64,000 bases of DNA. Source: Nelumbo lutea (lineage: Eukaryota > Streptophyta > Magnoliopsida > Proteales > Nelumbonaceae). The notes below the pieces were generated by a model, which made no database searches, was not told where the DNA came from, and saw nothing but the letters and a program-made list of their open reading frames with translations. Positions 1 to 64,000 of the stretch are shown here, piece by piece (positions within the stretch are counted from its first letter, which is position 1; each line of letters starts with the position of its first letter). The stretch covers positions 22,333,875 to 22,397,874 of the forward strand of contig JAKGHH010000005.1 in NCBI GenBank assembly GCA_022828595.1. The letters are read 5' to 3'. The position numbers and the translations under genes are program-made.

Positions 1-152
1 TTTTCTTTTCTTGCTTTTGCCTTCTTTTTGTTGATTTGGCTCCCCCTGAAATATTTCTTGCAATCAAGCTAAAATAGGGCAAAATTTAATTAAACCATCA
101 TAAAATTTCATGCAAAAACCTCATAAAATATAGATAAATTGTAGGTTCATCA
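1..152 (-). repeat. Element A 3' LTR (first 152 bp only)
   Basis: This is the U3 start of the 3' LTR, cut by the window edge. On the plus strand it ends in CATCA, matching the outer end of the 5' LTR at 9926-9930. The inner edge is set by the adjacent polypurine tract. Confidence 0.92.
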
Positions 153-167
153 AATACCCCCACACTT
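153..167 (-). other. Element A polypurine tract
   Basis: Read on the minus strand this is AAGTGTGGGGGTATT, directly upstream of the LTR start TGATG. It is the expected plus-strand primer site for reverse transcription. Element H carries nearly the same tract at 43641-43655. Confidence 0.85.
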
Positions 168-1365
168 AAGCTTTTGCTTGTCCTCAAGCAAAGACATCAG
201 CCATAAACTTAACATTCCCCCCTTCTGTTCTCACCATTTACCTGGTGAACTTTTTAAGATAGAAATGCATTGAGTAGTCGGGGAACTTTTGTAAGTGCTC
301 AATTCTTATTCTTGTAAATTACCATTTAAGATATGTATCAGATCCAAGGAAAGGAGAATATGAATTTCATCATAGTCTAGCCTTCACTCCTAATTCATAT
401 ATAAATCAGCTCCTTAATTGTCAAGGTTAATGATCAAATTTCACTAAGTTTCACATCTGTAACTAAATCTCAATGAGATTTCAACTTTAGAGTGCCCCTT
501 TGAACCTCGGTTGTCACCACAATTACTTATTTCTAAGGGTGAGTGCATCTTATGCTCCATCTCACCCTTTTCTTCTTTTTTTTTATTTTTTTATTTTTTT
601 ATTTTTTATTTTTTTCGGTGTGAGTGCATTTTATGCTCCATCTCACACACTTTTCTCTCCTTTTTTTTTTTTTTTTTGGTGTGAGTGCATCTTATGCTCC
701 ATCTCACACTGGTCACTTACTTGAGGTAGGACTCATGTTCTGAGCTGCTAGTTTTACTATTCAGCTCAAAATAGCGGAGTCAATTTGGGCTTTTGAATCT
801 TCTTTGCAATTATTGAACCTCAAGAATCAACACTTCAGATGTGCACTAGCTTTCTTGACCATTAACAATGAAATCAAGGGCTTCCATACACATGAAGGAA
901 GTTAGGGCTAGTCATGCTGAAAGGCATATTCAGCTCCCCTTTTCTCATGCATATATCAAATTGGGTCATTCACAAGAATAAAAACTTAACAAGTACATCA
1001 GTCTCCCTCAACTCATTGAATTCCTTCTTAAAAAAATCATCAAATAAATAGTAATGAACTTGAGGGGTTCCAGTCTTTTTTGGTTATGTCATTGCCTGCA
1101 TATGTGTGTTTGGGGTGAATGAGGTGCATGGTTTCAACCCCCATACCCTAGCCTTGGGCTCACTCCCCCACACTTAAGATGAACATTGTCCTCAATGTTC
1201 GTAGTGTTAGGGGATCAAACTTGTTAGAGCAAACTGAAGAAAAGAAAATGATGAACTGAGTCCTTAAAGAATTGGAATTTTGAGAAAAAGATCTTTATTT
1301 TACTAACTAATATTCTAAAAATGACAAAAAGATTCCTTAACCTGTTCATGAGCAAGCATAAAAGA
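168..1365 (-). other. Element A noncoding segment between pol and 3' LTR
   Basis: About 1.2 kb follows the pol stop. Athila relatives may carry an env-like gene here, but no frame of useful length is present on either strand. The only structure I can see is the hairpin array at 537-709, separated by long T runs. The rest is AT-rich with no recognisable motif. Confidence 0.7.
537..709 (-). repeat. Three-copy hairpin array in element A 3' noncoding region
   Basis: Three near-identical inverted-repeat units lie at 537-567, 618-648 and 679-709. Each has the plus-strand core GTGAGTGCAT, a 2-3 base turn, ATGCTCCAT and CTCAC. The outer stem differs between units but stays complementary: GGG with CCC in unit 1, GTG with CAC in units 2 and 3. 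The same unit occurs three times at the same place in element H (44098-44225). No protein reading is proposed. An RNA hairpin in the element transcript is the most natural reading, but this is inference. Confidence 0.85.
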
Positions 1366-4300
1366 TTATTGGTTATCAAGATAAACAGTGGATGGAGGGG
1401 GTACAGTACCGCCCATTAAATATGGTTTTAGGCACTGACCATTTACTTTAAACGTGCCCTGAACCGGGTGGGTGAGTTCTATAGCCCCATGGGGAAAAAC
1501 CTGTGAAATGGTAAAGGGTCCAAACCACCTGGATCTCAGCTTACCTGGAAACAAGCGGAGACGGGAATTATATAACAATACCTGTTGGCCTACATAAAAG
1601 TCCCGTCTCAGCAAGTTCTTATCATGCCAGATTTTTATTCTTTCTTTATAAACTTTGGCATTCTCATAGGTGGTAAGTCTGAATTCATCCAATTCATTCA
1701 ACTGCAACCGCCTTTTAGCCCCTGTGGCCTGAATGTCAAAATTTAAGAATTTAAGAGCCCAATAGGCCTTGTGTTCCAATTCAACTAGTAAATGGCATGC
1801 TTTACCAAAGACCAATCTGTAGGGGGACATGCCAATGGGTGTCTTAAATGCAGTTCTGTATGCCCATAATGCATCATTTAATTTGATGGACCAATCTTTT
1901 CTGGCGGATGCTACGGTCTTTTCCAGAATTCTTTTGAGTTCCCTGTTAGCCAACTCCACTTGGCCACTGGTTTGTGGGTGATAAGGGGTAGCTAATTTAT
2001 GTGTAATTCCATATTTCTGCATTAACCTCTCAAATTGGCTATTGCAGAAGTGAGTTCCCCTATCATTAATTATAGCTCGTGGAGTGCCAAATCGGGAGAA
2101 TAGCTTCTTTAGGAAGTGTACCACCCTTCTTGAGTCATTTGTGGGTAAAGCCATGGCTTCTACCCATTTGGATACAAAGTCAACTGCAACGAGGATGTAC
2201 TTATTCCCAAAAGAATTCGGGAAAGGTCCCATGAAATCTATACCCCAAACATCAAAGATTTCACAGATTAAAATATTGGAAAGGGGCATTTCATTCCGTC
2301 GAGAAATGTTTCCTGATCTTTGGCATTTGTCACATGTGGGCCAATAAAAACCTGATTGCAAAACCTTGGCTGCAGTGCGACTAGCTCCAAAATGACCTCC
2401 TGCTTCTTTATCATGGCAAAATTGGAGTACCGACTCCATCTCTTCCTCGGGGACACATCTCCTTATGATCTGATCTGCACACAATTTATACAAAAAGGGT
2501 TCCTCCCACAGATAGTATTTTACATCAGAAAGGAATTTCTTTTTCTGTTGATATGAAAGGTTAGGAGGAAGGACTTGTGCAGCTAGATAATTAGCAAAAT
2601 CAGCATACCAAGGATATGAGTATTTCTGTATTGAGTACAACTGCTCATCCGGAAATTCTTCTCGAATGTTGCTGGTTATCTCCTCTTTTGAGCTTACCGT
2701 GTCCAACCGGGAGAGATGGTCAGCAGCCAGGTTTGTAGCACCCTTCAGGTCTTTAATCTCAATGTCAAACTCTTGCAATAAAAGGATCCACCTGATCAGT
2801 CTTGGTTTTGAGTTTTGCTTGATAAGCAAGTGCCTTAATGCCGAGTGATCTGTGTGGACAACAACCTTGGATAATATTAGATATGAACGAAACTTATCAA
2901 GTGCAAATATTACTGCTAGCAGCTCCTTTTCTGTGGTGGTGTAATTGAGTTGGGGTCCAGTCAAGGTTCTGCTAGCATAGTAAATTGGCTGAAAATGTTT
3001 GTTCATTCTTTGTCCTAAAATAGCTCCTATAGCAAAATCACTCGCATTACACATCAATTCAAATGGGAGGGTCCAATCTGGTGCTACCATGATAGGTGCA
3101 TGGATCAATTTGTCTTTCAAGATGTTGAAAGCATGAAGGCATTCAGTTGAAAATTCAAAAGGCACTTCTTTCTGAAGCAAGGTAGATAATGGCTTGGAAA
3201 TTTTTGAGAAATCTTTAATAAACCTTCTATAGAATCCGACATGTCCTAAGAAACTTCTCAAAGAACGAACAGATGTTGGGGTTGGCAATTTTTCAATTGC
3301 CTCCACCTTGGCCTTGTCGACTTCTATACCTCTTTGAGAGATCTTGTGTCCAAGCACTATGCCTTCTTGCACCATAAAATGACATTTCTCCCAATTCAAC
3401 ACAAGATGTGTTTCTTTACATCTAGTAAGCACCTGTTCCAGATTATTCAAACATGCATCAAACGAAGAGCCAAAAACTGAAAAGTCATCCATGAAGATCT
3501 CAATAAATTTTTCAACCATATCAGAAAATATAGACATCATACATCGCTGAAAGGTTGCTGGGGCATTGCATAACCCAAAGGGCATCCTTCGGTATGCAAA
3601 GGTTCCATATGGGCAAGAAAAAGTGGTCTTTTCTTGATCTTCTGGTGTAATTGGTATCTGGTTATACCCTGAATATCCATCCAAGAAACAATAATACTCA
3701 TGCCCGGCTAGCCTCTCCAACATTTGATCCATAAATGGGAGAGGGAAATGGTCCTTCCGGGTGGCTTCATTTAATTTTCTATAGTCAATACACACACGCC
3801 ATCCGGTAACGGTTCTAGTAGGGATGAGTTCATTTTTCTCATTTGGAACAACAGTCGTACCCCCTTTTTTGGGCACAACTTGCACAGGGCTTACCCAAGA
3901 ACTATCAGAAATAGGATAAATGATCCCAGCATCTAACAACTTAATTATTTCAGCCTTTACCACTTCTTTCATGTTGGGGTTCAGGCGCCTTTGGGGCTGA
4001 ACGGAAGGCTTACTGTCCTCTTCCATCAAAATTCCGTGAGTGCAGATTGATGGATTAATGCCTTTGATATCTTCTACCTTCCAAGCTATAGCATTTTTGT
4101 GTTCCCGCAGCACTCTTAATAATTTTTCTCTTTGTAAAGGATTCAGCGCTGCGGAAATTATCACGGGGAGATCTGATGGTTCCTCAAGGAAAGCATACTC
4201 TAAATGGGATGGTAATTGCTTCAGTTCAAGGGTGGGGGGTTCTTGGGGTGATGGCTTACCTGATGGTCCAGGCAATTTGCCTAAGTTCTCTAATTTAAGA

Positions 4301-6576
4301 AACCCCTTTCCCTTGAATTGAGGCTTATCGTTCAGGTATGCTATCATGAGGTTTATTTTTTCATTTTCTCCTTCTTCAAGTTCTCCCTGCTGGAGGCAGA
4401 GTTCAAGAGGATCAGTTATTCTACTTACCTGGAAGCATTCATCAATTGTCAATTCAATGGCATCAATCATAAAACAAGAATCATCACTAGAGGGTGCATG
4501 TTTCATAGCATTAGACATTTTAAAAATTATCTCCTCATCTTGTATCCTAAGGCTGAGTTGTCCTTGTTGGACATCAATCATTGCTTTCCCGGTAGCCAGG
4601 AAAGGTCTCCCTAGGATAAGCGGAACCTCCACATCTTCTTGCATGTCTAACACAATGAAATCAACTGGAAAAATGAATTTGTCAACTTTAATTAACACAT
4701 CTTCTATGATCCCCCTAGGATGTCTAATGGATCTATCAGCCAATTGTAATGCCACTCTAGTGGGTTGGGGTTCATTCAACCCCAATTTCTTGAAGATAGA
4801 GTATGGCATTAAATTGATGCTAGCTCCCAGGTCACATAAAGCTTTTTCAATTTTTAAACTGCCAATGGTACAAGGAATAGTGAAACTCCCTGGATCTTTG
4901 AGTTTCTGAGGCAGCTTGTTCAGAAGGATAGCAGAACATTCCTCATTTAATGCAACTGTAGCCACATCTCCCAGTTTCCTTTTGTTTGCCAATAATTCCT
5001 TCAAAAACCTTGCATAGTGTGGCATCTGGGCTAAAGCATCAGCAAAAGGAATATTAATATGTAAACTTTTAAATATTTCAAGAAACTTACCAAATTCCTT
5101 CTCCAATTTTTGTTGCTTCAGCCTGTTAGGGAATGGAACTTGTGGTTGTTGGTGCATCCCTTGTTGTGCTTCTGGTTGTTCCGTCTTCTGTTGTCTGGTC
5201 CCAAGGCTTGTTTCTGCCTTGGGTTCAGCCCAATTCTTCTTTTCTACCTCAGGCAGCTCTTTTCCACTTCTTAAGGTAATAGCTTGCACCTGCTCTCGTG
5301 GATTCACTTCAGTGTTGCTTGGAAGAGTTCCCGGCAGTCTGGAAGAGATTAATTGTGCCAATTGCCCCACTTGGTTTTCCAGGTTTTTGATTGAGGCTTC
5401 CTGGTTCTGGAACCTAGTTTCTGCACCTGCTATAAATTTTGTCATCAGTTCCTCCAAATTGGATTTTGGTTCAGGCTGATGATAAGTCTGGTGGAACGGC
5501 TTGGAAATATGCTGATTTGGCCAGGACTGGTTTGAATGTCCCCTCCATCCTGGATGAAAAGTATGGTGACTCTGGTAACCCTGCTGTCTTGATGAATTGC
5601 TGACATAGTCAACTTGTTCAGTAGATGGTCTGAACTGATTGCCAACTTGGCAGTCTGTACTGATGTGGCATCCCCCACACAATTCACAATTAAGAGGCTG
5701 CACATGCATGGCAGCTATCTGCATTTCATCTATTTTCTTACTGAGTGCTCCTATTTGTGCAGCTAGTGCTGTATAAGTGTCAACATTATGCAAGCCTTGC
5801 TGCTTCCTAGTTTGAGTTCTTTCCGAATGCCATTGATAGTTGTTGGCTGCCATTTCCTCAATAAGTGCATGGGCAACCTCAGGAGTTTTATTATTTATGG
5901 ATCCTCCAGCTGCAGCATCTAATATGGTCTTATTTGAGTCAGTAAGACCATTATAGAAAGTCTGCACTTGCAGCCAAATGGGGAGGCCATGGTGAGGAAC
6001 TCTCCTTAACAGCTCCTTGTAACGTTCCCATGACTCATATAAAGATTCCCCCTCTTGCTGGAAAAAAGTAGTGATGTCATTCCTCATTTTAGCAGTTTTA
6101 GAAGGGGGAAAATATTTAGAGAGAAAACGGCTGGCCATTTCGTCCCATGTGGCTATAGATCCTGCCGGTAATGAGTTCAACCAAGCTTTGGCTTTATCCT
6201 TCAAAGAAAATGGGAATAACCTCAGCCGGATGGCATCATCACTTACCCCATTGTGTTTGAAGGTGTAACAGATTTCCAAGAAGTTAGCAATATGGGCATT
6301 CGGATCCTCATGGGCCATACCACAAAACTGAACCGTATTTTGTATCATTTGGATTATGGCCGGTTTAATTTTGAAGTTATTGGCAGCAATAGTTGGCCTG
6401 ATAATGCTGGAGACAGTCCTGGTGAGGGTGGGCTTGGCATAATCCATCATAGTTCTTTGTTTAGCCATTTCTTGTGCTTCTTGTCTGACTTGCTTAGCAG
6501 CTCTCAAACGGACACGGAGAGTCTGTTCAATCTCCGGGTCGTAAAGGATCTCTTCCAGTTCAGGTCTGCTTGTCAT
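1366..6576 (-). CDS. Athila-like gag-pol polyprotein (gag, protease, RT, RNase H, integrase)
   Basis: An uninterrupted 1,736-residue frame encodes the structural and enzymatic proteins of a Ty3/gypsy retrotransposon. The gag domain spans about residues 80-260 and a CCHC zinc knuckle lies at C297, C300, H304, C309. Protease has DLGAS at 582-586 and ILGRPF near 654. RT has FMDD at 1028-1031. RNase H has CNASD at 1176-1180, TEKEL and HTDH (1241-1244). Integrase has H1388, H1395, C1415, C1418 and a DD35E triad at D1447, D1505, E1541. Two defects show. The first RNase H acidic residue is Asn (N1177), where element H has Asp. The zinc-region spacing between H1395 and C1415 is 11 residues shorter than in H. 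The frame is open but the enzyme is probably impaired. The start is the first Met of the frame, about 1.7 kb from the primer site. Confidence 0.95.
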
Positions 6577-8306
6577 AAACTGTTAAAGTCAAAGCAATAA
6601 AAATGCCAATATTCACAAAAGAAAATAAATAACTAATCCTATCACACTGAAAATATAAAGTGAATTATTGGAATACAAAACCTACATCCTATCATGAATA
6701 AATGAAGTCGATTATACTAAAAGCAGATTTAAACCAATCATCTTATTCAAGGTTCCTTTATCTACATCCATCGATTGCAACATCTGAATTCAGACCCAAT
6801 TTAGATCTGAGTTCAGATCTACAAGTCTTTGGTATTGTTAGTCTAGAGAAATTAACAAATAATAATTCAGATCTGAGCTGTATATCTCATACACACTCAT
6901 TGGTATACACTACAATATACATCCATTAAGGTTGGAATCAAATCTGTGATGCTTTAGGGCTGAAATCAGATCTGATCTGAAAAATAATTTAAAAGGATCT
7001 GAAAAAAATCAGTCCTGAGTTAGGTTTGGGTTAAAGATTTTAAACTCTACAATTGAAGCTCAAACCTGTATAGCTGATGCATATCAAACACTTGCTAAGA
7101 CCTGAAAATTGGGTCTGCAATGTTTGGTATTGCAAGCTATTTGGTCCAAACAACTTTTGTAGAAATCTGAAATCAGGTCTGCTAACTGTTGCACTATAGC
7201 AGCCCTGCTACAGATCTGAATGCTAATAGAAATACTTGGAAAGTGCTAATTTTTCTTAAATATCTGAGGCATAACAATTATTCAATCCAAACATACACCT
7301 CCGTAGCTAATGTAGCTCGGTTACAAGTGGATAAAGCAAATGTTCAAGTCACCCAAAAATCCAAAATGTGCTCTGTATAAGTTCAGTCTTCAACTATAGT
7401 TCAGATCTGTATCAGTTCAGATCTGAATTTTCTTTTTCATTCTTTGCTATCCAATTACCTTTGGGGTATGTCGGATTTATCATAGGGTGAGTTGGGGTGA
7501 TGATGGCACCCAATTCACCTTAAACTTGTATCAGTTCAGGTCTGAGTTCATCTGAACTCAGATCTGAACTGAGCAGTTCTGCAATAGCAGAATTCAGGTC
7601 TGAACTCAAGTCTGAGTTTGGATCTGAATTCTCAATTGCCTTACCTTCAGTTATTGCTACCAAATTGTTTTTGGGGAATAGCAGAAGTGCCCTAGGGTGA
7701 ATTGGGGTGGTGATGACACCCAATTCCCCTCAAAATTTCATCAGTTCAGGTCTGAGTTCAAAGGAACTCAGATCTGAACTATTGCAGATCTGCAATAGCA
7801 GAATTCAGATCTGAATTCAAATCTGAATTCTGATCCGAATTCTCAATTGCTCCTCTTGTTGTTCAAAAGATCTCCCCCTTTTTTTTTCATTTTTTTTTCT
7901 TTTTGTAATGAAAGAAGAAAAAAGAAAAAAAAATTAATAAAGTCTGAAACACAAGCAACTCTTTTCGGCTGAGTGCTGCAGATCTGAAATCTGCTGATCT
8001 GAGTGCCGAATGCAACTCAGATCTGCAACACTCATGTTTTTTGTGAATTTTTTTTTTCTTTTTTTTTTCTTTTTGAAGGGAACAACATCAAGATTGAATA
8101 GAAATCAAATATGCCTTTATTAAAATGAAACTGAAACCAGAAAAAGAAAGTAATCTACTTAAGAAAGAAGAAACATAACTACAGTAGTACAGCAGTTGCA
8201 GTCCAAGCTGAAATGAAAAAGTTAGCAAATTAACCAAACTATGAATGCAATGCTGAATGAGATCAGATTAAGAATGCTCAATGTTTCCTAATATTGTTTC
8301 TCTAAA
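6577..8306 (-). other. Element A 5' leader
   Basis: About 1.7 kb separates the primer-binding site from gag. It has no convincing frame. It is rich in the word TCAGATCTGA and its close variants and contains a two- to three-unit tandem repeat at 7440-7865. T and A runs occur at 7875-7935 and 8045-8075. Confidence 0.75.
7440..7865 (-). repeat. Tandem repeat of about 215 bp in element A leader
   Basis: Two adjacent units share the ordered landmarks CCAATT, TTGGGG, AGGGTGA, TTGGGGTG, GACACCCAATTC, TCAGTTCAGGTCTGAGTTC, GCAATAGCAGAATTCAG and TCTCAATTGC. Unit 1 is about 7440-7640 and unit 2 about 7650-7865. Inside unit 2, 7801-7818 is an 18-base perfect palindrome built of GAATTC and AGATCT. Borders are approximate. 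Confidence 0.75.
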
Positions 8307-8324
8307 TCCCCGGCAACGGCGCCA
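8307..8324 (-). other. Element A primer-binding site (tRNA-Asp type)
   Basis: The minus-strand sequence TGGCGCCGTTGCCGGGGA is complementary to the 3' end of plant tRNA-Asp including CCA. This primer is typical of Athila-type elements. It lies six bases inside the 5' LTR. Confidence 0.93.
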
Positions 8325-8330
8325 AAAACT

Positions 8331-9930
8331 TGATGTGTTGCTCATTGTGACACTAGCAAGTGCACTAGCCGTTCAAGTAATAAAGTAGAGAGTGAAGTAT
8401 CGTTCCCACGAGGATTTAGGAAACAATTACCAATACTAAATTGAGCACTTCTTATCTGATCAACAAATAAATCAAAACTCTAATGAAAGCTAAGAAATCC
8501 TAAATTAAAATCTATCTAAATCATTGGCCCAATTGCCTTCAATTCAGGTTAGAAGAGTAAGCAGTAAATGTCAATCTCAAAATTCAGCAATCTATAAATT
8601 TGGATCATTCGAATGAATCATGATTGAGCCTTGGTTTGGTGAAACCCCAAGGTCATGAATAGCCTCTCTCAAGCGCATGTTCATCCTTTGCATGAGTGAC
8701 GGTTCTTCTATCTCTAGCAAGAATCTAATCCCCATGCATGCATTTCTTCAAACACTTCTAAGGCATCAATTCAAATCTGAATTGATCACCAACTGAATTG
8801 TGCAAGTTGTGTCTAACCTTGCACTCAATTCAGTTCTTGAATAGTAGAACTGAATTCTTAGAGTCTCTCTCAAGCACTCTAGGAATTCCAAGCTGTAGAT
8901 TAATTTGGCCAATCTGAAAATTTCAGATCTGAATTCTTTTTCAAGCAATTCAAATCTTGCAATCTCAGATCTGAGAATTCAGATCTGAGTTTTGAAGGTA
9001 AGTTGGCCGAATTACTCTACAATAACACCCTTATTCAAGAAACTTCAAGTATAATTCAGGACCATTTGAATGAATCAAAAAGAATTAGATTGCTGAACTG
9101 AAATTTTACAAGCTGAAATACATCAAGGAAAAATGGAAACAAGGAGAAAGAAGAAAGAAAATATAACAAAGAAACTGAATTCAAATCAAAAGAGAATGAA
9201 ACTACAAATGATTTATTACAAAAGATCTTTGAATCACAAACCCTCAATTCGAACTCACCTTCTCCTTCTAGCTTGTTTGTCTTGAACTTCCTTCAGCCCT
9301 TCTTCTTCTTCTTCCTTGCGCCTAGCCTTCTTCTCTTCTCTTCTCTCAAGGTGGCTGAACCTCTAAGAGTGGGAGAGCCTTCCTCTCAAGCAATTGAACC
9401 ACTTTCTCCCCTCCTAGAGGCCTCCTTATATAGTTTTTCAAGGGGGCTCTTGCCCCTTCTTGAAGCCTCTAGAATGGGGTGTATTACACCCCTCATGAAC
9501 CTTCTAGAGTGCTCCCTCCTTCTCTTCAAGAAACACCTAGAAGTTGCCGCCCCTAGCTCCCTTTGGGCTGCTATTTGGGCTACAACTTAGCTTGCTTTTG
9601 AGCTCATGTGGGCTACACTCTAGGCTGTTATTTGGGCTAAAAATGGGCTGGGCCGAAATTTCCTTCTTGCTAGGCTTCTTCCCTTGGATTTTCCAAAGAG
9701 TTTCACTTGCTCTTCTTGGGTCGAATGAAATTCTCTTGCTCTCATGGCTGGGCCGGGCTGAACTTGATAAATTTTGGGTTTTCTTTTCTTGCTTTTGCCT
9801 TCTTTTTGTTGATTTGGCTCCCCCTGAAATCTTTCTTGCAATCAAGCTAAAATAGGGCAAAATTTAATTAAACCATCATAAAATTTCATGCAAAAACCTC
9901 ATAAAATATAGATAAATTGTAGGTTCATCA
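8331..9930 (-). repeat. Element A 5' LTR (1,600 bp)
   Basis: The LTR has terminal TGATG (8331-8335) and CATCA (9926-9930), a perfect 5 bp inverted end. It adjoins the primer site on the inner side and copia element B on the outer side. Short open frames inside (for example near 9540-9860 on both strands) look like chance frames. TCAGATCTGA words recur at about 8925-8990. Confidence 0.93.
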
Positions 9931-9935
9931 AATAT

Positions 9936-12900
9936 GAAACCCTATTTGCTTCTTTTCCAGCAAATAACACACGATCCTACCGTAAAGATATATGCAGATG
10001 TAGAGTTTCTATCATCTGGATCTGATTGGAAGTCAGCATCAGTATACCCCTAGATCTGTAGTGAACTCCCATCGAAGACTAGACAAAACTCTTTTGTCTT
10101 TCGAAGGTTCTTTAGTATGTTTTCCATAGCCGTCCAATGCCCCTGCCCTATGTTTGACTGGAATTTGCTTACCACACTCACTACTTGAGAGATGTCAGGA
10201 TGAGTGCACAACATGGAATACATACATGATGCTCCCTATAGCTGAGGCATAAGGAACGTCTTTCTTGCCCTCAATCTCTTTAGGAGTCTTAGGAGACATA
10301 CCCTTGGAGAGAGTGACTTCATGCCTGAAAGGAACATTTCCTTTCTTGGAGTTCTCCATGCTGTATCTCTTGACTATTTTGTCAATGTAAGCAGATTGGG
10401 ATAATCCTATTATCCTCTTCGATCTATCTCTATAGAGTCGAAGACCCAGTATGTAGGAGGCTTCTCCAAGATTTTCCATGGAGAATTGCTATGAAAGCCA
10501 CACTTTCACCATAGTCAACACTCTTACATCATTCTCAAGGTGTAAAATGTCATCAAAATATAGAACCAGGAATGTAACCTTATCACCATTGGTTTTTCTG
10601 TAGACATAGGGCTCATCCAGATTTTGCTCAAAGTCAAACTGTTTGACGGTAGAGTCAAACCAGATGTTCCACCTCCTAGAAGCTTGCTTAAGTCCATATA
10701 TGGATCGGTTTAGTTTATGTACCATTTGTTCCTGACACACAACTATGAAACCTTGTGGTTGCTGCATATAGATATTTTCACTAAGATCTCCATTCAGGAA
10801 TGCAGTTTTGACATCCATTTTCCAAATAACATAATCATGGTACACTGCTACAACTAGCCAGATCCTAATGGATTTAAGCATAGCCACCGGCAAATAGGTT
10901 TCCTCATAATCAATTCCTTCTTTTTGAGTGTACCTTACCATCGCGGCCCTTCTTCGTCTTATAGATCCATTTGCAACCAATTGCTTTTACCCCAGGGGGC
11001 GGATCTACCAGAGTCCAGACTTTATTGGTCTCCATTGAGTCCATCTCAGCTCTCATGGCATTTACCCACTTCAAGGAATCTATGTCCAACATAGCTTTTG
11101 TATAAGTCACATGATCCTCCTCACTGGTCGTGGCTTCCACCAAGTAACTTTCTTTGTCATAGCCGAAATGAACTGGAGGCCTGAAAACCCGAGTAGATCT
11201 CCTAGGTTGGCCATTAACTGGAGCTTGTGGGACATCTCCCTCTACCCCTGAACTCTCCTCATCAAGAACAACTTCTTGACGATGATTGTTCAGGATGTAA
11301 TCATCTTCCAAGAAATGGGCATTTCAACTATAGAACACCTTTTGTTCTCCTGGGTCATAGAATAAGTAACTCACAGAACCTTTGGGGTAGCCTATGAATA
11401 GGAAATGACTAGTCTTGGATTCTAATTTGTCAGCACTCGTTCCTTTAACAAGTGTTGGACAACCCCAAATCTTTAAGTGTCTCACACATGGTTTCTTACT
11501 TGTCCAAAGCTCATAGGGAGTCTTCAGAACTGATTTGGTTGGAACCCGATTTAGCACGTATATTGCAGTCTCTAATGCATAACCCCAAAAAGATATGGGT
11601 AATTCTGAGTGTACGAGAAGTGATTACACTATATCCAATAAAGTTTGGTTACTCCTTTTTGACACACCATTTAGTTGTGGTGTAGTAAGAGGAGCTAGCT
11701 GTAATACTATCTCATTGTCCTTTAAGTAGTCCCTAAATTCATTAGACAGATACTCACCACCTCAATCTGATTGAAAAGTCTTAATTTTTGTCCCTAACTA
11801 TTTTTTGACCTCTTGTTTGAATTCTTTAAACTTTTCAAAAGATTCAGACTTATGTCTCATTAGGTACATGTAACCATACCGTGAGTAACCATCAGTAAAG
11901 TTTATGAAATAAACATGTTGGTTACATGTCCTAACATTCATGGGACCACATACATCAGTATGTATAAGGTCAAGTGTGCCTGCCGATCTTTCAAGTTTAT
12001 CGTTAAATGGGTGTTTCGTCATCTTACCCTGAAGGCAAGGTTCACAGGTTGGAAGACCTTCTACAGTTAGAAAATGCAAAGGACCATCATTTACCAACCT
12101 TTTGATACCATCTATGTTAATGTGGCCAAGTCGGTAATGCCACAGGCACGTGGAATTGACTGTATCACGGGTTCTTTTCTTGGGGTTATTATCCGACGTA
12201 GTTTCAGTTATATTTGTTTCCAGAGAAGGATGGAGAACACAACAACCATTCTCAAGTTCTCCATATGTGAGGAATTTGTTATTTCTTTTGATACTAATCA
12301 TATTATTAAAGAGAACAAAGTATTCATCCACACACAGTTTTGAAACAAAAATCAAATTTTTTCTCAAATTGGTACATAAAGACAATCTTTTAATGTAATT
12401 GATCATTCTCTGAAATAAAATTCTACAGTCCCTATGGCTATAGCTGCAACACTTGCAGAAGTTCCCAAGTAAAGAATCACCTCTCCATCTGCTTGTCCTG
12501 AACCCCTACAATGTATTACATGCATGAGTAGAAGCCCCAGAGTCAATACACTACGAAGCAAAAGTTACCAACATATAGGTTTCTATGACAAAGAATTCAA
12601 AATTACCTTGTTTCTTGGTCTCCAAGTACTGAGGACAGTTCCTCTTCCAATGGCTGGCTTGCTTGCAGAATTGACAATCATCTGATGCTTGGTCCTTCTT
12701 CAGCCTTTCGAGCTTGCTAATTTTCTTTTGAGGCTTCTTCTTTGCCTTCCTCTTCTTCTTGTCCGATTTGCCACCTTCAACAAGAATGGCAATGGGCTCA
12801 TCCTTCTTTATCAGTTCTTCTGTCCTCTGCAACATATTGTTGTATTCCTGGATGCTAACATTTAGCTTGTTCATGTTATAGTTCATGATAAACTGATTGA

Positions 12901-13399
12901 AGGAAGGAGGCAAAGAATTTAGGATGGCATCAACCTTGGTGACATGATCAAACCCAGATCCAAGAGCCTCAAGTTCATTGATGTATCCCATCATCTTAAG
13001 ATAATGGTCATGAACTTGCTGGTTCTTGGACATTTGCGCGGTCATGAACTGTTTCACGACTTTCTAATGAGTAGAACGATTCTGCTCCTCATACATTGTC
13101 CTCAGACTATCCAAGATATTCTTGGACAATTTGATCTAATTGAATTGTCTCTGTATTGGATTATCCAAGGAGGCTATGATGTAGCATCGAGCAAGAGAAT
13201 TTTTCTCTTCACATTATTGATAGTCCCTCCTACGGGCCTCAGAAGCCCTATCACCTAGACGTTCCGGAGCAAGGTTTTTAACTACCTTGTCCAATTTCTC
13301 GGACGTCAGGACCAACATAAGGTTACAATACCAGTTACTGTAATTAGGGCCCTTAGGCCTGTTGTCATCCAACAATTTAGCTAATTGTCTGTTTGCCAT
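9936..13399 (-). pseudogene. Element B copia gag-pol, decayed and truncated in RNase H
   Basis: Gag starts at 13399 with MANRQLAKLLDDN and carries a CCHC knuckle (CQFCKQASHWKRNC) encoded near 12630-12670. Protease DSGASTHAC follows near 12500-12550. Then come the pre-integrase/integrase segments (12406-11798 and 11557-11324), the integrase-RT linker (11311-10910) and RT with YFDDIL in place of the usual YVDDIL (10980-10489). The RT/RNase H end (10479-9936) breaks off just after DDRNSTS and CWKRSK. Several frameshifts and stops separate the segments, so no functional product is expected. Confidence 0.9.
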
Positions 13400-15176
13400 T
13401 TCTGATAAAGAGCAAAGCAAATATTAGTCCACAACCTTATTTGATTCATGTTATCTACCTAGATATGGCTTTTAATATATGTTCCATTTCCATTTATTCA
13501 TCTCTGATATTTCCCTCCTATCTCAATGACGGAGACTACGAATTATGTCTTTGGAAACGTGGAAAATCACATAGGGTGCATGGAGTTAACTGTTTTTGCT
13601 GCATAACCCCACCTCCTTTCTATGAAGGATCATATCCACTCATCTTATGAGCTTTCCCTTTGGCCTCTGTCAGACAAGGTTCATTGCCATTTTAGGTTAA
13701 ACCTTTCTATCCAGTGAGTGATCACCCATCATATTCATGAACGCCAAGATACCGTGAGAGAGACTTCCATTTTAGGATAGGCCCTTCACACATCGGTCTA
13801 TGATGCCTCTTTCATCTTATGAAACAATCCAATAGATCTAGTAGCAAATGGATAGCCCAATTTGATGGTGTGTTTCCTCATTACTGAAGGACCCATCTTC
13901 ATGTTAATGATGGAAGGCCTTTAGAGAGTTCATCTTCTGAACCTCCCTATCACATGCACTCAAATTTCAGTGGAGGGAACGAAATATTACGCCCTAGTTT
14001 AAATTAGGTCAAACCAAAGTGGCTCCCACTGACTTTCGTAAAGCTAGATTTAGATGGGCCCTAGACAGATAGTGTTCTGCACGGTTCCTCTTGGGGAGGA
14101 AGCTGGAGTGGGGCCTACCACGAAGGGAGATCATCCAATTATCTTAAGGACACCAGGGCAAGGATGTGCGTTTAGCCGTGGTGTGCGTAAGAGCCACTAT
14201 CAAATCAGCATGGGTCAAGTACTTATGTCCCATGAACGTTGCACATCACACATCCATACATCACATGCATGAAAAACATAATTGATTCAATCAACTAAAT
14301 AACTGTAAAACCCATAATTAAAGCCCTTAATTTTCATAATATTACTTATTAATATTATCTATGTATATGGGCTGAATTGCAAAGAGCAATTCGGCCCATA
14401 TAGCTTTTAAAATGAAATGGGCTAAAGCAGTTTTAACATATTAAAACTGGGTTTTACAGATCTAGACTGAATTACATCTTGCAATTTACCATCAACTCCT
14501 AGACCCATGAGTGAAAAATTAGGGCTGAGAATAACCCTCATCGGACCACAGATTTGGTCCAACCAATTTGGTCCAATCTAATTCGAATAGGTCTAGGGTT
14601 TGATTTTTAATTCAAGATTTATTCAAGAAAAATTGATCTGAAAATAAATGACTGAAACAAGACAAAAAAGAATCAGTATAAGGGCTGTTTGTAGGACTGC
14701 TACCCTACAAAACAAAAATTAGATCGCAGCATACAGTTTCCAAAACTGCAAATCGCAGATGGCCGAACCCATATCTATGAAAACTTCTCTATGCAATCTG
14801 CTACAACTTTGAATGGAATAAAATAGAAAAACCTATTTTCTATTAATATTACATCAGAATTGAATTCCTACACATTCCACCTAAAAATTAAAAAAACTAA
14901 TTATAGACCAAGAATGAAAAGAACAACAGGTACGCAGATTTCTTGCGCCATTAAAGAATTCAATCTCCACCGTACAAACAGCCCAAAAATCAAGAAAAAA
15001 ATATAGAATAATTCTAAATATAAATCAGATTTATACATATTTAATTTCAGATCAATCACCCAAAAACTAGGAACAAATTTGCTAGAAAATGCTAAACTGC
15101 GCAAATTAGGTAGAACGCCTTCTGCCCATTTGCGTAGATCCAGAACTAGTTAATTTTGGTTCAAGATTTGAACCTA
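13400..15176 (-). other. Element B 5' leader
   Basis: About 1.8 kb lies between the primer site and gag with no credible frame. Related leaders occur in C (17017-17724), F (33108-34880) and J (53693-55497). Directly before the gag ATG the sense strand reads a pyrimidine-rich run ending in TTTATCAG. TGGACTAATATT lies about 20 bases further upstream. Together they look like a 3' splice site. Confidence 0.75.
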
Positions 15177-15369
15177 GCTTTGATACCACTGAAGGGATGA
15201 GAGATCCATCATATGGATGGCCGAACCTTACAAGAAGGTTGGGTGAAATTTCGAAAATTTCTCTCATATGGGAATTACATTCCCTATTTTAGAAAACTGC
15301 ATTTTCAAGGATCAATCTTGAACCCAAACTAGACCAGATCCGAAACCAAAAGGGAGTGGAGGGAAATAC
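13402..15369 (-). other. Predicted intron of element B (U5 and leader)
   Basis: The donor-like site in the LTR reads TCAG/GTATTT on the minus strand (15372-15364). The acceptor TTTATCAG/AAATGG sits two bases before the gag ATG. The predicted intron of 1,968 bases would remove the rest of the LTR, the primer site and the leader. It is a prediction from motifs shared with other copies in this window. No transcript evidence is available. Confidence 0.45.
15177..15188 (-). other. Element B primer-binding site (tRNA-Met type)
   Basis: The minus-strand sequence TGGTATCAAAGC differs by one base from TGGTATCAGAGC, the complement of the initiator tRNA-Met 3' end. It lies one base inside the LTR end at 15190. 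Confidence 0.88.
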
Positions 15370-17016
15370 CTGATACAAAGTAGTAATAACCTCCAATGAA
15401 GGTGTTCACACTCAAGAAAAAATCCAAATACTGCTTCCATTGAAGATGACATGGTGCAGGATGAAGAAGAATAAGCAGGACGGTTTTTCAGCAAGAACCG
15501 AATTCTTCAACAAGAATCTGATGGAGGGCTAGTGAGCACGACTTCAGTTTACCTTTTCTGCCAAAAGGTAATATCAAGAACACTTCTTGATCGCTCCCAT
15601 AGGAGGAAACCGAACTAGTATGGCGGCATTGCTAGAGAGAAGGAGACAGTGCAATCAAACTATATTGTCTCTCTCTGGAATTCAGCAGCCAGTTAGATGA
15701 TATGGAGATTCACCCTGCTCTTCTATTTATAGCCTAAAAGAGAGCATCTCCTAATCCCATTAGGAGTTTCCTAATCCAAATCTTGTATTTGGATCTGGAC
15801 TCTCTTTAAGAGATATGGATAATCCCTTATCTTATCCATAGATCGCTGATCCCATCTACTGATCTAAATTCCAGATCGCCCTCTTTTAATTAATCTCATT
15901 AAGCCAGTTCGAATTGGGCTTTATGCCCATTAAGTCTATCTGCTCACTTACTCTCCAAACTGTTGCCAAGTTGGATATCCTTGTATGGTGTCAGACCCAA
16001 ACATTGATCTACACATCAGCCACATTGGTTCAGCCTACCCTCTATTACAAGGCCTGGCCAAATTCACTGTAGAAAATAGTGAACACCTGAGTCCATCACC
16101 ATGGGTCTTAAATGGGCCCAACATTTACACTAAATGGTCCTTGGGTCAAGCCACCTTATAAAAATCGAAGGACTGTGGGCAAATGCAAGATTAACCCATC
16201 AGGTATTACCCTTAATGGTCTTACACTTAACCTCTTAGCCCATAATGATCAAACATTGCCCGATAAGAGAGGACCTCTCCCTTGGCTACAAGGTACAGTG
16301 CTGCACTCTTTACTCACATGGATCCTGAGAATTAAAACCTTTTGCAAACATTTTGAAACCATAATATATATATGTATATCTCTATAGAAATATATTTTGC
16401 AAAACAAATTTCAATGGTTGAAATCAACTGCCGATAGTTTAGGTTTCCATCAAAGAGAGTGCATCCCTGATCGTTAACTTTGTCTGACAAAGGGGTTAAT
16501 CATGTCACCATGATCACCCACTCAGATGAATTCTCGAACTATCCCAACATACCCAGGTTTTGACCCCTTCTAAGGATCTCATTGATTGGCATATCAAAGA
16601 AAGTCCAATCTGAGACCTACTGTAGTATCATAATTGAGTCTAGGGGTTAGGTGTAACATTCCAGTTTTGCTCATCTATCTCCATGGTTCAGGGCAATACT
16701 GAAATTCTAACCCAGTTCAGTGTTTCAAGAAAACCCACATTACATGTACCTCAGGTCTCACCCTAGCAGTTGAGACAAGCCACCCCAACCAACTTGGCGG
16801 CACATCAGTGTTAGCCTTGGCAAGATAAATCTCCCCAAATCTATCCAATGGCTGTGAAGATTCTAAACTAATACGAGTCTCATATGTGTCCAGTTTAAGG
16901 GTATTACACAAAAACGCACCAAAATAACATGAATCAAATATGTACTTTATTTATTTACATTAAATGTCATAATGTACATCATTCTGATTGGAGCTAAGGG
17001 CATATACTGTCTAGCA
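15190..17016 (-). repeat. Element B 5' LTR (1,827 bp)
   Basis: On the plus strand it runs from TGAAGGGATG to CTAGCA. In sense this is TGCTAGACAG to CATCCCTTCA, the ends of the whole family. It contains a TATA box, an AT microsatellite near 16363-16390 and the splice-donor-like TCAGGTATTT. Confidence 0.92.
15723..15731 (-). promoter_or_regulatory. TATA box in element B LTR
   Basis: The minus strand reads TATAAATAG, aligned with TATAAATAG in LTR J and TATAAAAGG in LTR F. Its place about 0.5 kb from the 3' end of the LTR fits a U3/R promoter. Confidence 0.65.
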
Positions 17017-17724
17017 GTGGCCCCACACCAGTTTCCTCCCCAAGAGGAACCATGTAGAACCCTAGCCGTTTATGGCCCATCTAAATCTGGCTTTATGAAA
17101 CCTAGTGGATGCCACTTTGGTTTGACCTAACTTAAACTAGGGGATAATATTTTGTTCCCTCCTCTGAAATATGAGTGCATGTGATAGGGAGATTCATATG
17201 ATGAACTCTCTAAAGGCCTTCCATCATTAACATGAAGATGTGTCCTTCAGTAATGAGGAGATGCACCGTACAATTAGGGTATCCATTTGCTGTTGGATTT
17301 GTTGAATTGTTTCATAAGATGATAGGGGCGTCATAGACCAATGTGGAGGGGTCTATCGTAAAATGGAAGACTCTCTCATGGTACCTTGGCATCCACGAAT
17401 ATGATGGGTGAGCACTCATTGGATGGAAAGGTTTAACCTAAAATGGCAATGAACCTTTTCTAACAGAGGCCAAAGGGAAAGCTCATAAGATGAGTGAATG
17501 TGATCTTTCACAGAAGGTGGTGGAGTTATGTAGCTAAAATAGTTGGCTCCATGCACCCTATGTGATTTCCACATTTCCAGAGACATAATTCGCAGTCTCC
17601 ATCACTAAGATAGGAGGGAAATATCATAGATGAATAAATGGAAATGGAACATAGTTTAAAAGCATGTAGATAACATGAATCAAATAAGGTTGTGGAGTAA
17701 TATTTTCTTTGCTCTTTATTAGAA
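17017..17724 (+). other. Element C partial leader
   Basis: Aligns with the gag-proximal halves of the other copia leaders, through landmarks such as CCACTTTGGTTTGACCTA and GTTCCCTCC. It starts abruptly at the LTR of B. It ends in a T-rich run, TTTATTAG, two bases before the gag ATG, like the acceptor in the other copies. No gene is seen. Confidence 0.75.
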
Positions 17725-20700
17725 ATGGCAGCTGGTCAATTCGCTAAACTGTTGGACGACAACAAGCTTAAGGGCCCGAATTATGCTGATTGGTATCGTA
17801 ACCTTTCGTTGGTCCTAACTTCTGAGAAATTGGACAAGGTAGCTTAGGACCTTGCTCTAAAACGTCTGGGTGATAGGGCTTCTGAGGCCTGCAGGAGGGA
17901 CTATCAAGAATGGAAGGCAAAAAGTTCTCTTTCCTGGTGCTATATCATAGCCTCCTTAGATCATCAGATACAATGACAATGTCTAAGAATATTTTGGATA
18001 GTAAAAGGACAATGTAAAAGGAGCATAATCGTTCTACTCGTCAGAAGGTCCTAAAATAGTTTATGACCGCACAAATGTCCATGAACCAGCTAGTTCATGA
18101 CCATTGTCTTAAGATGATGGGATACATCAATGAACTAGAGGCTCTTGGATATGTGCTAGATCATGTCACCAAGGTTGATGTCATCCTGAACTCTTTGCCT
18201 CATTCCTTCAATTAGTTCATCATGAACTATAACTTGAACAAGCTAAATGTTAGCATCCAGGAACTCAGCAATATCTTGCAGAGGGCTGAAGAACTAGTAA
18301 AGAAGGATGAGCCCATTTCCATGCTTGTTAAAGGTGGCAAATCGGTCAAGAAGGAGAGGAAGGCAAAGAAGAAGCCTCAGAAGAAAATTAGCAAAGCCCA
18401 AAAGGCAGAGGAAGGACAAAACATCATATGCTTTTCACTTCTGCAAGCAGGCCGATCACTGGAAGAGGAACGGTCCTCAGTACCTGGAGACCAAGAAACA
18501 AGGTAATTTCGAATCCTTTGTCTTAGAAACCAATATGTTGGTAACTTTTGCTTTCTGGTGGATTGACTTTGGAGCTTCTACTCATGCATGTAATACATTG
18601 CAGGGGTTCAGGACAAGCAGAAGACTGAGTGACAGAGAGTTGATTCTTTACTTGGGGACTTCTACAAATGTTGCAGCTACATCCATAGGGACTGTAGAAC
18701 TGTATTTCAGAGAAGGATCAATTACATTAAAATATTGTCTTTATGTACCCAATTTGAGAAGAAATTTGATTTTAATTTCAAAACTGTGTGCAGATGGATA
18801 TTTTGTTTCTTTAGTAAAATGATTACTATCAAAAGAAATAACAAATTCCTCACATATGGAGAACTTGAGAATGGTCTCTATGTTCTCCATCCTTTTCTAG
18901 AAACAAATATAACCAAAACTACATTGGATAATAACCCCAAGAAAAGAACCCGTGATATAGATAACCTCACGTGCTTGTGGCATTACCGACTTGGCCACAT
19001 TAACATAGATCACATCACAAGGTTGGTAAAGGATGGTCCTTTGGATTTTCTAACCATAGAAGATCTTCCAACCTGTGAACCTTGCCTTCAGGGTAAGATG
19101 ACAAAACGGCCATTTAACGGTAAGCCTAAAAGATTGACAGACACACTTGACCTTATACATGTTGATGTATGTGATCCCATGAATGATAGGGCACGTAACC
19201 AGCACGTTTATTTCATAACCTTTACCGATGATTACTCACGGTATGGTTACGTGTACCTAATGAGATATAAGTCTGAATCTTTTGAAAAGTTCAAAGAATT
19301 CGGACAAGAAGGCGATAAATAGTTAGGGAGAGAAATTTAGATCATTCGAATAGATCAAGGTGGTGATTAGATCGATATGGCAAGTATCTCTCTGACGAAT
19401 TTGGGGACTACTTAAAGAACAATGGGATAGTATCACAACTAGCTCCTACTGCTACACAACAGCTATTGGATATGGTCCGATAACTTCTCGTACACTCAGA
19501 GTTAACCACATTATTTTGGGGTTATGCATTAGAGATTGCGATATAAGTGCTGAACCGAGTTCCTACCAAATCTATTCCAAAGACTCCCTATGAGCTTTGG
19601 ACCGGTAATAAACCAAGTGTAAGACACTTGAAGATTTGGAATTGTCTGTCATATGTTAAAAGAACAAGTGCTGACAAATTGGAATCCAAGACCAGTCATT
19701 GCCTATTTATAGGTTACCCAAAAGGCACTATAGGGTATTTATTCTATGACCCCAGAGAACAGAAGGTGTTCTGTAGTTGAAATGCCCATTTCTTGAAAGA
19801 TGATTATATCCTGAACAATCATCGTCAAGAAGTTGTTGTTTATGAGGAGAGCTTAGGGGTAGTGTGAGATGTCCCACAAGGTCCAGTTAATAACCAATGT
19901 AGGTGATCTACCCGGGATTCTAGGCCTCCAGTTCGTTATGGCTATGACCAAAAAAGTTCCTTGGTGAAAGCCATGACCAGTGAGGAGGACCCTGTGACTT
20001 ATACATAATCTATGTTGGACATAGATTCTTTGAAGTGGGTAGATGCCATGAGAGCAGAGATGGACACAATGGAGTCCAATGGAGTCTTGACTCTGGTAGA
20101 ATTTCCCTTAGGGATAAAAGAAATTAGTTGCAAATGGATCTATAAGAGGAAGAAGGCCCCCGATGGTAAGGTTGAGATCTACAAGTCTCATCCTGTGGCG
20201 AAAGGGTACACTCAGAAAGAATGAATAAATTATGTCGAAACCTTTTTGCCTGTGACCATGCTTAAATTCATTGGGATCCTACTAGCTATAATAGCATCCC
20301 ATGACCACGAGATTTGGCAAGTGGGTGTCAAAACTGCGTTCCTGAATGGAGATCTTACTAAAGATATCTATATGCAGCAACCATAAGGTTTCATAGCTGC
20401 AAGTCAGGAACACATGATATGTAAATTAAACCGATCCATATATGGACTTAAGCAAGCTTCTAGCAGTTGGAACATCTAGTTTGACTCTACCATCAAACAG
20501 TTTGACTTTGAGCAAAATTCGGATGAGCCCTATGTTTATAGGAAAACTAGTGGGGATAAGGTTATGTTCTTGCTTTTGTATGTAAATGACATTCTACTCA
20601 TTGGAAATAATGTAGGAATGTTAACTATGGTGAAAATATGGCTTTCACAGCAATTCTCCATGAAAGATCTTGGAGAAGCCTCCTACATTTTGGGTCTTTG

Positions 20701-21108
20701 ACTCTATAGAGATAGATTGAAGAGGATAATAGGATTATCCTAGTCTGTTTACATTGACAAAATAGTCAAGAGATACAACGTGGAGAACTCCAAGGAAGGA
20801 AATGTTCCTTTCAGGCATGGAGCCACTCTCTCCAGGGGTATGTCACCCAAGACTCCTGAAGAGATTGAGGGCATGAAAGAGGCTCCCTATGCCTCAGCCA
20901 TAAGGAGCATCATGTATGCCATACTGTGCACTCATCTTGACATTTCTCAAGCAGTGAGTGTGGTAAGCAGATATCATTCTAACCCAGGGCAGGAGCATTG
21001 GACCGCTGTGAAAAACATAGTAAAATACTTTCGAAGGACAAAAGAGTTTTGTATTGTATTCGATGGTAGTTCACTATAGATCCAGGAGTATACTGATGTC
21101 GATTTCCT
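17725..21108 (+). pseudogene. Element C copia gag-pol, decayed
   Basis: Gag begins with MAAGQFAKLLDDNK and is already stopped within about 40 codons. Further parts are a gag tail with a CCHC knuckle (near 18440-18480), protease with DFGASTHAC (normally DSGAS), pre-integrase and integrase (18735-19780) and RT/RNase H fragments (20012-21108). RT has YVNDIL where the active motif is YVDDIL. The coding region ends at YTDVDF of RNase H, joined directly to LTR sequence. Many stops and frameshifts show it is long dead. Confidence 0.88.
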
Positions 21109-22850
21109 GTTGGAAAGTTCTGGGGAGATTTATCTTGCCAAGGCTGACACTGATGTGCCACCAAGTTGGTTGGGGTGGCTTGTCTCAGCTGCCAGGGTGA
21201 GACCTGAGGTACATGCAGTGTGGGTTTTCTTGAAACCCTGAACCGGATCAAAATTCTAGTATTGCCCTAGACCTTGTAGATAGATGTGCAAAACTTGAAT
21301 GTTACACCTGACCCCCTGACTCTATTATGATACTACACCAGGTGTCAGATTGGGCCGTCTTTGATATGCCAATAAGTGAGATCCTTAGAGGGGGTCAAAA
21401 CCTGGGTATGTTGGGACAGTTCGATAATTCATCTGAGTGGGTGATCATAATGACAAGATCAGCCCCTTTGTCGGACAAAGTGAATGATCGGGGTTGCACT
21501 ATCTCTGATGGAAACCAAAACTACTGGCAATCGATTTCCACCTTTGAAATTTGTTTTGCAAAATATATTTATATAGAGATATACATACATACATATATAT
21601 ATATATTATCCAAAATGTTTGCAAAAGGTTTTAATTCCCGAGATCCATGTGAGTAGAGAGTGCAGCACTGTACCTTGCAGCCGAGGAAGATGTCCTCTCT
21701 TGTTGGGCAGTGTAAGACCATTGAGGGTAATACCTGTTGGTCTAATCTTGCATCTGTCCACAATCCTTGGGTTTTTATAAGGTGGCTTGGCCCAATGACC
21801 ATTTAGTGTAAATGTTGGGCCCATTAAGAGCCCATGGCAATGGACTCAGGGGTTCACTGTCTCGTACAGTGAATTTGGCCAGACCTTGTAATAGAAACTG
21901 GGCTGAACCCATGTGGCTGATGTGTAGATCAATGTTTGGGTCCCATGCCAAACAAGGATAGCCAATTGGGCAGCAGATTAAGAGGTTAAGTGAGCACATA
22001 GACTTAATGGGCCTAAAGCCCAATTCGAACTTGCTTAATAAGATTAATTAAAAGAGGGTGGTTCTGGGATTTAGATCAACAGATAGGATAAGGGATTATC
22101 CCTATCCACTCAAAGAGTCCAGATCCAAATAAAGATTTGGATTAGGAAACTCCTAATTTGATTAGGAAGGCTGATCTCTATCTGTAGATAAGATAAGGGA
22201 TTATCCTTATCTCTTAAAGAGAGTCTAGATCCAAGTAAAAGATTTGGATTAGGAAATTTCTAGTGGGATTAGGAGATCCTCTTTTTAAGACTATAAGTAT
22301 AAGAGCAGGGCGAAACTCCAGATGATCTTAAAGTCTATTGAATTACAGAGAGAGACAACACTGTTTGACTGCACTATCTTCTGCTCTTATTCTTTCCTGC
22401 TCTTGCTACCCTACCCAGTTCGATCTCCACCAGTGTGAACAATCAAGAATGGTTCTTTATATTGCCTTTTGCTAGAAGAGACAATCTGAAGTCGTGCTCA
22501 CCTACCCTCTATCATATTCTTGTTGAAGAATTTGGTTCTTGATGAAGAATCATCCTACTGATTCTGCTTCACCTCACACCATGTCATCCTCGGTGGAAGC
22601 AGTCTTTGGTCTTCTCCTTGGGTGTGAACAACGTCATTGGGGGTTTACTATTACTCTGTATCAGGTATATCCCTTTACTCCCTTTTGGTTTCAAATCTGG
22701 TCCAATTTGGTTTCAAGATTGTTTCTTGAAAATGCAGTTTTCTAAAATAGGGAATGTGATTCCCACATGGGAGAGAGAGAAATTTTTGAAATTTCTCCCA
22801 AGCTTCCTATAGGGTTCGGCCATCCATATGATGGATCTCTCATCCCTTCA
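21109..22850 (+). repeat. Element C 3' LTR, missing its first part
   Basis: It begins inside the LTR near TCTGGGGAGATTTATC rather than at the usual TGTTAGACAG, so roughly the first 150 bp are gone. It ends in CATCCCTTCA. It has a TATAAGTAT box at 22292-22300, a TA microsatellite at 21580-21608 and the donor-like TCAGGTATAT at 22661. Confidence 0.88.
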
Positions 22851-23217
22851 CATGTAGTGTGTGTTTGATTGAAACACTGAACCCAGACCATTTTCCAATT
22901 ATTCCTTGGACGATGGAGATTGATGGGCAGAACTGGAAACTTACACATAACCCCTAGACTTGATTATGGTATTGCAATAGGTGACAGATTGGGCTATCTT
23001 TGATGTGTTAATAAGTGAGATCCATTATGGGTTAAAACCTAGGTCTGTTGGGGCAGTCTGAGAATTCACTTAAGTGGGTGATCATATAGATAGGATTGGC
23101 CCCTTTGCCGAACAAAGCGAATAAATTGATTTGCATTCTCTCTACTGGAAACCTAAATTTCCGGTAGTGGATTTCAACTGTGTTTGAGATTTGGTTTTGC
23201 AAAATATATTTGTAAGT

Positions 23218-23245
23218 TATATATATATATATATATATATATATG
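23218..23245. repeat. TA microsatellite in LTR D
   Basis: A run of alternating T and A lies at the same relative place as AT tracts in LTRs B, C, E, G and L. It is a shared feature of the LTR family. Confidence 0.85.
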
Positions 23246-23723
23246 TTATGTTTTAAGGAAAGTATTTGCAAAAAGATTTTATTTCCTGGGATTCATCTAA
23301 GCAAAGAGTGTGACACTACACCTTGAAGCTAGGGGAGAGGTCCTTACTTGTCAAGCAGTTATTGATAATTATGGGCTGAGAGGTTAAGTGTAAGAGACCA
23401 TTAAGGGTTGATTACTTGATGGGCATTATCTTACTTAAGTCCATTACCCTTGGATATTTATGGGATGGCTGGATTCAATGGTTATTTAACTATAAATGTT
23501 GGGCCCATTTTGGGCCCATAGTGATGAGCTCAGTGGTTCAGTGCATTTAGTAGTGATTTCAGCCAAGCCTTTTCATAGAGGTTGGGCTGAACCCATGTGG
23601 GCTTATGTGAGGCCATTGTGGGGTTCCACACCATACAAATCAAACCTAAATTGTCCAAGCAACACTCTTGCATCGTGATCCATATTGCTAGTAGGCATAA
23701 GGCCCATAATTAATAATTAAGAT

Positions 23724-23750
23724 GTCACATGACAACTTTTGTCATGTGAC
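23724..23750. repeat. Palindrome in LTR D, copy 1
   Basis: Twelve-base arms GTCACATGACAA and TTGTCATGTGAC flank a 3-base centre. Each arm contains CACATG/CATGTG, an E-box-like bHLH site. Confidence 0.9.
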
Positions 23751-24417
23751 ATGGGGCGAATCTAGGTTTGGAAATGGGTATGGAGCACCCATCCTCTTAA
23801 GAGGATGAGTCTTATCTCTTAATAGAGTCTAGATCCAAGTAATAATTTGGATAATCTCCAAATATGGTTAGGAGAAGTGCTCCATAAAGAGATAGAAGAA
23901 GAAGAGGGCAAACTAATCTCGAACACTATCAATTCTGCTCTCTCTCTCTCTTCTTCTTTTGTCTCTCATGAAACCCTAGTTAAACTACAGCTTTTGGGAC
24001 TGATAAAGATCTGTTCTTTCTTTGTCTTTTGGAAGAATAATTTGGAGAAATTTTGTGTTCACCTCCTTAATTCGATCCAAGCAGTTTTGTATTGCAGTTT
24101 TGCTGAAAACTGCATTGCTGAACCGACTTCAAGATCAAGCTGCGCCATTTTCAGTGGAAGCTAGTTTTAGGAACTGATTTGGCTGTGAACTACCACCATG
24201 GGATCTACAGTTGTGGTATCCATATCAAGTATACTTCTCCCTCTTTGTTTGGATTGAAATCTGGCCCAGTTTTGAGTAAGAATGATCCTAAAAAAAATGC
24301 AGTTTTTCAAAACTTAGGGAATACGATTCCTGGAAGATCTGGAAATTTTTTTGAAATTTTGCCCAGCCATCTAGCATGGTTTATCCATCCATATGATGGA
24401 TTCTAAACCTTCTTTCA

Positions 24418-25734
24418 CTACTCTTGTCATGTTATGGCTCCCCCTTTGGGTCACACAATGGACCAAGAGCAAGTGTCAGATAATTCTCAATGGAGCCTGC
24501 CAATTTAAGAGAAGTGAGGATTCATGGGTGCTGTTCGAACGGGTATGCACCCTGCTCTGGAGAAAGGTAAAGGCAGCTTCCCCTATGGTGAAGAGGACTT
24601 AGATCGGCAAGGGTGCCTCGTGCTTTTATTTCGCTTACATCAACTATGCAACGCACCCCTGAATCGGACATTGCATCAGCTCGGGTTGGGGAGGATCAAG
24701 TCTAGGGCTCACCATGAGCAAATTCTGAAGAGGTTAGGTAGGAGCCCCCAGCCCTGACACCCGTGGTAAGAAACGTGGGTGATACAGAATCAATGTAGTC
24801 CACGGTGTCGGTCCTCCAAGTTCTTACCGTGTCTCAGACGGACGTGTGAAGAAAATGGCTCCCCGTCCACGTAGGAGGGAGCCCAAGAAGGTTGATTTGG
24901 TAATAATTTACATTTTTTTATGTATTTGTTTTACTATCGCTATGATTAGCATGGCATTACTTTTACTAATCTGTTTATAGTCTTTTGTTTTGAAGCGAGT
25001 GGATGCTGATCAACCCGATGTTGAGACCCCACAATTCCTATCTGAAGGCATTGTGGGTGAAAAGGTATAGATAGTTTGGGTATTTGCATGGTTTTCTTAT
25101 TGCGATTATCTCATTATACTAATCATTTATAGTTTATCTCATCATAGTTGATTTTTTATGTGGATCCTTCTATAATGCTAGTTTTACTCATCATCAGGCG
25201 GCTGGTGCGCGAGTTGTAGTCCTCATAGCCCCACACGAAGAGTAAGGGAACAACTATAGATCCTCCCAATGGCATCGAGGATGCCAGGTTGACTAGGGAA
25301 GTAGCTATTGACAACATCATTCCATTCTCTGACATGTGAGAAGGGGTAGAGACCCCTATAAGTCTACAAATTCAGCCCCTCAACGAGCTGGTGGGCCAAA
25401 CAGAGTTTGTTGAAAAGTATCTTCTAGTGGTCGAGATGCATGAAGAGCCAGTTTCTAGGTTAAGGTAGTTTATCAAGGAGGAGCAGGAATGAGCTGTAGT
25501 GGAAGTGTCACCTGAGCCTGTGCATGAAACAATGACAACAGTCACCAGTCACAATGAAGAAGATGCGCCTACCTCTCTTGCCAAGGCTAAGATCATTGGA
25601 GCTGCACCCACTATGGAGATGGGAACTCATACTGAAGTTGAACCTGTGAGCTCAGACATAGCCTTACCACCCGAGGTTCTATTGTGTGACGAGGAACTTG
25701 CTTTAGTGTGGCAAGTGCTCAAGGATGATTATGA
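24418..25734 (+). other. Unidentified gene-like module, copy 1
   Basis: I do not recognise this sequence. Visible frames start with MAPPLGHTMDQEQ (24437), MGAVRTGMHPALEKGKG (24524-24757), MAPRPRRREPKKVDL (24857) and MEVSPEPVHETMT (25499). After MAPRPRRREPKKVDL the sequence reads GTAATAATTTAC and later a T-rich run ending TTTGAAG. A second GTATAG...CATCAG interval follows RVDADQPDVETPQFLSEG. These look like two short introns between small basic and acidic exons. Stops occur later in the tract. It could be a decayed host gene, a gene captured by a transposon or an unfamiliar element. No function is assigned. Confidence 0.4.
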
Positions 25735-25738
25735 ACCA

Positions 25739-26871
25739 CTGGGATTCATCTAAGCAAAGAGTGTGACACTACACCTTGAAGCTAGGGGAGAGGTCCTTAC
25801 TTGTCAAGCAGTGATTGATAATTATGGGCTGAGAGGTTAAGTGTAAGAGACCATTAAGGGTTGATTACTTGATGAGCATTATCTTACTTAAGTCCATTAT
25901 CCTTGGATATTTATGGGATGGTTGGATTCAATGGTTATTTAACTATAAATGTTGGACCCATTTTGGGCCCATAGTGATGAGCTCAGTGGTTCAGTGCATT
26001 TAGTAGTGATTTCGGCCAAGCCTTTTCATAGAGGTTGGGCTGAACCCATGTGGGCTTATGTGAGGCCATTGTGGGGTTCCACACCATACAAATCAAACCT
26101 AAATTGTCCAAGCAACACTCTTGCATCGTGATCCATATTGCTAGTAGGCATAAGGCCCATAATTAATAATTAAGATGTCACATGACAACTTAAGTTGTCA
26201 TGTGACATGGGGCGAATCTAGGTTTGGAAATGGGTATGGAGCACCCATCCTCTTAAGAGGATGAGTCTTATCTCTTAATAGAGTCTAGATCCAAGTAATA
26301 ATTTGGATAATCTCCAAATATGGTTAGGAGAAGTGCTCCATAAAGAGATAGAAGAAGAAGAGGGCAAACTAATCTCGAACACTATCAATTCTGCTCTCTC
26401 TCTCTCTTCTTCTTTTGTCTCTCATGAAACCCTAGTTAGACTACAGCTTTTGGGACTGATAAAGATCTGTTCTTTCTTTGTCTTTTGGAAGAATAATTTG
26501 GAGAAATTTTGTGTTCACCTCCTTGATTCGATCCAATCAGTTCTGTATTGCAGTTTTGCTGAAAACTGCATGCTGAACCGACTTCAAGATCAAGCTGCGC
26601 CATTTTCAGTGGAAGCTAATTTTAGGAACTGATTTGGCTGTGAACTACCACCATGGGATCTACAGTTGTGGTATCCATATCAAGTATACTTCTCCCTCTT
26701 TGTTTGGATTGAAATCTGGCCCAGTTTTGAGTAAGACTGATCCTAAAAAAAATGCAGTTTTTCAAAACTTAGGGAATATGATTCCTGGAAGATCTGGAAA
26801 TTTTTTTGAAATTTTGCCCAGCCATCTAGCATGGTTTATCCATCCATATGATGGATTCTAAACCTTCTTTC
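25739..26871 (+). repeat. LTR D duplicate (unit 2, 3' part)
   Basis: This repeats 23286-24417 and ends at the same CTTTCA. It differs mainly by point changes and by a palindrome with its centre restored (26177-26206). Confidence 0.9.
26177..26206. repeat. Perfect 30-base palindrome in duplicated LTR D
   Basis: The arms are GTCACATGACAACTT and its exact reverse complement, with no spacer. Unit 1 (23724-23750) and LTR J (51033-51063) hold imperfect versions of it. Confidence 0.95.
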
Positions 26872-28800
26872 ACTACTCTTGTCATGTTATGGCTCCCCCT
26901 TTGGGTCACACAATGGACCAAGAGCAAGTGTTGGATAATTCTCAATGGAGCCTGCCAATTTAAGAGAAGTGAGGATTCATGGGTGCTGTTCGAACGGGTA
27001 TGCACCCTGCTCTGGAGAAAGGTAAAGGCAGCTTCCCCTATGGTGAAGAGGAGTTAGATCGGCAAGGGTGCCTCGTGGTTTTATTTCGCTTACATCAACT
27101 ATGCAACGCACCTCTGAATCGGACATTGCATCATCTCGGGTTGGGGAGGATCAAGTCTAGGGCTCACCATGAGCAAATTCTGAAGAGGTTAGGTAGGAGC
27201 CCCCAGCCCTGACACCCGTGGTAAGAGACGTGGGTGGTACAGAATCAATGTATCCCACGGTGTCGGTCCTCCAAGTTCTTACCGTGTCTCAGACAGACAT
27301 GTGAAGAAAATGGCTCCCCGTCCACATAGGAGGGAGCCCAAGAAGGTTGATTTGGTAATAATTTACATTTTTTATGTATTTTTTTTACTATCGCTATGAT
27401 TAGCATGGCATTACTTTTACTAATCTGTTTATAGTCTTTTGTTTTGAAGCGAGTGGATGCTGATCAACCCGATGTAGAGACCCCACAATTCCTATCTGAA
27501 GGCATTGTGGGTGAAAAGGTATAGATAGTTTGGGTATTTGCATGGTTTTCTTATTGCGATTATCTCATTATACTAATCATTTATAGATTATCTCATCATA
27601 GTTGATTTTTTATGTGGATCCTTCTATAATGCTAGTTTTACTCATCATCAGGCGGCTGGTGCGCGAGTTGTAGTCCTCATAGCCCCCCACGAAGAGTAAG
27701 GGAACAACTATAGATCCTCCCAATGGCATCGAGGATGCCAGGTTGACTAGGGAAGTAGCTATTGACAACATCATTCCATTCTCTGACATGTGAGAAGGGG
27801 TAGAGACCCCTATAAGTCTACAAATTCAGCCCCTCAACGAGCTGGTGGGCCAAACAGAGTTTGTTGAAAAGTATCTTCTAGTGGTCGAGATGCATGAAGA
27901 GCCAGTTTCTAGGTTAAGGTAGTTTATCAAGGAGGAGCAGGAATGAGCTGTAGTGGAAGTGTCACCTGAGCCTGTGCATGAAACAATGACAACAGTCACC
28001 AGTCACAATGAAGAAGATGCGCCTACCTCTCTTGCCAAGGCTGAGATCATTGGAGCTGCACCCACTATGGAGATGGGAACTCATACTGAAGTTGAACCTG
28101 TGAGCTCAGACATAGCCTTACCACCCGAGGTTCTATTGTGTGACGAGGAACTTGCTTTAGTGTGGCAAGTGCTCAAAGATGATTATGAGAAGCATAAGAT
28201 CACTCATCTAGGTTATTCCGTCATAGATCGATTGTTACTCAGGGCCTGCATAGAAAGGACAAATATGTTGTATCGAGTTTCATTTTGAAGACCGCTTCTG
28301 TATTATTTAAAAGGACTGGCTGTCATCTGTTGACATTCCCCTGGTGATTATAGGAACGTCGTTGAATACAATTGTGGCCATGATGAACTGCATCATGGAC
28401 CAATCCACAGAGGAGCTATTGTGGTCTGCATTCACCCAATGATTGAGGACATGTGAGTCCTTTGCCGTGCTAGGTTTTTGAATGGATTAGATTGTGGAGG
28501 GAGTTGTGCAAATAGCTCACGTGTTCTGGAAGGCTTGTCTTAGGGGGTCACAGTCCCTTTCCACTCGATCTCTGAAGAATGTCCGTCTACACCTCAAGGT
28601 GGTTGAAGCGAACCTCTCAAAGGTGACTGAGAAGTTAAATGCTCTACTTGATGAGTGCGATCATCAGCAAAAGATAGTGTCGCAATATGAGGCAGAATAG
28701 GAGCTGTTAGATTTTAAAGAGCAGAAGTAAAATCTAGCAAAGATAAGTGAAATGATGAAAGAGTATAATGAATTATAATTTTGTTATTCTATCTAAGGTT
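26872..28800 (+). other. Unidentified gene-like module, copy 2 with unduplicated 3' end
   Basis: Copy 2 repeats the module and then continues beyond the duplication. The frame at 27953-28288 starts MEVSPEPVHETMT and reads on through KHKITHLGYSVIDRLLLRAC. A later frame (28494-28700) ends in a heptad-like stretch, VEANLSKVTEKLNALLDECD, which looks like a coiled coil. Stops interrupt it at 28699 and beyond. This copy shows the original layout; copy 1 is cut at the duplication border. A helical C-terminus after acidic and basic segments could suit many proteins, so identity is open. Confidence 0.4.
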
Positions 28801-30025
28801 TTTCGTTAATTATATTTTTATCAATAGAGGGGTTTGGGTGGGTTTGCTTGTTGTAGCGCAATGCTAGTGAGCCTTGGTGGGCTACTAGTAGCACTAGTAG
28901 ACCCTGTATGGTTCATGAATGTGGGTTCCATAATTTTCACTTTAGGTTCCTCATAATGGCTAAGGTTTCAGCACAATTACTGTGCGTAACTACATATATA
29001 CTAAGAAGGATAACTAGCTATGAAGAAAATATTAAAACTCATCATAGACATTAAACTTGAGTACCCTCCCCTTGACGAGAAAATTTAACTCTAACATTTT
29101 GGATAAGTCAAGCATTGCCTGCGAAGAGCAGACTGCACCACGGTCAACATATATGAAAGTAAAATTAAGGGTTTCCACATGTGATGAATCATAAGTATCA
29201 TGCAAGGAGAGTCGCATAAGCACCATCGCATGTGTCAAAGTTAAGTATAACACTAAGGTTAAATATTTTGTAAGGAAAGATGATTGTTACTTCAAATGCT
29301 AAGGTTAAGAATTTGCGTCGGTCAAGGAAAATGTCATCGCAAATTGCCAAATTAGGTTCTTAGACGAGCGAAGAACAATTTCATTACCGAAAATGTAAAT
29401 CTTGCCATAACAAAAGGGTTAAGTATTACAATTCAAGCCTCTAAATGTCATCATGTGAGAGAGTCATCACAATAATTTAAAGTAAAGGAGTTAGTTGCGT
29501 GCGAGTCAGCTAGACTTTGTCGCATGCTAAGATACCATCGCATCACCGCGAAAACCGATTATCGACCAAACTTTGTTGGCATGTTAAAGTTTGCTACCAT
29601 GTGAAGGAAAATGGAGTTGCCTCACATTCTGATGAAATAAAACCCTATTATGCAAGCATGAACTGAATATTATTGCATTCTAAAAAAACAAAAAAAAATC
29701 AATGCAGCTAAGCTAGTTAAGTTCCATCATAGTTGAGAAAGTTAGATCCCTCTGCATTAGCAGGAATCAGGTACCATCGTGTTTGAGCCCACTAAAATGT
29801 TACATGCACAATCAATCATATAAGTTTCATCACTCATGTGAAAGTTAATCACTGTATTCTATCGCACTATCGAGGAGGGCATAGTTGCACATACCAATAA
29901 AAATAGATGGCATTCAACTAAGGATTATTCTTCATGTATGCAGGGGATGATAGATTCGGTCATTCCTGGATTTTACAGGGTAGTTTGTTGCGCATAAGAA
30001 AGTTCTCTTGTTGAGATGCCTTATC
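28801..30025. other. Anonymous AT-rich stretch, no gene seen
   Basis: No long frame, LTR or known motif is visible. Short words recur: GTTAAGTATNACA (about 29240 and 29418), CTAAGGTTAA (about 29253 and 29299) and CATCGCA (29224, 29335, 29536). This hints at old diverged repeats. A purine-rich GAGGGGTTTGGGTGGG begins near 28827. Confidence 0.5.
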
Positions 30026-30655
30026 TGTTAAATAGTGATGCCCTTAGCTCCAATTAGCATGATGTACATTATGACATTTATTGTAAATGAATTAAGTACA
30101 AGTTTGATTCATGCTATTGTGGTATGTTTCTGTGTAATACCTTTAAACTAGACACATATGAGACTCGTGTTAATTTATAATCTTCATATTCGTTGGATAG
30201 ATCTGGGGAGATTTATCTTGCCAAGGCTGACACTGGTATACTAACAAGTTGGTTGGGGTGGCTTGTCTTAGTTGCCAGGACCTTGGAGATAGATGGGCAA
30301 AATTGAAATGTTACACCTAACCCCTAGACTCGATTATAATACTTTACTAGGTGTCGGATTGGATTGTCTTTGATGTGCCAATCAGTGAGATCCTTAGAGG
30401 GGGTCAAAACATGGGTATGTTGGGATAGTTCAAGAATTTATCTGAGTGGGCGATCGTAGTGACAGGATCAGCCCCTTTATCGGACAAAGTGAATGATCAG
30501 GAAATGCACTCTCTCTAATGGAAACCTAAACTTCCGATAGTGGATTTCAAATGTGTTTGAAATTTGGTTTTACAAAATATATTTATATAGAGATATAGTT
30601 ATATATATTATAGTTTTAAATTGTTTGCAAAAGGTTTTAATTCCCGGGATCCATG
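30026..30655 (+). repeat. LTR E, first 630 bp (copia family)
   Basis: It starts TGTTAAATAGTGATGCCC, a variant of the family start, and runs to GGATCCATG. There the LTR of element H (TGACGGG) begins. The remaining two thirds of this LTR are not found in the window, because the far end of H is missing. Confidence 0.82.
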
Positions 30656-31215
30656 TGACGGGTTGTCGAAGCCCTCAAAATTAATTCTAGTCCCACCTTA
30701 CTATAATCTTGTAGTAATAGTGGTACTAGGTCGAATCCCACAGGGAGCCAGTAATTAGTTTCTTAGTCGAATGCTCAATATAAAGAGTGGGAAATTTGAA
30801 TAATTAAAATTCTAAAATAACAAAAGAGCGATTATCAACTAACAAGGAAAAATCAGTCTTACCGAATTCTGATCCAAGGGTTCAGATTTAGTCAATTGGT
30901 CATCGATCATAGGTAAACTTCAACAGTCTTGCAATTCAAGTATTTAACCTTAGGATTTATTAGGATAGCCATAATAAACCTCGTGTTTTCCTGAATTAGT
31001 GGACCAAACCCAGCATTCAATCAACTGGGTACGATAGGATTTAGTAGGATTTATTAGGATACCCATAATAACCGACTGGGTACGATAGCGTTCTATATAA
31101 ATTAATGATAGAAATAGCCTTTGTGAAAATAGTTAAACCAAAATAACAATAATTGAGATAGTTGCAATTATCAAATCTTGTTCCGTTGATTCCCCTTATG
31201 TTAAAACATACCCAT
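30656..31215 (-). repeat. Element H 3' LTR, left part (560 bp)
   Basis: It begins TGACGGG and continues with a segment resembling the U5 end of LTR A (compare TCGAATCCCACAGGGA with TCGTTCCCACGAGGA). It stops at CCCAT, the target site of element F, and resumes at 42637. The far end, CCCATCA at 43634-43640, is the near-complement of TGACGGG, which ties the halves together as one LTR of about 1,559 bp. Confidence 0.85.
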
Positions 31216-33094
31216 CGTTAGACAGTTTTGTATGCCCTTAGCTTCAATCAAAATGATGTATTTTACGAGTTTATTGTAAATGAATAAAAGTGCATATTTG
31301 ATACATGTTTCCTTGGTATGTTTCTGTGTAATACACTTAAGCTGGACACTTAACAAGACTCATGTTAGTTTAGAATGTTCACAGCCAGTGGGTCGGTCTG
31401 GGGAGACCTATCCTGACAAGGCTGACACTGTGGTGCCACCAAGTCGATTGGGGTGGGCTGTCTCAGTTGCCAGGGTGAGACCCTAGGCACATGCAGTGTA
31501 GGATTAATTGAATCTTTGAACTAGACCAGATTTCCAGTATTGCTTTGGACCTTAGAGATTGATGGACAAAACTGGAAAGTTACACCCGACCCCTAGACTC
31601 GATTATGATACTGCACTAGATGTCGGATTGGGTTGTCTTTGATGTACCAATCAGTGAAATCCTTAGCGGGGGTCAAAACCTGAGTATGTTGAGACAGTTT
31701 GAGAATTCATCTGAGTGGGTGATCATAGTGACAGGATCAGCCCCTTTGTCGGACAAAGATAATGATCAGGGATGCACTCTCACTGATGGAAACCAAGACT
31801 GCCGGCAACCGATTTCAATCGTTGAGATTTGTTTTGCAAAATATATTATATTGGAGATATAAAAGTATATATATTATGTTTTCGAAAATGGTTTGCAAAA
31901 GGTTTTAATTCCTGGGATCCATATAAGCAAAGAGTGCAACACTGTTCCTTGCAGCTGAGGGAGAGGTCCTCTCTTGTCGAGCAGTGTATGATCATTATGG
32001 GCTGAGAGGTTAAGTATAAGACAATTGAGGATAATACCTGATGTGCTAATCTTGCATCTGCCCACAGTCCCTGGGTGTTACAAGGTGGCTTGGCCCAGGG
32101 ACCACTTAGGGTAAGTGTTGGGCCCATAGAGCCCATCTGATGGGTTTTCAGGGGGTGCACTGTACATAACAGTGTATTCGGCCAGGCCTTGTAACAAAGG
32201 CTGGGCCGAACCCATGTGGCTGATGTGTAGATCAATGTTTGCATCCCACGCCATACAAGGAAGCTCAACTAGGCAGCAATTTGGAAGGCTAAGTGAATAC
32301 ATATCCTTAAATGGGCCTTAAGCCCATTTTGAACTGGGCTGATTTGATTAGTCACTTAAATGGGCGAATTTTGAGATGGATCAGCTGATAGGACTGGGAC
32401 CAGACCCTATCCACTTAGAGAGTCCAAGATCTAAATAAGATTTAGATCTGGAAGTCTCCTAATTAGATTAGGAGATGGCTGATCTGATCTGTAGATAAGA
32501 TAAGGGTTATCCCTTATCACTTAAAAGGACTTCTAATCCAAATATGATTTGGATCTCCAACTCCTAATGGGATTAGGAGCTGATCCCTTTAAGATTATAA
32601 AAGGAGGAGGGGGCGACAACCTTTAGAGATGCAACCAACACATTCTTGCCTTTAGAGCTGAAATCACAAGAAGAGAGAATTTTGCACCCTACAAATACTC
32701 TCTTGCCGCCTCCTTCCTGCAGCCGCCACCGCCAACAGTTCGATCTCCTACTCACTACAGGAGTAATCAAGATTCGATCTTGATATCAATCTTTTGGAGA
32801 AAAGATTGATAGGAGCTGTATTCACAAGCCATCCCATTTATTCTTGCGAAGGGTCATGTTCTTTTGGAAGAACACTGTTGATTCTGCTCCATCCTGCACT
32901 GTGCCATCTTCGGTGGGAGCAGATTTTGGATCCTTCCTTGGGCGTGAGTACCTCCATTGGGAGATGCTATTTCTCCATATCAGGTATAATTCCTTCCTAC
33001 TCCTTTTTGTTCAGATTTGGTTCAGTTTATGGTTCAAGATTGATCTTTGAAAATATGATTTGGGCGTCCATGTGATGGATATCCTATCCTTTAA
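31216..33094 (+). repeat. Element F 5' LTR (about 1,879 bp)
   Basis: It starts CGTTAGACAG, with C in place of the usual first T, and ends near TATCCTTTA. Near 33058, after AAAATATGATT, about 70-90 bases present in the 3' LTR are missing. It carries a TATA box, an AT tract near 31847 and the donor-like TCAGGTATAAT at 32980. Confidence 0.92.
32596..32604 (+). promoter_or_regulatory. TATA box in element F 5' LTR
   Basis: TATAAAAGG is followed by GAGGAGGGGGCG. The same box recurs in the 3' LTR near 42065. Transcription would start near 32630. Confidence 0.65.
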
Positions 33095-34877
33095 GTGGTA
33101 TCAGAGCTATGGTTCAAATCTTGAACCAATTTGTTTCAGATCTGAACCTGTGCAAATGGGAAGAAGGCATTCTACCCGATTTGCGCAGATATGGGTTTTT
33201 GGGAAATTTGTTCCCAAAATTGATGGGAAAATAATCTGAAATTAATTTTATATAAATCTGATTATTGTATTGAATAGTTCTTTATGATTTTCTTGATTTA
33301 TGGGTTGTTCGTACAAGAGGAGATCGAATTCTTGGTTTGCATAGGGAAAACTGCAAGATTTGCAGTTTCTTGATTTATTTATTACATTTGGTTTGTAAAT
33401 AATTTTTTTTAGACTGAATGTATAGGTATTCGATCTGATGTAATCATTAATAGAAATAGGATTTCTATTTATTTTATTTTTGGATCGAAGATGGCGGCGC
33501 AGAAAGGAAGATTTTGCAAATGGGAGAAATACAATCTGTGATTTGCAATTTATGAAACTACAAATTGTGATCTAACCTCTATTTTGCAGGATGGGTTGTA
33601 CGAACAGCCCTGTTTGACTGATTCTTGATTTTCTTTTATCAGTTCTTTAATTTCAGATTATTTTCTTGAATTAAAGATTTAATTAAAGATCAAAGCCTAG
33701 ACCCATTCGAACCAAGATTGGTTCAAACTGTTTGGACCGAATAAAGAGCTTAATCAAGGCTGAAAGTCAGCCCTATTTTTTCCCACTAATGGGCCTGAGG
33801 ATTGATATTTAATTAAATGGTTAATTTGGCAAAACCTGTAAAGGCCCAGTTTTAAATAGTTAAAACTGCCAAAAGCCCACTTCAAAGGTTAAAGCTATAT
33901 GGGCCGAACTGGGTAACCCTAATTCAGCCAATATACCTAGATAATATTAATGGTTAATATTATGGATTTAAAACAGGCTTCCAGTGGGCCTTATAGATGA
34001 TTAATTGATTGGATCAATTTATCCCTGCATGAGATGTATGGATGTGTGATGTGCTGCGTACATGGGTCATAAGTGCTTGGCCCATGCTCAATCAATAGTG
34101 GCTCTTGCGCACACCATGGCTGAATGCACATCATTGCCATGGTGTCCCTTTTGGTCATTGGATGACCTCCCTCAGTGGTGGGCACCAGACCTCATCAAGA
34201 GGTTACGTGCGAAACCCTAGTCGATTAGGGCCCACCGAAATTTGACTTTATGAAAGTCAGTGGGAGCCACTTTGGTTTGACCTACATCAAACTAGGGCAT
34301 AATTATATGTTCCCTCCAGCTAATATGAGTGCAAGTGATGGGGAGATTCATATGATGAACTCTCTAAAGGCCTTCCATCATTAGCATGAGGATGGGTCCT
34401 TCAGTAATGAGGAAATGCACCAGAAAATGGGCTATCCATTTGCTGTTGGGCTTGTCTGAGTGTTTCATAAGATGATAGGGGTGTCATAGACCGATGTTGG
34501 AGGGGATTCACCAGAAAATGGGAACTCTCTCATGGTACCTTGGCGTTCACGAATATGATGGGTAAGCACTCACTGCACAAAACGACTTACCTGAAAACGG
34601 CTCTGAACCTTGTCTGACAGAGGCCAAAGGGAAAACTCATATGATGAGTGGATATGATTCTTCATAGAAAGGTGGTAGGGTTATGCAGCTAAAACAGTTG
34701 GCTCCATGCACCCTATGTGATTTCTCACATTCAAAGGCAACCCATAGTCTCCGTCATTGAGAAAGGAGGGAAATCTCAGAGATGAATAAATGGAAATGGA
34801 TCATAGATTAAAATCCATATCTATGAAAAGAACATGAATCAAATTAGGTTGTGGACTGATGTTTGCTCTTTTATCAG
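32984..34877 (+). other. Predicted intron of element F (U5, primer site and leader)
   Basis: Donor ATATCAG/GTATAAT lies at 32978-32990. Branch-like CTGAT is at 34856-34860. The pyrimidine-rich acceptor TTTGCTCTTTTATCAG ends at 34877, three bases before the gag ATG. Splicing would remove 1,894 bases and place gag about 350 bases after the likely start of transcription. A second possible acceptor, CTCTATTTTGCAG, ends at 33599. This is a prediction only. Confidence 0.5.
33096..33107 (+). other. Element F primer-binding site (tRNA-Met type)
   Basis: TGGTATCAGAGC matches the complement of the initiator tRNA-Met 3' end exactly. It follows the LTR end by one or two bases. Confidence 0.93.
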
Positions 34878-34880
34878 AAA
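33108..34880 (+). other. Element F 5' leader
   Basis: A noncoding leader of about 1.77 kb with many short ATG-started frames. It is the best-preserved leader of the family here. It contains the branch-like, pyrimidine-rich and AG motifs directly before gag, and a possible internal acceptor at 33599. Confidence 0.75.
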
Positions 34881-37800
34881 ATGGCAAACGGATCTTTTGC
34901 AAAGTTTCTTGATGACAACAAGCTTAAGGGCCCAAACTATGCCGACTGGTACAGGAACCTTATGCTGGTCCTAGCCTCTAAAAAGAATAGACAATGTTGC
35001 AAAGAATCCTGCCCCGTAGCGTCCGGGCGACAAGGATTTTGAGGCCCGAAGGAGAGACTATTAGGAATGGGAGGAGAAAAATTCCCTTGCCCGGTGTTAC
35101 ATCATTGCTTCCTTGGACAACCCAATACAGAGGTAGTTTGATCAGATTGAACTTGTCAAGGACATTTTGGACAGTCTCAGGATGATGTATGAAGAGCAAA
35201 ATCGTTATACTCGACAAAAGGTCTTGAAACAGTTCATGACCGCACAAATGACCAAGGGCCAACAAGTTCACGACCATTGTCTTCAGATGATCGGATACAT
35301 CAATGAACTGGAGGCTCTTGGATCCGGGTTGGACATTGTGACCCATATAGATGCAATCCTTAATTCTTTACCTCCTTCCTTCAATCCGTTCATTATGAAC
35401 TATAATATGAACAAGCTGAATGTCAACTTGCAAAAGCTCAGCAATATGTTGCAAAGAGCCAAAGAACTGATTAGAAAGGATGAGCCTGTAACTATGCTTG
35501 TTGAAGCTAGCAAGATAGGCAAGAGAAAGAGGAAGGCAAAGAAGCCTCAGAAGAAAGCCACTAAGGGTAAGAAGCAAAAGAAAGACAAAGCATCAGATGC
35601 CTGTCACTTCTGCAAAAAAACCCGTCACTGGAAACGGAATTGTCCTGCCTACCTGGAATTCAAGAAAGGTAATTTTGAAACTTGTGTTATAGAAACCAAT
35701 TTATTGGTAGCTTTTGTGTCCTGGTGTATTGACTCTGGGGCTTCAACTCATGCGTGTAACTCACTGCAGGGGTTCAAAGTAAGTAGAAGGCTGAGTGAAG
35801 GAGAAGTCACACTCTACTTGGGGACTACTGCAACTATTGCAGCCACGGCCATAGGAACCATGGAGTTACTTTTTAGAGAAGGAACAATTGTACTAAAAAA
35901 TTGTCTTTATGTGGAAAATTTAAGGAGAAACTTGATTTCTGTCTCAAAACTGTGTAGATGGTTATTCTATCTTCTATAGTAATACGATTGCTATTGAAAG
36001 AAATAACAGATTCATCGCATACGGGGAACTGGAGAACGGTCTCTATGTTCTACATCCTTCTCTAGAAACTAACATAACCGAAACTACGTCGGCTGAAATC
36101 CCCAAGAGAGCCCGTGATATAGTTAATCCCACATGTCTCTGGCATTACCAACTTGGCCACATCGGTGTTGACCGAATCACAAGGTTGGTAAAGGATAGTC
36201 TTTTGGATTTTCTAACTGTAGAAGATCTTCCCACCTATGAGCCTTGCCTACAAGGCAAGATGATGAAACTACCATTTAACGGTAAGCCTAAAAGATGTAC
36301 AGGCACACTTGACCTAATACATACTAATGTATGTGGTCCCCTGAGTGTTAAGACATAGAACCAACACGTGTATTTCATCACCTTCACAGATGATTTTTCA
36401 CGATATGGTTACGTGTACCTAATGAGACACAAGTTTGAATCCTTTGAAAAGTTCAAAGAGTTTAGACAAGAGGTTGAGAAACAGTTAGGGAGAGAAATTA
36501 AAGCCCTTCAATCAGATTGAGGTGGCGAGTATCTCTCTGACAAATTCAGGAACTACTTAAAGGACAATGGGATAGTATCACAATTAGCTCCTCCTGCTAC
36601 ACCATAACTTAACAATGTTTTAGAGAGGAGGAATAGGACCTTATTGGATATGGTCTGGTCGCTTCTCATATAGTCAGAGTTACCCACATCTTTTTGGGGT
36701 TACGCACTCCAGACTGTGATTTACGTGCTTAATCGGGTTCCAACCTAATCAGTTTCGAACACTCCATATGAACTTTGGACTAGAAAGAAACCAAGTGTCA
36801 GACACTTGAAGATTTGGGGTTGTCCAGCACACATTAAAAGGACGAGTGTAGACAAGTTGGAATCCAAGACCAGTCATTGCCTATTTGTAGGCTACCCAAA
36901 AGTCTTTGTAGGTTACCTATTCTATGACCCAAGTGAGTAAAAAGTGTTCTGCAGTCAAAATGCACAATTCTTGGAGACCAATTTCATCCTGGACACCCAT
37001 CGTTAGGAAGTTGTTCTTGATGAGGAAATCTCAAGAGTAGTGGGAGATGTCCCACAAGTTCCAGGTAGTGACCAACCTAGAAGATCCACTCGGGTATCCA
37101 GGCCACCAGTCCGTTATGGTTATGACTAGGATAGTTACCTGGTGGAAACTTGACTAGTGAGGAGGATCCCGTGACTCATGTGGAAGCTATGTTGGACATA
37201 GATTCCAAGAAGTGGGTGGAGGCCATGAGAGCAGAGATGGACTCAATGGAGACCAATGGAGTCTGGACTCTAGTAGATCCACCCTCCGGGGTAAAAGCAA
37301 TTGGTTGCAAATGGATTTACAAGAGGAAGAAGGGCCCCAATTGTAGGGTTGAGATCTTCAAAGCTCATCTGGTGGTGAAGGGGTACACTCAGAAAGAGGG
37401 CATCGATTATGAGGAAACCTTTTCACCTGTGGCCATGCTTAATCCATTAGGATCTTGCTAACTGTAGCAGCGTACTATGATTATGAGATTTGGCAGATGG
37501 ATGTCAAAACTACATTCCTGAATGGAGATCTTATTGAAGATATCTATATGCAGCAGCCGCAAGGCTTCATTGCTGCAGGTCAGGAAAACATGGTATGCAA
37601 ACTTAATAGATCCATTTATGGACTTAAGCAAGCTTCTAAAAGTTGGAACATCCGTTTTGACTCTGCTGTCAAATAATTTGACTTCGTGCAGAATCTGGAT
37701 GAACCTTATGTCTACAGGAAGTACAGTGGGGATAAGTTTACCTTCTTGGTTCTGTATGTAGATGACATTCTACTCATTGGGAATGATGTAGGAATGTTAA

Positions 37801-38740
37801 CTACGGTGAAAGTATGGCTTTCATAGCAATTCTCCATGAAAGATATTGGAGAAGCCTCCTATATACTGGGTCTTCGACGCTATAGAGATAGATCATAGCG
37901 GATAATAGGATTATCCCAATCTGCTTATATTGACAAAATAGTCAAAAGATACAGCATGGAAAACTCCAAGAAAGGAAATGTTCCTTTCAGGCACGGAGTC
38001 GCTCTCTCCAAGAAGATGTTTCCCAAGACGTCTAAGGAGATTGATGGCATGAAAGAAGTTCCCTATGCCTCTGCCATAGGAAGATTCTTGTATGTCATGT
38101 TGTGCACTCGTCCTGACATTGTTCAGGCAGTGAATGTAGTAAGCAAATTTCACGCCAACCCAGGGCAGGAGCACTGGACTGCTATGAAAAACATACTTAA
38201 GTACCTTCGAAGGATAAAAGAGTTTTGTCTAGTATTCGATGGTAGTTCACTACAGATCCAAGGGTATACAGATGCTGAATTCCAATCGGATCCAGATGAT
38301 AGAAAGTCTACATCTGGATATGTTTCACAATGGGATCATGTGCTGTTTGCTGGAAAAGCAGTAAATAGAGGTCCACTACAGACTCCACGACCGAGGCTGA
38401 GTACATTGCCGCGAGTGAGGCTGCCAAAGAAGCCGTGTGGATGAAGAAGTCCGTTCACGAGTTGGGAGTAGTTCAGTCTAGCACATCACCCATCCCATTG
38501 TTGTGTAACAACAATGGAGCTATTGCTCAGGCTAAGGAGCCATGAGCCTACTCAAAGTCGAAGCACATCGAGCGGAAGTACCATGTACTGCGGGAGATTG
38601 TTGGTAGAGGGGACGTCCTGATTCAAAAGGTGGCATCAACAGAAAATATAGCAGACCCATTGACAAAGCCACTATCACAAACAGTGTTTGAGAAACACGT
38701 GGAAAGCATGGGACTATGGCTTGTACCTAATTGGACCTAA
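34881..38740 (+). pseudogene. Element F copia gag-pol, nearly full length but broken
   Basis: Gag starts MANGSFAKFLDDNKLKGPNY and soon shifts frame. From 35167 it runs open through MTAQMTKGQQVHDHCLQMIG, a CCHC knuckle (CHFCKKTRHWKRNC) and protease CIDSGASTHAC to 35979. Pre-integrase and integrase (35980-36960) contain several stops. RT (37150-37880) keeps YVDDILLIGND. RNase H runs to 38740, with TDAEFQSDPDDRKSTSGY, a frameshift, then TTEAEYIAASEA and the usual tail ending LVPNWT. The TAA stop at 38738-38740 precedes the polypurine tract directly. Domain order protease-integrase-RT marks it as Ty1/copia. The defects are scattered stops and frameshifts rather than large losses. Confidence 0.92.
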
Positions 38741-38754
38741 GTGCAAGTGGGAGC
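38741..38754 (+). other. Element F polypurine tract
   Basis: GTGCAAGTGGGAGC lies between the pol stop and TGTTAGACAG of the 3' LTR. Confidence 0.85.
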
Positions 38755-41700
38755 TGTTAGACAGTTTTGTATACCCTTAGCTTCAATCAGAATGATGTAC
38801 TTTACGAGTTTATTATAAATGAATAAAAGTGCATATTTGATTCATGTTCCCTTGGTATGTTTCTGTGTAATACCCTTAAATTGGACACTTAACGAGACTT
38901 GTGTTAGTTTAGAATGTTCACAGCCAGTGGGTCGGTCTAGGGAGACCTATCCTGACAAGGCTGACATTGTGGTGCCACCAAGTCGGTTGGGGTGGTCTGT
39001 CTCAGCTGCCAGGGTGAGACCCTAGGCACATGCAGTGTAGGATTAATTCAATCTTTGAACTGGACCAGATTTCCAGTATTGCTCTGGACCTTGGAGATTG
39101 ATGTGCAAAACTGGAAAGTTACACCCAACCCCTAAACTCGATTATGATACTGCACTAGGTGTCGGATTGGGTTGTCTTTGATGTACCAATCAATGAGATC
39201 CTTAGTGGGGGTCAAAACCTGGGTATGTTGGGACAGTCTGAGAATTCATCTGAGTGGGTTATCTTAGTGACAGGATCAGCCCCTTTGTCGGACAAAGGTA
39301 ATGATCGGGAATGCACTCTCACTGATGGAAACCAAGACTGCCGGCAGCCGATTTCAATCGTTGAGATTTGTTTTGCAAAGTATATTTTATATAGGATATA
39401 AAAGTATATATATTATGGTTTTGAAAAGGGTTTGCAAAAGGTTTTAATTCACAGGATCCATATAAGTAGAGAGTGCAACACTGTTCCTTGCAGCCGAGGG
39501 AGAGGTCCTCTCTTGTTGGGCAGTGTATGATCATTATGGGCTGAGAGGTTAAGTGTAAGACCATTGAGGATAATACTGTTAGACAGTTTTGTATGCCCTT
39601 AGCTTCAATCTGATTTGATGTACTTTTGTTATTTAGTGGAAATAAATAAAGTGCATGTTTGATTCATGTTGTTTGGTTTAATTCTGTGTAAAACCCTAAA
39701 ACTGGACATTTATAGAGACTCATGTTAGTTTTAAATGTTCACAGCCGTTGGATAAGTCTGGGGAGATTTATCCTGCCAAGGCTGATACTGGTGTGCCACC
39801 AAGTGTTGGGATGGCTTGTCTCAGCCATCAGGGTAAGACCCGAGGCACATGCAGTATGGGATTACTTGAATCCTTGAACCGGACCAGATTTCCAGTATTG
39901 CCCTGGACCTTGGAGATAGATGGGCAAAACTGGAAAGTTACACTTGACCCCTAGACTCGATTATGACATTTCACTAGGTGTTGGATCAGGCTGCCTTTGA
40001 TATGCCAATCAGTGAGATCCTTAGCGGGGATCAAAACCTGGGTATGTTGGGGCAGTTTGAGAATTCATCTAAGTGGGTGATCATAGTGACAGAATCAGCC
40101 ACTTTGTCGGACAAAGGGTAATGATCGGGAATGCACTCTCTCTGATGGAAACCAAACTGCCGGCAGTTGATTTCAATCGTTGGAATTTTGTTTTGCAAAA
40201 TTAATATATTTATATATATATGTTCGGTTTCGAATTGTTTGCAAATGGTTTTAATTCCCGGGATCCATTTGAGAGGAGAGTGCGGCACTGTTCCTTGCAG
40301 CCGAGGGAGAGGTCCTCTCTTGTCGGGCAGTGCTTGATCATTAAGGGCTGAGAGGTTAAGTGTAAGACCATTGAGGATAATACCTGATGGGCTAATCTTG
40401 CACCTGCCCACAGTCCCTGTGTTTTTATAAGATGGCTTGGCCCAGGGACCACTTAATGTAAGTGTTGGGCCCATAGGGTCCATATGATGGACTCAAGGGG
40501 GTCATTGAGTTTTTCAGTGAATTCGGCTGGGCCTTATATTAAAGGCTGGGCCGAACCCATGTGGCTGGTGTGTAGATCAATGCTTGGGTCCCACGCCATA
40601 CAAAGAAGCCCAACTGGGCAGCAGATTGGAAAGTAATTAGACACTGAACACTTAATGGGCCAAAAGCCCATTTCGAGGTGGGCTGATATGATCACCCATC
40701 CATGGGGCGAATTTGAGATTAAAGTTAGTAAAAGGATTGGGCCTTTTAGCCTTATCCACTCTAAGAGACCAAATTCAAATTAGATTTGAATCTGGTAACC
40801 TTCTGATAAGATCAGAAGTAAGCTAACTCTATCTGCAGAAAGGATTAAGATTATCCCCTATCCAAATACTGATTTGGATTAGGATAACTCCTAAAAAGGA
40901 GGTTTCTTAATCAAGAAGAAAGGAGGAGATTTCGAACCACCTTGAAGAGGTATAGGATACCTCCTGCGAATTCAGATCTGATCTGATTCATACTCTCCAG
41001 AAAAACAGAAAAAATAGTTCAGCCTTTTTGTTTTGGAAATCTCCTCCTGCCGCCGCCATCTGCCATTGCAAGATTAGATCTTTGCAGAGAAGAAAGTCAA
41101 GAAATCTGTTCTTGACATCAGTCTTGCAAGAAAGACTGAAAAGGATTCAGTGTTTAGTACTCCAGAGGATTCTTGTGAAGGATCCAGTGTGTAGGACGCA
41201 CCCTGTTGGTTCTGTTCCATTCACAGCTGTGTCATCTTCAGCAGGAATGGATCTTGGAGCATTCTTTGGGCGTGAACACCAACTTTGGGAGATACTGCTT
41301 CTCCGGATCAGGTATATTCCTCCCATTTATCTTTTGGTACAGATCTGGTTTGATTATGGTTCAAGTAGGATCCTTGAATATTGTATTCTAAATTTAGGGA
41401 ATATGATTCCCAGTTGAGAGAAGGTAGGAAATTTTTGAAATTCGCCCACCCATTCCGCAACCTTTATGGCGTCCATTAGATGGATCCTACCATTCATTCA
41501 AATACCTGATGGGCTAATCTTGCATCTGCCCACATTCCCTGGGTGTTACAAGGTGGCTTGGCCCAAGGACCACTTATGGTAAGTGTTGGGCCCATAGAGC
41601 CCATCTGATGGGTTTTCAGGGGGTGCATTATCCATAATAGTGTATTCGGCCAGGCCTTGTAACAAAGGCTGGGCCGAACCCATGTGACTGATGTGTAGAT

Positions 41701-42636
41701 CAATGTTTGGGTCCCATGCCATACAAGGAAGCCCAACTGGGCAGCAGTTTGGAAGGCTAAGTGAATACATAACCTTAAATGGGCCTTAAGCCCATTTCGA
41801 ACTGGGCTAATTTAATTAGTCACTTAAAGGGGCGAATTCTGAGATGGATCAACTGATAAGATTGGGACAAGACCCTATCCACTTAGAGAGTCCATGATTT
41901 AAATAAGATTTAGATCTGGAAACCTCCCAATTAGATTAGGAGATGGCTGATCTGGTCTGCAGATAAGATAAGGGTTATCCCTTATCACTTAAAAGGACTT
42001 CTAATCCAAATATGATTTGGATCTCCAACTCCTAATGGGATTAGGAGCTGATCCCTTGAAGATTATAAAAGGAGGAGGGGGTGGCAGCCTTTAGAGATGC
42101 AACCAACACATTCTTATCTTCAGGGCTGAAATCACAAGAAGGGAGAATTCTGCACCCTGCGAATACTCTCTTGCCGCCTCCTTCTTGCAGCCATCGCCTC
42201 CAGTAGTTCGATCTCCTACTCTCCACAGGAGTAATCAAAATTCGATCTTGATATCAATCTTTTGGAGAAAAGATTGAAAGGAGCTATATTCACAAGCCAT
42301 CCCGTTGATTCTTGCGAAGGGTCAAGTTCTTTTGGAAGAACACTGTTGATTCTGCTCCATCCTGCACTGTGCTTTTTCAGTGGGAGCAGATTTTGGATCC
42401 TTCCTTGGGCGTGAACATCTCCATTAGGAGATACTGTTTCTTTGTATCAGGAATAATTTCTTCCTACTCCTTTTTGTTCAGATCTGATTCAGCTTATGGT
42501 TCAAAAATGATCATTGAAAATATGATTTTCTAAATAGGGAATGCAATTTCCAGTTGAAGGGAGAGAAAACTTTTTGAAATTTGCCCCTTATTTTGCAATC
42601 TTTGGGCATCCATGTGGTGGATATCCTATCCCTTCA
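38755..42636 (+). repeat. Element F 3' LTR, split by solo LTR G
   Basis: The LTR is 38755-39576 plus 41501-42636. Removing G and one copy of AATAC gives about 1,953 bp. It starts TGTTAGACAG and ends TATCCCTTCA. Its donor-like site reads TCAGGAATAA (GT changed to GA), unlike the 5' LTR. Confidence 0.93.
39577..41500 (+). repeat. Solo LTR G (1,924 bp) with target duplication AATAC
   Basis: It runs from TGTTAGACAG to CATTCATTCA, flanked by AATAC at 39572-39576 and 41501-41505. There is no internal region, so it arose by recombination between the two LTRs of an inserted element. It belongs to the same subfamily as K and O, sharing GATCCAGTGTGTAGGACGC with K. Its donor-like site at 41309 is intact. 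Confidence 0.95.
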
Positions 42637-43640
42637 CCCATACATTGGTCAAAGGCTGTCACGAACAATTGACCCATGTAGGATAATAACCTAATTGCTA
42701 CTTGTACCACTATTCGTGACAATTACAGATCATCGAACCATGGATAGCAGTAGGAAGATCAACATTAATTAATTTGTCAGACTAATTATCATTAACATCC
42801 ATAAGAACATGGACAAGAATCAATGAATACTTGCATAAGAAATCAAGAATTTAAATTAAACACAAAACCTCATGATGACACAATTGAATCGAAAATCCCC
42901 CCTTGAATCAGAAAAGAAAACCTTAGCCACTCATGGTTGTCGACTTCCCTCTTGTTCTGCTTCCCAGATGGATGGACTGATCTTCTAAATTGATTGAGTG
43001 CTTCAGTGATTGAGTGATGCCTAAAGCTGGTCCCCCCCCATCATTTATATAGCTTTAGGAGGAGGAGGGGCTCTCTCCAACTCCTCTTAGGAGATTATTC
43101 TCAAAAATAGAAAGTCCTAATCAGTTTTGATCTAATCCTATCCTATCTCTTATCTAGTAATCTAATCTCATTCATCTTATCCTTTTAGGATTATATTTGA
43201 AATTTGAATCTGATGGGACTTTTTATTCTTGAATTCGAGTTGGGCTCTTTAATTACTTGGGCTGCTACAAGGTTTTCCTGCGAATTGGGTTTCAGCTGTG
43301 AACTCGGCTTTACTGCGAATTTGTTCTGAATTCGGGCCCGATTTTGACCTCGATACCTACTGAATCTGTCAAAACCCAAAACACGAGAGTTGTAGAGTTC
43401 TCCTTTATCTTTCTAGTTCATTTTGAATCATCCCAATATGAGTCCGGAGTTAAGAGTTATGCCCCGATTACTGAACAGTGCCGAAACTGTGCAAAATCAT
43501 CCGATTAGCCTTATTTTCCTTCATTTGCTTTTTGCTTGTCTTGAATCGAAATACAAGAGTAATGAGTCTAATTAAGTTCTAATTTAATGTAAAAGAATGA
43601 ATATTTTGGGATAAAAATATGATACTTTTTATTCCCATCA
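42637..43640 (-). repeat. Element H 3' LTR, right part
   Basis: It starts with the second CCCAT copy of the F target site and ends TTCCCATCA before the polypurine tract. With 30656-31215 it forms one LTR of about 1,559 bp whose ends are TGACGGG and CCCATCA. Confidence 0.87.
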
Positions 43641-43655
43641 AATCCCCCCACACTT
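43641..43655 (-). other. Element H polypurine tract
   Basis: The minus strand reads AAGTGTGGGGGGATT, next to the LTR start TGATGGG. It is nearly identical to the tract of element A. Confidence 0.85.
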
Positions 43656-44875
43656 AAACCTTGCCCATCCTCGAGCAAGACAAAACTCAAGCAAAAACAA
43701 TCTAAATACCTACTGATTTTTAAAACTCTCTCTCTCAACATGATGCTTGGCCTCTCGCATGCTTCAATCCAGACTTAATAATCTTTTCATTTTCCACTTC
43801 TTTCTCCTCTTTAACTTGTCAAATAGTAATCTCAACTCACCATTCCTCATGAACCCAAGTTAATTCAATAGTCAAGGAAAGCAAGCATTCCAAAACTGAA
43901 CATTTTTGGACTAAAATAGGCACTCATTGTTTTAACAATCAAATGCAGCCAGATTCAAATGCCTCTCTTTATTTTTGAGGTACCATTAGTCTCTTAGGTC
44001 AAAACAATGTATGTTATTACCATAAATTTGCTTATGTATCACATCTCCTCCACTTAGCATGAGTTCAATGCATCAAAAATTGAAATGGAGTGCTAGGGGT
44101 GAGTGCATTTTATGCTCCATCTCACCCTTTTCTTTTGTTTCTAAATGTGAGTGCATCTTCTGCTCCATCTCACATTTGTCTTTCGCTTCTAAATGTGAGT
44201 GCATTTTATGCTCCATCTCACATTTGTCATGATTTTTTTTTTTGCACAACAATAGACATCACCATTTCAATTCCGATCCATGAACTCATTGACGTGGTCT
44301 CAACATGACTACAAAGCAAGTTCTAGAATAATCAAGCCGTGTTTGACAAGCTTTTGACAGGCCTTTAGGCAAAAAAAAATGCTCATAAGGGTTACATTTG
44401 TATTGAATCTTGCTTATTCCAAAATAATGAGGTGCCTTACATAGTCAAAAAGTTCAGTGAGTCATGCTTGCATCCTGTCTTGTCTATTAAACCTAAGCAC
44501 ATAAATCATGATAGTTTGAAATTATTCAAAGATAAGTTTCTAGGGAGTAAAAATTTTAAAAAGCAAGGTTAAAAAGTGATGATCGAAGCATGCTAGAGTT
44601 ACCCCAGAAATTATCAAATTCCCATAATCTCCCCACACTTAAGGTATACATTGTCACCAATGTATATGACTGTGCGTATGATAGAAAGATTTAAGGGAAT
44701 TTCCCTGAATGCTTTGTTGAGATCCTTCCGATGTGAAATCAGCTGCTAAACACGATTATGTTCCTAAAATTGAAAACAATAAAAATAATTGAACAAAAAT
44801 AACTAAACACAATGGGTTGCCTTCCACAAGCGCAATTATTTAACGTCGTTATGCTCGACGTCCTTCCTTGCTTCC
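43656..44875 (-). other. Element H noncoding segment between pol and 3' LTR
   Basis: About 1.2 kb with no useful frame. It holds the hairpin array (44098-44225) and, like A at about 1160-1200, a CCCCACACTTAAG stretch near 44630-44645. No env-like gene is seen. Confidence 0.7.
44098..44225 (-). repeat. Three-copy hairpin array in element H
   Basis: Units lie at 44098-44126, 44143-44177 and 44191-44225, with starts exactly 48 bases apart. The core is the same as in element A. The outer stem is GGTGAG with CTCACC in unit 1 and AAATGTGAG with CTCACATTT in units 2 and 3, so complementarity is kept while the bases differ. Confidence 0.9.
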
Positions 44876-47800
44876 TTAATTCGATGAATAATGAGGAAGA
44901 TCCAATGAGATGTCTTCCAAGGAGGAGACAATTGCATCCTCATGGAACAACTTTAATCTATGCCCATTCACTTTGAAAACCTTATTTGTATCAAGACTTT
45001 TGATTTCCACTGCACCATAAGGAAACACATTAGTAACAACAAATGGACCCATCCACCTAGAATGCAACTTACCTGGCATGAGTTGGAGTCAAGAACTATA
45101 TAATAACACCTTTTGACCTACCACAAACTATTTCCTTAAAAGAATATTATCATGGAACAACTTGGTCTTCTCTTTGTAGATTCTTGAATTTTCATATGCT
45201 TTTAACCGCAACTCCTCCAATTCTTGTAATTGGAGCTTTCTTGCCATGCCATCTTTTTCTATGTCCATATTGCAATGTGTGATTGCCCAATATGCCTTAT
45301 GTTCGATTTCAACTGGTAAATGACAAGATTTGCCAAAAACTATCCTATAAGGAGACATCCCTATTGGTGTTTTGTATGTGGTCTGGTATGCACAAAGTGC
45401 GTCATCTAGACGTAGGCTCCAATCCTTTCTACCTAGATTCACTATCTTCTCTAAAATGGACTTGACCTCTCGATTGGAAACCTCAGCTTGTCCATTCATT
45501 TGAGGGTGATAGGTAGTGGCGACTCGGTGATGCACCCCATACTTTTTTAGCAAGGCTTCAATGACTCTATTGCAGAAGTGGGTCCCTTGATCACTTATGA
45601 TGGCTCGAGGAATACCAAACCTATTGAAAATGTTATATTTGATAAAACCTACAACACACTTAGAATCATCAGTTTTGGTGGCTTTTGCTTCCACCCATTT
45701 TGAGAAATAATCAACTACCAGAAGTATGTAAACAAAACCACAAGAGGAAGGAAAGGGTCCCATAAAATCAATACCCCAAACATCAAAAATTTCGCAAATA
45801 AAAATGGGGGTTTGGGGCATCTCATTTCTGCGAGACAATGCACCTGTTTGTTGGCATCTTTCACAATTTTTATAGAACAAGTATGCATCTTTAAATAAAG
45901 TTGCCCAATACAACCCAATATCTAAGACTTTCCTAGCAATTCTTTTTGGCCCAAAATGACCACCACAAGCATAACTATGACAAAAATTCAAAATCGACAT
46001 ATGTTCACTTTCAGGGGCACATCTCCTAATCACTTGATTAGAGCAAAATTTCCACAAATAAGGTTCGTCCCAAACATAATATTTTGCCTCATACCTGATT
46101 TTATCCTTCATCGACTTGCTAAGATAACTAGGAAAAATTCCAGTAACTAAGTAATTCACGATATCAGCATACCAAGAGACCATACCTTTTATTTGGAACA
46201 GTTGCTCATTAGGAAAAAGCTCAGAGATGGGTGAGGAGTCTTCATCTTTTACCAACTTGCTTAGATGGTCTGCCACCGAATTTTTTGGCTCCGCTTCAAT
46301 CCTTGATTTCTAAATCGAACTCTTGGAGGAAAAGTGTCCACCTTATCAGCCTCGGCTTTGACTCCTTTTTCGCCAATAAGTATTTCGAAGTTGCATGATC
46401 AGAAAACACAATCACTTTAGAGCCAAGAAAATATGATCAAAATTTATCTAAAGCAAAAACAATTGCTAGTATCTCCTTTTCGGTGTTGTGTAATTGCATT
46501 GTGCAGCATTCAGTGTCCTCGAAGCATAGTAAATGACATGGCTCTTCCCATCAATCCACTGACCTAGAACAACTCCTACCACATAGTTGCTTGCATCGCT
46601 CATGATTTGAAAGAGCAAGTTACAGTCCGGTGGTTGAATAATGGGTGCAATCGTCATCAAATTCTTGAGCTTATCAAATGCTTCCTTGCATTCATCCCCA
46701 AAGTCAAAAGGCACATCTTTTTGAAGCAATTTGGACAATGGTAGGGCAATCTTTGAAAAGTCATTGACAAACCTACAATAAAAACTTGCATGTCCAAGAA
46801 AAGCACGCACTTCCCTAACATTTGTAGGGTAAGGTAATATCACAATTAAATCAACCTTTGCCTTATCGACCTCTATGCCTCTTGCAGAGATAACATGTCC
46901 AAATACAATGCCTTCCTTTACCATAAAGTGGCATTTTTCATAATTCAAAACCAAATTAGTTTCAAAACATCTATCCAGAATTTTACTCAAATTATCTAAA
47001 CAATCATCAAACGAATCACCATAGACAGTAAAATCATCCACGAACACTTCAATGCACTTCTCAATAAATTCAGAAAATATACTAATCATGCACCTTTGAA
47101 AAGTACCTGGAGCATTGCACAGACCAAAAGGCATCCGTCTGTAGGCGAAAGTGTCGAATGGGCAAGTAAAAGTCATTTTCTCTTGGTCCTCTTGAGCAAT
47201 AACAATTTGATAATAACCTGAAAATCCATCGAGAAAGAAAAAGAATGCCTTACCGTCTAACCTTTCTAACATTTGATCTATGAAGGGCAAGGGGAAATGG
47301 TCTTTTCTAGTGACTAAATTAAGTTTCCGAAAGTCAATCACCATACGCCAGCCATTTTGTACCCTCATTGGGACCAATTCATTATTTTGATTTCTTACGA
47401 CAGTGATCCCACTTACTATCCAAAATCGGATAGATTATCCCTTCCTCTAGTAACTTAAGCACTTCTTTTTTTACCACTTCTTTCATTGTTGGGTTGAGCT
47501 TCCTTTGCGATTCTCTAACTGGCTTGGCACCATCTTCCAAAAGAATTCTATGCATGTAGATTGATTGAGGGGCTGACCCCTTTTATATCGGCTAAGGTCC
47601 AACCCATCGCCGTCTTGTGCTCTTTCAGAACCTCGATGAGTTGTGCCTCTTGATTATCAGTCAACCCTTTTGCAATGATCACTAGAAATGTTTCTTTGTC
47701 ACCCAAGTAGGCATACTTAAGGTGATCTGGTAAGGTCTTCAGCTCTAACGTCGGAGCCTACAAAACAAAAGGCAACAATTTCTTATAAGAAAACGATGAT

Positions 47801-49956
47801 AGAATATTAGAATTTGTTACCTTTTGTTCTACTATCAGTTCCGAAGCTTCACATCAAGATGAATATAGCTCTTCCTTCATATCCAATGGTGCACTTAATT
47901 CGAGCTCCACATTCATATCCTCTTCCCCAAACATTTCCTACACAATTGAGTCAACAATGTCAACTGAACAAATCATATGACATTCATTAGGGTACTTCAC
48001 TGCTTTGAAAATATTAAATTTAACAATCTCGCCGTCAAACTCAATGGAGAGGGTACCCTCATCCACATCTATTTTGGTTTTGGTCATTTTCATAAATGGC
48101 CTGCCTAATAGAAGAGGGGCTGAACTTGTGATAGTGTCTTCCTCCATCTTCAAGATGTAAAAGTCAGTTGGAAATATTAGGTCATTAAACTGCACCAAAA
48201 CATCTTCAGCAATCCCTTCAGGGTAGGCATTAGAATGGTCAGCTAACTGAATGACAACACTAGTTTCTTTAAATGGACCTAAATTCAAAGCAAAATAAAT
48301 TGAGTATGGCATGACATTGATGGATGCACCTAAATCTAGCATGGCAACTCAATTCTTTTATTGCCAATCACGCAAGGTAAAGTAAATATACCTGAATCAG
48401 CACACTTTTCTAGCAAGGTTCTCTTGATGATGGCTGACACATTCTCCCCAACCCTTACCTTCTCATCACCTCTCAGCTTCCTTTTGTTAGTGCACAACTC
48501 CTTCAGACATTTTGCATATTTTGGGATTTTCTTGATGGCATCTAACAAAGGAATATTTATCTCCACCTTCCTAAAGGTCTCCAAAACTTCTTGCACGTAC
48601 TCTTCTTTTTTAGATTTTTCCAACCTACTAGGAAAAGGTGGCACAATGACATTAGAAATCTTAGGTAAAGGGGAATCAAGCTTTACCTTATTGGAACTCT
48701 CAAGTGGATCTTGTCCTTCCTCTTTATCCACTTTCCTTGGTGAAGTATGTTGTGGCTGCAATTCCTTCCCACTTCTCAGCAACATTGCACTCGCATTCTC
48801 CTTGGGATTGACCACCGTCTGTGATGGTAATTTTTCTGAGTTTTGCACCTCCAAATTGCTAATAGAAGTAGCAAGTTGATTGATTTGGTTCCCTAAGTTC
48901 TGGATGTTGGCCCTTCTTTCCTGTTGGAATTGTTAGTGTTAATCGCTAGAGCCTTAACTATCTCATCTAAAGACATATCTGAAATCGAGGGCTGATTGTG
49001 AGCTTGGGCAGGTGCTGGAATTGGTGGTTGTCTCTTGAAAGCTTGAGGTTGGAATCTTTGTGGTCCTCCTTGATTTTCATAGCTCAGATTGGGATGATCC
49101 CTCCACCCAGGATTGTAATAGTTAGAATAAGGATCATACTTGCATTGAGGTTGGCCCGAAAATCCTCTTACCGCATTTACTTTCTACATCGAACCATCTT
49201 GTAATGATGGGCACATATCCGTATGATGCCCAGGAATCAAGCATATGCTACAAACCTTAGCTGCTTGTAATTGCCCTACTACCAATTGACGAACCAAAGC
49301 AGTTAGATCAGAAATTTGACTTTCAAAATTAGAATGGCCTACCTCATTAACAAGCCTGATAGCACCATCTGTTCTTGCTCCAAATTGTTGGGAGTTTTTG
49401 GCCATGTTGGAAATCAATTCCCTAGCCGCCTAAGGTGTTTTATTGACCAAGGCTCCTCCACTAGCTGCATCATAGGTTGGAGTCCTTCGTAGAAGTATTG
49501 GATTAAGAGTTGCTCAAGTATTTGGTGGTGTGGACAGCTAGCATAGAGTTGTTTAAACCTTTCCCAATACTCGTATAGTGTCTCACCACTAAACTTCCTT
49601 ACCCCATAAATCTCTTTTCTAATATTTGCAGCTTGTGATGCAGGGAAGTATTTATCTAAAAATATCCTATTACTATTCATCTCGTCCCATGTACGTATTG
49701 AACCAGGAGGAAGAATGTATAACCAGTCCTTTGCTTTGTCTCGTAAAGTAAAAGGAAAAGCTATAAGTTTTACCTAATCCTCAGTCATACCCTGTGGTTT
49801 CATGCTCGAACAGATGACATGGAACTCTTTAAGATGCTTATGAGGGTTCTCACTTGGAAAGCCATGAAAAACAGGAAGCAATTGAATCAAACCTGATTTA
49901 AGTTCAAAAGCTACCACGAGAGTGGGATAGATTATGCATAAAGGTTGTTGATTCAT
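44876..49956 (-). pseudogene. Element H Athila-like gag-pol, broken
   Basis: In order on the minus strand: gag start MNQQPLCIIYPTL (49956), gag core (49680-49414), zinc knuckle CSICLIPGHHTDMC (49417-49184), the gag-protease spacer (48854-48336), protease with LDLGASINVMPYS (48342-47938), RT with FVDDF (47377-46466), and RNase H with SDASN. Integrase (46276-45128) keeps an intact zinc region, GGHFG...CERCQ, and [14 protein letters not shown] and GQAEVSNRE. An integrase tail follows (45079-44876). Frameshifts and stops break it into at least seven pieces. It is a useful internal comparison for element A because its RNase H Asp and integrase spacing are normal. Confidence 0.9.
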
Positions 49957-50000
49957 GATTGGTGTAGTTAAATCTCTTAGCCTCTATCAACCATCATTTC

Positions 50001-50856
50001 TGAAGGGATGAGAGATCCATCGTATGGACGCCCAAAGATTGCGGAATAAGGGGGGCGAATTTTGAAAATTTTTTCTCTCCCATCAATTGGGAATCGCATT
50101 CCCTATTTAGAAAATCATATTTTCAAGGATCATTCTTGAACCATAAACTGAACCAGATCTAAACCAAAATGAGTAGGAGAGGATTATACCTGATATGAAG
50201 AAATAGTATCTCCCAACGAAGGTGTTCATGCCCAAGGAAGGATCCAAAGACTGCTCCCACTGAAAATGGCGCAGTGTAGGATGGAGCAGAATCAGCAGTG
50301 TTCTTCTTCAAGAACTCTGTCCTTCGCAAGAATCAATAGGATGGCACATGAGCACAACTTCCTATCAATTCTTTCTCAAAGAACTGATGTCAAGATCGAA
50401 TCTCGACTTCTCCCACAACTGGAGATCGAACTGGAAAATAGGGCGGCTACAAGAAGGAGGCAGCAAGAAAAATCTTTGCAGGGATTGCAGAAAATCTTTC
50501 TTCTTGTGATTTCTACTCTAAAGAGAATCTGATGTGTGTCTTCTAAAGGCTGCCGCCCCCTCCTTCTTTTGTTAACCTAAAAAGATCAGCTCCTAATCCC
50601 ATTACGAGCTGCTTATCCAAATCATATTTGGATCAGCCCTCTCTTTAGTTGATAAGGATAAACCCTTATCTAATATGCAGATTAGATTAGCTTTCTCCTA
50701 ATCTCATTAGGAGGTTTCTAGATCTGAATCACATTCAGATCTAGACTCTCTGAGTGGATAGGGTTAAGACCCTATCCTATCTTCTAATCCATCTCAGAAT
50801 TCGCCCCATAATTAATTAATCAAATAGCCCAGTTCGAAATGTGCTATAGGCCCATT
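50001..50856 (-). repeat. LTR I, truncated (copia family)
   Basis: It begins TGAAGGGATGAGAG, the family LTR end read in reverse, and breaks off at ATAGGCCCATT. It covers the 3' half of the LTR, including the donor-like TCAGGTATAAT read on the minus strand near 50190. It joins the H leader remnant on the left and an LTR fragment of opposite orientation on the right. Confidence 0.85.
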
Positions 50857-50974
50857 TCTTTCTAGAATAAACAATTTTGAAGTTGTGCTCACTTTCCCAT
50901 TCGATTCTTGCTGAAGAATCACAAGTTCTTGGTGAAGAACTACCTGATGATCCCACCTCATCCTACTAATTGGG
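50857..50974 (+). repeat. Short LTR fragment in plus orientation
   Basis: About 118 bases match the LTR part around GTGCTCAC and the AAGAATC motifs (compare 22475-22560). It is joined on both sides to other LTR parts, a sign of repeated rearrangement. Borders are approximate. Confidence 0.6.
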
Positions 50975-51032
50975 GACATGAGCCACTTGCTTAATGGGCC
51001 TAGCGCCCATGATTAATTGGATTAATTAGGGT

Positions 51033-51063
51033 GTCACATGACAACTTAAAGCAGTCATGTGAC
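51033..51063. repeat. Imperfect palindrome in LTR J
   Basis: Ten-base arms GTCACATGAC and GTCATGTGAC are separated by 11 bases. It is the same element as in LTR D, with a longer centre. Confidence 0.85.
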
Positions 51064-51206
51064 ATGGGCAAATATGGGCATGGATATGGGCCTAGATCAA
51101 CAATAGGATAAGAGGATAACTCTTATCTACTTAAGGTGTGCAGATCCAAATAATGATTTGGATTAGAAAGCTCCTAATTGGATTAGGAGAGCTGATCTTT
51201 AAGGCT

Positions 51207-51215
51207 TATAAATAG
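51207..51215 (+). promoter_or_regulatory. TATA box in LTR J
   Basis: TATAAATAG is followed by AGGAGGGC, aligned with the boxes in LTRs B and F. Confidence 0.65.
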
Positions 51216-51498
51216 AGGAGGGCAAAATGCTCCAGAAATCATCTTTCTCCTATCAGTTTTCTCCCTCTGCTCTTGCCGCCCAAACCCTAGTTCATTTTCC
51301 ATCTGGTGGCTGATCTTGATCAGTTTTGGCTTGTGATTTTTGTAGGAAAAATCAGATTTGCATCATGCTCACATTCCTTGCTCGATCCAAGCTGTTGGAT
51401 TGCAATCCTTGTTGAAGGACTGCATTGTTGAACTAGCTTCAATTCAAGCTGCACCATCTTTAGTGGAAGCTGGTTTTGGTAACCTCTTTGGGTGTGAA

Positions 51499-53449
51499 TG
51501 AAAGAAGGGTAGGATACATCTAATGGATGCCATAAAGGTTGCGGAATGGGTGGGCGAATTTCAAAACTTTCCTACCTTCTCCCAACTGGGAATCATATTC
51601 CCTAAGTTTAGAATACAATATTCAAGGATCCTACTTGAACCATAATCAAACCAGATCTGTACCAAAAGATAAATGGGAGGAATATACCTGATCCGGAGAA
51701 GCAGTATCTCCCAAAGTTGGTGTTCATGCCCAAAGAATGCTCCAAGATCCGTTCCTGCTGAAGATGACACAGCTGTGGATGGAACAGAACCAGTAGGGTG
51801 CGTCCTACACACTGGATCCTTCACAAGAATCCTCTGGAAACACTAAACACTGAATCCTTTTAGTCTTTGTTGCAAGACTAATGTCAAGAACAGATTTCTT
51901 GACTTTCCTTTTCTACAAAGATCTAATCTTGCAAAAAATATGGCGGCGGTAGGAGGAGAACTCTAAAGGCGAAAGGGCTGAACTGCCTTTTTCTTTTTCT
52001 GGAGTATGAATGAGATCCTATCTCAATTCGCAGGAGATATCCTATCTCTTCAAGGTGGTTCAAAATCTGATATTTTCTCTTTCTTGGTTAGGGTTTTTCC
52101 TCCTTTCTTCTTGATTAAGAATCCTCCTAATTAGGAGTTATCCCAATCCAAATCAGTATTTGGATAGGGGATAATCTTAATCCTGTCTGCAGATAAAGTT
52201 AGCTTACTCCTGATCTTATCAGGAGGTTACCAGATTCAAATCTAATTTGAATTTGGTCTCCAAGAGTGAATAAGGCTACAGGCCCAATCCTTTTACTAAC
52301 ATTAATCTCAGATTCGCCCCAAGGATGGGTGATCATATCAGCCCACCTCAAAATGGGCTTCTGGCCCATTAAGTGTTCAGTGTCTAATTACTTTCCAATC
52401 TGCTACCCAGTTGGGCTTCTTTGTATGGCGTGGGACCCAAGCATTGATCTACACACCAGTCACATGGGTTCGGCCCAGCCTCTAAAACAAGGCCCAGCCG
52501 AATTCACTGAAAAACTCAATGAACCCCTTGAGTCCATCATATGGACCCTATGGGCCCAACACTTACATTAAGTGGTCCCTGGGCCAAGCCATCTTATAAA
52601 AACCCAGGGACTGTGGGCAGGTGCAAGATTAGCCCATCAGGTATTATCCTCAATGGTCTTACACTTAACCTCTCAGCCCTTAATGATCAAGCACTGCCCG
52701 ACAAGAGAGGACCTCTCCCTCGGCTGCAAGGAACAGTGCCGCACTCTCCTCTCAAATGGATCCCGGGAATTAAAACCATTTGCAAACAATTTGAAACCGT
52801 ACATATATATATATAAATATATTAATTTTGCAAAACAAAATTCCAACAATTGAAATCAACTGCCGGCAGTTTGGTTTCCATCAGAGAGAGTGCATTCCCG
52901 ATCATTACCCTTTGTCCGACAAAGTGGCTGATTCTGTCACTATGATCACCCACTCAGATGAATTCTCAAACTGCCCCAACATACCCAGGTTTTGATCCCC
53001 GCTAAGGATCTCACTGATTGGCATATCAAAGGCAGCCTGATCCAACACCTAGTGAAATGTCATAATCGAGTCTAGGGGTCAGGTGTAACTTTCCAGTTTT
53101 GCCCATCTATCTCCAAGGTCCAGGGCAATACTGGAAATCTGGTCCGGTTCAAGGATTCAAGTAATCCCATACTGCATGTGCCTCGGGTCTTACCCTGATG
53201 GCTGAGATAGGCCATCCCAACACTTGGTGGCACACCAGCATCAGCCTTGGCAGGATAAATCTCCCCAGACTTATCCAACGGCTGTGAACATTTAAAACTA
53301 ACACGAGTCTCTATAAATGTCCAGTTTTAGGGTTTTACACAGAATTAAACCAAACAATATGAATCAAACATGCACTTTATTTATTTCCACTAAATAACAA
53401 AAGTACATCAAATCAAATTGAAGCTAAGGGCATACAAAACTGTCTAACT
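51499..53449 (-). repeat. Solo LTR K (1,951 bp) with target duplication GTGAA
   Basis: It runs on the plus strand from TGAAAGAAGGG to GTCTAACT and is flanked by GTGAA at 51494-51498 and 53450-53454. The last base is T where A is expected. Removing K restores GGGTGTGAACACCCACTTTGGG of LTR J, which matches the other LTRs. It is very like G and O. Confidence 0.95.
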
Positions 53450-53679
53450 GTGAACACCCACTTTGGGAACTACATGTGTCAAATCCAGATCAAGTATTCT
53501 TCTCCCTTTCTTTTGGTTTCTGATCTGGTCCGGTTCGGTGCAAGAACGATCCTTGAAAAATGTAGTTTTTCTAAAACTGAGAATGTGATTCCCGGAAGGG
53601 TAAAAAAAAATTTTTGAAAATTTGCTCTACCTTCCAGCATTGTTCTACCATCCATATGATGGATTTCCCCTTCCTTCAG

Positions 53680-53692
53680 TGGTGTCAGAGCC
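53680..53692 (+). other. Element J primer-binding site (tRNA-Met type)
   Basis: TGGTGTCAGAGCC differs by one base from the standard copia primer site. It starts one base after the LTR end. Confidence 0.85.
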
Positions 53693-55497
53693 AGGTTAAA
53701 TCTTGAACCAAAATTAAATCAGATCTGAAATTAAATTGAAATCGGTAGAACTGTTCTACTCGATTGCGCAGTTTGCAGTATATTGAGAAATCGGTTCTCA
53801 TTTTTTGGGTGATTTGATCTAAAATTAATTGTATTTTATTCTAAAATAACTTTAGAAATGTTCTATCATTATTTCTTTAATTATTGGGTTATTGATGCCA
53901 AGATTTGCGCACCCTACTGTTTATTCAGTTGATCTTTGGTCTATAAATAATTCTTTTATTTTTAGACAAAATGTAATAGGATTTATTATGATGTAATTAA
54001 TAGAAAATTAGGGTTTTCTATTTTTATTTTACATTGGAAGACATGCTAGAGCACACAGAGGAGAAGAAGAGATTTTTGCAGAAAAATCTGCAATCTGCGA
54101 TTAACTAGTTTTCTTGTAGGTTTGTAGTTTCTCCGGATCAAATTTAGACCATCACACTTGAAGCCCTAGATTATGTGGTTTTTTTGTGATTGATTGTCAA
54201 TATTCATCTGTTAGTAATTTTAGATTGAAATCTTGAGAACTGTAGCATGTTTTGGACACCAAACCCTAGGCCGAATTGACCTAGTTTAGTCCAAACTAGT
54301 TGGACCGAACCCATGGTTCAATGGGGTTTGATCTCAGCCCCATGGGTCACAGTTTAAGTGACTCAAATTTGGTTATGGGCCAAGGGTTTGATGGCCCATC
54401 ACATGGTACAATTCGGCCCTCTCTTGGAAAACCTAATTTTTAAGTTAAAGCAACATTAGCCCAATTTCAGCATAACTGCTATATGGGCCGAATTGCTTTT
54501 TATAGTTTATCCCATATTCCTAGAAGATATTATTTAATAATTCATGTACTTTAATGGGATGAATATGTGTTAACTTAAATTAATTGGGGTTTTACAAGCT
54601 TCTGATTGATTGGAACAATTTATGTTTATGTGAATGCTTGTGATGTGCTGAATGTGATTCGTATATGGGCCATAAGTGCTTGGCCCATGTTTAATCATAT
54701 GTGGATTTCTGCGAACATCATGGATGAGTGCACATCATTGCCATGGTGCCCTCAAATCATTAGATGATCTCCCTTTTCAATGGGCCCCCTGATCAGTTTC
54801 CTCCCTAAGAGGAACCCCATAGAACCCTAGCCCATTTTAGGCCCATTTGAATCTAACTTTATGAAAGTCAGTGGAAGCCACTTTGGTATGACTTAAACCA
54901 GACCTAGGGACTATTTTAACTTGTTCCCTCCAGATTAATATAAGTGCAAGCAATAGGGAATATCATATGGTGAATTCTCTAAAGGCCTTCTATCATTAGC
55001 ATGAAGGTGGGCTGAATTGGTGGGTGGAGAAGCACCATAAAATTGGGCTATCCATTTGTTGGCCTAGTTAGTTGGATTGCTTCATAAGATGATAAGGGTG
55101 TCATAGATCGACGTGGGAGAGGCATATCCTAAAATGGAAGACTCTTTCACGGTATCTTCGGGTCCACGATATGACGGGTTAGCACTTACTAGACAGAAAG
55201 GCTTAACCTAAAATAGCAATGAACCTTGTCTATTAGAGGCCAAAGGGAAAGCACATTAGATGGGTGGATATGATCCTTCACAAAAAGTGGTGGGGTTTTT
55301 TAGTTGAAATAATTGGTTCCATGCACCTTATGATTTTCCACATTTCTAGAGACATATGCCATGTCTCCATCACTGAGACAGGAGGGAAATCTCAAAGACG
55401 AATCAATGGAGATGAAACATAGATAAAAGACCTTTCTATGTAGATAACATGAATCAATTTTAGGTCATGGACTAATATCTGTTGCCTTTTATTAGAA
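53693..55497 (+). other. Element J 5' leader
   Basis: A noncoding leader of about 1.8 kb related to that of F. It ends with TGGACTAATATC, then GTTGCCTTTTATTAG, directly before AAATGGC. No gene is seen. Confidence 0.75.
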
Positions 55498-55688
55498 ATG
55501 GCAAACAGACAATTCACCAAATTGTAGGATGATAACAAACTTAAGGGACCCAACTATGCTGACTGGTACCATAATCTTAATCTGGTTCTGACATTCAAGA
55601 AATTTGACAAGGTTGCTAAGAACCTTACTCTAGAACGTCCAAGTGACAGGGCTTCTGAGGCTCATAGGAGAGAGTTTTAAGAATGGGA

Positions 55689-56424
55689 GGAGAAGAATTC
55701 TCTTGCCCGGTGTTACACCATAGCATGTTTAGACAATCAGATCCAGAGACGACTCGATAAGATCAAAGTCTCCAAAGACATTCTGGATAGTCTGAAGACT
55801 ATGTACGAGGAGCAGAATCGTTCTGCTCACCAAAAAGTTCTCAAGTTGTTGATGACCACACAGATGACCGAGAGGCAATAGGTCCATGACCGCACCATGA
55901 AAATCATGGGTACATTAATGAACTGGAGGCCCTTGGATCTTATCGACTCGTACATAGTCTCTACACGGAGAAGAATTCTCTTGCCCGGTATTACACCAGA
56001 GCATCTTTAGACAATTAGATCTAGAGATGATTTGATAAGATCGAAGTCTCCAAAGACATTCTGGATAGTCTAAAGACTATGTACGAGGAGTAGAATAGTT
56101 CTAGTCACCAAAAGGTCATCAAGCTGTTGATGACCACACAAATGACCAAGAGCCAATAGGTTCATGACCGCAACATGAAAATAATGGGTATATTAATGAA
56201 CTGAAGGCTCTTGGATCTTATCGAATCGTACATTGTCTCAGCTCGGAGAAGAATTCTCTTGCCCGATGTTAGAGCATAGCATCTTTAGACAATCAGATCC
56301 AGAGACGATTCAATAAGAGCAAAGTCTCCAAAGACATTCTAGATAGTCCGAAGACTATGTACGAGGAGCTAAATCATTCTGCTCACTAAAAGGTCCTCAA
56401 GCTGTTGATGACCACACAGATGAT
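55689..56424 (+). repeat. Tandem repeat of a 278 bp gag segment, about 2.7 copies
   Basis: Copies start with GGAGAAGAATTCTCTTGCCC at 55689, 55967 and 56245, a period of exactly 278 bases twice. Copy 3 stops after about 180 bases at LTR fragment L. The period is not a multiple of three and every copy contains stops, so this arose in already decayed DNA. Confidence 0.95.
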
Positions 56425-56476
56425 TGAGCTGAGACCCTAGGAATTAAAACCTTCTGTAAACATTTTAAAACCATAA

Positions 56477-56507
<31 letters not shown>

Positions 56508-57071
56508 CTCTATATAAATATATTTTGCAAGGAAACAAATTTCAATCGTTGAAATCAACTGCCGGCAGTTTAGGTTTGCATTAGAGAGAGTGCATCCCCG
56601 ATTATTCACTTTGTCTAACAAAGGGGCTGATCCTGTCACTATGATCACCCACTTAGATGAATTCTCGGACTATCCCAACATACCCAACTTTTGGTCCAGT
56701 TTAGGGTGTAATATTTCAGTTTTGCCCATCTATCTCCAAGGTCCAAGGCAATACTAGAATTTTGGTCCAGTTTAGGGTTTCAAGAAAACCCACACTACAT
56801 GTACCTCAGGTCTCACCCTGGTAGTTGAGACAAGCCACCCCAACAAACTTGGCAACACATCAATGTCAGCCTTGGCAGGATAAATCTCCCCAGATCTATC
56901 CAACAGCCATGAAGATTCTAAACTAACACGAGTCTCATAAGTGTCTAGTTTAAGGGTATTACACAAAAACATACCAATACACATGAATCAATTATGTACT
57001 TTTATTCATTTACAATAAATTTCACCAAGTACATCAATCTGATCAGAGCTAAGGGCATAAATTATCTAACA
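56425..57071 (-). repeat. LTR fragment L (copia family)
   Basis: The minus strand starts TGTTAGATAATTTATGCCC at 57071 and runs about 650 bases, through a TA microsatellite (about 56476-56502), before stopping inside the LTR at the gag repeat. It is the 5' third of an LTR. The missing rest and the missing gag segment suggest one deletion removed both. Confidence 0.85.
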
Positions 57072-59216
57072 ACTACAACATGAACAAGCTAAAGGTTAGC
57101 TTTCCGAAACTTAGCAATATGTTGTAGAGAGCCCAAGAACTGATTAAGAAGGATAAGCCAATAGCCATTCTTGTTTAAGGTGGCAAATTAGGCAAGAGAA
57201 AGAGGAAGGGCAAGAAGAGGCCTTAGAAGAAAGCAGGCAAGCCGAAGACAAAGCATCGGATGCATGTCACTTTTGTAAACAGACTGAACACTGGAAGAGG
57301 AACTGTCCTCAATATTTGGAATCCAAGAATAAAGAAGGTAATTTTGAATCTCTTGTCATAGAGACCAATATGTTGGTCACTTCTACATCCTGGTGTATTG
57401 ACTCCAAGGCTTCTAGTCATGCATGTTACACATTGCAGGGGTTCAAAGAAAGCAGAAGGTTGAGTGATGACGAGGTGATCCTTTACTTGGGGACTTCTAA
57501 AACTGTTGTAGCTACAGCCATAGGAACTATAGATTTAGTTTTTAGAGAAGGCATTGCGAGACTTAAAGATTGTCTTTATGTTCCCTCACTAAGTATAAAT
57601 TTGATTTATGTTTCAAAACTTTGCAAGGATGGTTATTCTATTCTAACTAGTGATATGATAACTATTAAATTGAATAACAAATTTCTTACTCATGGAAAAC
57701 TTGAGAATGGTCTCTATGTCCTCTGTCCTTCTCTGGAAACAAACATAACCAAAACTATGTCCGAAATTATCCATAAGAAAAGAACACGTGATACAGTCAA
57801 TCCCACGTGCCTGTGGCATTACTGACTTGACCATATTAATAGAGATCATATCACAAGATTGGTAAATGATGGTCCTTAAGATTTTTTAACTGTAGAAGAT
57901 CTTCCAACTTGTGAACCTTGCCTTCAGGGTAAGATGATGAAATGACCATTTGCAGAAAAGCCTAAAAGATCTATGAGAACACTTGACCTAATAAATACTA
58001 ATGTATGTGGTCCCATTAATGTTAGGACATGCAACCAGCACTATTATTTTATAACATTCATCGGTGATTACTCTCAGTATGGTTACATGTACCTAATGAG
58101 ACATAAGTCCGAATTCTTGGAAAAATTCAAGGAGTTCAGATAAGAAGTCAAGAAATAGATGGAGAGACAGATCAAGGCCATTCGATCAGATCAAGGAGGC
58201 AAATATCTCTCTGATGAATTCAGGGACTACTTAAAAGACAATGGGATTGTATCACAATTATCTCCTCCTACTACACAACAATTAAACGTTGTGTTAGAGA
58301 GGAGAAACCAGACTCTATTAGATATGGTCCGATCACTTCTCGTCTACTCAGAACTGCCTATATCCTTTTGGGGATACGCATTGGAGAATGCGATATACGT
58401 GATGAACTGGGTTCCAACCAAATCTATTCCTAAGACTCCCTATGAGGTATCGACTGGTAAGAAACCAAATGTATGACACTCGAAGATTTGGGGTTGTTCG
58501 ACACTTATTAAAAGAATAAGTAATGACAAATTAAAATCCAAGACCAGTTGTTGCCTATTTGTATGCTACCCTAAAGGCTCTGTAGGATACCTCTTCTTTG
58601 ACCAAAGAGAGCAAAAAGTGTTTTGTAGTCAAAATGCCTACTTCTTGGAAGAAGAATATATCCTAGACAATCAAAGTCAAGAAATTGTTCTTGATAAGCA
58701 GAGCTTAGGACTAGTGAGAGATGTCCCATATGTTCTAGATAATACCCAACTTAGAAGATCTACCCGGGTTTCTAGACCTCCAATTCATTACGCCTATGAT
58801 CAAGAAGGATACTTGATAGAAGCCACAATTAGTGCAGAAGATCCCCTAACTTATATAGAAGCTATGTTGGACATAGATTCTTTGTCGTAGGTTGATGCTT
58901 TAAGAGCTAAGGTGGACTCACTAGAAACCAACGGAGTCTAGACTCTTGCAAACCCACCCCTGAGGTGAAAGCAATTGGTTGCAAATGGATCTATACGAGG
59001 AATAAGGGCCCTGATGGATAGTTCGTCTTGTAGCAAAAAAGTACACTTAGAAAGAAGGAATTGATTATGATGAAACCTTTTCGCTAGTGGCCATGCTTAA
59101 ATTCATACGGATCTTGCTAGTAGTAGCAACATACTATGGCTATGAGATTTGGCATATGGATGTAAAAACCATGTTCTTGAGTGGAGATCTTACTAAAGAT
59201 ATCTATATGAAGTAAC

Positions 59217-62200
59217 TGTTGGACAGATTTTGTATGCCCTTAGCTTCAATCAGTTTTGATGTGCTTTTGATATTTAATGTAAATAAATAAAGTACATGTT
59301 TGATTCATGTTGTGTGGTATGCTTCTGTGTAAGACCCTAAAACTGGACACTTAGTGAGACTTGTGTTGGTTTTAAATGTTCATAGCCGTTGGATAAGTCT
59401 GGGGAGATTTATCCTGCCAAGGTTGACACTGGTGTGCTGCCAACTGTTGGGGTGGCTTGTCTCAGCCACCAAGGTAAGACCCAAAGCACACGCAGTGTAG
59501 GCTTACTTGAACCCTTGAACCATACCAGATTTCCAGTATTGCCTTGGACCTTGGAGATTGATGGGCAAAACTAGAAAGTTACACCTGACCCCAAGACCCG
59601 ATTATGGTGCTACACTAGGTGTCAGATCGGGCTGTCTTTGATATGCCAATCAGTGAGATCCTTAGTGAGGGTCAAAACCTGGGTATGTTGGGACAGTCTA
59701 AGAATTCATCTGAGTGGGTGATCAAAGTGATGGAATCAGCCCCTTTGTTGGACAAAGGTAATGATCGGGGGTGCACTCCTCTTTCAATTGTTGGAATTTA
59801 TTTTGCAAAATTTATATATATGATATTGTTAGACAGTTTTGTATGCCCTTAGCTTCAATCAAAATTGATGTACTTTATGAGTTTATTGTAAATGAATAAA
59901 AGTACATATTTGATTCATGTTCCCTTGGTATGTTTCTGTGTATTACCCTTAAACTAGACACTTATTGAGACTCGTGTTAGTTTTGAATGTTCACAGCCAG
60001 TGGGTCGTTCTGGGGAGACCTATCCTGACAAGGCTGACACTGCGGTGCCACCAAGTCGGTTGGGGTGGCTTGTCTCAGCTACCAGGGTGAGACCCTAAGC
60101 ACATACAGTGTGGGATTAATTGAATCTTTGAACTGGATCAGATTTCTAGTATTGCCCTGGACCTTGGAGATTGATGGGAAAAACTGGAAAGTTACACCCA
60201 ACCCCTAGACTCGATTATGATACTGCACTAGGTGTCGGATCGGGCTGTCTTTGATGTACCAATCAGTGAGATCCTTAGCGGGGGTCAAAACCTGGGTATG
60301 TTAGGACAATCCGAGAATTCATCTGAGTGGGTGATCATAGTGACAGGATCAGCCCCTTTGTCGGACAAAGGTAATGATCGGGGATGCGCTCTCACTGTTG
60401 GAAACCAAGACTGTCGGCAGCCGATTTCAACCGTTGAAATTTGCTTTGCAAAGTATATTATATATGAGATATAAAAGTACATACATTATGGTTTCTAAAA
60501 TGTTTGCAAAAAGGTTTTAATTCCCGGGATCCATATAAGTGGAGAGTGCAACACTGTTCCTTGTAGCCGAGGGAGAGGTCCTCTCTTGTCGGGCAGTGTA
60601 TGATCATTATGGGCTGAGAGGTTAAGTGTAAGACCATTGAGGATAATACCTGATGGGCTAATCTTGCATCTGCCCACAGTCCCTGGGTGTTACAAGGTGG
60701 CTTGGCCCAGGGACCACTTAGGGTAAGTGTTGGGCCCATAGAGCCCATTTGATGGGTTTTAGGGGGTGCATTGTCTTTAATAGTGTATTCGACCAGGCCT
60801 TGTAACAAAGGCTGGGCCGAACCCATGTGGCTGATGTGTAGATCAATGCTTGGGTCCCACGCCATACAAGGAAGCCCAACTGAGCAGTAGTTAGGAAGGT
60901 TAAGTGAGCACATAAGCTTAATGGGCCTAAAGCCCATTTCGAACTAGGCTATTAATTTAGTTAATTAAAGGGGCGAATTCTAAGATGGATTAACAGTTAG
61001 GATAGGGTCTTAATCCTATCCACTCAGAGAGTCCAGATCTGAATGTGATTCAGATCTAGAAACCTACTAATAAGATTAGGATAAAGCTAATCTAATCTGC
61101 AGATAAGATAAGGGTTTATCCTTATCATTAGAAGAGAAGGCTGATCCAAATATGATTTGGATAAGCACCTCCTGATGGGATTAGGAGCTGATCTTTTCAA
61201 GTTAACAAAAGGAAGGAGGGGGTGGCAGCCTTGTGAGAGACCAAGAGAAACACATCAGATCCTCTTTAGTGCTGAAATCAAGAAGAGAGAATTCTGCACC
61301 CTGCGAATACTCTCTTGCCGCCTCCCTGCTCTTGCCGCCCTGTTTTCCAGTTCGATCTCCAGCTGTGGGAGAAGTCAAGATTGGATCTTGACATCAATTC
61401 TTTGAGAAAGGATTGAAAAGGGAGCTGTGCTCACGTTCCATCCTGCTGTTTCTTGCGAAGGACAGAGTTCTTGGGGAAGAACACTGCTGATTCTGCTCCA
61501 TCCTGCACTGCGCCATCTTCAGTGGGAGCAGTCTTTGGATCCTTCCTTGGGCGTGAACACCTTCGTTGGGAGATATTGCTTCTCCGTATCAGGTATCATT
61601 CTCTCCCATTCCTTTTGGTTCAGATCTGGTTCAGTTTAAGGTTCAAGATTTATCCTTGAAAATATGATTTTCTAAATAGGGAATGTGATTCCTAGTTGCA
61701 GGGAGAGAAATTTTTTTTTAAATTCGCCCCTTATTCCGCAATCTTTGGGCGTCCATGTGATGGATCTCTCAACCCTTCAGATATATACTTATATATGGTT
61801 TCAAAACATTTGCAAATGGTTTTAATTCCCGGGATCCATGTGAGTAGAGAGTGCAGCATTGTTCCTTGCATCTGAGGGAGAGGTCCTCTCTTGTCGGGCA
61901 GTGCTTGATCATTATGGACTAAGAGGTTGAGTGTAAGGCCATTTAGGATAATACCTGATGGGCTAATCTTACATCTTTCCACGGTCCCTAGGTTTTTATA
62001 AGATGGCTTGGCCCAGGGACCACTTAGTGTAAGTGTTGGGCCCATGAGGTCCATGTGATGGGCTCAAGGGGTTCACTGGGCTTTCTAGTGAATTCGGCTA
62101 GGCCTTGTAACAGATGCTGGGCCGAACCCATGTGGCTAGTGTGTAGATCAATGCTTAGGTCCCACGCCATACAAAGAAACCCAATTGGCCAGCAGTTTGG

Positions 62201-62936
62201 AAGACTATTGAGCACTTAACACATATTGGGCCTAAAGCCCATTTCGATCTGGGCTGATTTGATCAGTCACTTAAGGGGGTGGATCTGAGATTAGGTTAAG
62301 CTCAAAAGTTGATCTAATCTACAAATAAGATTAAGAAAAGTCCTAATCCAAATACAGATTTTGATAAGGGCAACTCCTGATATGATTAGGATTTTTTCTT
62401 AATCATTAAGAAAGAGGAGGAAAACCCTAATTCGAGAATTACTTGAATTCGAACCCTAGAAAAGAAAATAACAGTTCGCCATCTTCTTCTCTAGCATTCT
62501 CCTCCAGCAGCTACTACCACCCTTTTATGCTAGTTCGAGTTCTTAGTTAGAGAAGATCAAGAAAGGTTCTTGATTGTTACTGTGGTGCTCACAGTCTTCC
62601 ATCGAGTTCTTCAGTAGAGCTTGGTTCGTGGGATGAACACTGCTGGTTTGGCTCCATCATCACCATGTCATCTTTAGTGGGAGCTGATCTTGGGATCTTC
62701 TTTGTGTGTGAACACCAACTTTGGGAGATACTGCTTCTCTGGATCAGGTATAATCCCTCCCTTGTCTTTTGGTTCAAATATGGTTTGGTTTAGTTCAAAT
62801 AGGATCCCTGAATTTTGATTCTAAAATTAGGGAATACGATTCCCAGTTCGAAGGAAGGTAGGAATTTTTTTGAAATTCACCCACCCATTCCGCAATAGTT
62901 TTGGTGTCCATACAATGGATCCTACCATTCCTTTCA
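59217..62936 (+). repeat. Element M 5' LTR, split by solo LTR N
   Basis: It starts TGTTGGACAG and ends CATTCCTTTCA. Without N and one GATAT it is about 1,762 bp. It is inserted in the RT of J after GTAAC (59212-59216), the expected target copy whose partner is outside the window. The donor-like TCAGGTATAAT at 62744 is intact. Confidence 0.9.
59827..61779 (+). repeat. Solo LTR N (1,953 bp) with target duplication GATAT
   Basis: It runs from TGTTAGACAG to TCAACCCTTCA, flanked by GATAT at 59822-59826 and 61780-61784. The TATA position reads GTTAACAAAAGG, so its promoter may be lost. The donor-like site at 61590 is intact. Confidence 0.95.
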
Positions 62937-62937
62937 G

Positions 62938-62950
62938 TAGTATCAGAGCC
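62938..62950 (+). other. Element M primer-binding site (tRNA-Met type)
   Basis: TAGTATCAGAGCC has one change from TGGTATCAGAGCC and lies one base after the LTR end. Confidence 0.85.
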
Positions 62951-63194
62951 ACAGGTTCGAATCTTGAACCAAGAAATCAGATCTGAACCTGCGCAATTCG
63001 GCAGAAGCTGTTCTATCTAGGTATTGCGCAGATTGATGTTTTACTTCAAGAAACTATTTCTTGTTGAGGGCGATTGTTCTTTAATTATTTCTTGATTTAA
63101 TGGACTGTTCATACATGGAGATCGAAGTGCAGCCTTGGTGCAGATTGTCTGCACATTCTTTCTTTGCAGTTTCTATTCAATTCGGTCTATAAAA

Positions 63195-63225
<31 letters not shown>

Positions 63226-63708
63226 TCTATACTGAGTGTATAGGATTCAATCAAGGATGTAAATAATTAATAGAAATAGGATTGAAGAAGACGGCGGCGC
63301 TGGAGATTTGTAGATGGAGGGATCGCATTCTGCGTTTTGCAGTTCACGAAACTGTAACCCTAGTGACTAACCTCTGTTTTGTAGGTGGTGCAAACAGTCC
63401 ATGTCTGATTTATGGTTTTCTAAAATTAGAAATATTAGTTTCAGATCATTCCTGAATTAATTCTTGAATTGAAAATCAGTTTTGGACCATCTCGGACCAG
63501 ATTGGACCAAATCTGTTTGGACCGAATCTAGGGTTTGAAAGGGGACTGTTTTTAGTCTAGATTTCTCACACTATCAGGCCCAAATTTGATGTGAAATTGT
63601 AGGGATTAATTCGGCTCAATTTGTAAAGCCCAGTTTTAAAGAGTTAAAACTGCAAAAGCCCACTTTTGTGAGAAAAGCTATATGGGCCAAACTGCTAACT
63701 TCAATTCA
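62951..63708 (+). other. Element M partial leader
   Basis: This is the first half of the family leader, with a TA microsatellite at about 63190-63217. It ends at CTTCAATTCAG, where it joins gag. No gene is seen. Confidence 0.7.
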
Positions 63709-63888
63709 GAGGCCCGAAGGAGAGAATACCAAGAATGGGAGGATAAAAACTCCCTAGCCCACTGCTATATCATAGCCTCTTTGGACAATCTGATTCAGAG
63801 GCAGTTCGATCAGATCGAACTCACTAAAGACATATTGGATAGTCTGAAAACTATGTACGAAGAGTAGAATCATTCTACTCGATAGAAG
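63709..63888 (+). pseudogene. Element M gag fragment
   Basis: Sixty codons of copia gag are readable: EARRREYQEWEDKNSLAHCY through DILDSLKTMYEE, then a stop. The start of gag is deleted. LTR O interrupts it after GATAGAAG, where other copies read CAGAAGGTC. Confidence 0.85.
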
Positions 63889-64000
63889 TGAAAGAAGGGT
63901 AGGATCCATCTAATGGACGCCATAAAGGTTGCGTAATGGGTGGGCGAATTTCAAAAATTTCCTACCTTCTCCCAACTGGGAATCATATTCCCTAAGTTTA
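63889..64000 (-). repeat. LTR O, first 112 bases (copia family)
   Basis: TGAAAGAAGGGTAGGAT and the following bases are almost identical to the left end of solo LTR K (51499 on). The rest lies beyond the window. The preceding AGAAG (63884-63888) is the likely target copy. Confidence 0.87.

Follow-up and report, generated by a model that had tools for sequence, protein, structure and literature searches.

The 64-kb stretch of DNA analysed here (the window) contains two Ty3/gypsy retrotransposons, elements A and H, both on the minus strand (Table 1). In the single open frame of A, a Pfam scan recovered gag, protease, reverse transcriptase (RT), RNase H and integrase in the order seen in the Athila lineage of Ty3/gypsy, and H retains the broken remains of gag and pol. 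Element A is probably a young insertion, because the parts of its LTRs at 1-156 and 9779-9934 are 99.4% identical across those 156 nt. The 3' LTR of H was placed from the polypurine tract (PPT). The two elements are clearly diverged, with 64% identity in pol DNA, 57% in integrase protein, and 42% and 26% across two stretches of Gag.

A preliminary description of the window had called both elements Athila-like, and the domains, the likely primer binding site (PBS) and an extra PPT appear to fit that label. The likely PBS of A (TGGCGCCGTTGCCGGGG) is one which we take to be of the tRNA-Asp type, and a tRNA-Asp primer binding site is typical of Athila. When A residues 900-1600 were used in a homology search, the organisms named among the best 120 of 7,951 matches were plants, and the highest identity among the listed full-coverage matches to the RT-integrase region was 79%, in Rubroshorea leprosula. 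The extra PPT lies in the linker between pol and the 3' LTR of both A and H, as is stated for Athila4 and Calypso, which share with them an Athila-type gag-pol and have one extra linker PPT in the available part of their account (PMC2829016). No open reading frame of at least 200 amino acids, such as might represent an envelope-like frame, was found in the linker of A or H. In this A resembles Diaspora, an env-less relative; in contrast to A and H, 128 bp separate the pol stop of Diaspora from its PPT, too little for such a linker (PMC1142308, available part). The available text on Athila4, Calypso and Diaspora makes no mention of a hairpin array, and the word 'hairpin' does not occur in that of PMC1142308.

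Three further observations concern the window. A tandem duplication of about 2.45 kb (23286-25734 and 25739-28188) has copies that are 98.5% identical. A 278-nt repeat occurs in three tandem copies at 55689-56522, with a diverged copy at 35073-35350. Finally, the Rfam family snoR71 (RF00097) scores above its gathering score antisense to gag, at 5984-6090 on the plus strand and in two other loci (L128:113-219 and L092:3088-3194), and this family may overlap retrotransposon gag.

Table 1. Positions of the features of elements A and H within the window; arms, stems and loops are given in brackets.
Element	Feature	Position	Strand	Basis
A	Part of 3' LTR (truncated by window start)	1..156	-	99.4% identity to 9779-9934
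A	Terminal PPT (sense CTTAAGTGTGGGGG), adjoining 3' LTR	157..170	-	sequence; position from LTR match
A	Terminal-PPT hairpin (stem TTTGCTTG/CAAGCAAA, loop TCCT, plus-strand letters)	173..192	-	sequence; other copies
A	Array unit 1 (GGGTGAG/CTCACCC)	537..567	-	pattern match and folding
A	Array unit 2 (GTGTGAG/CTCACAC)	618..648	-	pattern match and folding
A	Array unit 3 (GTGTGAG/CTCACAC)	679..709	-	pattern match and folding
A	Internal PPT	1165..1178	-	sequence
A	Internal-PPT hairpin (stem GAACATTG/CAATGTTC, loop TCCT)	1181..1200	-	sequence; other copies
A	Open gag-pol frame: gag, protease, RT, RNase H, integrase	1366..6576	-	ORF list, Pfam scan
A	Likely PBS (TGGCGCCGTTGCCGGGG... from 8324 downward)	8306..8324	-	sequence
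A	5' LTR	8330..9934	-	upper end, LTR match; lower end inferred via likely PBS
H	Terminal PPT	43645..43657	-	sequence
H	Terminal-PPT hairpin (stem CTTGCCC/GAGCAAG, one mismatch)	43660..43679	-	sequence
H	Array unit 1 (GGGTGAG/CTCACCC)	44097..44127	-	sequence, pattern match, folding
H	Array unit 2 (AAATGTGAG/CTCACATTT)	44143..44177	-	sequence, pattern match, folding
H	Array unit 3 (AAATGTGAG/CTCACATTT)	44191..44225	-	sequence, pattern match, folding
H	Internal PPT	44630..44642	-	sequence
H	Internal-PPT hairpin (stem TATACATTG/CAATGTATA)	44645..44666	-	sequence
H	Broken gag-pol remains, several pieces	about 44900..49980	-	tblastn with A protein; ORF pieces 45128-46276, 46466-47377

Organization of the linker

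Read in the sense direction, the linker runs from the end of pol through a hairpin, the internal PPT, the hairpin array, a further hairpin and the terminal PPT to the LTR. The A and H linkers align at three places only, the array (533-671 of A against 44093-44243 of H, E about 6e-16) and each of the two PPT regions. The preliminary description had placed both arrays between pol and the 3' LTR; for A this is borne out by the match of the 3' LTR to the 5' LTR, and for H the array does lie downstream of pol and before the terminal PPT, the position of the 3' LTR being inferred from that PPT. Two PPTs flank the array in both window elements and in many further loci; at some loci the motif of one PPT, or of both, was not recovered. 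The array is roughly 370-460 nt from each PPT in A and H, and roughly 160-290 nt from the PPTs in the loci examined of a third family, which we call T-type after its TAGG stems. Among the functions that had been listed for the array, 3' end formation is the least likely, because hundreds of bases separate the array from the LTR, and a role as terminator or polyadenylation signal was rejected on the distance to the terminal PPT (about 370 nt in A and 440 nt in H) and on spacers that differ between families.

Hairpins also accompany the PPTs themselves. In the window and in loci L051-L155, most PPTs, internal as well as terminal, are preceded on their sense-upstream side, at about 1-4 nt, by a hairpin of 7-10 bp. 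Its loop is commonly AGGA or GGGA, and the stems vary between families while their pairing is kept. Over 64 distinct PPT contexts, a set that allowed up to one PPT mismatch and hence includes some chance sites, the median hairpin score was 17 vs 8 for base-shuffled sequence, 66% reached the shuffled 99th percentile, and the loop was TCCT in 27 and TCCC in 10. The base of the hairpin lies about 15-17 nt from the PPT end, a distance close to that between the polymerase and RNase H sites of reverse transcriptase. Because these two distances are similar, a pause at the hairpin could position the RNase H cut.

When the A and H linkers were folded in sliding windows, low z-scores fell mostly, and not only, at the array and PPT regions; in A they also occurred at 700-779 (sense -3.9), which overlaps the end of the third unit, and at 940-1019 (sense -2.4). 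When long-range pairing partners of the loop were sought elsewhere in the element, the longest matches were 9 nt in A and 8 nt in H, values within the range of 200 shuffles of A, most of which gave 8 or 9.

Parallels to this layout are described in other plant elements. According to the available part of one account, Sireviruses carry more than one PPT as well as palindromic repeated motifs, and their terminal PPT has an inverted repeat, so that A and H resemble them in conserved non-coding motifs, in extra PPTs ahead of the 3' LTR and in an inverted repeat next to the terminal PPT (PMC2829016). However, Sireviruses belong to Ty1/copia, and the motifs that they repeat, most of which have a CGG-CCG core, are located in the LTRs and at the 5' end of env; their upstream PPTs have no inverted repeat, and the terminal one has an arm within the LTR (PMC2829016, same part). 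In A and H, by contrast, a local hairpin stands at both the internal and the terminal PPT with the array between them, the units are devoid of a CGG-CCG core, and the A array lies outside the LTR. Family-specific tandem repeats between pol and the 3' LTR are described in Retand and related elements, but whereas those repeats are specific to each family in sequence, here one loop is common to diverged families and the stems covary (PMC11963269, available part).

The hairpin unit and covariation of its stem

Comparison with related copies resolved each unit into a 7-bp stem of variable sequence and a near-invariant 17-nt loop, which reads TGCATYTTATGCTCCRT on the plus strand and AYGGAGCAUAARAUGCA on the sense strand of the element; the G-C pair that closes the loop is nearly fixed. 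By pattern, the six units of the window were recovered at 539-565, 620-646, 681-707, 44099-44125, 44147-44173 and 44195-44221, with no match in 100 shuffles, and their places, arms and core agree with the preliminary description. The single amendment concerns the stem of the first H unit, which is paired as had been described but is GGG/CCC rather than GG/CC, one pair more. In the 843.7-Mb genome that holds the window, the unit with a TGAG stem has 2,971 exact matches. A further 954 matches do not have G at the third stem position (with a pattern of left arm and loop only) and 70 have G there but no A at the second, whereas only 9 lack both the left G and the right C of the closing pair; reversed controls of all four patterns gave no match in the genome. 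Arrays hold one to five units in the samples anchored on integrase and six in locus L146, and units are spaced about 43-54 nt apart in H- and T-type arrays, the spacers of A-type arrays being more variable.

The preliminary description had pointed to paired changes in the outer stem between the diverged elements and had called for a statistical check, which in this genome places pairing far above shuffled and slid controls. From 234 units (loci and window), 227 had at most four loop mismatches, and in these, which include old copies that add decay to the counts, stem positions 3-7 were Watson-Crick in 84%, vs 14-42% with partners slid by one or two. Units grouped by stem and flank fell into 44 clusters, of which the 18 with at least three members served as unit classes; these yielded 11 distinct majority arm pairs, more than had been claimed (among them GGGTGAG/CTCACCC, GTGTGAG/CTCACAC, ATGTGAG/CTCACAT, AAGTGAG/CTCACTT, TAGTAGG/CCTACTA and TGGTAGG/CCTACCA), with 73 of 77 pairs Watson-Crick, a result that none of 20,000 arm shuffles equalled. 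A second, separate count was based on 89 units in 79 distinct rows, namely 85 of 134 reference units and four of the six window units; 25 references were dropped by hand (four as doubtful matches, none chosen by pairing score) and 24 others fell outside the set. Its covariation score was 0.358, vs 0.152±0.011 for shuffled and 0.056-0.135 for slid alignments, and two-sided changes filled 132 cells vs 52.4±6.4 in shuffles; two of the five measures used on these 89 units (pairs with any two-sided change and number of pair types) were not above shuffles. Within classes, change amounted to 0.055 in the stem, 0.030 in the loop and 0.172 in the flank, the loop value being partly ascertained, as loop constancy is in any copies found through the array pattern.

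An inner GCAT/ATGC pair within the loop had also been proposed. Such a stem is possible, and covariation neither supports it nor rules it out, since its bases hardly vary and show no two-sided change in the 89 units. RNAfold prefers this pairing on the antisense strand, where five of the six window units form a tidy inner 4-bp stem with a 3-nt loop; on the sense strand the inner pairing that it favours differs slightly. This neat antisense fold, together with some antisense frames that stay open across the array, would suit a unit that works in an antisense transcript as a small-RNA trigger, an antisense RNA or the code for an antisense peptide. However, spacings such as 43, 46, 47, 61 and 81 break any single frame, and the 78-codon open frame of L066 found no protein in a search, which led us to reject a coding function; an antisense role of any kind we regard as very improbable.

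With regard to strand, G.U and A.C pairs on the sense strand are about equal in number (33 vs 27 overall and 38 vs 33 within classes), so there is no preference for the sense RNA strand. Sense RNA is the natural candidate, and the strand counts are neutral on it. That pairing is about equally good on both strands could also mean that the hairpin acts as DNA, either as a cruciform or, while reverse transcription proceeds, in single-stranded cDNA; it might, for instance, aid plus-strand synthesis between the two PPTs that flank the array in A, H and many other loci, or mark the DNA for a protein. A site in duplex DNA should nevertheless conserve its arms, whereas here the arms change in pairs and it is the asymmetric loop that is nearly fixed, so that we consider a DNA role unlikely.

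Occurrence in families with integrase and in defective copies

Presence of the array was scored by reading downstream from integrase matches, without using the array itself. It was found in 51 of 55 sampled elements from three diverged families in one genome: 24 of 25 A-type elements (picked from 113 listed integrase matches, 10 in the upper part of the list and 15 in the lower), 18 of 20 H-type elements within the 451-nt stretch read (spread over 108 listed matches) and 9 of 10 T-type elements within the 281-nt stretch read (all among the first 22 of 150 listed matches). These picks were made by hand and are not random, and the matches listed are the best-scored ones. The script had counted all 25 A-type elements as carriers; the match in L165 has neither stem nor PPT and was set aside as chance. 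The loop was exact in 63 of the 68 true units of the A type, 52 of 57 of the H type and 27 of 36 of the T type, with Y allowed at loop position 6 and, in the H and T counts only, R at position 16. When the genome that holds the window was searched with an Arabidopsis suecica polyprotein and 16 candidates were scored, all 16 integrase-side matches lay at places listed for A-type integrase, and no array-less Athila family was identified among them. Pattern scans of collections other than plant genomes gave 0 and 12 matches in viral contigs and 38 in prokaryote genomes; stems were present in none of these 50 contexts, and the matches were taken as chance rather than as relatives. A pol search of viral contigs found nothing.

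Selection on folding, the explanation offered in the preliminary description, is the best reading of this position in 51 of 55 elements together with pairing above chance. It has to be weighed against the possibility that the array has no selected function and is a short repeat that duplicates and contracts, its arms being matched by template switching in a quasi-palindrome during reverse transcription or replication. Template switching can create paired changes without selection, and unit numbers of one to six, with spacings of about 43-54 nt in H- and T-type arrays and more variable spacers in A-type ones, would be natural for such a repeat. Yet this process leaves unexplained why three families should have a 17-nt loop that is nearly fixed and is not a palindrome, and why the array is present in nearly all sampled elements, and the lower rate of within-class change in stem and loop than in flank also speaks against it. 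We judge it unlikely, by a shade more so than a role in DNA.

The array also occurs in copies without RT-integrase. Among 49 distinct array places in L051-L130, judged on up to about 1.5 kb of upstream sequence, 15 showed upstream similarity to integrase, 24 to gag or protease only and 10 to neither; all 49 were found through the array, which gives no unbiased count of its retention, and a single tandem repeat contributes four of the 24. Nineteen loci were compared with A; in eight of them, all A-like copies (L058, L060, L083, L084, L085, L086, L092 and L099), similarity begins at A 1211-1217, just sense-upstream of the internal-PPT hairpin, and continues to the LTR, so that the PPT-array-PPT block was kept and pol was lost. 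Gag or protease similarity followed directly by the PPT-array region, without RT-integrase, was observed in L061, L070, L083, L087, L092, L099, L101, L113, L115, L128 and others, copies which we take to be reminiscent of TR-GAG elements. At another place (G000:C1:5847711-5866635, partly covered by L074-L080), a unit of about 2,360 bp, present in at least nine tandem copies, combines protease-like sequence with an array block and is possibly a satellite in the making.

The association of array and PPTs in copies without RT-integrase is consistent with the main rival to the reading we prefer. In this rival, Gag encoded by the element itself binds the hairpins, which occur several times toward the 3' end of the genomic RNA and would act as a signal for packaging or dimerisation; defective copies would keep them for packaging. 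The hairpins are repeated and their purine-rich loop contains GGAG, and GGAG loops bind retroviral NC; in addition, the GCAU and AUGC of the loop, as read from the sequence, could pair loop-to-loop between two molecules. Against this, one and the same loop accompanies Gag proteins whose identity is only 26-42% for A vs H and 27-42% for A vs those T-type copies that have a Gag match, and known packaging signals usually lie in the 5' leader. On balance, a Gag-bound signal seems rather unlikely, if less so than the three alternatives considered above.

A proposed structured RNA element read through its loop

The reading that we favour, tentatively, is that the array is a cis-acting structured RNA element whose loop is recognized, the probable reader being a conserved RNA-handling factor of the host. 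We infer that it is RNA rather than DNA that folds, that a protein reads the loop, that this reader belongs to the host, and which step it serves. The array would sit in the 3' untranslated part of the element RNA, between pol and the 3' LTR, where each unit would offer the same 17-nt loop and the sequence of the stem would matter little as long as it pairs. The loop and its closing G-C pair would thus be the part that is read and the stem a handle, and affinity may be increased by having one to six units. That the loop is recognized within a folded single strand is suggested because a near-fixed, asymmetric loop stands on interchangeable paired stems, and a host reader is preferred over Gag because the loop stays the same while Gag diverges. 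The host factor could bring the genomic RNA into the right RNP, either for nuclear export or for protection and translation, in the manner of CTE and RTE in animal retroelements.

An export- or RNP-type role is preferred because of the position of the array. CTE and RTE are located between the last gene and the 3' LTR, and the array is likewise predicted, in silico, to be a structured RNA in that interval. In the available parts of the sources, the CTE of simian type D retroviruses and the RTE/MTE of mouse IAP and musD are described as cis-acting structured RNAs that recruit host export factors for full-length RNA (PMC1363727, PMC12786077). Unlike these, the array consists of one to six short, separate hairpins with variable stems and a near-fixed loop, and its host is a plant. 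No Rfam family matched the array of A or H at gathering scores, in a database that may not include CTE or RTE. According to the available part of a review, direct studies of RNA export have not been made for plant LTR retrotransposons, and these elements are generally without introns, so that the need for an export element is not obvious (PMC12786077). The core sequence, searched as letters, had no match in the literature collection searched, and no comparable array was seen in the titles and abstract beginnings surveyed.

A more specific version, which we regard as possible though more doubtful than the general reading, is that the array is a plant-specific RNA passport. One host factor would read the loop common to several Athila-type families and to their derivatives without RT-integrase; families with strongly diverged Gag would thereby have a single route of export or RNP entry in common, which the defective copies would exploit. 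If this is the case, the loop would be a bait for that host factor and, together with the two PPT hairpins, the whole linker would be a structured 3' control region.

Such an element would, to our knowledge, be the first of its kind in plant LTR retrotransposons. A near-fixed loop on interchangeable stems, present in thousands of copies in this one genome and also in copies without RT-integrase, would provide a defined bait and a clean set of mutants with which to find the factor and the step. The array would also supply non-coding criteria for such elements and for their non-autonomous derivatives.
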